From assembly GCA_016125385.1 (NCBI GenBank), contig WGLV01000037.1, positions 1-64,000 of the forward strand: a stretch of DNA of 64,000 nucleotides, read 5' to 3'. Under the pieces are notes generated by a model that was not told the origin of the DNA, did no database searches, and saw nothing but the letters and a program-made list of their open reading frames with translations. How positions within the stretch are numbered: position 1 is the stretch's first letter; each line of letters opens with the position of its first letter. The position numbers were made by a program, and so were the translations under genes. Positions 1 to 64,000 of this stretch are shown piece after piece. This DNA comes from a bacterium (lineage in GTDB: Bacteria; Hinthialibacterota; Hinthialibacteria; Hinthialibacterales; Hinthialibacteraceae).

Positions 1-1
1 G

Positions 2-1444
2 AGCCCTAAGGTCTTTTTGATGATACTCTTTAATAACACGCGCTTCCCCTCGTGCTTCTTATGTTCTCAGCAAACTGAGATTACACGAGTTAGCGCGTGT
101 TTCCATGTCTACCCAACGCACAGATTCTTAGAACGAACCATTTATATACCCGCAGCCGGAGCAACTGATGACTCGTTAAAACTCTCGGGTCCGTCGCCAT
201 TACGCAACATGCTAAACTTTGTCATGAAAAGAGCGGTCGAGTCAAGCACATCTTACATCAAATTAAGCGGTGCATTTGAAGAATTTAACGAAAAATTCTT
301 AACAGAATCAAGTGAAGATGGCTTTTCTATATCAAATTTAATAAAAGATATCAACGAAGAGACAAATGGATGGCGCACAAAATTTGGAATAGACATAAAT
401 ACAATAAAACCAGAAGAAATTGTAAAAAATCTATTAATGCACTGGATAGAAGACGAACGCTTAAACAATGAAAGAGTTGATATAAAATCACTCGGACAGG
501 GATTTCAACGCCATTTAATCTACACATTGATCAGACTCGCAAATAAGTACAGAGCCAACGCTCCTTCCAAAAAGAAAGAGTTTAAGCCTGATTTTCAACT
601 AATCCTGTTCGAAGAACCGGAAGCATTCCTGCATCCTTCACAGCAAGAGAACCTTAAATTATCTTTAAAGACTTTATCCAAGGAAACACAGATATTAATC
701 ACTTCGCATTCCCCGCATTTTGCCTCCAAACAAATTCAGGAGATGACTGGGCTAATTAAATTAACTCGACCAACTAATGATACTATTGCAAAACAGCTAA
801 CACAGAAAGACATCAAGGAGTTATGCGAGGACAACACAGGATTATATGAAGTTTTTTGCAATATAATAAACGATTCAAATTCAAGTTCATCATTAAAAAA
901 TATTATAAAAAATAAAGGTCTCGGAAATGAAAATCCTGATTTACCGCAAAAGCAATATTTAGAAAAATTTAAATATATGCTTTACTTAGATTCAGAAAGG
1001 TCATCTGTCTTTTTTGCAAATAGAACCTTGATTTGCGAGGGAGCTTCAGAAAAAATTTTTTTAGATTTATTCATTGATGAAAATATTCCAGAGCTCCGCT
1101 ACAAGCAAATCTATATACTTGATGCAATGGGGAAATTTAATATTCATAGATTCATGCACCTATTTAATAAACTAGGGATATACCATTCAATACTTTTTGA
1201 TAGTGACCAAGATAGAGAATATCACTCGACTATCAATAATTTCATCAAAAACAAAAAAAATTCATACACAAAACAGATCGAATCCTTCGAACAAGATATG
1301 GAACATTTTCTTGGTATACAGAATGTTGGACGTCGCGATGAAAAACCACTTAACATTGTTCAAAATTATATGGATAGGAAAATTGAACAAGATAGAATAG
1401 ACAAACTCATTGATATCTTAAGAAGATGCTTAGCATTTGAATAA
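2..1444 (+). CDS. OLD-family ATPase/TOPRIM nuclease, 5' truncated
   Basis: C-terminal part of an overcoming-lysogenisation-defect (OLD) type protein, a family of ATP-driven nucleases used in phage defence. The frame is open to the window edge, so the TTG/ATG at 17/20 need not be the start. Visible in order: an ABC-type signature (SLGQGFQRHLI, about residue 160 counted from base 17), Walker B (LILFEEPEAFLHP, about 195-207), a switch-His region (ITSHSPHF), then a TOPRIM domain with its acidic Glu in LICEGASEK (about 340) and an Asp cluster in FDSDQD (about 394). No Walker A is present, which fits loss of the N-terminus. The gene is strikingly AT-rich, with AAA/ATA-rich codon use unlike all its neighbours, suggesting horizontal transfer. 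No UvrD-like helicase (GajB) lies downstream, so Gabija is not supported by the visible half. Confidence 0.8.
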   Translation, partial: SPKVFLMILFNNTRFPSCFLCSQQTEITRVSACFHVYPTHRFLERTIYIPAAGATDDSLKLSGPSPLRNMLNFVMKRAVESSTSYIKLSGAFEEFNEKFLTESSEDGFSISNLIKDINEETNGWRTKFGIDINTIKPEEIVKNLLMHWIEDERLNNERVDIKSLGQGFQRHLIYTLIRLANKYRANAPSKKKEFKPDFQLILFEEPEAFLHPSQQENLKLSLKTLSKETQILITSHSPHFASKQIQEMTGLIKLTRPTNDTIAKQLTQKDIKELCEDNTGLYEVFCNIINDSNSSSSLKNIIKNKGLGNENPDLPQKQYLEKFKYMLYLDSERSSVFFANRTLICEGASEKIFLDLFIDENIPELRYKQIYILDAMGKFNIHRFMHLFNKLGIYHSILFDSDQDREYHSTINNFIKNKKNSYTKQIESFEQDMEHFLGIQNVGRRDEKPLNIVQNYMDRKIEQDRIDKLIDILRRCLAFE

Positions 1445-1451
1445 CGCAAAT

Positions 1452-1485
1452 AAAAAAGCCCCCTGAAGCAGGGGGCTTTTTATTT
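1452..1485. terminator. Rho-independent terminator
   Basis: Perfect stem AAAAGCCCCC (1454-1463) / GGGGGCTTTT (1471-1480) with a 7-nt loop. T-rich sequence follows on the plus strand and an A-run precedes it, so it can act in both directions between the OLD gene and the convergent encapsulin operon. Confidence 0.9.
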
Positions 1486-1505
1486 TCAGCGCGTTTCGTC
1501 CGCCG

Positions 1506-2315
1506 TTATTTGGCGGGTTTGAGGTAGACAGCGGCGGCGGGTTCGAGCACGCGGAAGGTAAGCGATTCGGTGAAGTAGAGTTCAACCGAATCGCGGTCGT
1601 GTCCGGCGTATCCGATGGAAATATCCTGACCGACCGTCAGCGTATAGTCGCCGCCGCGCCGGGAGATCAGCAGCCCCCCCTTCAGGTTGGGGCTGTGGAC
1701 GATTTCGTTATCGAGCAGGTTGTGGATCGTCTTGCGGACGGGATAGCCGCAGCTGACCGCCCGATCGAGCGCCTCGCCCGCCTCAACGCCCAAAACCAGC
1801 GTGAACGGACCGCCGACGCCCGCGCCAAGCATGCGTTTACGCGCCTCAGACACCAGGCCGGGCAGTTCCGTCATCTCCTTCGATAGTTTAAGCGGTTCGT
1901 GCGGCGAAGTTTCAATTACGCCCTTGATGCCGGCGTCTTTGAAGCCGTCGAACACGGCTTCATCTTCGAAGGCCGCCAGCTTGCGGGCGGCTTCACGGAT
2001 CGGGTCGAAATCAGGATCGGCGGCGCCGCGCGCGATGCTGTCCAGTTCCATCTGATTCAGTGAAAACGGAACTCGAATCTCAATCAGTGGCAGCGACTGG
2101 CGCACCCCCCAGGCGACGCCGTCGCGGGCGTCTTTTTTCTTCAAGTCGAGACGGCCGAGATTCACGGACGAAAAATCCCAGCCGTGCGGGCCGTCAAAAT
2201 CAACCAGATATCGCGCCGAAAGCCACGTTTTCAGCTGGGCGCGCGCTTCTTCGTCAATCGCCTTCCAAGCTTCAGCGCCAATCGGCGCCTGAGAACGTCG
2301 CAAAATATCAGTCAT
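1506..2315 (-). CDS. Encapsulin shell protein (family 1)
   Basis: HK97-fold capsid-like protein that self-assembles into a protein nanocompartment. Length (269 aa) and order of conserved blocks match classical encapsulins: N-terminal LRRSQAPI, the GPHGWDF segment, WGVRQSLPLIEIR, the FEDEAVFDG helix of the P-domain, GPFTLVLG, and near the C-terminus RGGDYTLTVGQDISIGY and FTESLTFRV. The start at 2315 is chosen over the upstream in-frame ATG at 2321, because the AGGAG at 2322-2326 directly touches the first ATG but lies 6 nt from the second, and family members begin at this point. It is the second gene of an operon, 42 bp after the ferritin-like cargo gene, so the compartment should store iron. 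Confidence 0.96.
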   Translation of the reverse strand: MTDILRRSQAPIGAEAWKAIDEEARAQLKTWLSARYLVDFDGPHGWDFSSVNLGRLDLKKKDARDGVAWGVRQSLPLIEIRVPFSLNQMELDSIARGAADPDFDPIREAARKLAAFEDEAVFDGFKDAGIKGVIETSPHEPLKLSKEMTELPGLVSEARKRMLGAGVGGPFTLVLGVEAGEALDRAVSCGYPVRKTIHNLLDNEIVHSPNLKGGLLISRRGGDYTLTVGQDISIGYAGHDRDSVELYFTESLTFRVLEPAAAVYLKPAK

Positions 2316-2357
2316 GTTCATCTCCTGTTCTTACTCATCAACTTTCACGAAGGCCTA

Positions 2358-2726
2358 TCAGCGATTCGGGCCCAGATTGAGGCTTGAACCGCCGCCTGAA
2401 GCGGGCGAGCCGCCGCCCTCTTCGCCGTCCATCTTCTTTTCTTCAGCAAGGTGGATGGGGCCTTCGGTGAACAGATAGGCCCGAAGTTCCTCGTCCATCT
2501 TGGGATAACGGCGCCGGATCCATTCCAGCGTCATGGCGGCGTGTTCGGCTTCTTCGTCGCGGTTATGGGCGAGAATGGCCCGCAGGTCTTCGTCTTCGGT
2601 AGCGTCAACGCGGTGTTGATACCAGTCGATAGCCTCCAGTTCTTCGATCAGGCTGCGCAGCGCGCGGTGCATCTCGCGCGTTTCTTTGGTAAGCCACTCG
2701 GGCGGTTCATGATATTGCATCGCCAT
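2358..2726 (-). CDS. Encapsulated ferritin-like protein (EncFtn)
   Basis: Ferroxidase cargo of encapsulin nanocompartments. In this family two-helix subunits assemble into a decamer with di-iron centres at subunit interfaces. The conserved residues are all present: Glu28, Glu29, Glu31, Trp35 and Tyr36 in the first helix, and Glu59 and His62 in the AHNRDEEAEHAAMTLEW segment, corresponding to E31/E32/E34/W38/Y39/E62/H65 of the Rhodospirillum rubrum protein. Residues 99-122 are a Gly/Ser/Glu-rich linker ending in SSLNLGPNR, which should be the cargo-loading peptide that docks inside the shell. The ATG at 2726 has a good AGGAGG at about 2733-2738. It precedes the shell gene in the same operon. 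Confidence 0.95.
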   Translation of the reverse strand: MAMQYHEPPEWLTKETREMHRALRSLIEELEAIDWYQHRVDATEDEDLRAILAHNRDEEAEHAAMTLEWIRRRYPKMDEELRAYLFTEGPIHLAEEKKMDGEEGGGSPASGGGSSLNLGPNR

Positions 2727-2775
2727 GAGATATCCTCCTGTCGTCGTGGGTGAGAGCCATGAATACCGAGATTGC

Positions 2776-2818
2776 GTAGTGAAGCGATGTCACTACACTC
2801 AAAACAAGAATGATTCTT
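2776..2818. promoter_or_regulatory. Two palindromes upstream of the encapsulin operon
   Basis: GTAGTGA (2776-2782) and TCACTAC (2790-2796) form a perfect 7-bp inverted repeat. AAGAATGATTCTT (2806-2818) is a 6-1-6 palindrome with an AT-rich core resembling Fur/PerR-type boxes. Both lie 50-92 bp upstream of the EncFtn start, where an iron- or peroxide-responsive operator would be expected. This is inferred from symmetry and position only. The rest of the gap to 3044 shows no gene. Confidence 0.45.
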
Positions 2819-3044
2819 ATTTAACTATTATCGCTTGCCGGTCTGGATATGGAACCCCTCCGCGCCGATTCCATACCAATAAAGATCATATACCCATTTC
2901 TAAAGCGCCGTTCAGATTAAATGAACTGAAATTCAGGATCTATTATTGTGATATCCGATGGTTGTCCCAAGGTTCAATCCGAGCGTAAATCCGGCAAGCA
3001 CGATAGTTAATGAAGAGGCCGATTGGAAAGAATCACTTTTTGAT

Positions 3045-3073
3045 TTGACAGAATGCGAAAATCCGCCTATAAA
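3045..3073 (+). promoter_or_regulatory. Sigma70-type promoter
   Basis: A perfect -35 TTGACA (3045-3050), exactly 17 bp, then a -10 TATAAA (3068-3073). Transcription should begin near 3080, leaving a leader of about 73 nt before the small gene at 3153 and the membrane protein at 3412. Confidence 0.75.
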
Positions 3074-3152
3074 TTAGCGCGTTAAACAAGCGGTATTTTC
3101 TTCACTTGAATCAAACACGACCACCTCACACCGGTGACGGGATTCAAACTCA

Positions 3153-3383
3153 ATGGCCCTTCTGGCGGATCGTCTCGAGCAGTTTCTTATGCCGCTGATC
3201 GGCGAGCGTCTTGCGCACCGCCTGATGCTGGCGTATTGCGCTCACCAAAACAAGCAGATGGCTGAAATCTCCTCCGACGATCTGCCCATGCTCGGGCAGT
3301 TTTTGAGCGAAAACCTGCAAATATTCGTCGGAGCCGATCAGGCGCAACTCGTTTTGAAAGCATTGTCGGGGAACAAGAAATGA
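3153..3383 (+). CDS. Small hypothetical protein (76 aa)
   Basis: I do not recognise the family. The product is soluble, amphipathic and helical, with an acidic SSDDLP turn and an FVGADQAQ segment near the C-terminus; it has no signal peptide or membrane segment. It sits 80 bp downstream of a strong promoter and 28 bp upstream of the sensor-like membrane protein, so the two are probably co-transcribed. No strong Shine-Dalgarno precedes its ATG. Overlapping antisense frames exist, but promoter placement and plausible amino-acid composition favour this frame. Confidence 0.5.
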   Translation: MALLADRLEQFLMPLIGERLAHRLMLAYCAHQNKQMAEISSDDLPMLGQFLSENLQIFVGADQAQLVLKALSGNKK

Positions 3384-3411
3384 AGGTTGATGTCAAGATG
3401 AGGGTCCAGCC

Positions 3412-4230
3412 GTGCCGTTAATCGGGGTCATCGCTTATATCGTCGCCGCGGGCGCCGTCTTCACCTTTCGTCTGGTGGACGAAAACCGGGTAGAAGCGTA
3501 CAACGACGCGATCATCGCGATCGTATGCCTGTTGGCGAGTTTTGTTTTTTATCAGGTCTCGAAGCGATTTCAGAAAAACGACGAAGCGCGCCTCAGCTGG
3601 CGGCTGTTCTGTATCGGGATCGGGCTGGAAGGGGCCGGTCACGTGGTTTATGCGGTGATCGAGCTGATTCTGAACCAGGAGGTTCCATACCCCAGCATCG
3701 CCGATTTGTTTATCACCATCGGGATGCTGTTCAACATCAGCGCGCTCTGGTCGTTTTCTCAAAAATTCAACCGGCTCAACCTGGCGCCTTCAACAGGAAG
3801 GACCATTCTCGCCAATTTCATCATCGCGGTTTTCGCGGCGGGAACCTACTATTTTATCATTCAGCCGGTCTTGTTCGACGAATCGGAAGCACTCTGGCTG
3901 AGGATCGCGTATCAGATTTATCCCGTGCTCGATCTGATTCTGGCGTATTTCTGTTTTAATCTCGCGCTGTCTTTTCTGGAGATGGGCGCCTCGCCGCTCG
4001 CGGCTCCGTGGCAGACGCTGATCGCGGCGTACCTGCTGTTTCTTATCACTGACAGCGCATACGGGTATTATGACGCGATGGGGTTATACCACTCCTACAT
4101 GTGGATCAACCCGGGGTGGGGGCTTTCATATATTCTGATCGCTCACGCCGCCTACAAACAGAAGAAACTGATGGCTGGCTTCGAGGCCTCGATTCCCGTG
4201 TTTTCGCTCGATGATGAATCGGCGGAGTAA
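3412..4230 (+). CDS. Stand-alone multi-pass sensor-like membrane protein
   Basis: A 272-aa integral membrane protein with about seven or eight hydrophobic segments. The VPYPSIADLF motif (about residues 98-107), just before a transmembrane helix, is typical of the seven-transmembrane input domain found at the N-terminus of many GGDEF proteins and histidine kinases. Here no catalytic domain follows: the C-terminus is a short acidic tail. It starts with GTG at 3412, 28 bp after the small upstream gene. It may work as a separate input subunit with an unlinked partner, or with the 76-aa protein. Ligand and output are unknown. Confidence 0.7.
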   Translation: MPLIGVIAYIVAAGAVFTFRLVDENRVEAYNDAIIAIVCLLASFVFYQVSKRFQKNDEARLSWRLFCIGIGLEGAGHVVYAVIELILNQEVPYPSIADLFITIGMLFNISALWSFSQKFNRLNLAPSTGRTILANFIIAVFAAGTYYFIIQPVLFDESEALWLRIAYQIYPVLDLILAYFCFNLALSFLEMGASPLAAPWQTLIAAYLLFLITDSAYGYYDAMGLYHSYMWINPGWGLSYILIAHAAYKQKKLMAGFEASIPVFSLDDESAE

Positions 4231-4261
4231 TCGACACCGGTTCCTTCCCCACCGAATCTCT

Positions 4262-5047
4262 CTAGAAATCGTACCCCACGCTGATCGTGGCGAAGAGTTC
4301 ATCTTCATCGTTGACTGAATCTTCCCAGGACCACTGATAATACACAGCGGGCGTGAGGTAAAACGCATTCCACTCGAAAGTGGTTTCAACGCCGAATTGC
4401 GCGTGGCTGAAACCCGCGCCCGAGCCAAACGCGCCATCGTTATAGGTAACGCCCGCGCTCAGCGTCAACGCCTGTTCTTCCTGAGTTGAAATCAGCGCGG
4501 GAATGGGAACGTCATACGACAGGGTGAAATCATGAAACCAGCCATCGTCGATCAGGTCGGAATCCTGAATGCCGTCCCAATCATAATAAACCACATAACC
4601 GGGAACCAGCGATGACGGGCCAAGCGGGATGAGATTAGGCATGGAAAGAGAGAGGGCGATCTCCTGCACGTCGCCCGAGCTGTTGGTTTTGGGATAATCG
4701 AAATAGGTGTAAAGCAGACTGGCGTCGACCTGCCATGTGGATTCTTCGAAGAAACTACGATCGTACCCGATGTAATAATCGAGTTCGGTCAATACTTCAT
4801 ATCCACTCGAGGCGGGCCAGGAGCCCCACACGCCCGCATTAAAGCCCATATACGAAAACGTTACGCTGGGTTGAAACGCGGCGTGGTCGTCATAGGTGTC
4901 GTACCCATGCCACATGTACTTGGACGCAAAGGTGAAATCCAGATTGACGCCGAGGTCCTCTCCCGCGACTTCAAGCGCGTTCGCAGCGGGAACCACCGAC
5001 AGAATAATGGAGCACACCAGAACGCGAATCCATATTGTTTTGCGCAT
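4262..5047 (-). CDS. Outer-membrane beta-barrel protein, TorF/Gcw_chp-like
   Basis: A 261-aa secreted protein with a clear signal peptide (basic MRKTIW, hydrophobic core, ANA cleavage near residue 25). The mature part is made of alternating aromatic strands and begins with VNLDFTFASKYMWHGYD, a pattern of the TorF-type putative porin family. It ends in Tyr-Asp-Phe, the terminal aromatic expected of a BAM substrate. The start at 5047 is preferred to 5080 because AAAGG lies upstream at normal spacing and the signal peptide then begins properly. Substrate unknown. It is divergent from the giant secreted-protein operon. Confidence 0.65.
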   Translation of the reverse strand: MRKTIWIRVLVCSIILSVVPAANALEVAGEDLGVNLDFTFASKYMWHGYDTYDDHAAFQPSVTFSYMGFNAGVWGSWPASSGYEVLTELDYYIGYDRSFFEESTWQVDASLLYTYFDYPKTNSSGDVQEIALSLSMPNLIPLGPSSLVPGYVVYYDWDGIQDSDLIDDGWFHDFTLSYDVPIPALISTQEEQALTLSAGVTYNDGAFGSGAGFSHAQFGVETTFEWNAFYLTPAVYYQWSWEDSVNDEDELFATISVGYDF

Positions 5048-5226
5048 GGCTACAACCTTTCGTATAGAATGCGATTGCACGATCTTGTCATCACTACGGT
5101 GAGAAAACGTAGATTAACCCAAACTCCTATGGAATCCCACTGAAAATTTCACCGACTCAACATTTTGTTACACCACTACGAATTCAGCGGTTTTTATCAA
5201 AAAGTCGACTCGTTGTAAAATTTTTT

Positions 5227-5295
5227 TATCACTTAAAATTAAGAAAAATTGATGTGATAGTCAATAATCGGGTTTACTTTACGTTTTCAAGTAAA
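5227..5295. promoter_or_regulatory. Inverted repeats before the giant-protein operon
   Basis: In the AT-rich divergent region (5048-5318), TATCAC (5227-5232) pairs with GTGATA (5254-5259), and TTTACTT (5273-5279) pairs with AAGTAAA (5289-5295) across 9 nt. They may be an operator and a leader hairpin for the 5319 gene. No convincing -35/-10 pair was found. Confidence 0.3.
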
Positions 5296-5318
5296 AACCA
5301 CATGAGGATAATGGGATC

Positions 5319-8300
5319 ATGAAAGCAGTCGGGATGAGACGAACCGCGTTGTGGCTTTTTTTGTTGTGTGGCTTGATCGGGATGGGTGGGCCGGTCGCCC
5401 GGGCTCAATTCTCTCCTACGCTAAAACCGATCGGGACTTCGACGCCGACTCCAACGCCGAAGTTGGCGATTCCCACGTTCAGCATCCCCACCGCGCTGCC
5501 AACGATCGCGGTTCCCACTATCGCGGCGCCGTTCGATCTGGCTGCAGTGGCGGGAGGCGTCACCACCACGGCGGTGGTATACAGCGCGGGAATGGATACG
5601 ATCGACGGGACCTACCTCGTCCAGGTGACCAGCGCGTTCGCGAGCGCGATTCCCGCCAGCGCAAAATTTGAACTGATCGATTCGACCGGCGCGGCGGTAA
5701 TGAGCTGGAGCGATTCGATCACGCTCAGCGACGCCAGCGGCCTGACGACTTACATCCAACCAAACACGTTTTCTTTGCCGATCTCCGCGAGCAACCGTCT
5801 GCCCGTCGCGGCGTACCAGATGAGAATCACCGTCAGCCTGGATGAAGCCGCGCTGACGGCCTCCGGAACCGCTTTCACGCCCGACGCCAATCCAGCCAAC
5901 AACATCGTCACGACAGCCGCGCAGACCCTTCTGCAGACCTCGGGCGTGTTGCGTTTCAGCAACATCGCAACGGAGATCACCAGCCTGAGTTCATATACGA
6001 CCCCGCCGTTGACGATCAATGGCGACGGTTCATGGAACGACCTGATTCCATTCACTATCAGCGGGCTCATCGTCACGCGGAACTCCACAACGCTCGACCT
6101 GACCGTGGTGAACGGCGGGGCGGCGTTTTCTGCTCCTTCGACTCCCTACTCTCCCACCGGGGTGTGGTCATTCATTTACAAGGGCGGCCAACTCGAACCC
6201 GGAGGGGCTTTCGCCGACCTGTATGTTGAACTGCCGGACGGCGTGGCGTACAAGCAGGAGTCGTCAAGCGCAATCAGTTTCAAGCAGGACGCGTTCATGC
6301 TGGGCCGGCAAAAACTGGCGCAGGACCTGACTCCATTTTCGACTACGATCAATATCCCCACCGCGTTCCGCTGGATGGACGAAGAACTGCCTTTTACGCT
6401 GCAATGCAGCAAACAGATATTTTCCGTCACGGCGGGACTGGAACTCGCCAACGCCACGCCGGTCTATCAATACAAGCCGCATTTCAACGCGCCCTACGGG
6501 CCGGGGACGCGCGCGTCAAACGACGGTTATTTCAACTCGGGGCTGATCGCCTCGACGACGCCCGCCGTCACGGCGAGCGGGATTCAAGCGGCGCTGACCG
6601 GCGGCGGGGGTTCGTACCAGGCGTCGTATCCAACCGCGAGCACGGTCTCGTCCGCGTCACGCACGATCCAGATCAAAGACGGCGTTATCGACCCGGCGGC
6701 GTCACGGCTGAACGGCGTCACCATCACCATGACGGTGAATGAAAGCGGCTGTGGCGCGGGTTCGGACGTATCCTACTCGCTGGCGTTCAGCCAATCCGCC
6801 GTGGTTACCTCAAACGGCGGCGTCGAGGCGGACTCGGCGCTCAACGCCGCCATCTCGCCCGCGTTCAACACCTACGCGTTCGATCCGGTCAGCGCGGCGG
6901 TGTGGTATTCACCGGGCGTCCTGACGGGCGCTTCGACTTCGCTCGCGGACGAACCAAGCGAGTTTCTGCAGGCGATGAGCGCGCGCGGCGGCGAAACGCT
7001 GTATTCATACGGCGACGCCGAGTTCAGCGCGGGCAGCGGGCTGTTCGCGGGAATGAACCTCATGCAGGACGAACTGACGGGAACGAGTTTCACCGTCAGC
7101 ATCGGCGGCGACTCAATCGACCTGATCAACACCGAATACACCAAACTATACGCAAGGCGGGGCGGGTTCAGCGGCGTGGTTCACGCACAGAATTCAGCGC
7201 AATCGCTGAACATCTATCCTGACGCGGAATGCGGCGGCGACGGCTACGCGATCACGCTGAGCGCGTTTGGACAGGCGTATCTCGACAATGACTCGGACGG
7301 ATTGGACTCAACCACCGATGGCGAGATCGAGGTCCCCTGGCCGTCGGAGATCACCGTGCCGTTCGAAGGGATGACGTTGAACGCCTGCGGCAACCTGAGC
7401 GACGGCGATATACCCGCCGAGGCGAAAGAAGAAACGCAAACGCTGGCCTACTGGCTGGCTGACGTTCGGCTTCTGACTCTGGCGTTCGATCTGAAAGACG
7501 GCGCGGCGAGCGACGACGACCGTACGCTGTGGATATCAACGAAAAACACCATCTCTCATCTGGGCGACGAGCCCGTGATGCAGATCAACCTGAGACCGTG
7601 TGGAACCATCGCCGAATCGCGCATCGAGGCGCCGCTGGTCTCCACCTACGACGATTTTCCCGCGACCGTACAGACGATCTACCTGTCGGCATACGACGGA
7701 GGGAGCGACGCCAACGGATTTTACAGCCTGATCTCCGATCTCAACGTGTCGTACTTCAACCCGCCGCACGTGCAATCGATCGTGAAGAGCACGGTGGGCC
7801 GGGTGGCGAGCGGCGACGCGTGGTTCGCCTCCAGCGGTGAAGCGGACTCGGACGGCGACGGATTCGAAGACGGCTACAGCGGTTCATTCAGCGATATCGC
7901 CGACAAGATCGACGACTACGCGGATTCGAACCGGGTGAACGTGGAAGCCCTGTTCGCCAACCTGATCACGCTGCGTTACGAGCTGGAATACAACACGACG
8001 AAGAAGGAATTCAAATCGACGGAGCCCATCGGGCAGGACCTGATCGTGCTCGACATCATCTCTTCGGTGGATTACCTCGACGCGGAACGAACCGAGGTCA
8101 GTTTTGGCATCGACGTGAGCGGCATCCCCGAATTGAGCTTGAGCAGTGCGGCGGATCAGTTCAGCGATCAGATCGAAGAAACGTTTCTCGGCCCGGTGCG
8201 CGACAAGCTGGACGACGCCGCCGAAACACTGAACCAGAGCCTGAGCGCGGCGCTTCGCCCGAAACTGGAAGAATTGATCGAACCTTACGTGGCGGACCTG

Positions 8301-9980
8301 CTGGACCGCATGCAGACGGAACTGGGCCAGTATCCCGACCCGGCCGACGCGGAGAACTGGCTGCTGACGCACGCCGATTTCGACGCGATGTTGAACGACC
8401 TGATCAACGATATCGGGCTGACGAGTTACCTGCGCAACGCGGGCATGCCGGCGGTGGAAGTAATCGACGAATTGCTCGACGCGCTGGATGAAATCGAAAC
8501 CGTATTGCGTTTCAGCCCTGAAGACCTCAGCCCGGTGGTGCAGGACGTGCTGGACTACACGCTGGCGCTGGTCGATCTGACGCTGGGATACGATCTCGAC
8601 GAAGTGCTGGCGCCGATCGAAGACACTCGCGACGAGATTATCGCCTATCTTGACGACGAAATCGAACCGCTTTTGCAGGACGCGCGCACCGCGTTTCAAA
8701 ATCCGACCGTTTATCTCGCCGACGTGTTCGACCTGGCGGGCATCAATACCCTGGAATCGGACGTCAAAGACCTGATCCGCGAAATCTTCGCCAATGAAGC
8801 GATCGAAGATTACGAACGGCTGAAAAACCTGCAACCGGATGAAGTCACCGACTACATCGTCGACGCGATTCTGAATTCCGACATGATGAACGAGCTGGAT
8901 TCGCGCGTCATGCAGGCCCTGCAGCCAATTAAGGACGGCCTGGTGGATGCGGCGCAATCGGTGCTGGACGGCGTCAACGACGCGGTAATGGACTTTATCA
9001 AGGAACAGGCCGACGTACTGGACGGCGCCCTGGCCGATCTAAACGACGTGCTCGACTTTGGCGGCGGTTCGCTGAAAGGGTACGCCGTGTTCGCGGGCGA
9101 TGCGCTGGAGAAACTGCACATCGACGGTGAATGGACCACCAAGGTACCCGATGAGATGACCTACACCGCCTATCTCGACATGACGCGCTACCAGGTGAGC
9201 AACTCGGGCGAAGGCTGTTTCGGATCGCTCGACGCGGACGACGTGGTTGATACGCGCATCGGCACGACCGACGTATCGATCGGCTTCGCCGGCGCGGACC
9301 TGACGGCGAAGAAGATTGAAGTCGCGCTGATGATCAGCGGAGGACAACTGGTCAATGTGGGTGGAACCATCGAAACCGAAGGCTCGATCGGCTTCGAGAC
9401 GATGGAGATCTCCGACCCGTCGTTCGGCGTCGGCGTGGGCCAGGTGGAAAACTATATCTGGGCGCGAGCGAAAGTGAGTTTCGACGCGTATCAACTGGAA
9501 GGCGGCATCTTTCTGGGCACGTGCTGCTCGCTCGACCCGCTGGAGATCATCGACCCCGAAGCGGCCTCGCTGCTGTCGATCACCGAAATGCGCGGCGTGT
9601 ACCTGAGCGCGGAGGGCTCGTTCCCGATTTATAACGTGGGCTGCGGGTTCCGCGTGGCGGCGGAGGCGGGCATCGCGATGTGGTACTTCGCCGACGGGCC
9701 GACCTACGGAGGCCGGCTGAGCGCCGGGGCTTACGGCGAAGCGGCTTGCGTGGTGAGCGTTAAAGGCAGCCTGACGCTGACCGGCGGCAAAGAAGGCGAC
9801 GCGTACTACTTCAAGGGCGACGCCTGGGTGGCCGGCGGCGTGGGCGATTGTGAACCGGAAGACTGGGACAGCCCCAGCGACGTACTGGACGACAAGTGGT
9901 GTTACGCCTGCGTGGCCGATATCAATCTGACCTACAAAAACGATGACTGGAGCGTTGATTATGATGTGGACTGCGGTTAA
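5319..9980 (+). CDS. Giant secreted protein (1553 aa), unknown function
   Basis: I do not recognise a family for the full length. Visible: a signal peptide (cleavage near ARAQF, about residue 30), a Thr/Pro-rich linker (about 38-70), then a long Ser/Thr/Gly-rich beta domain to about 840. A calcium-loop-like DSDGDGFEDG follows (about 843-852). Residues about 945-1245 form a very acidic, Leu-rich helical region with repeated amphipathic segments, unlike its flanks. The last 300 residues are beta-rich with many cysteines (TCCSL, VGCGF, WCYACV, VDCG), suggesting disulfides in an exported domain. GAGGA lies upstream of the ATG. Its end overlaps the next gene by 20 bp, so the three giant proteins are probably made together as a cell-surface or extracellular assembly. 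Confidence 0.85.
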   Translation: MKAVGMRRTALWLFLLCGLIGMGGPVARAQFSPTLKPIGTSTPTPTPKLAIPTFSIPTALPTIAVPTIAAPFDLAAVAGGVTTTAVVYSAGMDTIDGTYLVQVTSAFASAIPASAKFELIDSTGAAVMSWSDSITLSDASGLTTYIQPNTFSLPISASNRLPVAAYQMRITVSLDEAALTASGTAFTPDANPANNIVTTAAQTLLQTSGVLRFSNIATEITSLSSYTTPPLTINGDGSWNDLIPFTISGLIVTRNSTTLDLTVVNGGAAFSAPSTPYSPTGVWSFIYKGGQLEPGGAFADLYVELPDGVAYKQESSSAISFKQDAFMLGRQKLAQDLTPFSTTINIPTAFRWMDEELPFTLQCSKQIFSVTAGLELANATPVYQYKPHFNAPYGPGTRASNDGYFNSGLIASTTPAVTASGIQAALTGGGGSYQASYPTASTVSSASRTIQIKDGVIDPAASRLNGVTITMTVNESGCGAGSDVSYSLAFSQSAVVTSNGGVEADSALNAAISPAFNTYAFDPVSAAVWYSPGVLTGASTSLADEPSEFLQAMSARGGETLYSYGDAEFSAGSGLFAGMNLMQDELTGTSFTVSIGGDSIDLINTEYTKLYARRGGFSGVVHAQNSAQSLNIYPDAECGGDGYAITLSAFGQAYLDNDSDGLDSTTDGEIEVPWPSEITVPFEGMTLNACGNLSDGDIPAEAKEETQTLAYWLADVRLLTLAFDLKDGAASDDDRTLWISTKNTISHLGDEPVMQINLRPCGTIAESRIEAPLVSTYDDFPATVQTIYLSAYDGGSDANGFYSLISDLNVSYFNPPHVQSIVKSTVGRVASGDAWFASSGEADSDGDGFEDGYSGSFSDIADKIDDYADSNRVNVEALFANLITLRYELEYNTTKKEFKSTEPIGQDLIVLDIISSVDYLDAERTEVSFGIDVSGIPELSLSSAADQFSDQIEETFLGPVRDKLDDAAETLNQSLSAALRPKLEELIEPYVADLLDRMQTELGQYPDPADAENWLLTHADFDAMLNDLINDIGLTSYLRNAGMPAVEVIDELLDALDEIETVLRFSPEDLSPVVQDVLDYTLALVDLTLGYDLDEVLAPIEDTRDEIIAYLDDEIEPLLQDARTAFQNPTVYLADVFDLAGINTLESDVKDLIREIFANEAIEDYERLKNLQPDEVTDYIVDAILNSDMMNELDSRVMQALQPIKDGLVDAAQSVLDGVNDAVMDFIKEQADVLDGALADLNDVLDFGGGSLKGYAVFAGDALEKLHIDGEWTTKVPDEMTYTAYLDMTRYQVSNSGEGCFGSLDADDVVDTRIGTTDVSIGFAGADLTAKKIEVALMISGGQLVNVGGTIETEGSIGFETMEISDPSFGVGVGQVENYIWARAKVSFDAYQLEGGIFLGTCCSLDPLEIIDPEAASLLSITEMRGVYLSAEGSFPIYNVGCGFRVAAEAGIAMWYFADGPTYGGRLSAGAYGEAACVVSVKGSLTLTGGKEGDAYYFKGDAWVAGGVGDCEPEDWDSPSDVLDDKWCYACVADINLTYKNDDWSVDYDVDCG

Positions 9981-12951
9981 GCGGCTGGGCGCGCTCTGTC
10001 TGACCGCCGCCCTGTTGTGTGCGGGGGGGAGCGCCTTTTCACAAGACGACGGGACGGTCTTTTTCACCGGCGTATCGGGACAGGCCGTCAGCGGCAAGGC
10101 CACTGTGCTGCTGAGATGGTACGCGGCGGACGGCGACCTGCCCTACGAAACCTACAGCGTATACCGCCAGGCGGGCGGGCTGGGTTCAGGCTCGCCGCTG
10201 GAGAAGATCAGCGAAACGCAGCGCCTGCGCAACGAGCCGCTGATCCGCTCGATCTGCGAACAGCCGCGTAACGCTCGCGCGCTGACCGAGCTGATCGACG
10301 TGTTGCAGAACCTGTACGAAAGCCCGATCGGCAACGACGAGTACGCCGGCAAACTGATCGCCGTACTGGATGGCGACGACGCCACATGCACCGCCTGCAC
10401 CATGCGGCGCAACATGCTGGTGCAATCGAACTACCTCGCCGCCATCGTGGAGGGGCTGGGGTATCTCGATGCGCCGGCGCCGGGCGTCTACGGCTATGAA
10501 CTGAGAACGTCATCCAACGGCGGAGACGACGACGTCATCCTGGGACGCATCGAAGTCGACGCCACGGCTCCCAGTCAGCTGCCCGAACCAGCACAGCCGG
10601 AAGAGGTCGACGTCCCCGGAATTCGCGGCCATCTCAAAGTCTTTTTGAAATGGGACATGACGCCCGATCTGGAAGACCACCGCGACGCCATGTTCGGCTA
10701 CAACGTCTACCGGGCCGACGGTGATCGCAGTTCGGATTCATTTTCATCGCTGCTGGCGTCGGGCGCGTTGCGCAAGATGAACCGCCTGCCGCTGCTGACG
10801 CCCTCATCGCAGGCGCTGGGCGACTCGCCGGAAGAAGGCTATTTGTTCGCCGACGACAACCGGACCTTCGGACGATCAGGCCCGACCGGCGCGCCGTTCC
10901 GCGCGGGAGACGAGTATACCTACTGGGTGGCGGCGCGCGATCTGCTGGGGCAACTGGGCAAAGCAAGCGATCCAACCGTCGCGTTGGTGCAGGACAAGCA
11001 GGCTCCCCTGATTCCACGCGGCCTCTCGGCCACGGCGAGAAAACTGAACGCCACGCCCGAAGTCAGCCTGACGTGGGACCGGAATCCCGACGACGCCCGT
11101 TCGTATAACATTTATCGTTTCCGGCGGTACGATCACGCGGGTCATGACGACGCATATTCGCCCATCGACGGAATGACGGAAGGCCTGATCGCCTCGGTTC
11201 CACAACCCGCGACCGGCGCTCCCTCGTTCACCGATCATCAGATTCAGTACCCCGACATGGCCAACATGGCTTACTGGTACTGCGTCTCGGCGGTGGATTT
11301 CTGGGGCAATGAATCGGCGATGTCACCGCCCGAACGCGGCGTGCTGTTCGACATCACCCCGCCGGAGCCGCCCGCGCAACCGTTGATCTGCGTTCACCGG
11401 CGCGAGTGCATGATGACCGATTTCAAACTGGTCAGCGATACGCCGCGCACGGAATCGAAAGAGATATCCCACGTCACGTTCATACTGATTCGCGACAAAG
11501 ACGACATCGCCGCCGCGATCATCCAGACCTCGAATAACCAGGGGACGGACTATAAAACGCTGTTCAGCGAAAAATTTCCCAAAACGGGGCGCCTGACCTT
11601 CGAGAAAGACATCGATCCGTATGGGAAAGATGAGGGCCGGTATTTTGAATTTTCATTCATTGGCGCCGACGGAGAGCGATGCGGTCCCTACCCGGTTCCA
11701 GAGCGTTTTCAGAATGCGCTGTATTCACCCGGCAAGGATCTGGTTTTCGAGATTCACGTGAACTGGGAATACAAGCGGCATTGCGCGCCCGCCGGTCACG
11801 GCCCGGTGCGGCACGATCCCTATAACGACATGGGCGGAATCGAGCCGGTTGAATTCACCTTCAAACAGACCGATGACGCTTACGGCGTGGCGCTGTACCG
11901 CAGCCCCGATTGCGAAAATTTTTACGCGGTCGACGAGGTCAACTTCGACGGCGCCAGCGAACTGACCGTGCTGGACGCCTTCAGGCCCGAGCAGGGCGCG
12001 AGGGTGTGTTACGCGGCGCGGACCTACGATGAGAATCACAATTTCAGTTCGATGACCTATCTCACATCGCAGGTTCTGTTCCCCACGCTGGAGAGCAGCC
12101 TGATCGTTCCTTCGATGCAGAGCGCGACTCCGCTCGGGACTTCATCCGCTCCGGAGACGGCGCTCACCTGGCTGGGCCCCTCCAGCAGCGTTGCGGGATT
12201 CAGAATCTATTTCAGCACGGATGAAAGCGGAACCAGCTCGACCAGCGTATTGCTGAGCCCGAGCGAATATTCATACGACGGCGGCAGCGGGCTGTATACG
12301 GCGCTGCTGTCGTACATCGACGATGAAACCGGCGCGGGACTTTCGATCAGCCAGACATATTACATCACCGCCGAGGCCGTTCTGCAAAACGGTGAAACCT
12401 ACGCGGCGAACAACAATCTGAGTTTTATCTGGTCGGCCGAGCCGGAAGACACGGATGTTCCCGCGTGGCCGGTGCGCGGCATGCCGCCGAGCGGCGATTC
12501 ACTGAGCGCGAAGTGGCTGCCCTCGCCGTCTTCTTCAACCTCCACCGCGCCGCCTCAACCCTTCACTTACGGCGCGGGCGTGCAAATCGGCGTCATGATC
12601 TGGAGCAGCGCGAAAGAAACCGGCATCACGTATGAACACACGCTTTCGGTTGAGCCGCCGTTCATCGTCTACCGCAAGCGCACCGACAAGACGGGGCAAG
12701 CCTATCAGCAGATCAGCCCGTTGATCGAGAGCATCAACTTCGACGCAACCAACGGCGAAGTGCGCGACCCCTTCTTCACGATGGAAGAATTCACCGATAA
12801 CAAAAGAGAACTGGCATTGTATTTTCTCGATACCGTCCGCCTGATTCAGGGCGCGAAGTATGAATACAAGATCGTGCAATTGAACGGCGACTCGGGAGAG
12901 ATCGCCCGCGAGTACGGTCCAAGCAACGACGTGGAGGTCATGGGACCATGA
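9961..12951 (+). CDS. Secreted multi-fibronectin-III-like protein
   Basis: About 997 aa, exported: signal peptide ending near AFSQDD (about residue 30). At least four fibronectin type III-like modules are recognised by the paired pattern of a Leu-x-Trp strand and a Tyr-Asn-x-Tyr-Arg strand: near 40-60 (LLRWYAA, YSVYRQ), 220-245 (FLKWDM, YNVYRAD), 355-385 (SLTWDR, YNIYRF) and 728-750 (ALTWLG, FRIYFS). No catalytic motif was seen. The ATG pair at 9961/9964 gives a proper signal peptide; the upstream ATG at 9943 would put six extra residues before it. It overlaps the preceding gene by 20 bp and the next by 4 bp (ATGA), indicating translational coupling. The role is probably adhesive or structural. 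Confidence 0.85.
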   Translation: MMWTAVKRLGALCLTAALLCAGGSAFSQDDGTVFFTGVSGQAVSGKATVLLRWYAADGDLPYETYSVYRQAGGLGSGSPLEKISETQRLRNEPLIRSICEQPRNARALTELIDVLQNLYESPIGNDEYAGKLIAVLDGDDATCTACTMRRNMLVQSNYLAAIVEGLGYLDAPAPGVYGYELRTSSNGGDDDVILGRIEVDATAPSQLPEPAQPEEVDVPGIRGHLKVFLKWDMTPDLEDHRDAMFGYNVYRADGDRSSDSFSSLLASGALRKMNRLPLLTPSSQALGDSPEEGYLFADDNRTFGRSGPTGAPFRAGDEYTYWVAARDLLGQLGKASDPTVALVQDKQAPLIPRGLSATARKLNATPEVSLTWDRNPDDARSYNIYRFRRYDHAGHDDAYSPIDGMTEGLIASVPQPATGAPSFTDHQIQYPDMANMAYWYCVSAVDFWGNESAMSPPERGVLFDITPPEPPAQPLICVHRRECMMTDFKLVSDTPRTESKEISHVTFILIRDKDDIAAAIIQTSNNQGTDYKTLFSEKFPKTGRLTFEKDIDPYGKDEGRYFEFSFIGADGERCGPYPVPERFQNALYSPGKDLVFEIHVNWEYKRHCAPAGHGPVRHDPYNDMGGIEPVEFTFKQTDDAYGVALYRSPDCENFYAVDEVNFDGASELTVLDAFRPEQGARVCYAARTYDENHNFSSMTYLTSQVLFPTLESSLIVPSMQSATPLGTSSAPETALTWLGPSSSVAGFRIYFSTDESGTSSTSVLLSPSEYSYDGGSGLYTALLSYIDDETGAGLSISQTYYITAEAVLQNGETYAANNNLSFIWSAEPEDTDVPAWPVRGMPPSGDSLSAKWLPSPSSSTSTAPPQPFTYGAGVQIGVMIWSSAKETGITYEHTLSVEPPFIVYRKRTDKTGQAYQQISPLIESINFDATNGEVRDPFFTMEEFTDNKRELALYFLDTVRLIQGAKYEYKIVQLNGDSGEIAREYGPSNDVEVMGP

Positions 12952-15900
12952 AACGGGCCATGTGGATGTATTACGGATGCGCCCTCGCCGCGGCTTGCAT
13001 GACATTCGCCGCCGGATTCGCCTTCGGCGACGGGAAGCCGCTTTTGACCGCGGGCGATTACGACGGCGACGGCTGGAGCGACTACCTGCTGGTGACAAGC
13101 GACGGCGCCGCGCTGCTGCAACAGAACACTGGCGCGGGCGATTTCACCGCGCGGGCGGAATGGCGATACGGCGGCGCCGAAGTAGATGAAGTTCAATTCA
13201 TCGACGTCAACCGCGACGGCGCGCTCGACGCGGCGGCGCGCCACGCGGCGCTGGGCGGCGTCTCGTTCAACCCGGGGCCTGACTTTAAAGCCAACGCGGC
13301 GCAGTGGCTGACCGGGCTGGGCGCGGAGCTCACCGGCGCGGCGGGACTGGGCGATTCCAGCGAAACGCTGATGCTGGGCTTCTCAGGCCAGCCGGGTCTG
13401 GCGCGGCTGACGGTGGGCGAAAAAGGCCTGACGCGCGACGGCTACGAAGCGATGAAAAGCGAAGCCTCCATCACAGCGCTGCAATCGGGCGCGATGCGCG
13501 GGGGCGCGGCGGGCGACCTGGTTCTGCTTACGCGCGGCGCCATCCAGATCGGGCCGTTTCCAACCAGCGGATCGTGGTCGCCGGCGTATTCGCTCGATCT
13601 CGATGGGAACGCCTACAACACCCTGTTGATCGGCCGATTCAACAAAGACGCGAACGACGATGCGATCGCGTTGAACAACGCGGGAAACGCGATATTGGTT
13701 TACGGCGATGCGAGCGGCGCTTACACGAAGCAATCGGTGACGCTCGCTCCCGCCGCGCATTGGATGACAGACGACCTGAACGGCGACGGCCTGAGCGACC
13801 TGATCGCAATCGGCGTAGAACGGAATGAACTGGCGGTCTGGATCAATCAAAGCGGCTCATTCAGCACAACAAACATCAAAACGAGCGGCGAAACGATTGA
13901 CGCGGCCGCGGCGGGATATTTTTCACAAAAAAGCGACAAAGAGATTCTGATGCTGTTGCGCGGCGACGATGGAACCAGCCGGATGGCGGCATTCGGCGGT
14001 TTCGGCTCGGGCACGCCGGTGGAACGGCTCAGCCTCAGCGAACCGATAGCACTGACCAGCAACGGCCCCGCCAACGTGCTGGTGTTCAAGCAGGATGAAC
14101 TCGACCGGGGCGATCCCTTTGCATACGGCTCCTACCACGTGGACGACTGGACGACGCAGGCGAAAATCATAGCGGGTTCGATCGTGGTTTCACGTGAGAT
14201 TCTCGCCGACGGCGCCTTCACGCCCGCGGCCGATGTAACGATCGGCGGACTCGACGTTTTTGGCGATGCAAGCGCGTTGAGCATCGGCGTCAACCAGGTT
14301 AGCGGCGATCGCTCGCAGGTCTCGCTGAGCGCGGCGGCGCCCCCCACCGCGGTGAGGCTGGAAGCATCTCCCGCATCGGGCGCATATTCACGCACGCTGA
14401 GGCCTTCCGCTTCCGTGGAAGACGGCGCGGAGGCTTTTTACCGGATAGACGGCGGCGCATGGACGCCTTATGAATCGGGCGTCACCGAGATCGCCGTAAT
14501 CGATGACTCGGACGTCTCGTTTTACGCCGTCCAAGACGGTCAATACAGCGCCGTCATCACGCGAACCTACACGATGAGCGTCCCCGCATCGTATGACAGC
14601 GACGGCGACGGCATTCCCGACCGGTATGAAGACACGCTGGGGCTGCCGATGTTCTCTAGCGATTTTGATTTTGACGGCGATGGCTGGCTCGATCTGGACG
14701 AGTTGATTCGCGGGAGCGACCCCGCCAGCAGCGCATCGGTTCCAGCCGACTCGGATACGCCGGATCACATCGACGCAAGTATGCCCACCGCAGGCGACGG
14801 CTGGAGCGATTTTGACGAAAGCGCGCGCGGCACGGATGCTTACGATCCCGGCTCAAAGCCGAGCGCATCGGGTTTGTATGAAGGCGAAATCGTCCTGACC
14901 GTACACAACCCGTTCGGCGACGACGCGCGGCTTTCAGCCTACGCAGTGAATGGCGAGAAAATCTCGGCGGGCGCAGTTGATGACGAATCATGGCCGATGC
15001 GGCTGGGCGGCGGCGAGCCATCTATTCTGCGCGCGCAGAGCGAAAACGGCTCGACGCTGACACTGCTCGCTTACTCGTGGACGTTTCAACCGGCGTGGGA
15101 TCCCGCCAGCCTGGCGACGGACGGCATGAGCGCATCGGCCTGGCTCAATTCGGTAAAAACCTACGCACAAAGCGCGTTCGTGGAACCCCGCTCGCTTGAG
15201 CTCAGCGCGCATTCGACCGCCGCCGCCGTACTTTGGCAATACTGGCTGGCGAAGGCCACCGGTTTACCCGGTCCCATCGTTTCCAGCGACGCGAGTTCAT
15301 ACCCCAGCGAGACCCGCGTTCAGGAATTGAGCCAGCGCTACGATCTCGATGGCGCGTTTGACGCGCTCGACGCGGGGCTGGTCAGCGATCACGCATGGAG
15401 CCAACTCGTCACAACTCTGATCGCCGCCGCGGAAATGGAAGCGCCCGCGCGGCCGGTCGACGCCCTGTTGGCGGAGTGGCTGTGGGGAGAGATCGACGAA
15501 TCAAGCAAACCCGCGACGCTGAGCGACGCTCAAATTATGGCCGCGGCGGACGCGGCGCATACGCTGGTTGAGAGCATCGCCTCGCGCGAGATCGCCCTGA
15601 GCGGTGAGATATCGCACACGGATGGTGAGTTGACCCTGCGAACCAGCGATCAATCGTACCGGCTGGACGCGGGGTCCGCCGTACTGGCGGACGGCGACAT
15701 CCTGTCGGCGACGGTTCGGTTATCAGCCACGGCGGACGAAACGGCGGCGAAGCTGGTGAAGGTGATCTCGCTTACATCGAACGTTTCACTGAACGAAACG
15801 GATTCAGACGGCGACGGTTTGCCGGACCAATGGGAGGCATACTATTTCGCCTCGCAGGACGCGAAGCCGGGAGAGGACCCCGACGCGGATGGATTCACCA

Positions 15901-16052
15901 ACCTGTCGGAACTGAACGGTTATTCAAACCCGATCGATGGATCATCGCGTCCTTCGGCTACGACGCCCACGCCGTTCCCGACGCCTCCACCCGAGGTAAC
16001 GCCAACGCCAACGCCGCCGCATACCGCGGTCATCGACTGGCTGGCGTACTGA
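12948..16052 (+). CDS. Secreted FG-GAP/calcium-repeat protein with Thr-Pro tail
   Basis: 1034 aa with a signal peptide (about 1-27). Residues about 30-330 carry FG-GAP/VCBS-like repeats with Asp-rich loops (DYDGDGWSD, DVNRDGALD, DLNGDGLSD), typical of beta-propeller surface proteins. A segment around 475-545 (ASPASGAYS, FYRIDGG, FYAVQDG) resembles the C-terminal domain of chitobiases. Thrombospondin type-3-like calcium loops follow at about 550, 575-590 and 952-990. A Thr/Pro linker (about 1004-1024) leads to a final tail ending Asp-Trp-Leu-Ala-Tyr. Two other secreted proteins in this window share that W-x-[L/A]-Y end, which may be a sorting tag. Last gene of the operon, followed by a terminator. 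Confidence 0.85.
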   Translation: MKRAMWMYYGCALAAACMTFAAGFAFGDGKPLLTAGDYDGDGWSDYLLVTSDGAALLQQNTGAGDFTARAEWRYGGAEVDEVQFIDVNRDGALDAAARHAALGGVSFNPGPDFKANAAQWLTGLGAELTGAAGLGDSSETLMLGFSGQPGLARLTVGEKGLTRDGYEAMKSEASITALQSGAMRGGAAGDLVLLTRGAIQIGPFPTSGSWSPAYSLDLDGNAYNTLLIGRFNKDANDDAIALNNAGNAILVYGDASGAYTKQSVTLAPAAHWMTDDLNGDGLSDLIAIGVERNELAVWINQSGSFSTTNIKTSGETIDAAAAGYFSQKSDKEILMLLRGDDGTSRMAAFGGFGSGTPVERLSLSEPIALTSNGPANVLVFKQDELDRGDPFAYGSYHVDDWTTQAKIIAGSIVVSREILADGAFTPAADVTIGGLDVFGDASALSIGVNQVSGDRSQVSLSAAAPPTAVRLEASPASGAYSRTLRPSASVEDGAEAFYRIDGGAWTPYESGVTEIAVIDDSDVSFYAVQDGQYSAVITRTYTMSVPASYDSDGDGIPDRYEDTLGLPMFSSDFDFDGDGWLDLDELIRGSDPASSASVPADSDTPDHIDASMPTAGDGWSDFDESARGTDAYDPGSKPSASGLYEGEIVLTVHNPFGDDARLSAYAVNGEKISAGAVDDESWPMRLGGGEPSILRAQSENGSTLTLLAYSWTFQPAWDPASLATDGMSASAWLNSVKTYAQSAFVEPRSLELSAHSTAAAVLWQYWLAKATGLPGPIVSSDASSYPSETRVQELSQRYDLDGAFDALDAGLVSDHAWSQLVTTLIAAAEMEAPARPVDALLAEWLWGEIDESSKPATLSDAQIMAAADAAHTLVESIASREIALSGEISHTDGELTLRTSDQSYRLDAGSAVLADGDILSATVRLSATADETAAKLVKVISLTSNVSLNETDSDGDGLPDQWEAYYFASQDAKPGEDPDADGFTNLSELNGYSNPIDGSSRPSATTPTPFPTPPPEVTPTPTPPHTAVIDWLAY

Positions 16053-16088
16053 GAGAATTCAGATTACCCGTGCGTAACAACCTGGACG

Positions 16089-16124
16089 CCGCCCCGGAAG
16101 ATCACCGGGGCGGTTTTGTTTTTA
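16089..16124 (+). terminator. Rho-independent terminator
   Basis: CCGCCCCGG (16089-16097) pairs perfectly with CCGGGGCGG (16105-16113) across a 7-nt loop, followed by TTTTGTTTTT. It closes the giant-protein operon. Confidence 0.9.
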
Positions 16125-16159
16125 CGCCGCCCCTGCCTCATCAGAATCGCAGGAATACA

Positions 16160-17704
16160 ATGACAACGATTCTCTGTTCATCAAAATACCGAATGCGGCT
16201 TCAAGGCATTATCCGAATCATGACATTCCAATCCATCCAGATCGAACTTGGCGGGGTCAACGTCAGACGCGGCGATCGAGTCATTCTTGACGATATCGAG
16301 TGGCGCATTCAATCCGGCGAGCATTGGGGCGTATTCGGCCCCAACGGCTGCGGAAAATCAACGCTGATGAAGTTGCTGCGCGGCGAGGTGTGGCCTTCGC
16401 AGCCCAGCCGGGGCAAGCGAGTCTATCTTGTCGACGGAGAGCCGCAGACCAGCCCGCTCGGCGCAAAAAAACTCATCGGCTACGTTTCGCCTGAATTGCA
16501 CGATGCCTATTTAAGGCATGAATGGAACCCGAGCGTGGAGGAAACCATCGCCTCCGGCTTCAGTGATTCGGTGTGGGTTTACTCCGCGCTGGACGCCCTG
16601 CGCCAGAAACAACTGCTGGAAACGGCGGAACGGATTGGCGTCAGCGAATTATTGAAACGGAATTTTCTTGAACTGTCTCAGGGGCAAGCGAGGCGGGTTC
16701 TGCTGGCGCGCGCGCTGGTAAAACAACCCGCGTTGCTGATTCTGGACGAATGCTGCAATGGGCTTGATGAAGATTCACGCGGCGAATTCGTCCACTGGGT
16801 GAATGAGGCGGCCAATCACGGCGCACAAATCATCTTTACCAGTCATCGCGATGACGACCGGCCCGCCTGCCTCAATCGGGCGATTTATCTGAACGAAGGC
16901 CGCATCGAACGCTTAGAGGAGATAGAGACGACCACGCCGGGGAAACGCAACGGTCTCACCCTCGATTTGGAGTTAGCGGATCGATTTGAAGCTATGCCCG
17001 AGAGCGTGGCGCCGCGCGGCGAACCGCTGGTTGAACTCAAAAACGTCTCGGTGTGGCTGGAGGGCGTCCGCGTATTACATGCAATCAACTGGCGCATCGA
17101 ACCGGGCGAGCACTGGGCGCTGATCGGCCCCAACGGGTGCGGGAAATCAACGCTGTTGCGGCTCTTGTACGCCGAAGAACGCGCCGAGTTGGGCGGCGAG
17201 GTTCGCTTTTTCGGACAGGATGGGCTGACGCCGGTTGAAGCGATACGGCGGCGCGTAGCGATGGTTTCTCCCCGGCTGCAGGGCGGATACCGTTACAACG
17301 TCAGCGCACTGGAAACCGTCGCGTCCGGTTTTTTCGCAAGCATCAGCCTGTATCAGGAGCTCACGCCCGAACAATGGGACGCGGCGCGCGACTGGCTTGT
17401 GCGGCTTGGGCTGGGCGACAAGATCGAACAACCCATCCATACGATGTCATACGGTGAGTTAAGAAAGACCATGCTGGCGCGCGCGATGATTCTCGATCCG
17501 GAACTGCTGTTACTGGATGAACCCTTCGACGGGCTCGACGCGTCGGCGCGTCCCGCGATCGCGCGCGACGTCGACCGGCTGGTTGAACACGGAACGCAAA
17601 TCGTTCTCGCGACGCATCACGCGCACGACCTGCCCGGCTCGATCAACCGCGTGGTACGCATCCAAGAAGGCCGTATTGTGGAACGATTGCGCAGGAAGAG
17701 GTAA
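16160..17704 (+). CDS. ModF-like tandem ABC ATPase
   Basis: A 514-aa protein with two complete ABC nucleotide-binding domains and no membrane segment, the layout of ModF/PhrA. Domain 1: Walker A GPNGCGKST, signature LSQGQARRV, Walker B LLILDECCNGLD. Domain 2: Walker A GPNGCGKST, signature MSYGELRKT, Walker B LLLLDEPFDGLD, switch His in LATHH. ModF proteins are associated with molybdate uptake, but no mod permease is nearby, so the substrate is inferred only. ATG 16160 has AGGA 5 nt upstream; ATG 16220, where the ABC fold really begins, is an alternative start without an obvious ribosome site. The reading frame is open further upstream to 15830 but there overlaps the preceding gene and the terminator. 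Confidence 0.85.
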   Translation: MTTILCSSKYRMRLQGIIRIMTFQSIQIELGGVNVRRGDRVILDDIEWRIQSGEHWGVFGPNGCGKSTLMKLLRGEVWPSQPSRGKRVYLVDGEPQTSPLGAKKLIGYVSPELHDAYLRHEWNPSVEETIASGFSDSVWVYSALDALRQKQLLETAERIGVSELLKRNFLELSQGQARRVLLARALVKQPALLILDECCNGLDEDSRGEFVHWVNEAANHGAQIIFTSHRDDDRPACLNRAIYLNEGRIERLEEIETTTPGKRNGLTLDLELADRFEAMPESVAPRGEPLVELKNVSVWLEGVRVLHAINWRIEPGEHWALIGPNGCGKSTLLRLLYAEERAELGGEVRFFGQDGLTPVEAIRRRVAMVSPRLQGGYRYNVSALETVASGFFASISLYQELTPEQWDAARDWLVRLGLGDKIEQPIHTMSYGELRKTMLARAMILDPELLLLDEPFDGLDASARPAIARDVDRLVEHGTQIVLATHHAHDLPGSINRVVRIQEGRIVERLRRKR

Positions 17705-17763
17705 TCGATTTCATTGTCTGAGACAACACTTCGTGCGGCGATCAGCGAAGCGGCGCGATCCAA

Positions 17764-17791
17764 TTGACACCCCCGCCCCAGCTCGTACAAT
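17764..17791 (+). promoter_or_regulatory. Probable sigma70 promoter for the MscS gene
   Basis: TTGACA (17764-17769), 16-bp spacer, TACAAT (17786-17791). Predicted start near 17798, about 98 nt before the MscS ATG. Confidence 0.6.
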
Positions 17792-17794
17792 TAT

Positions 17795-17822
17795 AAAAAC
17801 GCCACATTTTGGCCGTTTTTTA
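17795..17822 (+). terminator. Hairpin with U-tract between ModF-like and MscS genes
   Basis: AAAACGCCA pairs with TGGCCGTTTT (one-base bulge), followed by a T-run. It could terminate the ModF-like transcript. Because it begins at the predicted start of the next promoter, it could instead sit in the leader of the MscS mRNA. Confidence 0.5.
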
Positions 17823-17895
17823 TCGAACCCAGATCCAACCGTATCACCCCGCATAACTCGTTCATTTAATTTTATGGAGAAACAGGAAAACACTT

Positions 17896-20496
17896 ATGGA
17901 AAATAAGCGTTCACTGCAATTCATTCTTGTTCATTGGTTGTTCGCCCTGGTCATTTCAATCTGCCTCACGCTCCCCGTACAAGCGCAAGACGCCAAGCAA
18001 CCCGCGGCGGCTTCAAGCGAATCGTCTTCTTCCGCCACTGACACCGCGTCGGCGACCGCCGATTCGGCCGGTGACGCGACGCCGGAGTGGTATCTCGATC
18101 CCGCTTCGGCGCTGGAAGCCATCAAAACCAAACGCGATTCGATTCAGGAACAGATCAAAGCCGCACAGGCCGCGGTGGATGCGGTGACCGACGCCACCGT
18201 GCAGGCCTCGCTGACTCGCAAGGCCGACCTGATTCAAAACCTCGACCTGATCTACAGCCAGCAGGTATCGGCGTACGAGCAATGGAAATCGTACCACGAT
18301 CAGTTACAGCAGATGCGCGACGATCTGGACAAAGTGCGCAACGCCGAATCGGAGCAATCCACCTCGTTTCTCGAACTGAACCGGCTGCGCGAGCAGTTGC
18401 AGGCTGAGACCAACCGGAAGGACAGCGTCAACAACCGCATCGACCTCGCTCAGAAAGCGCTCGATCAGGCCAAAACCAATTACGATCAACGCCAGGCGCA
18501 GATCAAAGAAATTCAGATCAAGATCGACAACACCAAAGAGCAGCCCCAGCTTGATTCGATGCAAACCGATTTCGCCAGCGCGCAGTACGCTGCCAGGGCC
18601 GCGCAGGAAACGGTGGATTTGCGCCGGGTCGAGTTGCTCACGCAGAAATTGGCCAAAGAAGTTTACGAAACGCAGCTCACGCTTCTGAAAGAACAGGTCG
18701 ATCGCGTTCAAGACCAGGTCACCTTTACCGAGAAAGACCTGAACGAACAGAACGAGCGGCTCAGCAAGGAAGAACTCAGCCTGCAGCGCGACCTGAAACA
18801 GGCGCAGGATCAGAAGCCCATCATCGAAAAACGTCTGACCGCCGCGCGCGACAAGCTCGCCAGCGCACCCGCCTCGACGCCCGTGCTGCAAGAGGAAGTC
18901 AACGCGCGCCAGTATGAACTGCGCGCCAATGAAGTTCGTATCGAGATCGTCAATGAGGAACTGAAGTGGATCCCCATCCGCAAGGAACTCTGGCGCCAGC
19001 GTTACAAGGTATTCAATCGCGAAGCTTCCGATCAGGAAATGAGCGATTGGAAGACCGAAATCCAGACCAACATGACCACGCTGGACCAATTGGACAGCGG
19101 CTATTCAATGAGACTGGAAGACCGGCAGGATACGCTGGTCACCATCCGAAATAACCTGAACAACCTGTCAGACGAAGCCGCCGACGCCAAAAAACTGTTG
19201 CAGGACCAGGAGAAATATCTCAACAACATCATTGACCATCTGCGTCAAGGTAAAAGTTACATCGAAATCACGCGGCGGCTGCACGATAAACTTCAGAACG
19301 AAATCAGCGAACAGCTCTCCAAACAATCGATCGAAGAGTATCTCAACTCAATCCGGGCGTATGAGTTTTACGGCAATACGCTGGAACGCTGGGCGTACGT
19401 GCTGGCGTCGTTCGTGGTGTTCTTTATTTCGATTTACATGATCCGAGCCATCCTGATCTGGCGGCTTCGGCGCCTGACCGAAAAGAAACCGCATCAACGC
19501 CCCACGCTGGAAACCATTCTGGAACTCATCAAGCGTGTACGGCCGCTGTTCTTCTTTATTCTCGCGGTATTTCTGGGCACGCAGTTTCTGGCGCTGTCGA
19601 ATGAAGATCGCGATTTCGTCTCGATGATCATGATGGTCGCGCTGACGCTGCAAGCGGCGCTGATGGCGAGTTATTTCATCAAGCAGTGGATCTGGCAATA
19701 TCTGCTGCGCAAGTCAAAACGCGACGAAACCAGCATGAGCGCGCTGTCGATCTTCAACTTCATCAGCCAGATCATCGTCTGGTCAGTGGCGGTCATCGTG
19801 GTTCTGCAGAACATGGGGCAGAACGTCACCGGCTTGGTCACCGGCCTTGGAATCGGCGGTATCGCGGTGGCTCTGGCTGTTCAGCAGATTCTGGGCGATC
19901 TGTTCGGCTCGCTCTCCATCGTACTCGACAAGCCGTTCGTACACGGAGATTTCATCATCTTCGATACATTCATGGGGACGGTGGAAAAGATCGGAATCAA
20001 GACGACGCGCATCCGCAGCCTGACCGGCGAGCAGATCATCTGTTCAAACAGCGACCTGCTGAACGCGCGTATCCGGAATTTCAAACGCATGCAGGAACGC
20101 CGGGTGGTGTTCGCTGTCGGCGTCACCTACCAGACGCCGGCGGATCGTCTGGAACAGATTCCCGTCGTTTTGAAGGAAGTAATTGAAGCTCGGGAGAACA
20201 CGCGATTCGACCGCGCGCATTTCAAAGGATTCGGCGCATCGTCGCTGGATTTCGAGATCGTGTATTACGTTCTTTCTCCCGATTACAACATCTACATGGA
20301 CATTCAGCAGAAGATCAATCTGATCATTTTCAAACGTTTCGCCGATATGGGCGTTGAATTCGCGTATCCGACTCAAACGCTGCACGTCGAATCGGCGCCG
20401 CCGTTCGACGTACGGGGGACCGTTACCGGGCCGGTTACTTTGATGCAGGACTCGCCGAACGATGATACGCCTCGAACCAGTGAAAACGCTGAATAG
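17896..20496 (+). CDS. Large MscS-family mechanosensitive channel
   Basis: 866-aa mechanosensitive channel that should open under membrane tension to release solutes. Signal peptide (cleavage near VQAQD, about residue 32) and a Ser/Ala linker, then a long heptad-rich coiled coil (about 75-480) in the periplasm, as in MscK/YbdG-type proteins. Hydrophobic segments lie near 498-521, 548-568, 573-595 and 615-635. The pore-lining TM3 region (VTGLGIGGIAVALAVQQ, about 642-658) and the conserved LGDLFGSLSIVLDKPF follow, then the soluble vestibule ending about residue 830 and an acidic tail. AGGA precedes the ATG. Confidence 0.92.
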   Translation: MENKRSLQFILVHWLFALVISICLTLPVQAQDAKQPAAASSESSSSATDTASATADSAGDATPEWYLDPASALEAIKTKRDSIQEQIKAAQAAVDAVTDATVQASLTRKADLIQNLDLIYSQQVSAYEQWKSYHDQLQQMRDDLDKVRNAESEQSTSFLELNRLREQLQAETNRKDSVNNRIDLAQKALDQAKTNYDQRQAQIKEIQIKIDNTKEQPQLDSMQTDFASAQYAARAAQETVDLRRVELLTQKLAKEVYETQLTLLKEQVDRVQDQVTFTEKDLNEQNERLSKEELSLQRDLKQAQDQKPIIEKRLTAARDKLASAPASTPVLQEEVNARQYELRANEVRIEIVNEELKWIPIRKELWRQRYKVFNREASDQEMSDWKTEIQTNMTTLDQLDSGYSMRLEDRQDTLVTIRNNLNNLSDEAADAKKLLQDQEKYLNNIIDHLRQGKSYIEITRRLHDKLQNEISEQLSKQSIEEYLNSIRAYEFYGNTLERWAYVLASFVVFFISIYMIRAILIWRLRRLTEKKPHQRPTLETILELIKRVRPLFFFILAVFLGTQFLALSNEDRDFVSMIMMVALTLQAALMASYFIKQWIWQYLLRKSKRDETSMSALSIFNFISQIIVWSVAVIVVLQNMGQNVTGLVTGLGIGGIAVALAVQQILGDLFGSLSIVLDKPFVHGDFIIFDTFMGTVEKIGIKTTRIRSLTGEQIICSNSDLLNARIRNFKRMQERRVVFAVGVTYQTPADRLEQIPVVLKEVIEARENTRFDRAHFKGFGASSLDFEIVYYVLSPDYNIYMDIQQKINLIIFKRFADMGVEFAYPTQTLHVESAPPFDVRGTVTGPVTLMQDSPNDDTPRTSENAE

Positions 20497-20522
20497 GCGA
20501 TCCTGATAAAAAAAACGAAAGC

Positions 20523-20550
20523 GGAGGCGCAAGCGCGTCTCCCCTTTTTT
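20523..20550. terminator. Rho-independent terminator
   Basis: GGAGGCGC (20523-20530) pairs with GCGTCTCC (20535-20542; one G-T pair) across a 4-nt loop and is followed by CCTTTTTT. An A-run on the left side could also serve the convergent entericidin gene. Confidence 0.7.
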
Positions 20551-20568
20551 GTTACCGATTGGTGGATG

Positions 20569-20718
20569 TTACTTGTTGGCCGCGTTCTGGATGGATTCTC
20601 CCGCCGCCTCGACGTCGCGCCCCATGCCTTGCAGCGTATTGCACGCGGTGAGGGACAGCGACAACGTCAATACCAGGACGGCGAACAACAACATGGAGAT
20701 CATGGATCGCATTTTCAT
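20569..20718 (-). CDS. Entericidin-like small lipoprotein
   Basis: A 49-aa lipoprotein of the entericidin A/B type, members of which are stress-related small envelope lipoproteins. The N-terminus is a lipoprotein signal with lipobox Leu-Thr-Ala-Cys (Cys26). The mature part reads NTLQGMGRDVEAAGESIQNA, the classic entericidin pattern of a short amphipathic helix. AAAGG lies about 10 nt upstream of the ATG at 20718. Convergent with the MscS gene. Both relate to envelope stress, but a functional link is only a guess. Confidence 0.88.
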   Translation of the reverse strand: MKMRSMISMLLFAVLVLTLSLSLTACNTLQGMGRDVEAAGESIQNAANK

Positions 20719-20841
20719 GAATCAACCGCCTTTCTCATTGATTTCAGCGGGCGCGAGCGCCAGCGTCCATACAGTATCACGATCATGAAAACGATCAATA
20801 TTTTTCCACGGCTCAACTGCGCATTCGGAGAAACAAAATCG

Positions 20842-22545
20842 TCAGTACAACCTCCAGTCACGCGCCGCGCTGACCGGTTTGGGCGCGGCCATGCGAATCA
20901 AGCCGTATTTGGGGTTATCGTCGCGCTGCCAGAAACACAAGACCGGTTGTTGCTGAGCGTCGAGGCGCAAGATGGTCAGCCCTTTGTAGAGATCATCCTG
21001 ACTCTGGATCACGGTTTGTATCCGCCAATCCATGAACGGTTTCGCCGCATATTTTACGACGCGTTTGTCTGAATAGGCGATGTGAGGGCGGTAATCTGAA
21101 TCGAGCGCCAGCGATACCGTTTTGCGCGCTTCGCCGAACGCCAGTTCGACGTCATTGAGTACGTCGACGTCCTCTATTTGCCACTGATTGCTGTTAAGTA
21201 CGCCGTACCGCACGGTTCCGACGGAGGGCGAGCCCGGGTCGACGTCGAGCCATGCGACGTGAGGGCGATCCCAATGATCGAGCGCGATCGACGCGAAGCG
21301 GCCGCGTCCCGCGCCGGTTACGATGGGTGAGATATGCCAGCCGTCATCGTCCATGAAGGCGTAAGCCAAATCGCCCGCCGCCAACCAGTTGGAGGAGCGG
21401 GTGTACGCGATATGGGGGAAGCCTTTGCTATCGATGGCGATGGAGGTATCAAAGCCGTACATCGTGCGGCCGCTGGAAACGATTTCGCGGGCGTAGTTCC
21501 AGCTTGATCCATCGAAAACCCCGTACTGAAGGCTGTCGACCGCGCCGAATGTCTGTGGAAAAATCGAGGCGGCGTGCAATATGCCGTTGGCGTCAAAGGC
21601 GAGCGAGTCATCCCAGCCATCATGACTATTGGGCGTCATGATAGGAAAGCGTTTCACTTCGCCGGAGTCTGTTACGACGGCATGCGCGGGATTTTCAGCA
21701 TCGTGATCGTGCCACAACATGTGCGCGCTTCCATCCGGGCCGACGCGCAGATCGCCGGGTCCATAAAAGTAACCTTCCACAATCTTGCGCGGGTTCCACG
21801 GCCCATCGAGAGATTCAGCCCTGGCGTACCAGACTTCGCCGTTCGTCGATTCGGTCATCCCCATGACGTGAATATCGCCATCCGGTCCGAAATCGAATCC
21901 GGGTTTCATACCTTCGCCAATCAGGACCACGCGCCAATCGGGTGAAGTCTCTTCGACGGGGGGATCATCATTAGTGAGCGTGACTACAAGACGCGGTTGT
22001 TGATCGGGAGACGGCGCGCCTTCGCGGCTGTAATAGCTTCGCACATCAACGGTTGAATCGGGATCTTCGCGCACCATCAGCGAGATGACGCCATCGCCCT
22101 TACGCTCTTTCTCGATCGCTTCGGCCAGGGAAACGTCATGCCATGTGTCATAACTCCCTTTGTCGTGCGCCGCGATCAACGCCTGAGACGGATCGGGATT
22201 TTGCGGCGCGGGGCGGTTGACCCCGGAGAGCGTCAGTTCATCCCAATCGTCTCCCTCAAGGACGTAGAGCGAAATTTCTTCAGGACGCGAACCGTCAAAA
22301 CGCGTCATGCGCAGTTCGGCGTCCTGAGCCTTGCCCTGCAATTGCCCCACGTCGAATTTAAGGTATATCCAATATCCGGCGACCGGACAGATGCTGAGAC
22401 GGCTGCTGGCGCCTTCATTCGCGACGCTTGCGGGACCGTGAATCCAGGTATCGGCGAGAGGCGGGAAGGTAAATGTCTGGGCGTGGACCATCGAACACGC
22501 CAGCATGAATAATATCAATACGTTCATGGTTATCTTTTTCATCAT
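20842..22545 (-). CDS. Secreted DNRLRE-domain protein with propeller-like repeats
   Basis: About 567 aa. Signal peptide (cleavage near MVHAQ, about residue 22). Residues about 25-195 match the DNRLRE/CBM96-type beta-sandwich: LADTWIHG, a Leu-Lys-Phe-Asp-Val strand, AELRM, and the WDELTLSGVNRP strand; related modules bind polysaccharide. Residues about 205-550 hold degenerate repeats (PHIAYTR, PHVAWLD, PHIAYSD) like a beta-propeller. The protein ends Arg-Asp-Trp-Arg-Leu-Tyr, sharing the W-x-[L/A]-Y tail of two other secreted proteins here. The ATG at 22545 lies 5 nt after AGGA; an upstream in-frame ATG at 22557 would put that AGGA inside the gene. Confidence 0.75.
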   Translation of the reverse strand: MMKKITMNVLILFMLACSMVHAQTFTFPPLADTWIHGPASVANEGASSRLSICPVAGYWIYLKFDVGQLQGKAQDAELRMTRFDGSRPEEISLYVLEGDDWDELTLSGVNRPAPQNPDPSQALIAAHDKGSYDTWHDVSLAEAIEKERKGDGVISLMVREDPDSTVDVRSYYSREGAPSPDQQPRLVVTLTNDDPPVEETSPDWRVVLIGEGMKPGFDFGPDGDIHVMGMTESTNGEVWYARAESLDGPWNPRKIVEGYFYGPGDLRVGPDGSAHMLWHDHDAENPAHAVVTDSGEVKRFPIMTPNSHDGWDDSLAFDANGILHAASIFPQTFGAVDSLQYGVFDGSSWNYAREIVSSGRTMYGFDTSIAIDSKGFPHIAYTRSSNWLAAGDLAYAFMDDDGWHISPIVTGAGRGRFASIALDHWDRPHVAWLDVDPGSPSVGTVRYGVLNSNQWQIEDVDVLNDVELAFGEARKTVSLALDSDYRPHIAYSDKRVVKYAAKPFMDWRIQTVIQSQDDLYKGLTILRLDAQQQPVLCFWQRDDNPKYGLIRMAAPKPVSAARDWRLY

Positions 22546-22611
22546 GCGCATCCTCATTCCCGGATCTTTGTTCCTGCATCATCGTTGGTCGCCGAATTGA
22601 GCCCATTCTTA

Positions 22612-22642
22612 CAAAAAAAGCGGAGATGAGCTCATCTCCGCT
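22612..22642 (-). terminator. Terminator of the nitric oxide reductase gene
   Basis: AGCGGAGATGAG (22619-22630) and CTCATCTCCGCT (22631-22642) form a perfect 24-bp palindrome. On the minus strand it is followed by a run of seven T (A-run 22612-22618). Confidence 0.85.
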
Positions 22643-22669
22643 TTCGTTGTACGTATATTCGGCGATCCG

Positions 22670-24961
22670 TCAGGCGTTGGTCCGATCGGCTTGCGCCTCA
22701 AAGCCTTCCTCCACCGTATCGGACGCCGACCAGCCTCCTTTAAGACCGAAGACGAACCAGCCCAGGGCCAGCATTCCGACAGCGAAGATGGTGTCGCCGA
22801 TAACGCGCAGCCAGCGCAATGTATCCATCAATCCGGTCTGCATGAATTCGGCGGACCGTGCGGTGTACATGCCGTGTTCAACGCTGGCCCAGGTCTGCAG
22901 GAGTCCGCGCGGCAGATCGGAAAGCAACACCATCAGAGCCAGGCCAATATTGATCGACCAGAAGGCGAAGGCCAGCCATCTCGTATTCCATCGATTGCGC
23001 GCGGCAAGCCCTTTGAGGCAGAACAACATCAGCCCGATGCCCAGCATACCGTAGACGCCGAACAACGCGGTGTGACCATGAACCGGCGTGGTATTAAGGC
23101 CCTGCATATAGTAAAGAGCGATGGGCGGGTTAATGAGGAACCCGAACAATCCCGCGCCGACGAGGTTCCAGAAGGCGACCGCGACAAAGCAGTAGATAGG
23201 CCACTTGTATCCGGCGATCCATTCACGGGCGCGGCTGAGTTCCCAGTTTTCATACGCCTCGAAGCCAATCAACACCAGCGGGACGACCTCAAGCGCGCTG
23301 AATACGGCCCCCAGCGCCAAGATGGCGGTAGGGGTTCCGGTGAAATACAGGTGATGGAAGGTTCCGATAATACCGCCGGAAAGGAAGACGGCGCAGGAGA
23401 ACAAAACGGCGGCGGTGGCTGTGGCGACCCGCAGTAAGCCCATGCGGGTAAACAGGAACGCGATCACCACCGTGGCGAAAACTTCGAAAAAGCCCTCGAC
23501 CCAGAGGTGGATCACCCACCAGCGCCAGTATTCAGCGATGGCGAGGTGAGTCTGACGCCCCCACATCAGACCGGCGCTGTAAAAGAGCGCGATGGCGAAG
23601 CTCGCGATGACGAACATCGTGAGCAGGTGGCGATTGGGGCCCGGCTGTTTCAAGGCGGGCCAGAGCGCACGACCGACCAACCCCAGCCAGAGGAACAAGC
23701 CAATCAGGAGGAATATCTGCCAGAAACGGCCAAGATCAACATATTCATACCCCTGATGACCAAACCAGAAGTTGGCGTTCAAGCCCATCTGCTGGCGCGT
23801 TCCATACCAGGTTCCAAACATGGAACCGGCTACGATTATGACGAGGCAGATAAAGAGGAAGTTGACGCCCGCCCGCTGGAATTTGGGTTCGTATCCTGAA
23901 ACGGCGGGGGCGACGAACAGACCGGTCGCGAGCCAGGCGGTCGCGATCCAGAAAACGGCTAGCTGAGTGTGCCAGGTGCGAGTCACGGCGTAAGGGAGAA
24001 TCTTCGCAAGCGGGATTCCATAAAAGCCAGAGCCTTCGACGCCATAATGCGCGGTAATCGCTCCCATACAGACCTGAACCAGGATGAGCGCCATCACCAC
24101 CCAGAAATATTTCAGCGTGGCTTTCATGGATGGAGTCGGGTTCAAACCCAGCAGAGGGTCGGTATCGGGCAGAGAAGGTTCTTCATCATTCCGGTGTTTC
24201 AACGCAGCGTAATACCAGGCCAGCGCACCGATTCCCCCCAGCAGGATGACGAAACTGATCACCGACCAGACCACGATGGGACCGGTGGGGCGGTTATCGA
24301 TCAACGGTTCGGGCGGCCAGTTTTGCGTGTAACTGATCGACTGGCCGGGGCGGTCGGCGGCGCAGGCCCAGGCCGTCCAGAAGAAGAAGGCGTTCATATC
24401 ATGCTGACGTTCATCGTCCTTCAAGACGTGTTCAGGCAGCGCGTACGCTTCACGCAGATCGGCGAGAGCCGGGTCATCGCCAAACAAGCTGGCGTAATGG
24501 GCCGATACGGATGCGATGGCCTGAGCGCGATCGGCCGATACGGTCAGGTCTCCGGTTTGAGGATCGTACCGGTTGTTTCGCAACTCATGTTTGAGACGGA
24601 CCTTGAGAACCGCGAACTGTTCATCGCTCAACTCGTCGTATGAGCTCTTTCCGTACTCGCGTTGGCTCCAGAGATTAAGCAGAGCGACCGCTTCACGGTG
24701 AAGCCAGTCGGTCGACCAGTCAGGGGCGACGTATGAGCCGTGTCCCCAGATGGATCCCATCTCCTGCCCGCCAGTCGATTGCCAGACGTTCTGGCCGTCT
24801 TTAATATTTTGAGAGGTGAAAAGAACGTCTCCGTTTTCGGCGACGACCCGTTTGGGGATGGGTGGGGCCTGACGGTATATCTCAAGGCCATAGTAGCCCA
24901 ACACCGAAAACGACGCCGCGACAACGATAATCAGAATCATCCATAAGCGTGCGAATTTCAT
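22670..24961 (-). CDS. norZ: Quinol-dependent nitric oxide reductase (qNOR)
   Basis: 763-aa single-subunit reductase that reduces 2 NO to N2O with electrons from quinol, for denitrification or NO detoxification. It has an N-terminal anchor and a soluble cytochrome-c-like fold region without a heme-c motif (about 30-230), then 12-13 transmembrane helices. Heme-copper-family ligands are intact: RTWHTQLAVFW (low-spin heme His), HLWVEG (about 484-489, non-heme iron His and the Glu typical of NORs), a His-His pair in GTFHHLYF (about 535), VHGHTALFG (about 626-631, heme His pair) and the Glu in SALEVVPL. The start at 24961 is supported by AAGGAG 8 nt upstream; the frame runs further up to 25057 without a ribosome site. 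Transcribed alone; no norC. Confidence 0.93.
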   Translation of the reverse strand: MKFARLWMILIIVVAASFSVLGYYGLEIYRQAPPIPKRVVAENGDVLFTSQNIKDGQNVWQSTGGQEMGSIWGHGSYVAPDWSTDWLHREAVALLNLWSQREYGKSSYDELSDEQFAVLKVRLKHELRNNRYDPQTGDLTVSADRAQAIASVSAHYASLFGDDPALADLREAYALPEHVLKDDERQHDMNAFFFWTAWACAADRPGQSISYTQNWPPEPLIDNRPTGPIVVWSVISFVILLGGIGALAWYYAALKHRNDEEPSLPDTDPLLGLNPTPSMKATLKYFWVVMALILVQVCMGAITAHYGVEGSGFYGIPLAKILPYAVTRTWHTQLAVFWIATAWLATGLFVAPAVSGYEPKFQRAGVNFLFICLVIIVAGSMFGTWYGTRQQMGLNANFWFGHQGYEYVDLGRFWQIFLLIGLFLWLGLVGRALWPALKQPGPNRHLLTMFVIASFAIALFYSAGLMWGRQTHLAIAEYWRWWVIHLWVEGFFEVFATVVIAFLFTRMGLLRVATATAAVLFSCAVFLSGGIIGTFHHLYFTGTPTAILALGAVFSALEVVPLVLIGFEAYENWELSRAREWIAGYKWPIYCFVAVAFWNLVGAGLFGFLINPPIALYYMQGLNTTPVHGHTALFGVYGMLGIGLMLFCLKGLAARNRWNTRWLAFAFWSINIGLALMVLLSDLPRGLLQTWASVEHGMYTARSAEFMQTGLMDTLRWLRVIGDTIFAVGMLALGWFVFGLKGGWSASDTVEEGFEAQADRTNA

Positions 24962-25096
24962 GCTGTCTGCTCCTTCTACGATGTTGAATTTGAAACCGCT
25001 TTGACTCAAAACAGGCGTATTTATTCGCCTGATTTTTTTCAAAATCTGATTGAACATTCACCCGGCGAATACTAGGATCAAAGGTTAGATAGGCTT

Positions 25097-25173
25097 GAGA
25101 CGTCTCCTTTTTTCATAACATCGGCAAACTTGCATTCTGAATACCACAATAAAGAATACCAGAGACGTTCTCT
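25097..25173. promoter_or_regulatory. Paired GAGACGT(T)CTC sites in a divergent promoter region
   Basis: GAGACGTCTC (25097-25106) is a perfect palindrome, and AGAGACGTTCTCT (25161-25173) is the same half-sites with one inserted base. Both lie in the 281-bp region between norZ and the divergent pilin gene, so they are candidate operators for one regulator. No classical FNR/NnrR or NsrR box was recognised. Confidence 0.35.
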
Positions 25174-25242
25174 ATTTAAAGTGCAGAAACCGACTTTTTC
25201 TGTCATTTTTGTAACTTTTTCAAAAATTATGGGGATATGGTC

Positions 25243-25836
25243 ATGAAACAAGGTCAATTCGGTTTTACTTTGATCGAACTGCTGATCGTTGTGGCGATCA
25301 TCGGGATTCTGGCGGCGATCGCGGTTCCCAACTTTTTAAACGCCCAGGTGAGGGCCAAGGTAGCGAAAGCGGTGAGCAACATGCGCACGGTTCAAAACGC
25401 GCTGGAGGCGTATCAGCTCGATAAAAGCACGTACCCCCGCTGGGCGTGGGACAGTTCGAATCCCCGCGACGACTATATGGGCTTTCGCGACCTGACGACG
25501 CCGGTGGCGTATCTTTCCGGAGATTCCGCATTCCGGAACCCATTCAAGAACTGGACGAACTCAAAAAGCGTGCAGGGGGACAGCCGGGAAGTGGACCCCT
25601 ATTTTGAATTATCGACATTTCAGGTAAAAGGAAGCGGATACGACCCGAACGCCTGGCCGAGACAGGCATGGCTGCTGGAGAGTTCAGGACCGGATATCGG
25701 CGATGACTATAATGCGGGGAATTTTCCGGTAGAGGGGCTGGTGTATCAACCCTCGAACGGCGTCTTGAGCCGGGGGGATCTATTTCGCGCCGGGGGCGCT
25801 AAAACGCCTTCATGGGCACAGACGCTAACCTACTAG
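25243..25836 (+). CDS. Type IV pilin-like / GspG-like pseudopilin
   Basis: 197-aa prepilin. The class III signal is short (MKQGQFG) and is cleaved after Gly by prepilin peptidase, before FTLIELLIVVAIIGILAAIAVPNF, with Glu5 of the mature protein intact. The helix continues with KAVSNMRTVQNALEAYQLD, and the globular part contains a typical SSGPDIGDD segment like GspG-type pseudopilins. The start at 25243 is favoured since GGGGA stands 8 nt upstream; 25237 would be too close. No other pilus or type II secretion gene is nearby; orphan pilins of this kind are common in PVC-like bacteria. Confidence 0.9.
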   Translation: MKQGQFGFTLIELLIVVAIIGILAAIAVPNFLNAQVRAKVAKAVSNMRTVQNALEAYQLDKSTYPRWAWDSSNPRDDYMGFRDLTTPVAYLSGDSAFRNPFKNWTNSKSVQGDSREVDPYFELSTFQVKGSGYDPNAWPRQAWLLESSGPDIGDDYNAGNFPVEGLVYQPSNGVLSRGDLFRAGGAKTPSWAQTLTY

Positions 25837-25857
25837 CGCCGCAATCGGCCGATACGG

Positions 25858-26448
25858 TTACAGGCCGATCATAAACAGGATAAACGAGACGGCGCCGGCG
25901 GCGATCGCCACAGCGCCCCAGCGGCGAAGGCGTTTGAGTTTCCACCACATATACACGCCGGTCGCGATCCAGGTCAGGATAGCGAAACAGACCAGATCGA
26001 CCACGATCGCCCAGAAGAAATCGGCCCATGTGGGCTGAATGAATCCTCCGCGAAAGTGCATGCGTTTGATGACTTTGTCCCACGATTGGGGCTGGCCTTC
26101 AACCGTAACGCGTCCTTTGGCAAGGTCAAAGGTTAGACGGGTGGAGTTCCAGAATGAAAACCGCTGGAGAACCAGCCGCTCGTTTGAGGGCTGATTGGCC
26201 CAGAACGGCCCCTTCATGCCGAGATCGGCCAGAATGGCTTCGGCGGAGTCGCGCAGATCGGCGCTTTCATCCAATTGAGGATGGTATTCCCGTTCTTCGA
26301 TCACCGTCCAGTTCTGGGCGTCATCCGATGAGAACCATCCGGGGTGGCTGATCAGCAGCGAACTGAAGCCGTACATCATGAACCACGGCAGCAGGGCGAA
26401 CCCCAGATACAAATGAGTACGGCGCAAAAGGCGATCGAGATTTTTCAT
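25858..26448 (-). CDS. PepSY-associated membrane protein, copy 1
   Basis: 196 aa with an N-terminal transmembrane helix (YLGFALLPWFMMYGFSSLL), a periplasmic domain of about 110 residues and two C-terminal helices (FFWAIVVDLVCFAILTW and AVAIAAGAVSFILFMI). The arrangement, with conserved His near the membrane (RRTHLYLG and KRMHFRGG), resembles PepSY-TM proteins linked to iron or flavin/heme redox at the membrane. It is a clear paralogue of the gene 12 bp upstream and forms an operon with it. Exact role unknown. Confidence 0.65.
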   Translation of the reverse strand: MKNLDRLLRRTHLYLGFALLPWFMMYGFSSLLISHPGWFSSDDAQNWTVIEEREYHPQLDESADLRDSAEAILADLGMKGPFWANQPSNERLVLQRFSFWNSTRLTFDLAKGRVTVEGQPQSWDKVIKRMHFRGGFIQPTWADFFWAIVVDLVCFAILTWIATGVYMWWKLKRLRRWGAVAIAAGAVSFILFMIGL

Positions 26449-26460
26449 AGTTGCGTGCTC

Positions 26461-27057
26461 CTACATCAGGACCATGAAAACCGCATAAAGCGCGGCGCCG
26501 CCGCCAAGACTGATCCACCCCCATTTGCGGCCGATCTTCATATCCCACCACATCCACACGCCGGAGAGGCTCCACGCCATCATCATGACGATGGCGGCGT
26601 CTACGAAAAACGCATACGCGTCTTCTTTCAGATAGGGATGCTGATAACCACGGCGGCGATGGAGGCGTTCCAGTATGGTTGACGCGCGCATGTCTTCGCG
26701 TTCAATGCGGATCTTGCCGGGATCGGGCCGCCAGGTGATGCGCATCGTGCCCAGCGGGGCGAATCGCTCGATCACCAATTCGCCATTATCGCGGCTGGAT
26801 CGTACGCGGTGGGCGCCCTGCATACCCAGATCGCCTAGAATCGCATCGGCGCGTAAATCGGAATCGAGATCGCTGGAGAACTGTTTGCCGTAGTCTTTTT
26901 CTTCAACGAGTTGAAACGAAGGCTGTGCGGTTGAGTACCACGACGCGACCCATTGGCGATGGTTCATCACCAGCGTGCTCAATGAATAGACGAGCATCCA
27001 CGGGATGAGAAAAAGCCCCGCGTACATGTGAATACGGCGAATCAGCGTGGACAACAT
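26461..27057 (-). CDS. PepSY-associated membrane protein, copy 2
   Basis: 198-aa paralogue of its neighbour with the same plan: N-terminal helix (AGLFLIPWMLVYSLSTLVMNH), a periplasmic domain containing AILGDLGMQG, the conserved LHRRRG His-Arg motif, and two C-terminal helices. Shared features such as LIPWM/LLPWF, DAIL/EAILADLGM and WWK/WWDMK show tandem duplication. First gene of the pair; the ATG at 27057 is preceded by AGGAG. It may form a heterodimer with copy 1. The position near qNOR suggests, but does not prove, a membrane redox role. Confidence 0.65.
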   Translation of the reverse strand: MLSTLIRRIHMYAGLFLIPWMLVYSLSTLVMNHRQWVASWYSTAQPSFQLVEEKDYGKQFSSDLDSDLRADAILGDLGMQGAHRVRSSRDNGELVIERFAPLGTMRITWRPDPGKIRIEREDMRASTILERLHRRRGYQHPYLKEDAYAFFVDAAIVMMMAWSLSGVWMWWDMKIGRKWGWISLGGGAALYAVFMVLM

Positions 27058-27200
27058 GGTTCTCCTGTTTTGATTAATCGACCTATGTTCTTGTATGAGA
27101 CAGGATGCGGTGAGGCGATCGTGATTGAAACCAGCCGATCGATCTGGTATGAATAGGGCTGATTGTTCTATAAAAAAATCGATCTGGCAAGTTAAAAGGG

Positions 27201-28238
27201 ATGGGAAACATTACAAAACCAATCCAACGGTTCAACTCGGAAGAAGAACTGGATGACTCGCTCTCCACGCCAACCGAACGCGTAGTTGAATGTCTGCGTT
27301 CTCTGGAAGGCGATTTGCTGATTCTCGGCGCGGGCGGAAAAATGGGCCCCACGCTGGCGATCATGGCGCGGCGCGCCCTGCCCCCCGAGCGCAAGGTGAT
27401 CGCCGTCTCCCGCTTTTTGAAAAAAGAGCCGCAACTGAGCCTTCTGCGGCACGGCGTTGAAACCATCTCTTGCGACCTGATGAACCGCACCGCGCTCGAC
27501 CGGCTGCCCAAACCGCCCAATGTGATTTATATGGCGGGACGAAAATTCGGATCGCACGGCCGCGAATGGGATACCTGGGCGATGAATGTCGGGCTTTCGA
27601 GCACGATCGCCGAACGATTTTACGACAGCCGCATCGCGGCGTTTTCAACCGGCAACGTATACCCCTTCGTCAAACCGGAAAGCGGCGGCTCGCGGGAGTG
27701 CGATCCGTTGGGGCCGGTGGGCGAGTACGCGCAATCATGCCTGGGACGGGAGCGGATTTTTGAACACGCCTCGCATGAACGCAAAACGCCCTGCGTACTG
27801 CTTCGGTTGAATTACGCCTGCGAGGCGCGATATGGGGTGTTGAGCGATATCGCGCGAAAGGTATTCGCTCAAGAGCCCATCGACCTGCGCATGGGGTATG
27901 TCAACGTGATCTGGCAGGGCGACGCGGCCGCGTATGCGCTGTGCGCGCTGACGCTGTGCGACGCTCCGCCCGCCGTGTTGAATATCGCGGGTCCTGAAAC
28001 GCTTTCAGTTCGCACCCTGGCTGAGGAATTCGGCGCACGGATGGGACTGGAACCCCGCTTTGTCCACGAGGAAGAACCCACGGCTCTTTTGAACAACGCT
28101 GCGAAATGCGTCGAAACCTTCGGGCCGCCAGGCGTGGGGCTGGAAACCATGCTGGACTGGATATCGAACTGGCTGATGGACGGCAAGCCGGTATGGAACA
28201 AAGCGACCCGTTACGACGCGCGCGACGGACGATTTTGA
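27201..28238 (+). CDS. Extended SDR (NAD-dependent epimerase/dehydratase family)
   Basis: 345 aa. The Rossmann loop GAGGKMG (43-49) binds NAD(P); an FSTGNVYPF segment supplies the Ser/Thr of the active site. At the usual YxxxK position the sequence is EYAQSCLGRE: Tyr is kept but the Lys is replaced by Cys, so standard SDR catalysis is doubtful unless this subfamily uses another residue. AAAAGGG precedes the ATG. Only 1 nt separates it from the DapA-like gene downstream, so the two are coupled and probably act on the same sugar acid or amino-sugar derivative. Confidence 0.8.
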   Translation: MGNITKPIQRFNSEEELDDSLSTPTERVVECLRSLEGDLLILGAGGKMGPTLAIMARRALPPERKVIAVSRFLKKEPQLSLLRHGVETISCDLMNRTALDRLPKPPNVIYMAGRKFGSHGREWDTWAMNVGLSSTIAERFYDSRIAAFSTGNVYPFVKPESGGSRECDPLGPVGEYAQSCLGRERIFEHASHERKTPCVLLRLNYACEARYGVLSDIARKVFAQEPIDLRMGYVNVIWQGDAAAYALCALTLCDAPPAVLNIAGPETLSVRTLAEEFGARMGLEPRFVHEEEPTALLNNAAKCVETFGPPGVGLETMLDWISNWLMDGKPVWNKATRYDARDGRF

Positions 28239-28239
28239 C

Positions 28240-29319
28240 ATGAGCAATCCCCTGCTCCGCCCCGCCACGCTGGCACGGCTTTGCGCGGGATGCGTGATTC
28301 CCGCGCATCCCCTGGCGCTGGACGCCGCCGGGCGCTTCGACGAACGCCATCAACGCGCCATCACCCGGTATTACCTTGAGTGCGGCGCGGGCGGCACAGC
28401 GGTGGGGGTTCATAGCACACAGTTTGAAATCCGTTCGCCGGAATTCGGCCTGTTCGAACCCGTCTTGCGCAACGCGGCTGAAACGATGGACGAATACGAG
28501 CGCCGGCATTCCGGCGAGGCTGTGATCCGAATCGCGGGGATTTGCGGACGCACCGAACAAGCCATCGCTGAAGCCCGGCTGGCGCGAGAGTTGGGCTATG
28601 AGATCGGATTGTTGAGCCTCGCGGCGTTTTCGAACGACAGCGTCGATGACATGCTGGCACATGCGAGGCGCGTGGCGGATGAAATCGCCGTCATGGGTTT
28701 TTATCTGCAACCATCGGTGGGAGGGCGCGAACTGCATTATGAATTCTGGCGGCGGTTTTGCGACATCGAAAACGTGGCCGCCATCAAGATCGCCCCCTTC
28801 AACCGCTATCAGACGCTCGACGTGGCGCGTGCGGTCGCGCAGAGCGGGCGAAGCGATGAAATCGCGCTGTACACAGGCAACGATGACTCGATCGTGTTCG
28901 ACCTGTGCTCTTCGTTTTCATTCGTTACTGAATATGGTCCGCGAACGGTCCGTATGGCGGGCGGATTGCTCGGTCACTGGGCGTTCTGGACGAAAAGCGC
29001 GGTTGAACTGCACCGGCGAATCGCCGTTCTGCGGGATAGTAACGATGCCATCCCGCCGGATTTGATGAAGGAAGCATGGCGTATCACCGATGTCAACGCG
29101 GCGGCGTTTGACGCGCGCAACCGTTTCGCGGGATGTATCGCGGGTATTAACGAGATGCTGAGGCGGCAGGGACTGATGACAGAGAACAGATGCCTGCTGG
29201 AGAGGGAGCGGCTCTCTCCCGGACAATATGAAGATATCGACCGGGTGTGGAAGGCTTATCCTTCGTTACGCGACGATGATTTTGTACGGGCGAATGTAGA
29301 ACGCTGGCTCGGCAACTGA
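28240..29319 (+). CDS. Dihydrodipicolinate synthase/N-acetylneuraminate lyase family aldolase
   Basis: 359-aa class I aldolase-like TIM barrel. The Schiff-base lysine is Lys183 in VAAIKIAPFNRYQT, and a Tyr (about 155) in GFYLQPSVGG may fill the proton-relay position. CGAGGTAVGVHSTQFE aligns with the substrate-carboxylate loop. The protein is longer than true DapA (about 290 aa) because of a C-terminal helical extension, as in sugar-acid-cleaving members. Coupled to the SDR gene upstream; substrate unknown, probably a 2-keto-3-deoxy sugar acid or related compound. Confidence 0.8.
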   Translation: MSNPLLRPATLARLCAGCVIPAHPLALDAAGRFDERHQRAITRYYLECGAGGTAVGVHSTQFEIRSPEFGLFEPVLRNAAETMDEYERRHSGEAVIRIAGICGRTEQAIAEARLARELGYEIGLLSLAAFSNDSVDDMLAHARRVADEIAVMGFYLQPSVGGRELHYEFWRRFCDIENVAAIKIAPFNRYQTLDVARAVAQSGRSDEIALYTGNDDSIVFDLCSSFSFVTEYGPRTVRMAGGLLGHWAFWTKSAVELHRRIAVLRDSNDAIPPDLMKEAWRITDVNAAAFDARNRFAGCIAGINEMLRRQGLMTENRCLLERERLSPGQYEDIDRVWKAYPSLRDDDFVRANVERWLGN

Positions 29320-29718
29320 TCTATTCAAATTCACCTCATAAATTCCGTCAATTCACCCCCCAGGAAATTTGTTCGATTCATTTTCGCACTCAATTTCAAA
29401 TCGGTTTGAATTACCAGATTGACTCTATTTGCCGTCAAAAAACGTTTGGAGTCACCGTATTTCTGACCTCTGACATCCGCTATATCGATAAATCGCTGAC
29501 GGGCAGTATCGTGTTGCAATCGCCCCCAGCGCAACCAGGTTTCTCCTTACTCGATCTCAGAGTTTTTCAAAAATCACCTGAATTGAAAATAATTTTATAA
29601 TTTTCATACCGTCTGTCATATATATTTATTTCGAAAATCCGATTTAATTAAGTAGGCTTAGAAACTGTGACTGTGAGATACTGGCGAATTGCTGCATCTA
29701 TACAACTTGGGAGGATTG
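29320..29718. other. AT-rich intergenic region
   Basis: About 400 bp without a credible gene. A TATAAT (29596-29601) is a possible -10 box for the CBM9 gene, but no matching -35 was seen. The near-palindrome AATTTCAAATCGGTTTGAATT lies around 29391-29411. No riboswitch was recognised. Confidence 0.4.
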
Positions 29719-31176
29719 ATGATGAAAAAGCTGTTTGTGAGTATGTTGTGCTGCACCCTGTTCATTGGAGTCGCCTTCGCCGATCGGTCGACTCTAGACG
29801 ACACCAAGACCCGAGTCGCCATGCCGTTGCCACAACCGCCCGTTCTCGATGGGCTGATCGATCTGGCTGGCGGCGAATCGTGGCAGTACGCCGCGGGCGC
29901 GGAGAATACGAGTTCCTACTGGGTCATGCGATTTGATGAAAACCAGGAAGATTACATTCAGGGCGCGAGGATTGGAAATGGCGGCATTGGTCCTCTCGAC
30001 AATACGGATATCGACGTTCAGATATTCGTCGGGTACGACAGCAGTTATTTGTATGTCGCCATGATCGTCGTTGACGACTATATCTTCACCGACACCGCGG
30101 CGGCCGATTCTCAAAACGGCAACACCTGGCTGGATGACGCCGCCGAAGTATTCATCGACGGCGACAACAGCAACTACGACGTCAGAGACACGGCAGGAAG
30201 CAAACCGGAAGGCTGGAGCACCGGCGGTCAATATGTCGTCACTGCGAATAATGCGTATCGTGAAGCGGAAGCCGGCAACCCGGGATTCGGTCCGAACGCG
30301 CCCTGGTATGGGATCTGCGGAGTCGATGGAAGCGGGCGGCTCAATTACGAATTCCGCATTTCATTGAGTTTACTGGGCAATCCGAAACCCGGCGACATTA
30401 TCGGTTTTGACATTGCGATTGATGACGATGACGACGGAGGCGATACGCTGGAAAACCAGTACGTCTGGTCAGGCGAAACGCACGTCGAAGCGACTTACGG
30501 AAACATGATTCTGGGACCGCGATCGTATACCGCTCCCCTGGTTTCGACGGCTCCAACCGTTGACGGCGTGATCAGCGCGGGCGAATACGGCACTGCGTCT
30601 GAGATTAAAATCAACCCACATACGGGGAACTACGACGGCGTGGATGAATGGGAACTCGGCGATCATGACTGGTCAGCCTGGGTCGTTCATACCACTGACA
30701 AACTTTACGTCGCGGTAGCCGTAACTGACGATGCGATCTCGACGGACGCCGCCGCAGCCGGTTCGGTGGACGGGGAGACATGGACCGACGACAGCGTCGA
30801 GATGTTTCTGGATACCGACGCCAGCGACACGAATGGCAGCGGAGGACGGAATGGCAACCAATGGGAAGGCCAATTCGTTATGACGGCCAACGGCGCGGTA
30901 CGCTCGGCTGAAGCCAGCGGCGCGGTCTTTGGCGCCAACGAACAGTGGTTCGCCGCCACCAAGACGACATCCACCGGTTACGTCGTTGAATTCGCGATTC
31001 CAAAAGCGATCATGTTTGAAATGAAAAACCCAATGGGTTTTGACATCGCCGTCAACGACGATGACACCGGCGCCCGCAAAACCCAACTGGCGTGGAACGG
31101 CCGTCCGCACACCGAATTGTCTTACGGCGATTTGTTTTTGGCTGGAACAGACGTGAACGTCTGGGAACTGTACTAA
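29719..31176 (+). CDS. Secreted protein with two CBM9-like domains
   Basis: About 485 aa. Signal peptide (MMKKLFVSMLCC..., cleavage near VAFAD). Two tandem CBM9-type beta-sandwiches, about residues 35-265 and 275-480, each opening with VLDGLID / TVDGVIS and containing the strands LYVAMIVVDD / LYVAVAVTDD and the calcium-binding-like WLDDAAEVFID / WTDDSVEMFLD. Such domains bind sugar-chain ends or act as surface display modules; no catalytic domain is present. It ends Val-Trp-Glu-Leu-Tyr, the shared W-x-[L/A]-Y tail. GGGAGG lies 4 nt before ATG 29719 and 7 nt before the adjacent ATG 29722. Confidence 0.85.
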   Translation: MMKKLFVSMLCCTLFIGVAFADRSTLDDTKTRVAMPLPQPPVLDGLIDLAGGESWQYAAGAENTSSYWVMRFDENQEDYIQGARIGNGGIGPLDNTDIDVQIFVGYDSSYLYVAMIVVDDYIFTDTAAADSQNGNTWLDDAAEVFIDGDNSNYDVRDTAGSKPEGWSTGGQYVVTANNAYREAEAGNPGFGPNAPWYGICGVDGSGRLNYEFRISLSLLGNPKPGDIIGFDIAIDDDDDGGDTLENQYVWSGETHVEATYGNMILGPRSYTAPLVSTAPTVDGVISAGEYGTASEIKINPHTGNYDGVDEWELGDHDWSAWVVHTTDKLYVAVAVTDDAISTDAAAAGSVDGETWTDDSVEMFLDTDASDTNGSGGRNGNQWEGQFVMTANGAVRSAEASGAVFGANEQWFAATKTTSTGYVVEFAIPKAIMFEMKNPMGFDIAVNDDDTGARKTQLAWNGRPHTELSYGDLFLAGTDVNVWELY

Positions 31177-31203
31177 TCCGCACGAATAATTAACGTTCAA
31201 CAG

Positions 31204-31233
31204 AAAGGCGGCCTTGATGAGGCCGCCTTTTTT
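31204..31233 (+). terminator. Rho-independent terminator
   Basis: AAAGGCGGCC (31204-31213) pairs perfectly with GGCCGCCTTT (31221-31230) over a 7-nt loop and is followed by TTT. Confidence 0.92.
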
Positions 31234-31360
31234 GATTCTATTGTCTTTACGTTATCTTATCCAGAAACTGGAATGTTGAATCGGCTTTGTTAATAAAATT
31301 TTGTTTTATTTATCGTCGCAGAATTGTGATGGGGCGTGGGTCGTGTTAAGCTAGACAAGA

Positions 31361-31384
31361 TTGATCGAACAACATATGGATCAA
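31361..31384. promoter_or_regulatory. TTGATC inverted repeat before the heptaheme cytochrome
   Basis: TTGATC (31361-31366) and GATCAA (31379-31384) form a perfect inverted repeat with a 12-bp spacer, 50-73 bp upstream of the cytochrome gene. The half-sites resemble FNR/CRP half-sites (TTGAT), but the spacing is too wide for the classic box. Confidence 0.35.
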
Positions 31385-31433
31385 TTTATTATTTACTTAC
31401 TTTACATACTTTCTTTTCATACGGAGCGAAACC

Positions 31434-32936
31434 ATGAACGAACAACACGAACAAAAGCCGCCTCTGGTCAATAACTGGATTTCGCTGTTCGGCTTCTGGC
31501 TGGCGATGGCGTTCGTGGCCGGCGAGGGCGTCATCATCGTCGCCGACCTGATTTACGGGACGCACAACCCCTACATTGGAATTCTCATTTACATCGTCGG
31601 CCCCTCGATTCTTGTTTTTGGCCTGGCCCTGGTTCCATTCGGCATGTGGCTGGAATGGCGGCGGCAACTGCGCGGCGACGTTCGAAAAGGGCTTCCGGTT
31701 CTCGATCTGAACGTGATGCGCCATCGCTTTTACATGGGCGTGTTCGGCGCGGCCACGCTGGTTTTTCTGATGATGACTTCAATCGGTTCGTATCAGGCGT
31801 ATCACCTGACCGAATCGACGGAATTCTGCGGGTTGACCTGCCATCAGGTCATGGCGCCTGAATATACCGCGTATCAACATTCGCCGCACGCACGCGTCGC
31901 CTGCGTACAGTGCCACATCGGCCCCGGCGCGGAATGGTACGTTAAAAGCAAACTGACCGGTCTTGGCCAGGTGGTCGCGGTAGTGACGGATTCATACACG
32001 CTGCCGATCGACACGCCCATCGCCAACCTGCGCCCCGCTCGTGAAACGTGCGAGGAATGTCACTGGCCGGAAAAGTTTTTCGACTCGATTGAGAAAACGA
32101 AAATCTACTATTCGACGGAAGATGACAACGACCCCTACGAAATCAGCCTGCTGCTTCATATCGGCGGCAGTTCGGACGATGCTCAGCACTCCCGAGGCAT
32201 CCACTGGCACATCGGACTCGATCACAAGATGGAATACTACGCATCAGATGAAGACCGCCAGGTCATCCCCTGGGTGCGAGTCACCTACGACGACGGCCGC
32301 GTGATCGAATATAAAGACAAAAACGCGGAAGATTTCGACCCCGCCTCGATTCCGCAAGACCAGATACGCACCATGGATTGCATGGACTGCCACAACCGTC
32401 CTTCGCATAAATTCAACTCGCCGTTCTCGACCGTGAACGCGGCGATGCAGAAGGAGCTGATCGATCCGAAGCTGGAAGGCATCAAATCAGCCGCGGTGGA
32501 AGCGCTGAACGGCGAATACGCCACTCAACAGGAAGCGGAAGAAGGAATCGCCAAATCACTGGAAGATAAATACAGCGACGTGGAAGACGCCGATACCAAG
32601 GCGAAGGTCGCACAAGCCATCAAGCAGACACAGGCGATTTACGCGACCAACTTCTTCCCCGAGCAGAAGACCGACTGGACGAAGTTCCCCGTCAACACCG
32701 GGCATCTCGAGTTCCCCGGATGTTTCCGCTGCCACGATGGCAACCACGTCACCGCCGACGACACGCCGATTCGCCAGGATTGCAACCTCTGCCATGAGAT
32801 CACCCGGCAGGCGGAAGGGTGGGACGCGATCGCAAACATGGAATACAAGACTCAGACGTTCAACCATCCGCGAGGATTCGGCGACGCCTGGGAAGGGCAG
32901 AACTGTAACGATTGTCACGGACCGGGTAATATGTAA
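31434..32936 (+). CDS. Membrane heptaheme cytochrome c, NapC/NirT-like N-terminus
   Basis: 500-aa quinol-oxidising type multiheme cytochrome. Two transmembrane helices (about 17-38 and 47-71) and a third (about 98-120) precede a periplasmic part with seven heme-attachment motifs: CGLTCH (Cys132, a CX3CH form seen in relatives), CVQCH (157), CEECH (206), CMDCH (316), CFRCH (430), CNLCH (450) and CNDCH (491). The segment after the first heme (QVMAPEYTAYQHSPHARVAC) is the typical NapC/NirT/NrfH-type quinol site region. GGAG lies 8 nt before the ATG. It probably passes electrons from quinol to a periplasmic acceptor that is not encoded here. A NIPSNAP-domain protein follows. Confidence 0.9.
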   Translation: MNEQHEQKPPLVNNWISLFGFWLAMAFVAGEGVIIVADLIYGTHNPYIGILIYIVGPSILVFGLALVPFGMWLEWRRQLRGDVRKGLPVLDLNVMRHRFYMGVFGAATLVFLMMTSIGSYQAYHLTESTEFCGLTCHQVMAPEYTAYQHSPHARVACVQCHIGPGAEWYVKSKLTGLGQVVAVVTDSYTLPIDTPIANLRPARETCEECHWPEKFFDSIEKTKIYYSTEDDNDPYEISLLLHIGGSSDDAQHSRGIHWHIGLDHKMEYYASDEDRQVIPWVRVTYDDGRVIEYKDKNAEDFDPASIPQDQIRTMDCMDCHNRPSHKFNSPFSTVNAAMQKELIDPKLEGIKSAAVEALNGEYATQQEAEEGIAKSLEDKYSDVEDADTKAKVAQAIKQTQAIYATNFFPEQKTDWTKFPVNTGHLEFPGCFRCHDGNHVTADDTPIRQDCNLCHEITRQAEGWDAIANMEYKTQTFNHPRGFGDAWEGQNCNDCHGPGNM

Positions 32937-32973
32937 CGCCTTCAGACAATCCAATTGAATCAGGGAGAATTCG

Positions 32974-33756
32974 ATGGAACGGAGATCGTTTATCGCAGCG
33001 TCCGCCGCGGCGGCGGGCGCGATCACGGCGATGGCCGCGGAAGACGCCGCGCCCGGACAGCAGTATATCGAGTTTCGCAAGTACCACACGCTGCTGGGCG
33101 ACAAGAAGGGGATTCTGGAGAAGTATTTGAAAGACGCCGCGATTCCCGCCTATAACCGCATGGGCGTGGGTCCGGTGGGTGTTTTCAGCGTACGTTACGG
33201 GCAGACCAGCCCGACGCTGTACGTGTTGTTGCCGCATCCCTCGCTGGAATCGGCGGTCAACTCGACCAGCGCGCTGCTGGCGGACGCCGAATTCCGTGAG
33301 GCGGGCAAGGAATTTTTGATGACCGGCCTGTCGGACCCGAATTACGTGCGCTATGAAAGTTCGCTGTTGAGGGCCTTCCGCGAAATGCCGGCGGTCGAGG
33401 TTCCCAGCGAGGTTAAAGGCAAAGGGTCACGCATTTTTGAACTGCGAACCTATGAAAGCCACAGCGAAGTCATGGCGAAGAAAAAGATCGAGATGTTCAA
33501 CGACGGCGGCGAGGTACCCATTTTCCGCAAGACGGGGCTTCATCCGGTTTTCTTCGGCGAAACGCTGTTTGGAACGGGGATGCCCAATCTGACTTACATG
33601 CTGGCGTTTGAAAGCATGGAAGAACGCGACAAGAACTGGGGACAGTTCGGTTCGGATCCGGATTGGAAAAAACTGAGCGGCGACGAGCAGTACAAGGATA
33701 CGGTATCCAATATATCCGACGTCATTCTGCGTCCGGCGGGCTGCTCGCAGATTTAA
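32974..33756 (+). CDS. Exported NIPSNAP-domain protein
   Basis: 260 aa. The N-terminus (MERRSFIAASAAAAGAITAMAAE) carries Arg-Arg-x-Phe and an Ala-rich core, a likely Tat signal. Two NIPSNAP ferredoxin-like modules follow: YIEFRKYHTLLGDK near residue 31 and RIFELRTYESHSE near 150. GGGAG precedes the ATG. It lies 37 bp after the heptaheme cytochrome and may share its transcript. NIPSNAP proteins of this secreted type have no firmly assigned biochemical function. Confidence 0.8.
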   Translation: MERRSFIAASAAAAGAITAMAAEDAAPGQQYIEFRKYHTLLGDKKGILEKYLKDAAIPAYNRMGVGPVGVFSVRYGQTSPTLYVLLPHPSLESAVNSTSALLADAEFREAGKEFLMTGLSDPNYVRYESSLLRAFREMPAVEVPSEVKGKGSRIFELRTYESHSEVMAKKKIEMFNDGGEVPIFRKTGLHPVFFGETLFGTGMPNLTYMLAFESMEERDKNWGQFGSDPDWKKLSGDEQYKDTVSNISDVILRPAGCSQI

Positions 33757-33783
33757 CGCACACAATCATACCAAACAATGCGA

Positions 33784-33814
33784 AGGGGGGCTCAACCGGC
33801 CCCCCTCTCTTTTT
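33784..33814. terminator. Rho-independent terminator
   Basis: AGGGGGG (33784-33790) pairs with CCCCCCT (33800-33806) over a 9-nt loop and leads into CTCTTTTT, between convergent genes. Confidence 0.8.
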
Positions 33815-33833
33815 AAATGAACGGTGATCGCGA

Positions 33834-35369
33834 TCATTGCCGCGACGCGGCGTCTTCGACGCGGGTTTGTTTTACACTTTCAAGACGGTGGCGCAACTGA
33901 TCTTCATGAATGTTCGCGGGGACGATCTCATCCGGTGGAATCGCCTCGAACCACCGCCCCCCCTCATCCATCACGCTGGATGAACGGGTTTGCACCGCGA
34001 CCAGATTCATCGAATCGGGTCCGAAGCCATCCGGCCAGGATTGAGGCCGATCGGCGCGGATGTTCCAGAAGGTTCCCCGCGCGGCGCAATGACGCCCCAG
34101 CGCGGCGCCGCCTCCACATTTCCACATGCGGGTTCCCCGGCCGATATCGATGTTGGTGAAGCAGTTTTCATAGGGGACGCGCTCGTGATGGTCAAAACAG
34201 AGATCGACGCCGGAGCCGTTTGAGAAGACGTTGCCCGCGCAGTGGCTTACGGTGAGATCGTGAATAAAACGCGTGTTAAACTGAAAACGCGTAAACAGAT
34301 TGTCATCGCTGGAAATATACACGCCATGATGTCCGGTGCAGCCGGTGGAGTCGGGCGGCCGCTCCGAATCATACACGACGCGATCGACCGTGCAGAACCG
34401 GCCGCCGATAAAGAAACCGCTATCGGCGTTTTGGATGTGTATGCCGCGCGCCCAGCAGTGAGCCACGTTGCTCATGGCGACGGGATTATAGCCCAGCTCA
34501 GTGAAATGGCCCTGATAAGGCGTCACAGGAAAAAGAAACCCCAGCGACTCGATTCCACATTCGCTGACGGTAGGGCTGAACCTGCGAATCACGGGTTTCC
34601 AACGCGGTTGGATATCAAACCGAAGCGGACGATCGATCACGACGCGCTTACCGTCAACGCGGACGACGCGCGTCACCAGCGAGGCGTGAGTCCGCCCGCG
34701 CAGGTTATCCATTTTGCCGGGATCGCCTGAATAGAGATGATCGGCGAGTGAGTTTTCCGCGTCATCACTCATATAGACCTCGACTTCATCTCCGGCATGA
34801 AGGCTCGCTGAATTAGAGACGGCGACCTCCTTATCGCCCCGCGCCGCGGGCGAAACGATCTCGGCCAGCGTCTGGCTCTGAAACGATCCCTTGAACCAGA
34901 TAAACCCGCCCGCCCATGAGTAATTCGAAGTACGGTCGCCCGTCGTCGTCGCTCCCCAGTCGGGGCGGATGTCGTTCAACACCGTCGGGAAGTACAAGAT
35001 GGTTTTATCGGAGCCTTCGCCGCGCAGCACGATTCCGGGTTTGGTGATTTCGATGATCTGGGTGATTTTATACTTGCCCTCGGGAATCAGGACCGCACCG
35101 CTTTTTACGGAGCCGATGGCGCGGAGAAGCGCCTCGGTATCATCGTGTTCACCGTCGCCCACAGCGCCGAAGTCACGCACATTGGCCGCTACGGGCGGTG
35201 ACGGGATATCAAACTCGCCGCGATGGTAACCCGCGTGAGACACGTCGGGCAGGCGGCTTTGCGGCGTCCATCGCTCGCCCGATTTTCCCCACAAGGCGGA
35301 TGGCGTTTCGGCCCATCCATAAGAGGTGAAGATTGCAATCACGAAACAGAAAAGCAGAGTCTTTTTCAT
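33834..35369 (-). CDS. Secreted right-handed beta-helix (pectate-lyase-3-like) protein
   Basis: 511 aa with a signal peptide (MKKTLLFCFVIAIFTSYGWAE). The mature protein starts a parallel beta-helix with the diagnostic NVRDFGAVGDGEHDDTEALLRAI, the entry motif of pectate-lyase superfamily/GH28-GH55-type folds, followed by VLIPEGKYKI and helical rungs with Asn/Ser ladders to about 470. It probably binds or cleaves a plant or algal polysaccharide. No catalytic triad could be assigned. The start at 35369 is chosen because GGGAG precedes it and the signal peptide starts there. Only 35 bp after the upstream tamB stop. Confidence 0.8.
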   Translation of the reverse strand: MKKTLLFCFVIAIFTSYGWAETPSALWGKSGERWTPQSRLPDVSHAGYHRGEFDIPSPPVAANVRDFGAVGDGEHDDTEALLRAIGSVKSGAVLIPEGKYKITQIIEITKPGIVLRGEGSDKTILYFPTVLNDIRPDWGATTTGDRTSNYSWAGGFIWFKGSFQSQTLAEIVSPAARGDKEVAVSNSASLHAGDEVEVYMSDDAENSLADHLYSGDPGKMDNLRGRTHASLVTRVVRVDGKRVVIDRPLRFDIQPRWKPVIRRFSPTVSECGIESLGFLFPVTPYQGHFTELGYNPVAMSNVAHCWARGIHIQNADSGFFIGGRFCTVDRVVYDSERPPDSTGCTGHHGVYISSDDNLFTRFQFNTRFIHDLTVSHCAGNVFSNGSGVDLCFDHHERVPYENCFTNIDIGRGTRMWKCGGGAALGRHCAARGTFWNIRADRPQSWPDGFGPDSMNLVAVQTRSSSVMDEGGRWFEAIPPDEIVPANIHEDQLRHRLESVKQTRVEDAASRQ

Positions 35370-35403
35370 CGCGCTTCTCCCAGAGTCCATATCATTCAAT
35401 TCG

Positions 35404-38400
35404 CTAAAAATCGTATTTCCAGAATACCCCGACGCCGGTGTTTTTATCGAGGCCCAGCTGACTTTCGACGGAGATCGTGGGCGTCAGCTCGATCTCGACT
35501 TTGACGCGGCTGGAATCTTTTCCAAAGCCCTGTTCGAGATCGACGTAGACATCATCGGTAAGGTACTTGCCGAGACCGACGGTGGTTTTGCTCATGTCGC
35601 CGCCTTCGCCGGCGCGTAACTCAATCTGGTCGACGCCCAGCAGCGAGCGCATCTCACCCATGACGTCGAACGCGCCCGACCCACCTCTCAAGGTATTCGC
35701 CGCCTGAGCGAGCTGGACGGCCTGCAGAGGGGTAATATCGGTCAGCCGTCTCCCGAAGAGCAAACGTGAAAGCGCCTCGTCTGACGGCAGCGGCGGGTTG
35801 CTTTGCAGATTCATACGCGGCGATGATGCGGGGCCGGATAGATTCAGCGTAAATTCATCTCCTTTCCGGGTGGTTTGCGCCGCGACGGTAAGATACGGGT
35901 TCGCGGGATCACCGGAAAACTGGACGGTCCCCTGATTCAACGCCATCCGATTGCTGAAGAAATTGAAGAAACCACGCACCACGGAAAGAGAGCCATTGAC
36001 TCTGGGCCGCTGGGTCGAGCCCGTCACGTCAAGCGAACCGCTCCATTCGGAATCGAGACCGCGTCCACGCACAAACATACGTCCGGGAATCTTCACCTTC
36101 AGATCGAGTTCAGCCGTAACCGGCGCGGCGGAAGAACTCGAAGCCGACGGCGTCAATGACGCCGCGCGGGTGGAATCAACCACGTTCAGTTGTTCGATCG
36201 ATTCAGGCAACCGGTCAGGAATGCGGATTTCAATCGGCGACGCTTCAAGCGAACCGCTCAACACCAGGCTGGACGCCTTGCCCTTCAGGGCCAGATCGCC
36301 ACTCACGGTCGCGGTGAGATCGTCCTGACGAATCAATTGCGCCTGATGCAGCGCAAGAACAAGCGACAGCGGCTTCTGCAACGATAAGGGCGCCTCGCCT
36401 GAGCCTGAAATTGAACCCACCGCTCCATCGGTCATCCGCAATCGCCGCAGCTTGAGGACGCCCTCACCGGGAGCGGCCTCAGCCAGTAAATTCACGTCCC
36501 GCAGTACGACGCCATAGTCAAGATGATCGTATGCGCCGCTGACCATCTCGACGCGGCCCGCGATCGCGGGTTGAGCCAGCGTTCCATCCAGAGCGAGATC
36601 GGCGTTGATGACGCCTTCCATTCTCTGCCCTTCAAGAAGCAGCAACGCAGGAAGCACCGAAGCGTTGAGCCGGCCTTGCAACGAACCGGAGAGAGATTCA
36701 TCATCAGGAAGATGAAAACGGAACGGCTGGAGCGACAATTCAAGTGGAATTCGCGCTTCGGCGGTGACGGGTTGAGGCAAGACATCCGCGATTCGAGCGC
36801 TCGCGGCCAGCACCCGGCTGGCGTACCGGGCGTGGAGATCGAGAGACGCGTCACGTACATTATTGAAAGCGGGCCGGGCGAGCCGGATACGCTCTCCCCG
36901 AACGGTCAGATCGAATCGAGGGAGCAATGGATCGCCGCTCAAGCGCAGCGAGGCGTCAATAGCGCCCGTCACGTCATCGACGCCCACAAGGCGCGCCCAG
37001 GCAAGCGGCGCACGAGTGGCGCTGGCGATCATCGAGACGGATCGAGAACCTACGCCGCCGGAGAGCGTGATCTCACCCGAACCAGCGCGAGCGTCAATCG
37101 CATCGATTTCGAATCCATCTCCGGAAAATGAGATCCGCGCGGGATGGCGTAATTCGAATTCCGCGCCGTCGTAATCGGCGCGAAGCACATCAAGCGATAG
37201 ATGCGATTCGCCGCCGTGAGAATACGATCCACGCGAGTGGACCGAAAAGGAGCGCTTCGCCTCCCCCGACACGCTCGTCTTCCATTGAAGCGTATCACCT
37301 CCGGATGCATTCACAATCAGATCACTGATGGCAACATCATGATACCGCGCGCCAGCGGCTTCAACCTGAGCATCCAGCGACAAACGAGGCCACACGCCAT
37401 CAGCCCGTCCCCGCGCGGTGAACTTTTCAACTTCGCCAAAACGCGAATTGAGATTCGTCACGCTCGCGTCAAAACGGGAGCGGATCAGATCGGTGGAAGA
37501 CGCATCAAGCACAATGGAACAGGAACCACTCAACGGTTCACGCAGAAGCTCACCAAGCGGAGACAGATCGCTGGATTCCAGCGCCAGTTGACCGGTAATG
37601 CGTTTGGAAGCGGGTTCCGCGGATAGCGATCCGTTCAGTTGCGCGCCGGGAGCGGAAGCACGAAGGTCCGTCAATTCGATCCGCCGGTCATACAGTCCGA
37701 AACGGGACGAGGCATTCAAGGTCATCTCGCCACGAGAAAGCCGCGCGCGCCATTCGCCTTTTGGCTCGGTCACTCCAGTCACATTCACTTCGGCGGTCAG
37801 TTCTCCAAGCGGCTGGCCATCCACTCGAGCGTCGAGGCTGGCGGCGGTCATCGAAGCGCGGAGATCATCCAGCGGCCCGAATGCGGAACCGGACGCGATC
37901 ATTGAACCGGCTAACGCACGACCCGCGGCGCCGGATAGCGGCGCAAGCGATCGAAGATCGGCCCTCCATTGCACATCAACCGACTGGGAGGCGAGCTCAA
38001 CCGCCCCGGAGGCGGATGCGGAGACCGTCGCGCTGGAAGCGTGCAATTCAGCGACTCGCAACGTTGTTCCATTTAACAGATTCAGTTCGGCGCCGGCTTC
38101 AACCCTCCGCCCCGCTAAGCGATCGAGCGGAGCGGGCGCATTACGCAATCCATTCGCTTCAGCGCGGAGACGAGATGATAACGATTGGCTCCAGCTGGAT
38201 GAGACAAGATTCCCCGTCACAGACAAGACGCCACCAAGAGACGACGCTGGCGACGGAGAGAGAATCGACACATCGTTCACGCGTCCATCCAGCGACAAAG
38301 ATACGGACTCGACACGCGGATCGGCGACGCCCGACAGGCGCAGAGCATCACTGGCGGCGCGAACAGTCAGCGCATCGATGTGAACGCCATCGGCGCGATT

Positions 38401-39792
38401 CGATTCACCGGAGAAGCTGAACGCGAGATCGGGGATGCGGCGCACGCCATTAGCGACAGTCACGCCACACACATCCGCTGAGGCTTCGATTTGAGCCGAG
38501 GGCCAAGACGAAAACGCCGAAAAGATAGAATCACTCGGGCGTACTCGCGCTGTAACATCCATCAAGCGGACGCCCGCGCTGGCGGCGACGACGCCGGACG
38601 CGCTCAATGACGCAGCCATCGAAGGCGTTTGCGCCGGGCCCGACGCGGACACGGTAACCGACGCGGCGCCCGACAACGGTTGATTCACCCAGGGCTGAAG
38701 CGCGGATAAATCATCCAGACGGCCGTTCAGCGTTGCGTCAATCACATGGCTGGATAACGCGTATACGCCACCGGCGGCGAGCTCAGCGCCGCGCGCGTTG
38801 AGATGAAAATCGTTTACACGGATGGTTTGAGGATCAGGCGACGCCAGCGCGAGAGAAAACGAACCGCCTTCCGCGAGCCACGACGGCCAATCACGCGCGG
38901 CGCCCTCCATGTCAGGACTCAGCGTCCCTTCGAACGCACAATGGGGGGCGTCATCCAGACCGAGGGTCAGACTGGCCTGGACGATCCCCAGCGGCGGCGC
39001 GACGAGCTCCCAACGGCCATGCCATTCATGCAGCGGGCCTTCACCCTTCAACACCGATTCGATGGAACGAACATCCTTCAATCCCAATAAGGCCATCAAG
39101 CCCGAGTCTTCATCCAAATGGATTTCAGAGTCGATCTTCAAACGAGGCGAAGCGCCCGCGATCGAGGCTTCCGCCTGAATCAATGGACGTTCGGCGCCGG
39201 ATTCGCGCACGCTGAAGCGGCTTTGCAACAGAGACGGCCCGGCGTGCGTTCTGAATTCACCGCTGGCGGAACAAGTCAGTTCCCTGCCCGCCACGGCTTC
39301 GGCGATATGGAGTTTATCAAGCGAAAAACGGCGGATCGACACGCGCGGCGCCTCGGAGGGCAAACGGAGAGAAGGCCAACGCTCGGATGGCGGTTTCGCT
39401 TCACTCTCATTGGCACGGGCCGGTTTACGCGTCACTTCGATTGAAGCGACGGTCAACTCACCCACGTCGACCGCGCCGCGCAGCAGCGGCGCGGCGCCAA
39501 GCGTGAAATGGACGCCGCGAACCATCAGCCACTCACCCTCTGAATCGGAGAGAGTCACTTCGCCGACTCGGAGATCAAACGGGATGAAGCCGCTCAAGCC
39601 CTTTATAGAGACGCGCGCCCTGGCCGACTCGCTCAGGCGATCTGAAAGCCACGAAGCCAGCGCCCGTTTGGCGGGCGGCGCCTGTAACATTGCGAACGCC
39701 AGAGTCAACAAAGCCACGATACCCGCCAGCGTAAGGATCAGCCAGCGAGCGAATCGCCTGCGGCGAGACGGGATGGTTACTTGTTCATTCAT
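35404..39792 (-). CDS. tamB: TamB-like translocation/assembly protein
   Basis: 1462-aa inner-membrane-anchored periplasm-spanning protein. An Arg-rich cytoplasmic start (SRRRRFAR) is followed by one transmembrane helix (LILTLAGIVALLTLAFAML). AsmA/TamB-type beta-strand repeats follow over more than 1000 residues, in the form of a lipid-conducting groove. The C-terminal about 340 residues are the conserved TamB domain (RGFFNFFSNRMALNQGTVQF, LTVAAQTTR, LLFGRRLTDITPLQAVQLAQ) ending Lys-Tyr-Asp-Phe. Such proteins form a bridge to the outer membrane for lipid transport and/or outer-membrane protein assembly. Its ATG overlaps the stop of the upstream tamA gene (TGATG), a tight coupling that matches their partnership. 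Confidence 0.92.
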   Translation of the reverse strand: MNEQVTIPSRRRRFARWLILTLAGIVALLTLAFAMLQAPPAKRALASWLSDRLSESARARVSIKGLSGFIPFDLRVGEVTLSDSEGEWLMVRGVHFTLGAAPLLRGAVDVGELTVASIEVTRKPARANESEAKPPSERWPSLRLPSEAPRVSIRRFSLDKLHIAEAVAGRELTCSASGEFRTHAGPSLLQSRFSVRESGAERPLIQAEASIAGASPRLKIDSEIHLDEDSGLMALLGLKDVRSIESVLKGEGPLHEWHGRWELVAPPLGIVQASLTLGLDDAPHCAFEGTLSPDMEGAARDWPSWLAEGGSFSLALASPDPQTIRVNDFHLNARGAELAAGGVYALSSHVIDATLNGRLDDLSALQPWVNQPLSGAASVTVSASGPAQTPSMAASLSASGVVAASAGVRLMDVTARVRPSDSIFSAFSSWPSAQIEASADVCGVTVANGVRRIPDLAFSFSGESNRADGVHIDALTVRAASDALRLSGVADPRVESVSLSLDGRVNDVSILSPSPASSLGGVLSVTGNLVSSSWSQSLSSRLRAEANGLRNAPAPLDRLAGRRVEAGAELNLLNGTTLRVAELHASSATVSASASGAVELASQSVDVQWRADLRSLAPLSGAAGRALAGSMIASGSAFGPLDDLRASMTAASLDARVDGQPLGELTAEVNVTGVTEPKGEWRARLSRGEMTLNASSRFGLYDRRIELTDLRASAPGAQLNGSLSAEPASKRITGQLALESSDLSPLGELLREPLSGSCSIVLDASSTDLIRSRFDASVTNLNSRFGEVEKFTARGRADGVWPRLSLDAQVEAAGARYHDVAISDLIVNASGGDTLQWKTSVSGEAKRSFSVHSRGSYSHGGESHLSLDVLRADYDGAEFELRHPARISFSGDGFEIDAIDARAGSGEITLSGGVGSRSVSMIASATRAPLAWARLVGVDDVTGAIDASLRLSGDPLLPRFDLTVRGERIRLARPAFNNVRDASLDLHARYASRVLAASARIADVLPQPVTAEARIPLELSLQPFRFHLPDDESLSGSLQGRLNASVLPALLLLEGQRMEGVINADLALDGTLAQPAIAGRVEMVSGAYDHLDYGVVLRDVNLLAEAAPGEGVLKLRRLRMTDGAVGSISGSGEAPLSLQKPLSLVLALHQAQLIRQDDLTATVSGDLALKGKASSLVLSGSLEASPIEIRIPDRLPESIEQLNVVDSTRAASLTPSASSSSAAPVTAELDLKVKIPGRMFVRGRGLDSEWSGSLDVTGSTQRPRVNGSLSVVRGFFNFFSNRMALNQGTVQFSGDPANPYLTVAAQTTRKGDEFTLNLSGPASSPRMNLQSNPPLPSDEALSRLLFGRRLTDITPLQAVQLAQAANTLRGGSGAFDVMGEMRSLLGVDQIELRAGEGGDMSKTTVGLGKYLTDDVYVDLEQGFGKDSSRVKVEIELTPTISVESQLGLDKNTGVGVFWKYDF

Positions 39793-41645
39793 CAGAACGA
39801 TTGTCCGATACTCACGTAAATCTGAAACGGATCGTCGATTCCAGGCCGGCGATTGAGCGGCACGCCCACGTCAAGACGAACGGGACCGATGGGCGTGAAA
39901 TAACGGAAGCCGACGCCGGTTCCCCAAAGCAGATTATCGCTGAAATCAGGCACGCTCGACTCAAAGGCGTCGCCGCCATCCACGAAAAACACCAGGCCGA
40001 TGCTTTGCGACAGCCGCCAGCGCAGTTCAAACGACAATTCGATGATGGATCGTCCACCGATGGGGTCGTTGCCAATCAATGGGCTGACCGTCTGGTAGGG
40101 ATAGCCGCGAATGGAACCGCCGCCGCCCGCATAAAAACGTTCATCGGCGGGCAATGAATCAGACGGCGCGCCTACGATGGAACCGAGGCCGATCCTGGCG
40201 GCGGCAATGAGCTCAGGCCGGGAGGCGAGCTCAAAGTAATGACCATACTTCAAATAATTTTTGAAAAAGAGCAGATTGGAGCCCAAGGTTCCATAAAACG
40301 GTTCCGTCGAAACATTTAACCGGCCGCCCCGGGTGGGATCGAGCAGATCATCGGAGGCGTCCCACTCAAACTCAACTGGAAAAGAAAGCAGACCGAACGT
40401 ATCGGTCTCATGACGCTGAGTGATATCGGCAAGGCGATACTTGACACCGCCGCGCAATTTCATTTCATCATTCAACACTCGCTCCAGCATGGCCGAGAGG
40501 CTGATGTTTTTGCTTTCATACGCGTCGGGGTGATCGTCGGCCACGCGCGCGTCGAGTACAAGAAACTGATCAACGTCGAGAAAGTCGGGCTGGCGATAGG
40601 TGACGTGCCCCGAATACTCAATAAACGAAGCAAGGACTTCAGTAGAGAGGTCTTCTCCACCGCCGAACAGGTTCCGATGTTCCCACCCCAGCTTGCCGCC
40701 GGGGCCGTCATCGGTCTGGTAAAACGCGCCCGCGCTGACGGTGCGCGGCTTGCGTTCATTGAGCGTCAGCGTCACGGGCAGGGCGCCATCGGGCGCGGTT
40801 TGAGTGGCGGGCTGAATTTGCGCCAGCGCGAAAAGTCCGGTTTTAATGAGCACGGTCTGTGTTTCGTCGATCTTGCGTGCGTCGTACAACTCGCCTTCGC
40901 GCCAGCGCAGTCGGTTCCGCACGTATTTTTCATGGACGGTCGTCAGCCCTTCGATTCGCGTCTCACCGAATACGGCGCGCGGTCCCGCGTCGACGCGGTA
41001 GATTAATTCGGCGCGGCGGGCGGCGTGATCGGCGTAGATGGTCTGATCGTCGACGCGCGCCAGAGGATACCCTCGATCATGCAGCCGGCGCTCAATGACG
41101 TTTCCCCCTCGTGACGCGGCGTCGGCGTTAAACGGCTCGCCCGGAGCCAGGCCCATTTCAACCGGTTTGGGCGTTTCAATCTCCGGGCTCGCCGACTCGA
41201 CCCATTCGACGCTTACCTCGCCCAGCACATACACAGGGCCCGCTTCAACCTGAAATACGGCGGTGATGGGTTGACTTGATTCATCCAGAGAAAATTCAAC
41301 GCGCGCGTCGAAAAAGCCTTCCGACTTCAACACGTTCACCAACCGGGGGATGTCATTTTCAAGACGGCGGCGCAGCAACGCCATTGAGGGCGGTTTGCGC
41401 CCGCGCAGTTCAACGGATTTGGAATACTGGCGCAGGCGTTCAACAAGGCCGCTGTTCTCAACGCCGCGAAACTCGACGTTGTAAGCAACCGCCTGATCCT
41501 GAACCTCGGCGTCTTGCGCGGACGCGGCGTTCAAATAGACGGTCAATACAACAAGCCACCCGAGCGCCAGGCCGCAACCAAGGCTCCCTCGATTCCATGG
41601 AAATGTCATTCGCTTTGTATGCGCTTTCAACCGGGAAGAAATCAT
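39792..41645 (-). CDS. tamA: TamA-like Omp85 outer-membrane protein
   Basis: About 617-aa Omp85-superfamily protein: signal peptide (hydrophobic LGCGLALGWLVVLTVYL, cleavage near ASAQD), three POTRA-type repeats (about 40-285; e.g. LKSEGFFDARVEF, LHDRGYPLARV, LIKTGLFALAQI), then a 16-strand barrel. The barrel contains the substrate-loop motif GGSIRGYPYQT and the final strand block GPVRLDVGVPLN, ending IGQSF. It works with TamB immediately downstream. Start uncertain: ATG 41645 stands 7 nt after a TATAAT (possible leaderless mRNA), ATG 41609 gives the cleaner signal peptide, ATG 41663 is further upstream. Confidence 0.92.
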   Translation of the reverse strand: MISSRLKAHTKRMTFPWNRGSLGCGLALGWLVVLTVYLNAASAQDAEVQDQAVAYNVEFRGVENSGLVERLRQYSKSVELRGRKPPSMALLRRRLENDIPRLVNVLKSEGFFDARVEFSLDESSQPITAVFQVEAGPVYVLGEVSVEWVESASPEIETPKPVEMGLAPGEPFNADAASRGGNVIERRLHDRGYPLARVDDQTIYADHAARRAELIYRVDAGPRAVFGETRIEGLTTVHEKYVRNRLRWREGELYDARKIDETQTVLIKTGLFALAQIQPATQTAPDGALPVTLTLNERKPRTVSAGAFYQTDDGPGGKLGWEHRNLFGGGEDLSTEVLASFIEYSGHVTYRQPDFLDVDQFLVLDARVADDHPDAYESKNISLSAMLERVLNDEMKLRGGVKYRLADITQRHETDTFGLLSFPVEFEWDASDDLLDPTRGGRLNVSTEPFYGTLGSNLLFFKNYLKYGHYFELASRPELIAAARIGLGSIVGAPSDSLPADERFYAGGGGSIRGYPYQTVSPLIGNDPIGGRSIIELSFELRWRLSQSIGLVFFVDGGDAFESSVPDFSDNLLWGTGVGFRYFTPIGPVRLDVGVPLNRRPGIDDPFQIYVSIGQSF

Positions 41646-41652
41646 GGTTCGT

Positions 41653-41658
41653 ATTATA
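41653..41658 (-). promoter_or_regulatory. Candidate -10 box giving a leaderless tamA transcript
   Basis: On the minus strand TATAAT is followed by 7 nt and then the ATG at 41645, the spacing expected if transcription starts at the start codon. No good -35 was found. If the true start is 41609 it is simply an ordinary promoter. Confidence 0.4.
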
Positions 41659-41767
41659 CCCAATTCATCACTGAATCACCCGCGAAGGCGGCCGCTCATC
41701 CTATTCAACCACGCTTCGCCTTCGTACAATAACCTGTGAATGCATTCTTTGTCTGATGGGGTATACA

Positions 41768-42598
41768 ATGACGATCGACGTACACCAGCACTATTGGCGA
41801 TACAACGCGCGGGAATATGGCTGGATCGGCGAATCGATGGCGGCGTTGCGGCGCGATTTTACGCCGGGCGATCTGAAACCGCTTCTCGACGAGACCGGCG
41901 TGGAAGCAACCGTCGCGGTTCAGGCGCGGCAGACGCTGGAAGAAACGGATTGGCTTCTCACGCTGGCGGATGAAAACGCCTGGATCGCCGGGGTGGTGGG
42001 CTGGGCCGATCTGCGCGGCGCCGATCTGGACGCCCAACTCGAACGGTTGGCGGCGCATCCCAAACTGAAAGGCGTGCGTCACGTCGTTCACGACGAACCG
42101 GACGATCGTTTTTTGATGCGGGACGATTTTATGCGCGGCGTCAGCCGTTTGAAGACGTACGATCTGACATACGATCTGTTGCTCTTTGAACGTCACCTGC
42201 CCGTCGCCATCGAGTTCGTGCGGCGGTTGCCCGAACAGACTTTCGTTCTCGACCATATCTCCAAGCCGCGCATCCGCGAAAGCGTTTTGTCACCGTGGGC
42301 TGAGAACCTGCACGAGATAGCGCGTTACGGCAACGTGTCATGCAAGGTTTCGGGCATGGTAACCGAAGCGGATTGGCGAAACTGGACACCGGAAACCTTA
42401 CGCCCCTATCTCGATGTGGTGTTCGACGCGTTCGGCGCCGAGAGAATCATGCTTGGCTCGGACTGGCCGGTTTGTACCGTCGCGGGGACCTATCATGACG
42501 TTATGAACATCGGGCTGGAGTACATCAAAGCACTAAGCGAAAGCGAACAGGCGGCGATCAAAATCCTGAACGCGAAACGAATCTACCGGCTGGGATAA
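41768..42598 (+). CDS. Amidohydrolase-2 family lactonase
   Basis: 276-aa TIM-barrel metal hydrolase. The N-terminal His-x-His (DVHQHYW, His6/His8), the FVLDHISKP strand and the terminal GSDWPV Asp are all in place. The family includes L-fuconolactonase and L-rhamnono-lactonase, which open aldonolactones made by sugar 1-dehydrogenases. An aldo/keto reductase of the L-fucose/L-galactose 1-dehydrogenase type follows 8 bp downstream, so a lactonase acting on its product is the best inference. GGGG precedes ATG 41768, preferred to 41756 because relatives begin with the metal-binding strand. Confidence 0.85.
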   Translation: MTIDVHQHYWRYNAREYGWIGESMAALRRDFTPGDLKPLLDETGVEATVAVQARQTLEETDWLLTLADENAWIAGVVGWADLRGADLDAQLERLAAHPKLKGVRHVVHDEPDDRFLMRDDFMRGVSRLKTYDLTYDLLLFERHLPVAIEFVRRLPEQTFVLDHISKPRIRESVLSPWAENLHEIARYGNVSCKVSGMVTEADWRNWTPETLRPYLDVVFDAFGAERIMLGSDWPVCTVAGTYHDVMNIGLEYIKALSESEQAAIKILNAKRIYRLG

Positions 42599-42606
42599 AA
42601 TACGCA

Positions 42607-43536
42607 ATGGAATACAGGACTCTAGGCAAGACCGGACTATCGGTTTCAGTGATCAGCTACGGCGCGTCTCCGTTGGGCGGCGTGTTTCACAACGTACGCG
42701 AGACGCAGGGCGTCGAGACGGTGCATACCGCGCTGGAAATGGGGATGAACTACATCGATTGTTCGCCTTATTACGGTCTCACCAAAGCGGAGAGCGTGCT
42801 GGGCATGGCGCTGAAAGGCGTCGAACGCAATCGCTATATACTGGCGACGAAGGTGGGCCGCTATGGAGACGACGAGTTTGATTTTTCGGCCGAGCGCGTG
42901 ACGCGCAGCATCGACGAAAGCCTGGAGCGGCTGGGCGTGGACCACATCGACGTGATTCAGTGTCACGACATCGAGTTCGGCTCGATCCGCCAGGTGATCG
43001 ATGAAACGATTCCCGCGTTGCGGTGGGCGCGCGAACAAGGCAAGGTGCGCTTCATCGGCGTGACCGGACTGCCGCTGACGATTTTCCGTAAGGTGTTGGA
43101 CGAGATCGAAATCGATACGGTGTTGTCATATTGTCATTATTGTCTGAACGACGTCACGCTCGACTCGCTGTCGCCTTATCTGAACGAAAAGCGAGTGGGC
43201 GTGATTAACGCTTCGGCGCTGTCGATGGGGCTGCTTACCAACAGCGGTCCGCCGGATTGGCATCCGGCGCCGGCTTTGATCCGTGACCATTGCGCCAAGG
43301 CCGCGGCGCATTGCCGCGAGCGCGGCGCCGATATCGCCAAACTTGCGCTGCAATTCGCGTTAGCCAACCCACGCATTCATACCACGCTGGTGGGCACGGC
43401 GCGGCCGGAGAACATCCGCAAAAATATTGAATGGATGAACGAACCCATCGACGAAACCCTGCTGGCCGAAGTGCGCGACATTCTGAAACCGATTCAGGAT
43501 CAAACATGGCCCAGCGGGCGTACGGAAAACAACTGA
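42607..43536 (+). CDS. Aldo/keto reductase, L-fucose/L-galactose 1-dehydrogenase type
   Basis: 309-aa (alpha/beta)8 NAD(P)-dependent dehydrogenase. The catalytic tetrad is intact: Asp51, Tyr56, Lys82 and His120 (DCSPYYG, TKVGRYG, QCHDIEF). The GASPLGGVF segment and the Cys-His-Asp-Ile-Glu-Phe form are characteristic of the D-threo-aldose/L-galactose/L-fucose 1-dehydrogenase branch rather than general AKRs. It should oxidise the anomeric carbon of an L-sugar to the 1,5- or 1,4-lactone, substrate for the neighbouring lactonase. Middle of a same-strand run (41768-46191). Confidence 0.82.
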   Translation: MEYRTLGKTGLSVSVISYGASPLGGVFHNVRETQGVETVHTALEMGMNYIDCSPYYGLTKAESVLGMALKGVERNRYILATKVGRYGDDEFDFSAERVTRSIDESLERLGVDHIDVIQCHDIEFGSIRQVIDETIPALRWAREQGKVRFIGVTGLPLTIFRKVLDEIEIDTVLSYCHYCLNDVTLDSLSPYLNEKRVGVINASALSMGLLTNSGPPDWHPAPALIRDHCAKAAAHCRERGADIAKLALQFALANPRIHTTLVGTARPENIRKNIEWMNEPIDETLLAEVRDILKPIQDQTWPSGRTENN

Positions 43537-43562
43537 ATCAATCCGTCATAAAGGACGCCGAT

Positions 43563-44579
43563 ATGAGAACCATCATTCTGAATGAACCCGGCCGGTTTGA
43601 GGCCATTGATACCAACCGCCCCACAGCGAGCGCGGGAGAGGCGCTGGTGCGCGTTCATCGCATTGGCGTGTGCGGAACGGATCTGCACGCCTTCCGCGGC
43701 AAGCAGCCCTTCTTTCAATACCCCCGCGTGCTTGGGCACGAACTGGGCGTGGAGATCGTTGAGATCGGTGAGAACGAATTCGGCCTGAAAGAAGGCGACC
43801 GATGCGCGGTGGAGCCTTATCTGAACTGCGGGCATTGCATCGCCTGCCGGCGCGGACGCTCCAACTGCTGCGTCAATATGAAAGTGTTGGGCGTGCATCT
43901 CGACGGCGGCATGCGCGACGAGATCGCCGTACCAATTCACAAACTTCACAAGTCAGAGACCCTTACGCTGGATCAGCTCGCTCTGGTGGAAACCATCGGC
44001 GTGGGCGCGCACGCGGTGCGCCGCGCCGCGCTGGAGGCGGGCGAATACGCGCTGGTGATCGGCGCGGGCCCCATTGGACTGGGCGCGATGGCGATGGCCA
44101 AGGCGGAAGGCGCCCGCGTGATCGCACTCGACGTGAATTCCGCGCGGCTTGAGTTCTGCCGGGAACAGATCGGAATCGAGCATTGCGTGAATGCGAATGA
44201 TGACGCCCCCGGCATGCTGAACGAAATCACCGGAGGCGACCTGCCCACCGCGGTGTTCGACTGCACCGGAAACCCGAACTCGATGATGAACGCGCTGCAT
44301 TACATGGCGCATGGCGGGCGGTTGATTTTCGTCGGCCTGTTCGTGGGCGACTTTACCTTTCACGACCCCGACTTTCACAAGCGCGAGACGACGCTGCTCA
44401 GCAGCCGAAACTCGACGCGCGAAGACATGCAGCGCGTGATGAAGCGGATGGAAGACGGCTCGCTCGATACACGGCCCTGGATCACCCACCGCGCCGGCGC
44501 CAGCGAGATGATCGAACGGTTCGCGAGCTGGCTCGAACCCGGCGAAGGCGTGGTTAAAGCCGTCGTCGAATGGCAGTAA
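43563..44579 (+). CDS. Zinc-dependent sugar/polyol dehydrogenase (MDR family)
   Basis: 338-aa medium-chain dehydrogenase. Catalytic zinc ligands Cys37, His59 and Glu60; a structural zinc lobe with Cys89, Cys92, Cys95 and Cys103; NAD-binding GAGPIGLG near residue 165. Relatives oxidise L-galactonate, L-gulonate, sorbitol or threonine. Placed after the AKR and lactonase, it is best read as the next step, oxidation of the aldonate, but this is inference. The ATG at 43563 has AAAGGA 9 nt upstream; the open frame extends to 43431 but overlaps the AKR gene. Confidence 0.85.
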   Translation: MRTIILNEPGRFEAIDTNRPTASAGEALVRVHRIGVCGTDLHAFRGKQPFFQYPRVLGHELGVEIVEIGENEFGLKEGDRCAVEPYLNCGHCIACRRGRSNCCVNMKVLGVHLDGGMRDEIAVPIHKLHKSETLTLDQLALVETIGVGAHAVRRAALEAGEYALVIGAGPIGLGAMAMAKAEGARVIALDVNSARLEFCREQIGIEHCVNANDDAPGMLNEITGGDLPTAVFDCTGNPNSMMNALHYMAHGGRLIFVGLFVGDFTFHDPDFHKRETTLLSSRNSTREDMQRVMKRMEDGSLDTRPWITHRAGASEMIERFASWLEPGEGVVKAVVEWQ

Positions 44580-44595
44580 GGAAGGCGAAACCATT

Positions 44596-46191
44596 ATGCG
44601 AATAAAACCGCTGGGGTTGGTCATAGGGATGATTCTCATGGCGTTTGCGGCGGCGGCCGGCGCGCAGAGCTTCGACGCGCGCGAGTTTGGCGCCACGCCG
44701 GGCAAAGATCACCTCAGCACGGCGGCCATCCAGGCCGCTATCGACGCCTGCGCCGCGGAGGGCGGAGGCGAGGCGCTGATCTCACGGGGAGATTACCTCT
44801 CCGGCGCGCTGGAGCTGAAAAGCGGCGTCACGCTGAATATCGCGGCGGGCGCGACGCTGTGGGCCAGCACCGATCCAGCCGATTACCCCCACGGTTCACG
44901 CGGACGTCTGTTAAACGCACACGGGGCCGAGAACATCGGCGTGACCGGGCGCGGGCGCATTCACGGACAGGGGACGGCCGATTACGGCGCTCGCTGGGGC
45001 GCGCCCGACGCCCCGGCGTTCAGAACGGGCGTACTACTGTTTGAAGATTGCCGCGACGTGGTGGTCAGCGGCGTTCAGATTCTTTACAGCGATTCATGGA
45101 CGTTGCACTTCAAGCGCTGCGAACGCGTCACCGTCGACGGCGTAACCATTCTCAACAACATCCACCGGCTGAATTCAGACGGCATCGACCCGAACTCGTG
45201 CCGCGACGTGCGCATCTCCAACTGCCACATCGTGGCGGGCGACGATTGCATCGTCTTCAAGGCGACCGAGAAAGAACCCTGCGAAAACGTCGTCGTCACC
45301 AACTGTACGCTCGAAACCACCACCACCGCGCTCAAACTGGGCACGGAATCGGTGGGCGGATTCCGTGATATCCATGTATCCAACTGCACGATCAAGAACA
45401 CGCGCACCGGAATCGGCTTTTTCATGAAGGACGGTTCGGCGATAGAGCGCGTTACTTTTTCAGACATCTCGATCGAAACCATGCCCAGCGAAGGCGTGCG
45501 CGACGTGTTCCCGATTTTCATGGATATCGAAAAAAGACACGAAGAGACGCCGGTGGGGGCGATTCGCGACGTAATTTTTCGCGGCATTCAGATCCGAGGC
45601 GGCAGCGGCGTTTTGATTCAGGGCATGCCGCAAAGCCCGATCGAAAACCTGACGCTCGATAACATCACGCTGCGCGCCGACTGGTTCGATGACTACGCCA
45701 ACCGCAAAAAGGCGGTGGGCGGAAGCCGTACCTATCGCGACAATCGCGACACGATTTTCGCCCGCGAGCCCGCGTACATCACCATCGCCCACGCGCGCGG
45801 CGTCACGATCAATAACGCTCGCGTCTACATCAAACCGGACGTATACGAACAGCAGGAACGCTCGGCGCTGTTCGCGCATGAGGTGGAACGATTCTCCATC
45901 CACAACCTGTACGGCGATAGCCCCACATCGACGCAACGGACTTCCGTCGCAACGCTGGAGAACTGCCGTTTCGGCGTACTGAGCGGATGCGTGGCTCCGC
46001 GCGTTAATACGGCGTACCTGCGACTGAAGGGAGAACGCACTTTACGCGTTCTGTTATCGGGGAATGAATTAAGTCAGAGCGACATGCTGATCGATGTCGA
46101 CGATGACGTCTTGCCCGGCGAGTGGAAAGTGTTCGGTAATTTCGAACTGATGTCGCGCAATACGACGGTCATTCCACCCATGCCGGAGTAA
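44596..46191 (+). CDS. Secreted GH28-like right-handed beta-helix protein
   Basis: 531 aa with a signal peptide (cleavage near AGAQSF, about residue 24). The polygalacturonase plan is clear: FDAREFGATPGKD entry, then the acidic signature NSDGIDP and the Asp pair in GDDCIVFK. The usual Gly-His-Gly loop is replaced by KLGTESVGG and the RIK motif by GFFMKDG, so this is an altered GH28 subgroup that may act on a different uronic-acid or deoxysugar linkage. AAGGAAGG precedes the ATG. Last gene of the sugar-oxidation run; exported, so it would act before uptake. Confidence 0.83.
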   Translation: MRIKPLGLVIGMILMAFAAAAGAQSFDAREFGATPGKDHLSTAAIQAAIDACAAEGGGEALISRGDYLSGALELKSGVTLNIAAGATLWASTDPADYPHGSRGRLLNAHGAENIGVTGRGRIHGQGTADYGARWGAPDAPAFRTGVLLFEDCRDVVVSGVQILYSDSWTLHFKRCERVTVDGVTILNNIHRLNSDGIDPNSCRDVRISNCHIVAGDDCIVFKATEKEPCENVVVTNCTLETTTTALKLGTESVGGFRDIHVSNCTIKNTRTGIGFFMKDGSAIERVTFSDISIETMPSEGVRDVFPIFMDIEKRHEETPVGAIRDVIFRGIQIRGGSGVLIQGMPQSPIENLTLDNITLRADWFDDYANRKKAVGGSRTYRDNRDTIFAREPAYITIAHARGVTINNARVYIKPDVYEQQERSALFAHEVERFSIHNLYGDSPTSTQRTSVATLENCRFGVLSGCVAPRVNTAYLRLKGERTLRVLLSGNELSQSDMLIDVDDDVLPGEWKVFGNFELMSRNTTVIPPMPE

Positions 46192-46218
46192 CGCCGCCGT
46201 CCGCTATCATCCGGTTGG

Positions 46219-47649
46219 CTATGGTTTATACCCCGGGTTGAGTTCGGGCATCTGCGCATTGACCGACGCGCGCCATGCGTGCAATTCGGTGCGCAACTCT
46301 TCGGCGAACACGGTGCGGCGTTCGGCCAGATCGTTGGTCTCGCCCAGGTCGTCGTTCAGGTTATACAGCTCGACACGGCCATCTTCAAAATATTCCAACA
46401 GCTTCCATTCCCGCTTGCGAATCGCGCCCACCGGCGACGTGGTGGGGTAGTAATGCGGATAATGCCAGAAAAGCGCCTCGCGCCGCAATCGCGCGGATGG
46501 ATCGCGCAGCAGCGGCGTGATGCTCAGCCCATCGATTTCACGCGGCGGCCCGGAAGAAGGCGCGACGCCCGCGACCTCAAGCAACGTGGGATAAAAATCA
46601 ATCGACGAGACCGGCTCGTGACACACGGCGCCGGCGGGCGTCACGCCTGGCCAGCGTACCATCAGCGGGACGCGCACGCCGCCCTCATACAGCGACCCCT
46701 TCCCGGAGCGCAACGGTGAATTGTCGGTCACTCGCTGGCCCTTGTGCTGGTTGATGAATCCGCCGTTGTCTGAAAACAGCACCACCACGGTGTCATCAGC
46801 CAATCCGCTTGATTCGAGATGAGCGAGCAGACGCCCCACATTTTCATCGAGGCTTTTCACCATCGCGGCGTAACCGGCGTTCTGGTGGTGATCGCCGGGC
46901 TCGATCGCGTGTTGAAATTCATCGACGTAATCCGGCTTACCCTGAATGGGCGTGTGGACGGTATGAAAGGCCAGTTGCAGATAAAATGGCCCGCCTTTCA
47001 TGAAGTCGATACATCGAATCGCTTCGCTGGTGAGGCGATCGGTCAGATATTCTCCCGGTTCGCCGAACTCCAGATGAGGCACATAGCGAAAATCACCATA
47101 GGATTCAGAGCCGCGATAGGGGAAGAAATACGAGTTGGGCGCGCCCCAGTGCGTCGCGCCGATGTCGATGTCGTATCCCTGCGTTTCAGGATAAAAAGCC
47201 GCGTCGCCCAAGTGCCACTTGCCGATATGCGCCGTCTTGTAGCCAGCCGATTTCAACGCCTCGGCGATGGTGATCTCCTCATGCGGCAGATCGGCGACGG
47301 TGACAGGTGGAATCAGCGGCCGGTCGTGAGGCGGGTCTTGCGAGCTTTCGCGCCAGACGGTCATGTGAAGCCGGGCGGGATGGCGTCCGGTGAGGATGGA
47401 GGCGCGAGTGGGCGAACAAACCGGGCTGGCGGCGTATGCATCCGTGAAGCGAAGACACCCCTGAGCGAAACGGTCGATGTTGGGCGTCTTGTGTACGTCG
47501 GCGCCGTAACATCCGAGATCGCTCCAACCGAGATCGTCGACCAGAATGAAGACGAAATTAGGCGGCGGAGCGGCGCGTCCCGCGAGGGGAAGCGCCGCCG
47601 CGCCCATCAGCATTGTTTTGATCGCGTCACGCCGGGTAATCGAGTTCAT
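46219..47649 (-). CDS. Tat-exported formylglycine sulfatase
   Basis: 476-aa type I sulfatase. The leader MNSITRRDAIK carries twin arginine. The maturation motif is Cys78-Ser-Pro-Thr-Arg-Ala, the Cys to be converted to formylglycine by FGE or anSME. Metal and substrate ligands: FILVDDLGWSDLGCYG near the N-terminus, GKWHLG and FSDNGG. GAGG lies 6 nt before the ATG. Placed opposite the GH28-like gene, it should remove sulfate esters from the same polysaccharide. The substrate ester cannot be read from sequence. Confidence 0.92.
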   Translation of the reverse strand: MNSITRRDAIKTMLMGAAALPLAGRAAPPPNFVFILVDDLGWSDLGCYGADVHKTPNIDRFAQGCLRFTDAYAASPVCSPTRASILTGRHPARLHMTVWRESSQDPPHDRPLIPPVTVADLPHEEITIAEALKSAGYKTAHIGKWHLGDAAFYPETQGYDIDIGATHWGAPNSYFFPYRGSESYGDFRYVPHLEFGEPGEYLTDRLTSEAIRCIDFMKGGPFYLQLAFHTVHTPIQGKPDYVDEFQHAIEPGDHHQNAGYAAMVKSLDENVGRLLAHLESSGLADDTVVVLFSDNGGFINQHKGQRVTDNSPLRSGKGSLYEGGVRVPLMVRWPGVTPAGAVCHEPVSSIDFYPTLLEVAGVAPSSGPPREIDGLSITPLLRDPSARLRREALFWHYPHYYPTTSPVGAIRKREWKLLEYFEDGRVELYNLNDDLGETNDLAERRTVFAEELRTELHAWRASVNAQMPELNPGYKP

Positions 47650-47731
47650 GACGTCCTCTTTTTGTACGAGCGGCGCTCTCCACGCCGCCGGGTGAAACTT
47701 ATCTCTCTCGAGAGACGGTTCATCCAGCGTT

Positions 47732-49123
47732 TCATCCGTGCAGTTCGAATCCCTTGCGGTAGTGTTTGGTGACGTAGCGATTCGCTTCTTCTTTGTTTGT
47801 GAAGCGCATCGACGGGCCGTCCCATTCCAGTTTTTCGTATGGATAGCGGAGCGAGATATTGCCCATCTGGACGAACTCGGTCAGCGGGCCCGCGTGTTCG
47901 AAATTGGAGCTCGCGACGGAACCGGTCTTGCAGGAAAGGATCCAGTTGATCTTGTGCATCTGGTCGGCGTCTTCGCCTTCGCCCGCGGGAATGCTCGGCT
48001 CGCGCGGGATAATCGGATCGGGATGTTTGTAATCGTCGACCACGTCGCCATCAATGACCAGCACGTTTTTGTGTAACGCGCCGTTCATGATAATCAGCCC
48101 CTTCGTACCCACGAACATCGTACCGGAACCGACATCGAGCAACTTGCGATCGGTACGGACGCCGGGAGGCAGTTTGGGTTTGAGTTTTCCGTCGTACCAG
48201 TAGAGATCGAGCGGCGGAAAGCCGGGGCGCGCGGGGAACTCGTAATGAATGATCGACTCAGTGGGATAGGTCTGATCGTTGACGTCTTTCTGGTGAGTGC
48301 ATTCAACGCTGACCGGATATTCAAGGCAAAGCGCCTTTACCACCGGGCTGAGAGCGTGGCAGGCGATATCGCCCAGCGCGCCGCTGCCGAAGTCCCACCA
48401 GCCGCGCCAGACGAAGGGGCAATAGCCGCCGTTATAAGGGCGAACCGGGGCGGAGCCGAGCCAGAGATCCCAATTGAGTTCATCGGGAACGGGCTGTTCG
48501 GGCAATGGACCGGGGATTCCCTGCGGCCACCATCCGGTGGGGCGGTCGGTCCAGGTGTGGGTTTCGACCACATCGCCGATCAGGCCAGCCCAGACCATCT
48601 CAGACACTTCGCGAAACATGGAGGTCGAGGCGCCCTGGTTGCCCATCTGGGTGGCAACGCCGTACTTGCGCGCGGCGAGGCGCAGGGCGCGCGCTTCATA
48701 CACGGTGTGAGTCAGCGGTTTCTGCACGTAGACGTGTTTGCCGCGCTCGATGCAGCGCATGGCGACGATGGCGTGCATGTGATCGGGCGTCGAGACCGTC
48801 ACCGCGTCGATCTCGGGACATTCGTCCAGCATGACGCGGAAGTCTTTATATTTTTTCGCGTCCGGAAAACGTTCGAAACAACCTTTCGACTGACGCCAGT
48901 CGACGTCGCACAGCGCGACGATGTTTTCGCCGCCGCACTGGATCACGTCGCTGTGACCTTTTCCCCCCACTCCGACGCCCGCGATGTTCAGTTTTTCGTT
49001 GGGCGATTTATACCCGCTTCTAGCCAGCGTCGTTTTTCGAACCGACGCGGCGCACCCCGCCGCGGCCAGCCCCGCCGCCGAACTCATCAGAAACCGCCGC
49101 CGCGTTATCGTATTTCGTTTCAT
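47732..49123 (-). CDS. Tat-exported Gfo/Idh/MocA oxidoreductase
   Basis: 463 aa. The leader MKRNTITRRRFLMSSAAGLAAAGCA carries a Tat motif (TRRRFLM), and the leader ends with AAGC, a possible lipobox. The NAD(P) Rossmann fold (GVGVGGKGHSDV, CDVDW) is followed by the family's EKP-equivalent VQKPLTH and a His-containing WWDFGSGALGDIACH. This exported subfamily is abundant in planctomycetes and relatives; some members cleave glycosides or sulfated sugars with bound NAD. Here it is next to a sulfatase. The start at 49123 follows GGGGGA; the longer frame to 49189 lacks a ribosome site. Confidence 0.88.
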   Translation of the reverse strand: MKRNTITRRRFLMSSAAGLAAAGCAASVRKTTLARSGYKSPNEKLNIAGVGVGGKGHSDVIQCGGENIVALCDVDWRQSKGCFERFPDAKKYKDFRVMLDECPEIDAVTVSTPDHMHAIVAMRCIERGKHVYVQKPLTHTVYEARALRLAARKYGVATQMGNQGASTSMFREVSEMVWAGLIGDVVETHTWTDRPTGWWPQGIPGPLPEQPVPDELNWDLWLGSAPVRPYNGGYCPFVWRGWWDFGSGALGDIACHALSPVVKALCLEYPVSVECTHQKDVNDQTYPTESIIHYEFPARPGFPPLDLYWYDGKLKPKLPPGVRTDRKLLDVGSGTMFVGTKGLIIMNGALHKNVLVIDGDVVDDYKHPDPIIPREPSIPAGEGEDADQMHKINWILSCKTGSVASSNFEHAGPLTEFVQMGNISLRYPYEKLEWDGPSMRFTNKEEANRYVTKHYRKGFELHG

Positions 49124-49323
49124 GCCGTCCCCCTGCGATGCGTGATGCGGCGTGCGAAGCCTCGTACGCCAAACAAGGCTACCATACATTTTGTGTGGGG
49201 CGCAATAAACGCAATTCCTGTATAGACAAAAAATGAGCGTATTTTACGCGACGTAGACCCGGGGATGCGATTTTTCGATAATGGATCGCGTATCATTCGA
49301 TCTACCCCATCGGCGGGAGCGCT

Positions 49324-50676
49324 ATGTTCAGAATCGTTATTTTCTTTCTACTCATCGTAACGACTTTATGCCGCATGGATGCGACGGCCGGCGTGTTGGA
49401 TGATGCGGCGAACAACATTGAGCGAATCAGAAAGGGCGATGTGGAGATCACATTGAAGGCCTCGGATGGTTCGCCGCTAAGAGACGTAACAGCAACGATC
49501 GAACAGACTTCGCACGCCTTCGCGTTTGGAAATTACATCCGCCTGCGTCATTACAATGACGAACAATACCTCAATCGCTTCAAGGAGCTGTTCAACTACG
49601 CCGAGCTGCTTGAATTCAACTGGGGGCAATATGAACCCGACGAGGGCGAACCATTGTTTGAACCTCGAATGGATTTCATAAAGAACTGGTGTTACCCCAA
49701 CGGGTTGCGGCGCTTTTACGGCCACATGCTGGTCTGGACGCATCAATACGGCGAGTATCCACGCAGCGGCATGCCGATGTGGCTGTTTCAATACAGCGCC
49801 GAAATACAACATCAACTGCTGATGCAACGCATCGCCCGCGAGGTGAACGCATACAAGGACATCGACATCACATGGGACGTGGTCAACGAGGCGATTCACT
49901 GCCGGGTATGGGGCGATTGGGATAAAGACAGTTACATCCAGAACAAAGAGCCTGAACCAATGGATCGTATCGTCCGCTATGTCAGCGGCGCGCTGAACCA
50001 GGCGCATCAGGCGAACCCCGCCGCGAGACTGATGATCAACGATTACAGCGTGATTCCAGAGGGGCGGTTTCAGGCGCGCTATCAGCAACTGATCGAGAAA
50101 TTGCGTGACGCGGATGTTCCGCTTGATGCGATCGGCATTCAGGCGCATGAGCCATACAAAGGGAAATACTGGTATTCACCCGAAGAACTATGGAACGCGT
50201 TCGAGCTGTTCGGGACGCGTACAGGACTGCCGATTCTCATTACGGAATACGTGAATGTATCCGACCCCGGCGAAGCCATTCGCGGTTCCTATAAACTGGG
50301 GAACTGGAGCCCTGAGGCGCAGGCGGACGCCATTGAAGAATTTTACCGGGCCGCGTTCGGTCACCCCTCGGTCGAAGGGATCGTCTATTTCGGCATGAGC
50401 GACGCCGACGTGGTCATGCCGAAATGCGGCCTGTTCGATGAACAGTTCAATCCCAAACCCGCATGGAACCGGCTCAAGCATCTGATTCAGGATGAATGGA
50501 CCACGCGATTGAAACAGCAAACCAACGGCGATGGAACGATCGGTTTTCGAGGATTTTATGGAACGTACACGATGACCGTACGGGTCAATGGAAAAACGAT
50601 ACAAAAATCGTTCGAGGTTAAACCTCGCGGTGAGAACCGTTTTTCGTTTATCATACCGGAGCCGCAGGGGGAATAA
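49324..50676 (+). CDS. GH10 family endo-xylanase-like protein
   Basis: 450 aa with a signal peptide. A carbohydrate-binding-like start (residues about 35-75) is followed by the GH10 barrel: HMLVWTHQ, the acid/base Glu189 in WDVVNEA, the IGIQAHE strand and the nucleophile Glu308 in ILITEYV. It ends with a short beta domain (about 400-450). It should cut beta-1,4-xylan or a related glycan outside or in the periplasm. GGGAG lies 5 nt before the ATG. Followed 35 bp later by a GH16 gene. Confidence 0.88.
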   Translation: MFRIVIFFLLIVTTLCRMDATAGVLDDAANNIERIRKGDVEITLKASDGSPLRDVTATIEQTSHAFAFGNYIRLRHYNDEQYLNRFKELFNYAELLEFNWGQYEPDEGEPLFEPRMDFIKNWCYPNGLRRFYGHMLVWTHQYGEYPRSGMPMWLFQYSAEIQHQLLMQRIAREVNAYKDIDITWDVVNEAIHCRVWGDWDKDSYIQNKEPEPMDRIVRYVSGALNQAHQANPAARLMINDYSVIPEGRFQARYQQLIEKLRDADVPLDAIGIQAHEPYKGKYWYSPEELWNAFELFGTRTGLPILITEYVNVSDPGEAIRGSYKLGNWSPEAQADAIEEFYRAAFGHPSVEGIVYFGMSDADVVMPKCGLFDEQFNPKPAWNRLKHLIQDEWTTRLKQQTNGDGTIGFRGFYGTYTMTVRVNGKTIQKSFEVKPRGENRFSFIIPEPQGE

Positions 50677-50711
50677 CAAAAAAACCAGAGCATCGAAAAG
50701 GAGAATTCATC

Positions 50712-51542
50712 ATGAAAGCGCTATCAGCCTGTTTACTCGCCTGTCTGATCTCGCTCGGCTACGGCTGCGCCACGGCGCAACATACCGCCTCCGCCAACGG
50801 ATGGAAACTGACCTGGTCGGAGGAATTTAACAAAGCAGGAGCCCCCGACCCCGCGACGTGGAGTTATGAAAAGGGATTTGTGCGCAATAAAGAAGCGCAA
50901 TATTACACCGTGGACCGGCGTGAAAACGCGCGCGTCGAAGGCGGCTCGCTCATTATTACTTCGCGCAAAGAAGAATACGAAAACGGTCATTACACTTCGG
51001 CAAGCCTGCACACGAACGGAAAGAAGCACTTTCAACATGGCCGGCTTGAAATCCGCGCCCAGATTCCAACCGGACGCGGCATGTGGCCGGCGATCTGGCT
51101 GTTGGGGACGAACATCCGCCAGGTTGGCTGGCCCCGGTGCGGCGAGGTCGACATCATGGAAAACGTGGGTTACGAGCCATCCGTAATTCACGCCAACGTC
51201 CACACCGCAAAATACAACCACACCAAGGGTAACGGAAAAGGCGACAAGATCACGCTCGACAAACCGTGGGAGGGATTTCACGTCTACGCGGTGGAATGGG
51301 ACGAACAGCGCATGGACTTTTTCGTCGACGACGCCCATTACTTCACGTATGAAAACGAGGGGGCGGGCGAAACCAGCTGGCCGTTCGACGGCGAGTTTTA
51401 CCTGATTCTAAATTCGGCGATCGGCGGCGCATGGGGCGGCCAGAAGGGGATCGACGACTCAATCTTTCCTCAGGAATTCAAAATCGATTATGTGCGCTAT
51501 TACCAACGTGAATCGAGCGTAAACGACGCTACGATGCGTTAG
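50712..51542 (+). CDS. GH16 lipoprotein (laminarinase/beta-glucanase type)
   Basis: 276-aa secreted glycosidase. A lipoprotein signal with Leu-Gly-Tyr-Gly-Cys (Cys18) anchors it to a membrane. The GH16 jelly roll carries its catalytic signature GEVDIMENVG: nucleophile Glu145, Asp147 and acid/base Glu150. WSEEFN near the start and an aromatic WPAIWLLG strand are typical of laminarinases, but agarase-like or porphyranase-like specificity cannot be excluded. AAGGAG precedes the ATG. Probably co-transcribed with the GH10 gene. Confidence 0.92.
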   Translation: MKALSACLLACLISLGYGCATAQHTASANGWKLTWSEEFNKAGAPDPATWSYEKGFVRNKEAQYYTVDRRENARVEGGSLIITSRKEEYENGHYTSASLHTNGKKHFQHGRLEIRAQIPTGRGMWPAIWLLGTNIRQVGWPRCGEVDIMENVGYEPSVIHANVHTAKYNHTKGNGKGDKITLDKPWEGFHVYAVEWDEQRMDFFVDDAHYFTYENEGAGETSWPFDGEFYLILNSAIGGAWGGQKGIDDSIFPQEFKIDYVRYYQRESSVNDATMR

Positions 51543-51567
51543 CGCAGCCATCCTTCATTGAGAACAC

Positions 51568-51604
51568 GAAACGGGCGCCCTCTGAGAGAGCGCCCGTTTT
51601 TTTG
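51568..51604. terminator. Rho-independent terminator
   Basis: AAACGGGCG pairs with CGCCCGTTT around an inner CTCT/AGAG stem, followed by a run of T. It closes the GH10-GH16 unit and faces the convergent YfdX-like gene. Confidence 0.85.
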
Positions 51605-51630
51605 AAAAACGTAAGAAAAGTTAGAGCAAA

Positions 51631-52563
51631 TCAGGAATGCTTTGTGCGCATGAATGACGTCAGATTGTTCCAAATCGAAGTAAAGTGCGACGTGAACGAC
51701 GGGCGCCGCGCCTGATCGTGAACCACATCGGCGAGATCAACGATATTCTGGCGCATGCGCTCCATCAACACGCGGTCTTCCGTCTTGATATTTTTGATCG
51801 TATCGCTGAGCAGGTCTGACGCCTGGCGCAAAGCTTTTTCCGCCGCGATGTAGTTTCCATTGTTGAATTGCCGCTCTGAAATCGCGAGTTGTCTCACCAC
51901 GCCTGAAATCGGCAGTTCATACTGAACGGTTTCAAACATCACCGAGCGGTTAAAGAGATCGTTCAGCACGGCATCGGCGCCGATGAGATCATTATTCTGA
52001 AGCAGACGCTGCGCCGCGTTCAGGTCGTCTCCAGCGGTCTGGACGTTCAGATTTTCCGTGGAGTAGTCAACGCCCGCTTTCAGCAGTTGCGGCGTCTCGA
52101 TGTTCTGAGCGCGCATCACCGGGGCGAGAATGTCATAGCGGATGCTTTCGTTATAAATAGGAACCAGAAACGGATTGTACTGGTCGCGGTCATGATAGAC
52201 AGCATCACCCGCCTTGATCTGCGTTTCAACCACCACCGGCGGCAGGACGTTATTGATGATATGAACCAGCGTCAGCCCCTGGTTTACGTGAACCAGCGCG
52301 TCATCCTTGTTTTTCTGAGCAATGGCGATGCGAGCCTGATCGACGTGTTTAAGTATCAGGCCGGCTGAATACGACAATGAACGCCACTCATCCCCCGTGA
52401 TTTCACTGGTAGCCGATTTGACGGTGACGGACGACATGATTTTCGACGGAGCCGAATCGTCGGCGCTGGCGGAGCGAGCGGCGGTCAATGCGAATCCACT
52501 CACCATGAGGGCGATCAATAATGGAATCGTATACGATCTGGTTTTTCGTTGAATTTTCATCAT
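51631..52563 (-). CDS. Periplasmic YfdX-like helical protein
   Basis: 310 aa with a signal peptide (cleavage near ASADD). The mature protein is all-helical with two repeated blocks (SAGLILKHVDQARIAIAQKN, then ISERQFNNGNYIAAEKALRQ) in the style of YfdX-family proteins, periplasmic factors connected to acid and envelope stress. The match is by pattern and is not certain. The ATG pair at 52563/52560 follows AAGGAAG with normal spacing, so the longer frame to 52617 is rejected. It is preceded by a short ORF and two hairpins that may regulate it. Confidence 0.45.
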   Translation of the reverse strand: MMKIQRKTRSYTIPLLIALMVSGFALTAARSASADDSAPSKIMSSVTVKSATSEITGDEWRSLSYSAGLILKHVDQARIAIAQKNKDDALVHVNQGLTLVHIINNVLPPVVVETQIKAGDAVYHDRDQYNPFLVPIYNESIRYDILAPVMRAQNIETPQLLKAGVDYSTENLNVQTAGDDLNAAQRLLQNNDLIGADAVLNDLFNRSVMFETVQYELPISGVVRQLAISERQFNNGNYIAAEKALRQASDLLSDTIKNIKTEDRVLMERMRQNIVDLADVVHDQARRPSFTSHFTSIWNNLTSFMRTKHS

Positions 52564-52581
52564 GAAACTTCCTTTCCAATC

Positions 52582-52621
52582 GAGGCGCAAACGCCTCCTC
52601 ATCGCGCGTGAGATCACGCGC
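52582..52621 (-). promoter_or_regulatory. Two tandem hairpins in the yfdX-like leader
   Basis: On the minus strand GCGCGTGA/TCACGCGC (52604-52621) is a stem with a 2-nt loop, unusually tight. GAGGCG/CGCCTC (52582-52597) is a second stem over TTTG. They lie between the small leader ORF and the ribosome site of the yfdX-like gene. Confidence 0.5.
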
Positions 52622-52667
52622 TTGTACGAACACGAAACGGATTCAGGAATTTATTGAGTGTGTAGAA

Positions 52668-52739
52668 TCAGAGTTGACTGGGGGGAGGGATGTCGATCAG
52701 AGCGTCAAATTTCACCGAACGTTCATAAGCGGGAAACAT
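52668..52739 (-). CDS. Putative 23-aa leader peptide ORF
   Basis: A 24-codon frame including the stop. The ATG at 52739 is 9 nt after a perfect AAGGAGGT (52749-52756), the best ribosome site in the area. The peptide begins MFPAYER and ends IDIPPPSQL, with three consecutive prolines (codons 18-20) three codons before the last sense codon, a ribosome-stalling motif without EF-P. It stands 104 nt upstream of the yfdX-like start, with two hairpins between. It may be a regulatory leader or a small protein; expression is not proven. Confidence 0.4.
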   Translation of the reverse strand: MFPAYERSVKFDALIDIPPPSQL

Positions 52740-52872
52740 TCGATCCGTACCTCCTTTTAGAACAAGATTCACAACATCTTCCTTCTAGTTATGGTAACGG
52801 ACGTCTAGCGAATCCATAAACGTAAATTTATTTTGACGGCGGTCTTATTACATCTTTTTACATACGCTTGAT

Positions 52873-53679
52873 TCAGCCGGGGAGAAAAATCTCAACCGTA
52901 CCGTTCACCCGCCGGAGCGGATACGCAATCAGATCGCGCCGCACCGGCCCCGACTCACGCCGCCCCGATGCGATCTCGAAACAGGCGCCATGCCAGGGAC
53001 ACGTAACCGCTCCCTCATTCACGGCGCCCAGCGCAAGCGGCCCGCCCGCGTGAGGACATCGCGCCTCCAGAGCAAAGAGTTTTTCACCAAAGCTGAACAC
53101 AACGATTTCGGTTTCTGAAACGACGTGGACTGAAGCCGGAGATGACCGCAAACTGTCTTCTTCAGCGAGAACCACCCACCGCCCCGATTCATCCGCGAGA
53201 GGAGCAGGCGTTTCGGCTGGAGGCGCAGAGCCGGGCACGCCGGGCCAGCCTTGATAACAGACCTCAACCCGCAGGTCTTCCTCCCAGATCCGTTCAACGG
53301 ACCGCATGACGCTCGGGCGGATCCAGTCACGCAGCCACGGCCAGTCAGGCAATCCCGGGAGAAAATAGGTTTCATCGACGAGCGTTCCCTCGGAATGGTG
53401 CGAAAGCCGAGTGTACACACGGACGCCCTTGTGCTGGCCCGCGATGAATTCAAACTCGATTTCACCCGGTGGATAAAACGTCTGGCGAACCCGGCTGCGC
53501 CGCCGCCAGAAACGCCCTGGCCATATCTGATCGTACACAATGACGTCACCGTTGTTTTCGACCAGCCGGTATTCGCCCAGCGAATCAGGGTGAACGTACG
53601 CGATGTGCTCATAGTCAAAATATTGAGACAACACCACGTCGAAGGGATAGGGAATGATCTTTTCGTACTGTATTTTCAT
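52873..53679 (-). CDS. SRPBCC-Rieske fusion protein
   Basis: 268 aa. Residues about 1-145 form an SRPBCC-type hydrophobic ligand domain (MKIQYEKIIPYPFDVV start, typical of polyketide-cyclase/START-like folds). After a Pro-rich linker (about 150-165) comes a Rieske [2Fe-2S] domain with Cys208-x-His210 and Cys227-x2-His230 (CPHAGG, CPWHGACF). This is the reverse of the Rieske-first order of ring-hydroxylating oxygenases, and no non-heme iron catalytic domain is present. Possibly a ferredoxin fused to a ligand-binding module. AAAGG lies upstream of the ATG. Confidence 0.85.
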   Translation of the reverse strand: MKIQYEKIIPYPFDVVLSQYFDYEHIAYVHPDSLGEYRLVENNGDVIVYDQIWPGRFWRRRSRVRQTFYPPGEIEFEFIAGQHKGVRVYTRLSHHSEGTLVDETYFLPGLPDWPWLRDWIRPSVMRSVERIWEEDLRVEVCYQGWPGVPGSAPPAETPAPLADESGRWVVLAEEDSLRSSPASVHVVSETEIVVFSFGEKLFALEARCPHAGGPLALGAVNEGAVTCPWHGACFEIASGRRESGPVRRDLIAYPLRRVNGTVEIFLPG

Positions 53680-53834
53680 GCGGCCTTTCTTGAACCGGCG
53701 GTGGACGGCGCCGGTTCCCGGTCATGGCGCGGATCGCCCGGGGCTGAATCCGGATTAAAAGCAGGTTGAAGAATTCGACATAGGGTGAAAAGTCATGATA
53801 TCATATTGTCAGGATGCGCATCGTGAAAATCAAC

Positions 53835-53863
53835 TTGACATCCTGAAATGGATGTGAGATACA
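53835..53863 (+). promoter_or_regulatory. Promoter of the PAS-PP2C gene
   Basis: TTGACA (53835-53840), exactly 17 bp, then GATACA (53858-53863). TCAGGATG (about 53809-53816) and CATCCTGA, which overlaps the -35, form a perfect 8-bp inverted repeat that could be an operator. The remainder of 53680-53834 shows no gene. Confidence 0.6.
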
Positions 53864-53919
53864 CGAACGGCCTCATGAATGCGTGGGGCTGAATTTTCGA
53901 AGAACCATTGGGATGCGTA

Positions 53920-54009
53920 ATGAAAGCCATTCGGTTGAGCGAGACGATGCAATTTGATGTCCGATTATTCCGGCGATATCAGAGGAAAGTATCGGAGGCG
54001 GGGACATGA
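53920..54009 (+). CDS. Possible 29-aa upstream ORF
   Basis: Starts with ATG 53920 behind a weak GGGATG and ends with a TGA that overlaps the next ATG as ATGA (54006-54009). The peptide is basic (RLFRRYQRK). The four-base overlap suggests translational coupling to the PAS-PP2C gene, but chance is quite possible. Confidence 0.25.
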   Translation: MKAIRLSETMQFDVRLFRRYQRKVSEAGT

Positions 54010-55268
54010 CTCAGTCAAATAACGCCGCGGATACGCAAGGAATCAAAAAATACATCCAGAAGTTATTAAAAGAATTCAAACTGAAGGATTCGGAAGCGTT
54101 TTATTATTCGCTGGTCGAAAATATTCCTCAGTTTATTTTCTGTAAAGACCTTGAGGGGCGCTTCACCTTCGTCAACCAGCGATTCTGTAAGTTGCTGGAG
54201 TGTTCGATCGACGACGTCATCGGCCGGAACGACTTTGATTTCTTTCCCCGCGAAATGGCGGAGAAATATCGGCAGGACGATCAGAAAGTCATCGAGAACA
54301 ACAAAACCTTCGAAACCATCGAAGCCAACCAGATATCCGACCGCGAAACCAAGTACGTTCACGTCATCAAAACCCCCATTCACGACGCGGACGGCCACGT
54401 CATTGGAACGCAGGGCATCTTCTGGGATATCACCAAACAGAAAAAGGCGGAAGAAGAACTGCAGAACGCCCACGACCGGCTCAAGCACGATCTGCTGGCG
54501 GCCGCCAAGGTGCAGCGCGGCTTCATACCCGAACGGGCGCCGAAGGTTCACGGCTTTCAGTTTTCATGGATGTTCAAACCCTCTGAATATGTCAGCGGCG
54601 ATCTTTTGAACGTGATTCAGCTTGATGAAACGCATTGGGCGTTTTACGTCATGGACGTTTCGGGCCACGGCGTACCCGCGTCGCTGCTGTCGGTTTCATT
54701 GACGCGTATGATCGACCAGTCGGCGGGTATTCATCACAGCGGCGGCTGGCCTCACGACGCGCAACCGGCGTGGTCCGACATGTACATGCCCGACCGAGTG
54801 GTGAGGATGCTGCAACAGCGTTTTCCCGGCGACCAGACGAAATTCTGTACGTTGTTGTACGCCATCCTAAACACCAAAGACAACGTCGTCACCTGGATTC
54901 GAGCGGGGCACGTGCCCCCCCTGTTCATCAGCCGCCATCGGAAGCAGGCTTATTTTCTTCCGGAACCGGGCGGCATCTGCATCAGTACATTTCCCCTTGA
55001 AGAACGCGACCTGAGAACAGGAACGATCAAACTGGAGCCGGGCGACCGGTTTATCGTATATACCGACGGGTTAACTGAAGCCATGCGGAAAGACGAAGAG
55101 TTCGGCTACGACCGTCTGAGTGACGTCTGCCTGGAATCCATGCCCCATCCGCTGGAAGACGCTCTACGGCAGGTAATCAACCAGGCGACGGATTGGGTCG
55201 AACAGGAACAGTTTGACGACGATATCACCCTGCTGGGGCTGGAGCGCAGTCTGAACGGTTCGGCCTGA
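54006..55268 (+). CDS. PAS-domain PP2C (SpoIIE/RsbU-type) phosphatase
   Basis: 420-aa cytosolic signalling protein. A PAS domain (about 35-150; FIFCKDLEGRFTFVNQRF) senses an unknown ligand, a short coiled coil follows (about 148-172), then a SpoIIE-type serine phosphatase (about 173-415) with metal-binding Asp residues in VSGDLLNV, VMDVSGHG, YTDGLTEA and FDDDITLL. Such proteins dephosphorylate anti-anti-sigma factors in partner-switching stress control; no anti-sigma factor is adjacent. No receiver domain and no membrane segment. Confidence 0.9.
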   Translation: MTQSNNAADTQGIKKYIQKLLKEFKLKDSEAFYYSLVENIPQFIFCKDLEGRFTFVNQRFCKLLECSIDDVIGRNDFDFFPREMAEKYRQDDQKVIENNKTFETIEANQISDRETKYVHVIKTPIHDADGHVIGTQGIFWDITKQKKAEEELQNAHDRLKHDLLAAAKVQRGFIPERAPKVHGFQFSWMFKPSEYVSGDLLNVIQLDETHWAFYVMDVSGHGVPASLLSVSLTRMIDQSAGIHHSGGWPHDAQPAWSDMYMPDRVVRMLQQRFPGDQTKFCTLLYAILNTKDNVVTWIRAGHVPPLFISRHRKQAYFLPEPGGICISTFPLEERDLRTGTIKLEPGDRFIVYTDGLTEAMRKDEEFGYDRLSDVCLESMPHPLEDALRQVINQATDWVEQEQFDDDITLLGLERSLNGSA

Positions 55269-55432
55269 TTTTCATCTCAAACCGGTAAATTACACGCTCA
55301 CCGGCTCGTCTGTGTGATCCGGATGGGTATAATCTTCAGCAGCCATCACGCGCGAGCGTCTGGTTCGCCGCCCGGCATTTCGATCGTCGACAACCGGCGG
55401 CATTCTCGTTCAATACGGGTCGAAAGCGGCGC

Positions 55433-56839
55433 ATGGCGCTTTCATCGCAACGGCGGTCTCAACTCATCGAACGAAACCAGCGGGAACTGGGCGAACGCTA
55501 CGCTTCCCTGCGCTTTCTTTCTCCCCAACAGGCAAAAAACGCGGAAGATGAACGCGCCGAATTAATCGGCGAGTTGAGCCGGGTATGTCAATTCAGCTGC
55601 CGCGGCGCCAAGGTCGACGGTAAGAATCTATCGCCGGGCTGCGCGATCTGCACACAGGGGACGTGGTCATGCCTGTTTATTAACGGACGCTGCAACTGCC
55701 GCTGTTTTTACTGTCCCTCGCCTCAAGATGAAGACCAGGTTCCCACGACCAATACGGTTCCCTTTTCAAAGGCGGGCGATTACGTCGATTACCTTCGGTT
55801 GATGAAGTTCGCTGGCGCCAGTCTTTCCGGCGGCGAACCGCTGCTCTCGCTGGAGACCAGCGTCCAGTACATCAGCGCGATCAAAAAAGCCTTCAGCGGA
55901 GCGATGCACACATGGTTATACACCAACGGAACGCTGGCGACGCGAGACGCGCTCGGCGCACTGCAACGAGCCGGTCTGGACGAGATCCGGTTTGACATCG
56001 GCGCGACCGGCCTGAAACTCGACGCATTAAAAAACGCCATCGGGCTTTTCAAAACGGTTACGGTCGAGATCCCCGCCATTCCAGACGATTTTGAAGCAAT
56101 GAAAGACAAGATTCGCGAGATGGCGGCGTGCGGCGTCAACCATCTCAACCTCCATCAACTGCGCCTGACACAGCATAACTATCCGCATCTGGTGAAACGC
56201 AACTATACCTACATCCACGGCGAGCGAGTCACCGTTTTTGAATCGGAACTAACCGCGTTGCGATTGATTCAGTGGGCCAGGCAAGAAGAAATCGGCCTGC
56301 CGATCAATTATTGTTCGTTCGTTTATAAAAACCGGTTTCAACGCGCGGCGGCGAGAAAATGCAGCGCGGATCTGGTATGCAAACCGCATGAGGACGTCAC
56401 TGAAGCGGGGTATATCCGTTCACTCGAACTGACGGGCGAGCCGGAGGCGATTCGCGGCGCCATCGCCGCGCTGGAAGCCGCAGGAATCGATCAGACGGCA
56501 TGGAGCGCGCGTCCGGATCGCCTGCATGTCTCTGAACGCGCATGGCCCCTGCTCGATTTTTCAGGGCTGCACGCCTGCGCGGCGTACAGCGAAGCGCGCA
56601 TACTGCCCGCGCTCACCTATCAGAATCCATTCGTTACGCTTCCACTCAATGCTCGGCGCAGCCTGTTTATTGAAAAAGCAGCCGTCAGCGGGCGGATCGA
56701 GTTAAACGCCGGGGAACGGGACTGGCTGCTCGCTCGACCCCAATGCGTCCCACCCTCTGGCGCGAATGTTGATGAAAGCCGGATGGAACGGCTGGCGCCG
56801 TATGAATTCGTTGAAGAAGGTCTGGCGCCGTATTTCTAA
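55433..56839 (+). CDS. Radical SAM protein with extra cysteine clusters
   Basis: 468 aa. The radical SAM motif CX3CX2C is Cys87-Cys91-Cys94 (with an extra Cys89), in GRCNCRCFYCPSP, followed by the SGGEPLL loop for S-adenosylmethionine. Upstream lie Cys52, Cys56, Cys70, Cys73 and Cys80 (GCAICTQGTWSC), probably an auxiliary Fe-S cluster or metal site. It is not of the anSME/SPASM type, so I do not assign it to sulfatase maturation. Function unknown; no recognisable peptide substrate is adjacent. The ATG at 55433 lacks a strong ribosome site. Confidence 0.85.
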   Translation: MALSSQRRSQLIERNQRELGERYASLRFLSPQQAKNAEDERAELIGELSRVCQFSCRGAKVDGKNLSPGCAICTQGTWSCLFINGRCNCRCFYCPSPQDEDQVPTTNTVPFSKAGDYVDYLRLMKFAGASLSGGEPLLSLETSVQYISAIKKAFSGAMHTWLYTNGTLATRDALGALQRAGLDEIRFDIGATGLKLDALKNAIGLFKTVTVEIPAIPDDFEAMKDKIREMAACGVNHLNLHQLRLTQHNYPHLVKRNYTYIHGERVTVFESELTALRLIQWARQEEIGLPINYCSFVYKNRFQRAAARKCSADLVCKPHEDVTEAGYIRSLELTGEPEAIRGAIAALEAAGIDQTAWSARPDRLHVSERAWPLLDFSGLHACAAYSEARILPALTYQNPFVTLPLNARRSLFIEKAAVSGRIELNAGERDWLLARPQCVPPSGANVDESRMERLAPYEFVEEGLAPYF

Positions 56840-57034
56840 ACCGGCGGGGACGCCGCCCGCCTATCGATCAAAGCCGCACCATCGATTATCGAAGCCGCAA
56901 TACAATCCATCCCCCAGAGCGCTCTATCATCATCGATTGGTCCCGCCGATTGGCGGGCGGCGAAAAGATTTGGTAAAATCAACACCGCATCAGAAATCCG
57001 TCACGATATTTTTTGAATGGAAAGGAATGGGAAT

Positions 57035-58072
57035 ATGAAACGGCGTCCCTTTTTGAAACTGTCTGGCGGCGTGGCCGGCGGATTGACGCTGGGGCTGGCG
57101 CCCGGCGCGCTGTCGGCTCCGGTTGAAATCGTCGATCGCGTCAACGGGGTTCCTTATCGCGTATTGGGGAGGACGGGCGAACGGGTTTCGATCGTCGCGT
57201 ACCCCGGGCTGGCGCTGGTGCATGACGAACAGCCGGTCTGCACTCGAAGCGTACACAACGCCATCGACCAGGGCATCAACTATCTCGACGTGGCGCCCGC
57301 GTATGGAAACGGCGATTGCGAGATCAAGTTGGGCAACGCCCTGGAAGGCGTTTCACGCGATCGATACCTGCTGGCCTGCAAGACCAAGATGCGCGACAAG
57401 GCCGGCGCGCGCGAAGAGCTGGAGCGTTCATTGAAGCGCCTCAAAACCGACCATTTCGACGTATATCAGATGCATCATCTGCGAACCGTCGAAGAGGTGC
57501 AACAGGCGTTTGGTCCAGACGGCGCGATGGAGACTTTCTTTGAAGCGCAAAAAGAAGGCAAGGTCCGTTTTCTCGGTTTTTCATCGCATACCACCAAGAG
57601 CGCGCTGGAAGCGATGAAGAGCCATTCATTCGACACGGTCATGTTCCCCATCAACTTTATCGAACATTTCACTTTCGGTTTCGGGAATGAAGTCATCGAA
57701 CTGGCCAACCAGCAAGGCGCGGCGGTGATCGCGATCAAACCGATGTGCGGCGGCTATTGGCCCAAAGACGTCCAGATGACGCGCGACTGGTGGTATCGCC
57801 CGCTGGAAGACAAAGACGATATCGCCAAAGCATTGCGTTTTACTCTTTCACAGCCCGGCGTCACGATCGGCGTTCCGCCCGGGTTCATCGATCTGTTCGA
57901 CCGCGCGCTGGAAAGCATCCGAACCTTTGAGCCGGTCAGCGAAGATGAAATCGCCGCGCTGAAAGCGATGGCGGCGGAGCGGCTATCGGTCTTTGAAGAA
58001 CGCCAGAATCAATTCGGAATGGCCTCACCCCACGAAGAAGGATTGTATCCATGCCCCTACGCGACAGCCTGA
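57035..58072 (+). CDS. Tat-exported aldo/keto reductase
   Basis: 345 aa. The leader MKRRPFLKLSGGVAGG carries a Tat RRxFLK motif. AKR active site: Asp85, Tyr90, Lys116 and His147 (YLDVAPAYG, LACKTK, YQMHH). The C-terminus has a short Cys-containing tail (YPCPYATA). It is unusual for an NAD(P) enzyme to be exported; relatives occur in planctomycetes. AAAGGAATGGGAAT precedes the ATG; the upstream ATG at 57017 is rejected because it would precede the Tat leader. It overlaps the next gene by 22 bp. Confidence 0.82.
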   Translation: MKRRPFLKLSGGVAGGLTLGLAPGALSAPVEIVDRVNGVPYRVLGRTGERVSIVAYPGLALVHDEQPVCTRSVHNAIDQGINYLDVAPAYGNGDCEIKLGNALEGVSRDRYLLACKTKMRDKAGAREELERSLKRLKTDHFDVYQMHHLRTVEEVQQAFGPDGAMETFFEAQKEGKVRFLGFSSHTTKSALEAMKSHSFDTVMFPINFIEHFTFGFGNEVIELANQQGAAVIAIKPMCGGYWPKDVQMTRDWWYRPLEDKDDIAKALRFTLSQPGVTIGVPPGFIDLFDRALESIRTFEPVSEDEIAALKAMAAERLSVFEERQNQFGMASPHEEGLYPCPYATA

Positions 58073-60012
58073 AGTACGCAACGCGTTTATTCATGATCTG
58101 CGTCACGCTTACGCTGATCCGCGGCGCCGCGCACGCAATCGACTGGCCCGGTGAATCGTCGTCATGGAACGGGTACGACTGCCACGATTTCACGCTGGCC
58201 GGCAGGGCATGCAAGGTGGTTTCTCCCCATGAAGCGGCAGAAGGGCTGCCGTGGATATGGCGGGCGCGCTTCTGGGGACACGAACCGCAGACAGACCTCG
58301 CCCTGCTCGGCCGCGGCTTTCACCTCGTTTACATGGACGTCAGCGATCTATACGGCGCACCTCGCGCCGTGCAGGCATGGAACGCATTTTACGATTTTCT
58401 GACCAGCCAAGGGCTTGGGGAAAAATGCGTCATGGAAGGCATGAGCCGGGGCGGGCTGATCGTGTATAACTGGGCTTCGGAAAACGCGGACAAAGTCGCG
58501 TGCATTTACGCCGACGCGCCAGTCTGCGACGTCAGGAGCTGGCCGGGCGGCAAGGGGAAAGGCCCCGGAAGCCCGGACGACTGGATGAAATGTCTGGACG
58601 CATATGGCCTCAGCGAAGAAGAGATGATGAAGTACGACAAAAACCCCATTGACCGGCTTGAACCGCTGGCCGAGGCGATGGTTCCCGCTCTGCATGTATG
58701 CGGCGCGGCGGATGAGGTCGTACCTATTGATGAGAACACCCACGTTCTGGAACAACGCTTCCGGAAGCTGGGCGGGTTGATCCGTGTTATCGAAAAACCG
58801 GGCGTGGGGCATCACCCGCATTCGCTGATAGACCCGGCGCAAATCGTCGATTTCATCATCACCCACGCGCTGTCGCCCAATCGCCCCGAAATTGAGTTAC
58901 GCGGCGGGCTACGATACGCGAAGCGTAAATTCGAAACAACCGGACATGGCCGCGTCGTCTTTCTGGGTGGATCGATCACGCATAACGCGGGCTGGCGCGA
59001 CATGACGTGCGACTATCTGCGGCGGCGGTTTCCCAATACGGAGTTTTCATTCACCAACGCGGGCATCCCCTCAATGGGTTCAACTCCGGGCGCGTTCAGG
59101 CTGGTGCGCGATGTGTTTTCGGCTGGGCCGGTCGATTTGCTGTTTGTGGAAGCGGCGGTGAACGACGAGGTCAACAACCGCATCCATCAGGAACCGTTGC
59201 GCGGTATGGAAGGCATCATCCGCCACGCGCGCGATATTCAACCCGACCTGGATATCGTGATGATGCACTTCGCCGACCCCGGCAAGACCAGCGATTATCA
59301 GGCGGGTCGGGTTCCTCGCGTAATCAAGCAGCACGAACAGGTCGCGGATTATTACCAGATTCCATCGCTCAATCTGGCCAAAGAAGTCGCGAACCGGCTG
59401 AACGCGGGCGAGTTCAGCTGGGAGAATGATTTCAAAGACCTTCACCCCTCTCCCTTCGGACAACGGCTGTATGCGAAAAGCATCCGCACCCTGCTGGAAC
59501 AGGCGTGGGCGGACAAGGAAACGCCGCGAACGGGGGCGTATCCTCGGCCGGAAAAACCGATCGACCCGTTCAGTTATTTTCATGGGGAACTCGTCGACAT
59601 CAATCAGGCGAAGATTGAAAAAGGCTGGACATTCAATGAAAACTGGAAGCCGGCCGATCAAGCCGGAACGCGAGCCGACTTTACCAACGTCCCCATGCTG
59701 ACGTCGGAAACGCCGGGCTCGTCGATCGAGTTTTCATTCAACGGCGCCGGCGTGGGCATCTTCGTCGCGGCGGGGCCGGACGCGGGCGCGATCGAATATG
59801 CGATCGACGGCGGCGAGACGCATGAACTCGACCTGTTTACGCAATGGAGCAACCAGTTGCATCTACCGTGGGCGCACGTGCTTGAGGCTGAACTGCAACC
59901 GGGCCCGCATACGTTGCGCCTGCGGGTCAGCGAGCATAAGAATGAAAAGAGCGTGGGGCACGCGGTGCGCATTCGCTATTTTCTGGTGAATGGCGTAACC
60001 AACGGTGAATAA
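58051..60012 (+). CDS. Secreted two-domain esterase (alpha/beta hydrolase + SGNH)
   Basis: 653 aa with a signal peptide (cleavage near AHAIDW, about 30). Domain 1 (about 35-270) is an alpha/beta hydrolase: nucleophile Ser132 in EGMSRGG, an Asp in CGAADEVVP and a His in GVGHHPHS. Domain 2 (about 285-485) is an SGNH hydrolase: Ser308 in LGGSITH, the NAGIPSMGS Gly/Asn block, and Asp463/His465 in DLHPSP. A C-terminal beta domain (about 500-653) looks like a carbohydrate-binding module. Probably removes two kinds of ester (for example acetyl groups) from a glycan. Its start overlaps the AKR gene. Confidence 0.85.
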   Translation: MPLRDSLKYATRLFMICVTLTLIRGAAHAIDWPGESSSWNGYDCHDFTLAGRACKVVSPHEAAEGLPWIWRARFWGHEPQTDLALLGRGFHLVYMDVSDLYGAPRAVQAWNAFYDFLTSQGLGEKCVMEGMSRGGLIVYNWASENADKVACIYADAPVCDVRSWPGGKGKGPGSPDDWMKCLDAYGLSEEEMMKYDKNPIDRLEPLAEAMVPALHVCGAADEVVPIDENTHVLEQRFRKLGGLIRVIEKPGVGHHPHSLIDPAQIVDFIITHALSPNRPEIELRGGLRYAKRKFETTGHGRVVFLGGSITHNAGWRDMTCDYLRRRFPNTEFSFTNAGIPSMGSTPGAFRLVRDVFSAGPVDLLFVEAAVNDEVNNRIHQEPLRGMEGIIRHARDIQPDLDIVMMHFADPGKTSDYQAGRVPRVIKQHEQVADYYQIPSLNLAKEVANRLNAGEFSWENDFKDLHPSPFGQRLYAKSIRTLLEQAWADKETPRTGAYPRPEKPIDPFSYFHGELVDINQAKIEKGWTFNENWKPADQAGTRADFTNVPMLTSETPGSSIEFSFNGAGVGIFVAAGPDAGAIEYAIDGGETHELDLFTQWSNQLHLPWAHVLEAELQPGPHTLRLRVSEHKNEKSVGHAVRIRYFLVNGVTNGE

Positions 60013-60024
60013 AGGAGGCGTAAA

Positions 60025-60465
60025 ATGATAACACGCAAACAGATCGCGGCTCTCACGGCGGCGTTCATCGCCGGATTGATGCTGGGCGAGTTTCATCCCG
60101 GCTGGATGAGTTCCGCCTCAGCGGAGGGAACGTACACAATCGAGACCTGTCTGCAAACTCTCAACCGTGAAAGCGCCGAAACCACGACGAACGGATGGAT
60201 GTTCTGGTTTGTCAAGCGGGATTTTTCAGACGGGCTCAATCTGAAGATGTCGCAAGTCAATGCGCACTCCGCGATTCACGGCGCTCATAAACATCCTGAA
60301 AAAGAAATCTATTACATACTCGACGGAGAAGCCGAATTTACGTTGGACGGAGTAAGCCGCACGGTGGGGAAAGATTCGGCGATGTATTGCCCGCCCAACG
60401 TGATGCATGGAATCCACAACGCGGGTGACGGTCCATTGCGCTACCTGGTGATCAAAGATAATTAG
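60025..60465 (+). CDS. Secreted cupin protein
   Basis: 146 aa. An N-terminal hydrophobic leader (about 1-33) precedes a single cupin barrel with metal-ligand motif His-x-His followed by Glu (AHKHPEKEIYYIL) and the second-motif His in NVMHGIHN. AAGGAGG stands 6 nt before the ATG. It is 12 bp after the esterase gene and probably in the same unit. It could be a sugar isomerase-like or sensor protein; the substrate is unknown. Confidence 0.8.
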   Translation: MITRKQIAALTAAFIAGLMLGEFHPGWMSSASAEGTYTIETCLQTLNRESAETTTNGWMFWFVKRDFSDGLNLKMSQVNAHSAIHGAHKHPEKEIYYILDGEAEFTLDGVSRTVGKDSAMYCPPNVMHGIHNAGDGPLRYLVIKDN

Positions 60466-60493
60466 GCAAGCGCTCGCCGCAGGAAATTTTTCA

Positions 60494-60535
60494 CAACGGG
60501 CCGGATGCGAGACCGCGTCCGGCCCGTTGGTTTTT
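60494..60535 (+). terminator. Rho-independent terminator
   Basis: CAACGGGCCGGA (60494-60505) pairs perfectly with TCCGGCCCGTTG (60518-60529) and is followed by GTTTTTC. Confidence 0.9.
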
Positions 60536-60539
60536 CGGT

Positions 60540-62075
60540 TCATGATTTCCGGCGGATCGACTGAAGCAAGGCATCCAGTTTTTTAACGATATCGGGGTGC
60601 TCTTTCGCCACGTTATGCTTCTCGCCCAGGTCGCGGCTGAGGTCATACAGTTGCGGCTCGGGATCGTTGCCCAGTTCCACATCGACATTGGCGTTGTAAC
60701 GCGGCCCTTTGCTCGGCTCGATGTACTTCCAGCCGCCCTGAATAATCGAGAGAGTCCCGGCCTGTTCGACGAGACAATCGCGGCCTGATTTCGATTCGCC
60801 CAGCAGCGCGGGCAACACATTCTCACTGTCGGGCGCGGCGCCGGCGCTTAACGTCTGACCGGTCATCGCCGCGAATGACGCCATCAGGTCGATCTGACTG
60901 ACCAGCGCGGGCGATTCGCCCGGCTGAATCGCGCCCGGCCGGCTAACGATGAACGGAACGCGCGTTCCAGCGTCGAAGGCGCTGTACTTGCCGCCGCGTA
61001 ACGGCCCGGACGGCGTATGATCGCCCAGTTTCGCCACCGCCTGATCCTGATAGCCGTCGTCGACCACCGGGCCATTGTCGCTGGTGAAAATCAGCAGCGT
61101 GTTTTCGGTCAGGCCCTTTTCATCCAGCAGATCGAGAATCCGCCCCACGCAGTAATCGAGTTGAAGAATGGCGTCGCCGCGCGGGCCCATCCCGCTTTTG
61201 CCGACAAAACGCGAATTCGGCACACGGGGGACATGAATGTCATGCGTGGCGAAATAGAGAAAGAAGGGTTGGCTGGACGATGACTGCTTGATGAAATCCA
61301 TCGCCTTCCCGGTAAACACGTCCGCCATATCTTCATCCACCCAGCGCGCGGATTTTCCACCGGACATATACCCGATGCGGCTGATGCCATTGACGATGGT
61401 GTTGTCATGGCCGTGGCTGGGGTGCATTTTGAGCAGTTCGGGATGTTCTTTGCCTGTCGGTTCATCGCCGACCTTGTGCTTAAAACTGACTTCGATAGGG
61501 TCGGCGGGATCGAGGTTCACCACGCGCCCGTCCTCCACAAAGACGCAGGGCACTCGATCGCCGGTGGCGGGCATGATGAAGCTGTAATCGAAGCCGAGTT
61601 CATTCGGGCCGGGCTTAATCAGGCCGTTCCAGTCCTGCGTTTCGGCGCCCAGACCGAGGTGCCACTTGCCCACCGCTCCAGTACGGCGCCCCGCCCGCCG
61701 GAGCATGGAGGGCAGAGTCTCGCGATCGGGATCGATAATCAACTTCGCGTCGCCGGGTAAAACGCCCGTGCCTTTTTTGCGCCACGCGTATTGCCCGGTC
61801 AGCAGCGAATAGCGAGAGGGGGTGCAGGTGGCGGCGGAGGCATGGGCGTTTGAGAAACGGATACCCCGAGCAGCGATGCGATCAATGTTGGGCGTACTGA
61901 TGTGATTCGCGCCGTAGCAACTGACGTCGCCGTAGCCCAGATCATCGGCATAAATCAACACGATATTGGGAGGATTCCGGTCCTGGCTGAAAGCCGTTCG
62001 CGGCAGGGCTGAAGCCAATGCGGTCAGGCCGGTGGATTGGACGAACATGCGGCGAGACAAAGGGTGTGAACTCAT
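60540..62075 (-). CDS. Tat-exported formylglycine sulfatase (second)
   Basis: 511-aa type I sulfatase. The leader MSSHPLSRRMFVQ holds a twin-arginine motif. The maturation site is Cys84-Thr-Pro-Ser-Arg; other ligands are LIYADDLGYGDVSCYG, GKWHLGLG and FTSDNGP. The sequence differs much from the first sulfatase, so the substrate is probably different. GGAG lies 8 nt upstream of ATG 62075, so the longer frame to 62105 is rejected. Convergent with the esterase-cupin unit. Confidence 0.92.
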   Translation of the reverse strand: MSSHPLSRRMFVQSTGLTALASALPRTAFSQDRNPPNIVLIYADDLGYGDVSCYGANHISTPNIDRIAARGIRFSNAHASAATCTPSRYSLLTGQYAWRKKGTGVLPGDAKLIIDPDRETLPSMLRRAGRRTGAVGKWHLGLGAETQDWNGLIKPGPNELGFDYSFIMPATGDRVPCVFVEDGRVVNLDPADPIEVSFKHKVGDEPTGKEHPELLKMHPSHGHDNTIVNGISRIGYMSGGKSARWVDEDMADVFTGKAMDFIKQSSSSQPFFLYFATHDIHVPRVPNSRFVGKSGMGPRGDAILQLDYCVGRILDLLDEKGLTENTLLIFTSDNGPVVDDGYQDQAVAKLGDHTPSGPLRGGKYSAFDAGTRVPFIVSRPGAIQPGESPALVSQIDLMASFAAMTGQTLSAGAAPDSENVLPALLGESKSGRDCLVEQAGTLSIIQGGWKYIEPSKGPRYNANVDVELGNDPEPQLYDLSRDLGEKHNVAKEHPDIVKKLDALLQSIRRKS

Positions 62076-62261
62076 TCTGATTCTCCACTCATTCAGATCA
62101 TTCAACGCGTGGCGCGGAACATTTCATGCGATTCGATGACTGACTGTACCATACCCAGTCATCGATCAGAAGCGTCGCTTCAGCGTCACAAATTTGATCC
62201 GATCTAGCATCTCGAAGCGCTTGTTTCTATGATGGAGATAATTCGCTACAGGAGCCGCCTG

Positions 62262-62453
62262 ATGAAGTTTGTCGTATGTCAGAAATGTATGCGCGTTTTG
62301 GTTGATGGTCAGTGGTTGAACGGGACGCCGCCGATCGGATCGGTTTCATACACGACTTGCCCGGCCTGCGGCGGAGGAGGAAAAGTTGAGAAAAACAAAG
62401 GCAAAGGGATGATTTATCCCGAAACGCAACGCAAACTGAACAAGAAGAAATAG
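62262..62453 (+). CDS. Small zinc-ribbon protein
   Basis: 63 aa. Two Cys-x2-Cys knuckles (VCQKCM and TCPACGGGGK) separated by about 27 residues suggest a single zinc ribbon, followed by a Lys-rich C-terminus. The second knuckle is like a DnaJ CXXCXGXG half-motif. AGGAG lies 7 nt before ATG 62262; the earlier ATG at 62229 has no ribosome site. Possibly a nucleic-acid-binding or chaperone-type adaptor. Confidence 0.65.
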   Translation: MKFVVCQKCMRVLVDGQWLNGTPPIGSVSYTTCPACGGGGKVEKNKGKGMIYPETQRKLNKKK

Positions 62454-62464
62454 CCCACGGGTTC

Positions 62465-62875
62465 TTACCCCTGATTTAACCATTCCACCAATTCAAGAAT
62501 GTTGCCATCCGGATCGGCGAAATAGAGCCATTTCACTTGCCCGGGGATGAGCAGCGGCCCTTTCAGGATTTCGATCTCCAACTCAGCCAGACGCTCTATC
62601 CATCCATCCAGATCGTGGGTGGAGAGAGCCAGATGCGGACAAAACGACGCGGCAGGCGGCGCGGGACTCACGGGAAGCGGCCGGTTATGTTCATCGAGCG
62701 ACTGCAGCAACTCCAGATTGGCGCCTTCCAGTTCGAGAAAAGCGAAGGCCTCGTGATGCGCTTCATCCAGCTGACGAAACATCAACCGAAGGCCAAGCCG
62801 GTTTGAATAAAAATCGATAGCCGCGTCGAGATCGGATACGGGAAACGCGAAATGGTCGGATTTCAAGTTGCTCAT
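62465..62875 (-). CDS. VOC (glyoxalase/bleomycin-resistance) family protein
   Basis: 136 aa with two beta-alpha-beta-beta-beta modules: SDHFAFPVSDLDAAIDFY at the N-terminus and CPHLALSTHDLDGW in the middle. Metal-type residues are His8, Glu in FLELEG, His in HLAL and the terminal Glu in GNILELVEW. The family includes lyases, dioxygenases and resistance proteins; no specific role can be read. It lies 22 bp downstream of the SUI1-like gene on the same strand. Confidence 0.88.
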   Translation of the reverse strand: MSNLKSDHFAFPVSDLDAAIDFYSNRLGLRLMFRQLDEAHHEAFAFLELEGANLELLQSLDEHNRPLPVSPAPPAASFCPHLALSTHDLDGWIERLAELEIEILKGPLLIPGQVKWLYFADPDGNILELVEWLNQG

Positions 62876-62897
62876 GATTTCTCTTTCACGCGCGAAG

Positions 62898-63278
62898 TCA
62901 TCCGCCCGAACGTTTGGCGGTATATCCCAGGCGGGTGAGTTCTGCGATCACCGCGTCGCGATGGTCGCCCTGAATCTCGATCACGCCCTCTTTCACGGTT
63001 CCGCCCGATCCACATTTCTGTTTGAGTTGGCGAGAGAGATCGCGCAGGCCATCCATGGTCAGCGGAACACCGGTGACGACGGTCACGCCCTTCCCCTTCC
63101 GGCCCTTTGTTTCACGGCCGACGCGAACCACGCCATCGGCGCGCGGCGCGGCGGTTTGAGTTTTTTTCGATTTGGCTCCGCCGGTTTTACACTGGCACCT
63201 CGCGAGCGGTTTTCCACACGCGGGGCAATCGCCGCCGTGTTCGGTCGAGTAAACGAGACGGGTATTGGAATCATTCAT
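62898..63278 (-). CDS. yciH: SUI1/eIF1-like translation factor (YciH family)
   Basis: 126 aa. A short N-terminal Cys-rich segment (CPACGKPLARCQC) may bind zinc, then the SUI1 domain: VRVGRETKGRKGKGVTVVTG, LTMDGLRDLSRQLKQKCGSGGTVK and the IQGDH strand. YciH is the bacterial relative of eIF1 and influences start-codon fidelity. The start at 63278 is preferred; a TACAAT 6 nt upstream suggests a leaderless mRNA, while the frame extends to 63326. Confidence 0.9.
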   Translation of the reverse strand: MNDSNTRLVYSTEHGGDCPACGKPLARCQCKTGGAKSKKTQTAAPRADGVVRVGRETKGRKGKGVTVVTGVPLTMDGLRDLSRQLKQKCGSGGTVKEGVIEIQGDHRDAVIAELTRLGYTAKRSGG

Positions 63279-63284
63279 GTGAGT

Positions 63285-63290
63285 ATTGTA
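63285..63290 (-). promoter_or_regulatory. -10 box for a leaderless yciH transcript
   Basis: TACAAT on the minus strand lies exactly 6 nt before the ATG at 63278. Transcription would then start at the start codon. No ribosome site and no clear -35 were seen. Confidence 0.4.
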
Positions 63291-63299
63291 AAGCATAAC

Positions 63300-63340
63300 G
63301 AAAAAAGCCGCCATGACCGGAGTCACAGCGGCTTTTGTTC
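63300..63340 (-). terminator. Terminator of the cold-shock gene
   Basis: AAAAGCCGC (63303-63311) and GCGGCTTTT (63329-63337), with an inner ATGAC/GTCAC stem, make a long hairpin. On the minus strand a T-run follows. Confidence 0.85.
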
Positions 63341-63357
63341 ATGGCTTGAGAACGAAC

Positions 63358-63558
63358 TTAGATAATACGAACGTTGACCGCTTTGGGGCCTTTGTCGCCC
63401 GTTTCGGTATCAAACTCAACAGCCTGATTCTCGTACAGGTTTTTGTAGCCATCGCCGGAAATACCGGTGTGATGGACGAAGAGGTCGCGACCGTCTTCCT
63501 GTTCGATGAATCCGTAACCCTTCTGCTCGTTAAACCACTTAACTTTGCCAGTTGCCAT
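63358..63558 (-). CDS. Cold-shock domain protein (CspA family)
   Basis: 66-aa single-stranded RNA/DNA chaperone. RNP1 is KGYGFI and RNP2 LFVHHTGI; it begins [16 protein letters not shown] lies 7 nt before ATG 63558, so the longer frame to 63585 is rejected. Own terminator downstream and a long leader upstream, as usual for cold-shock genes. Confidence 0.96.
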
Positions 63559-63780
63559 GTTTGGCCTCCTGATAGGTATTGCCACGCTTTTCCTGAACCT
63601 GAGGATGCCAAAACAGCAATGTAATCACTAACACTGTTATTTCGTTTGATCCGGTATTGCAGAAAAAGTTCGTAGTCGTGGTCGATTATATCCTAATTCA
63701 ATCAAAAAAAGAATATGGTTTTTCATTTTTTTTGCATTAGACCGCATTTTTCATGGTTTCTTCATAAGCCAAACCCGGTT
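63559..63780 (-). other. Leader/promoter region of the cold-shock gene
   Basis: A 222-bp AT-rich region with no credible gene. Cold-shock mRNAs often carry a long structured 5' leader, which this spacing allows. No promoter hexamers could be chosen with confidence. Confidence 0.4.
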
Positions 63781-64000
63781 TTACCGCAATACGCGCCGGA
63801 TACAGCGAAAACCACGGTCGTCTTCATACGGATAGGGCTGGTACTTTGAATCCGGGTCGCACAAGCCGAGTTTCGGCTCAACGCTGGCGGCGACCAGATT
63901 ATCCGGGTAATAGCCCTGCCGGGTGCGATAGGTTGTGCAGCGGTTCCATGAGCCGCCCATGACTTCAAAACAGGCGTCGCCGACCCGGCAATACTCCCAC
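63781..64000 (-). CDS. FGE-sulfatase-fold protein, C-terminal fragment
   Basis: The minus-strand frame is open from the window edge to a TAA at 63781-63783. It reads EYCRVGDACFEVMGGSWNRC near its visible start and ends EDDRGFRCIRRVLR, the VMGGSW...GFRC pattern of the formylglycine-generating-enzyme/PvdO fold. The paired active-site Cys region of true FGE (a Ser-Tyr-Cys form after the GGSW strand) is not conserved, so it may be a non-catalytic or differently acting member. The N-terminus is outside the window. Its nearness to two sulfatases is suggestive only. Confidence 0.75.
   Translation of the reverse strand, partial: WEYCRVGDACFEVMGGSWNRCTTYRTRQGYYPDNLVAASVEPKLGLCDPDSKYQPYPYEDDRGFRCIRRVLR

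Follow-up and report, generated by a model that had tools for sequence, protein, structure and literature searches.

A candidate exported scaffold or adhesion unit made of two linked giant proteins, with an exchangeable third subunit

Main finding

In a 64,000-nucleotide stretch of bacterial contig WGLV01000037.1 (the window), one operon encodes three giant secreted proteins, here called A, B and C. From comparison of sequences and predicted folds, we lean towards reading A and B as two halves of a single exported, non-catalytic scaffold or adhesion unit, with C as an exchangeable presenting subunit. Three lines of evidence argue for A and B functioning as a single unit: natural fusion of B to A, co-occurrence of the two, and constant gene order. 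A structural or adhesive assembly is argued by the Fn3 rod of B, the cysteine-bearing domain of A, the calcium loops of C, the lack of any enzyme, and the cohesin and dockerin modules found with some homologues.

Operon architecture and surroundings

The coordinates of the three genes and their main features are collected in Table 1. As listed, the open reading frame of B spans 9943-12951 and encodes 1002 aa from the ATG at 9943; the ATG at 9961 is most likely its start, which makes B 996 aa long and its overlap with A 20 bp. Between B and C the overlap is 4 bp (ATGA). Of the terminator-like sites in the region, the stem downstream of C is the strongest; since their number (19, versus 17.8 in shuffles) is not above shuffles, it is the strength of this one stem that makes the case for a terminator. 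The next gene encodes an ABC ATPase whose listed frame starts inside C; the domains matched in it start only past the terminator, so the operon probably comprises A, B and C alone. Sec-type signal peptides can be read by eye at the N termini of all three proteins and of their homologues. The first-pass annotation, which had described overlapping genes, a terminator and three signal peptides, is borne out on each of these points.

Table 1. Features of the A, B and C operon (positions within the window).
Feature	Position	Strand	Description
Gene A	5319..9980	+	1553 aa; signal peptide and Pro-rich linker, followed by beta domains, the acidic helical block and a C-terminal domain of long strands with conserved Cys
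Acidic helical block of A	8139..9047	+	Residues 941-1243; 72 D+E and 16 K+R in 303 residues; mostly absent from other-lineage fusions
Long-stranded C-terminal domain of A	9054..9977	+	Residues 1246-1553; ~16 long strands
Gene B	9961..12951	+	996 aa: signal peptide and chain of Fn3 domains
First Fn3-like domain of B	10078..10590	+	Helical insertion; marker domain of the A-B pair
Gene C	12948..16052	+	1034 aa, a short form; FG-GAP repeats, a conserved core bearing TSP3-like calcium loops, and a Pro-Thr tail
FG-GAP_3 repeats of C over family cut-off	13056..13907	+	13056-13232 and 13773-13907
Terminator-like stem	16088..16114	+	10 pairs (9 G-C), then TTTGTTTTT

Elsewhere in the window (35404-41663, minus strand), a gene for TamB (1462 aa) adjoins one for an Omp85 protein (623 aa), from which we conclude that the organism probably has two membranes; Sec export by itself is therefore no proof that A, B and C leave the cell instead of residing in the periplasm. 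Two further loci of the window lie upstream of the operon. At 1506-2726 (minus strand), an encapsulin gene (Linocin_M18, E = 8e-82) and a gene resembling that of encapsulated ferritin (EncFtn-like, E = 1e-39) lie side by side, a known kind of nanocompartment pair for iron storage. An ORF at the window edge (17-1444, plus strand) encodes a possible defence nuclease with AAA and OLD-like TOPRIM domains.

Predicted structures of the three proteins

Protein A matched no Pfam family and nothing meaningful in NCBIfam. The AlphaFold2 model of residues 560-1553 (mean pLDDT 72, pTM 0.37) places beta domains first, then the helical block, then the long strands that run up to the C terminus, and together with residue counts it reproduces the composition first proposed for this protein: beta domains, an acidic helical block and a Cys-rich end. 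Conservation across lineages is highest in the last ~130 residues. The acidic block looks like an accessory, as it is mostly missing from the fusions described below. Foldseek comparison of the model with the PDB gave no confident structural match, and no fold was assigned; the top hits include ApoB100, vitellogenin, LptD and Tom40, with query TM-scores of ~0.1. The likeness to ApoB and vitellogenin, at TM-scores of ~0.1 or less, was rejected as homology.

Could the long strands of A instead build a barrel in the outer membrane, through which B and C are exported or by which they are anchored? They are amphipathic and ~16 in number, and LptD, Tom40 and porins do appear among the distant Foldseek hits. 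However, these hits carry low TM-scores and amount to no fold match, A ends in Cys-Gly where an aromatic residue is usual, conserved cysteines are unusual for a barrel, and the last part of the domain is shared with a lineage that probably has a single membrane. We therefore rejected the barrel as an assignment for the C terminus of A and regard this reading as quite improbable.

Protein B likewise has no Pfam family and nothing meaningful in NCBIfam, its Fn3 domains being missed by the Pfam HMMs. Modelled whole by AlphaFold2 (mean pLDDT 74, pTM 0.37) and compared by Foldseek, it is a chain of tandem Fn3 domains, the first with a helical insertion, and the best structural matches include Fn3 receptors and fibronectin; the initial description of B as Fn3-like is thus confirmed where Pfam is blank. 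Of an S-layer, which would form a two-dimensional crystalline lattice on the surface, the one trace is the similarity of B to the Deinococcus HPI layer protein, which is weak, local and at the level of Fn3.

Protein C, first described as FG-GAP repeats plus calcium loops, is indeed that: FG-GAP_3 matches at E = 7e-15 (55.7 bits versus a Pfam cut-off of 26.9), and there are a weak TSP3 match and TSP3-like calcium loops, whose motifs sit in the conserved core. C also has a partial match to the NCBIfam family MtsD (E = 7e-7), but this covers only ~60 residues around the calcium loops and reaches 27.8 bits against a curated cut-off of 800 bits, so membership was rejected. A Tc-type toxin, suggested by FG-GAP, was dismissed as well: SpvB and TcdB domains are absent from A, B and C of the window, and one homologue of C has a sub-threshold TcdB_toxin_midN match (E = 0.29). 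The window genome as a whole holds a large set of FG-GAP proteins, with 119 FG-GAP_3 matches, many in frames of 400-1800 aa.

Conservation of A and B in the class, and the variability of C

The window genome (5.5 Mb) was compared with 13 relatives within its class. A is found in nine of these 14 genomes, at 11 loci, one genome (G003) holding three. B lies directly downstream of A on the same strand at every one of the 11, and C follows B at 10, the exception being an A-B pair without C (G003 contig 8). The trio genes thus belong together, as the synteny check proposed with the operon was meant to establish. The 4-bp overlap of B with C recurs in the window, G005, G003 contig 12, G001 and G002. 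A is split by a contig end in G002, and the frame of B is broken in G011; in G010, two small deletions relative to G012 account for the split frames of A, and gene fission was discarded as an explanation. Both A and B are absent from the remaining five class genomes, including one of the same family (G004). Distances correlate between A and B with r = 0.98 (0.85 within the family) and between A and C with 0.90; as co-inherited genes are expected to correlate, we take these values as supportive only.

C is the variable member. Across complete loci its length ranges from 711 to 1538 aa, with the window protein a short form; several homologues lack the N-terminal FG-GAP region, and at the C terminus there can be a further FG-GAP region, a weak match to H-type lectin or, in G011, a dockerin. 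The idea that operon coupling reflects a fixed three-part stoichiometry does not survive this comparison: one A-B locus has no C, the length of C varies and its end domains are swapped, and the coupling of genes in an operon is in any case no demonstration of stoichiometry.

A second, related operon occurs in two genomes of the class (G002 contig 160 and G003 contig 29; L054:3346-12899 and L055:968-10103). Its first protein is large, with FG-GAP at the N terminus and a weak A-like part (E = 2e-4), and its second, an Fn3 protein, is B-like (E = 2e-31 and 5e-23). The third, of ~550 aa, carries the pattern NCYGMS ... GGHTMAV ... YDPN, a Cys-His-Asp/Asn arrangement that resembles a papain-like or C39-like peptidase, which we offer as a lead only; neither Pfam nor the PDB supported it.

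Fusion of B to A in a second lineage

A scan of genome contigs revealed the first fusion, a 2074-aa protein in the metagenome-assembled genome 'bacterium isolate RI_153' (L022). The profile of the A C-terminal domain matched in 9 of 200 relatives of that genome. Among 386 genomes sampled across the domain, it matched only in the window's own class, and a broader profile (A5) added no further lineage, the absence of A from other phyla being based on this sample of a few hundred genomes. At all 12 loci of the second lineage, which is probably Chloroflexota judging by the YLPxVxR-like ends of its proteins, a single protein of ~2000-2700 aa contains a B-type region followed by an A-type region. 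Two of the fusions, L081 (3239-3800) and L087 (4926-5500), have a cupredoxin-like N-terminal domain and no dockerin.

The first domain of B also tracks A. A profile of the helix-inserted Fn3 domain matched in 18 of 37 genomes: every genome that has A, and none of the 19 that lack it. As the genomes were chosen to include both A-bearing and A-less ones and the copies behind the profile were themselves A-linked, the result tests consistency and is not an unbiased survey. The matches adjoin or are fused to an A-type protein, bar one on a contig of 3.7 kb, which stops short of where A would be expected and is too short to judge. The search for homologues that occur singly and unlinked, which might have spoken against the coupling, therefore returned no B first domain away from A other than on that contig. 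Judged by these profile matches, the domain is not a generic Fn3.

Cohesin and dockerin modules, and the question of enzymes

Some of the fusions carry modules of a known assembly system. Three begin with a dockerin (L083, L084 and L085; E = 3e-6 to 8e-9), the L022 fusion has a similar motif below the cut-off, and in L089 and L091 a dockerin-like stretch can be read by eye just ahead of the B domain. A cohesin is encoded in the gene adjoining the L022 fusion (E = 1.5e-7) and in that adjoining the fusion on G388 contig 27 (E = 9.3e-5), with a weaker match beside the one on G388 contig 85 (E = 1.6e-3); next to L083 the cohesin match is not significant (E = 0.28). In the window's class, one C, that of G011, ends in a dockerin, and A, B and C of the window, including the C-terminal piece of C, have no Pfam Dockerin_1 or Cohesin match, while both modules are present elsewhere in the window genome. 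Their presence on or beside part of the homologues favours an assembly.

These modules also invite another interpretation, in which A and B (and C) are the non-catalytic parts of a cellulosome-like extracellular enzyme complex that bind a polysaccharide or protein substrate, the enzymes being held via cohesin and dockerin. The lectin-like and FG-GAP ends of C would fit such a role, as would the possible peptidase of the related operon. We nevertheless regard it as unlikely: no glycoside hydrolase or other enzyme is encoded in the trio or the fusions, the window trio is without a dockerin, and the peptidase idea lacks family or PDB support. Nor does the trio resemble a cellulosome, which is defined by a scaffoldin and dockerin-bearing enzymes; it has neither enzyme domains nor cohesin repeats.

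That one of the three is itself an enzyme of an unrecognised family, and the operon a degradative set, is highly improbable. A and B do lack any Pfam family, and the models, which cover A 560-1553 and B, are of low confidence in parts. However, searches of Pfam and NCBIfam gave no catalytic family for A, B or C, no enzyme was prominent in sequence-profile searches of the PDB, Foldseek with the two models found no enzyme fold, and invariant positions are occupied mainly by Gly, Cys, Trp, Pro and Tyr, and some by Asp, as is seen in structural domains. The first-pass view that the proteins show no catalytic motif therefore holds, and the structure check proposed with it, for A 560-1553 and B, turned up no known enzyme fold.

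A proposed model for the A-B unit

We propose that A, B and C are first exported by the Sec pathway. The helix-inserted first Fn3 domain of B would then form a stable unit with A by direct contact, disulphides would harden the C-terminal domain of A, and the acidic helices could serve as a spacer. C may bind calcium and present its variable end, which would contact a surface, a polymer or a partner, giving the unit an adhesive role at the cell surface. In part of the second lineage, the A-B unit would be plugged into a larger complex by its dockerin and the neighbouring cohesin. Several observations weigh against a scaffold or adhesion unit: the window trio has neither dockerin nor cohesin, these modules occur only in part of the homologues (L081 and L087 are without dockerin, and some cohesin scores are weak), the pTM of the A model is low, and C varies and is once absent. 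The original proposal of an extracellular assembly in place of a set of enzymes is upheld in one half: synteny, the 12 fusions, the cohesin-dockerin link and the lack of an enzyme fold support an exported, non-enzymatic A-B assembly. Its extracellular location is not upheld in the same way, as Omp85 and TamB make the periplasm the alternative.

More tentatively, A-B could be a new exported two-part block, consisting of an undescribed fold in A and a dedicated helix-inserted Fn3 partner, that occurs in at least two distant lineages and is joined to different larger assemblies via an interchangeable C or via dockerin-cohesin, cupredoxin-like or FG-GAP modules. With this analysis, what was an anonymous series of genes for giant secreted proteins becomes a defined, testable module: a protein family without an entry in the libraries searched, the partner specific to it, and natural fusions that hint at the parts in contact. 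The use of cohesin and dockerin is also tied to a unit without a recognised enzyme.

Relation to known systems

Finally, we would like to place the A-B unit among known exported assemblies; a literature search returned no paper on such proteins and none on MtsD. Like Fn3-repeat surface and receptor proteins, B is modelled as a string of Fn3 domains; however, its first domain carries a helical insertion and is strictly partnered with A. C shares FG-GAP repeats and TSP3-like loops with adhesins such as the cell-cell cohesion protein MtsD, but its similarity to that protein is confined to the calcium loops and falls far under the cut-off. With cohesin-dockerin assemblies, namely cellulosomes and their non-cellulosomal relatives, the link lies in the dockerins and neighbouring cohesin genes of some A-B homologues and in the one dockerin-ended C of the class, whereas the window trio has neither module and no enzymes, and the A-B unit, having no cohesin repeats, is not a scaffoldin. 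In kind, then, the unit would belong with the known modular scaffold or adhesion assemblies; what is new is the undescribed A family that underlies it.
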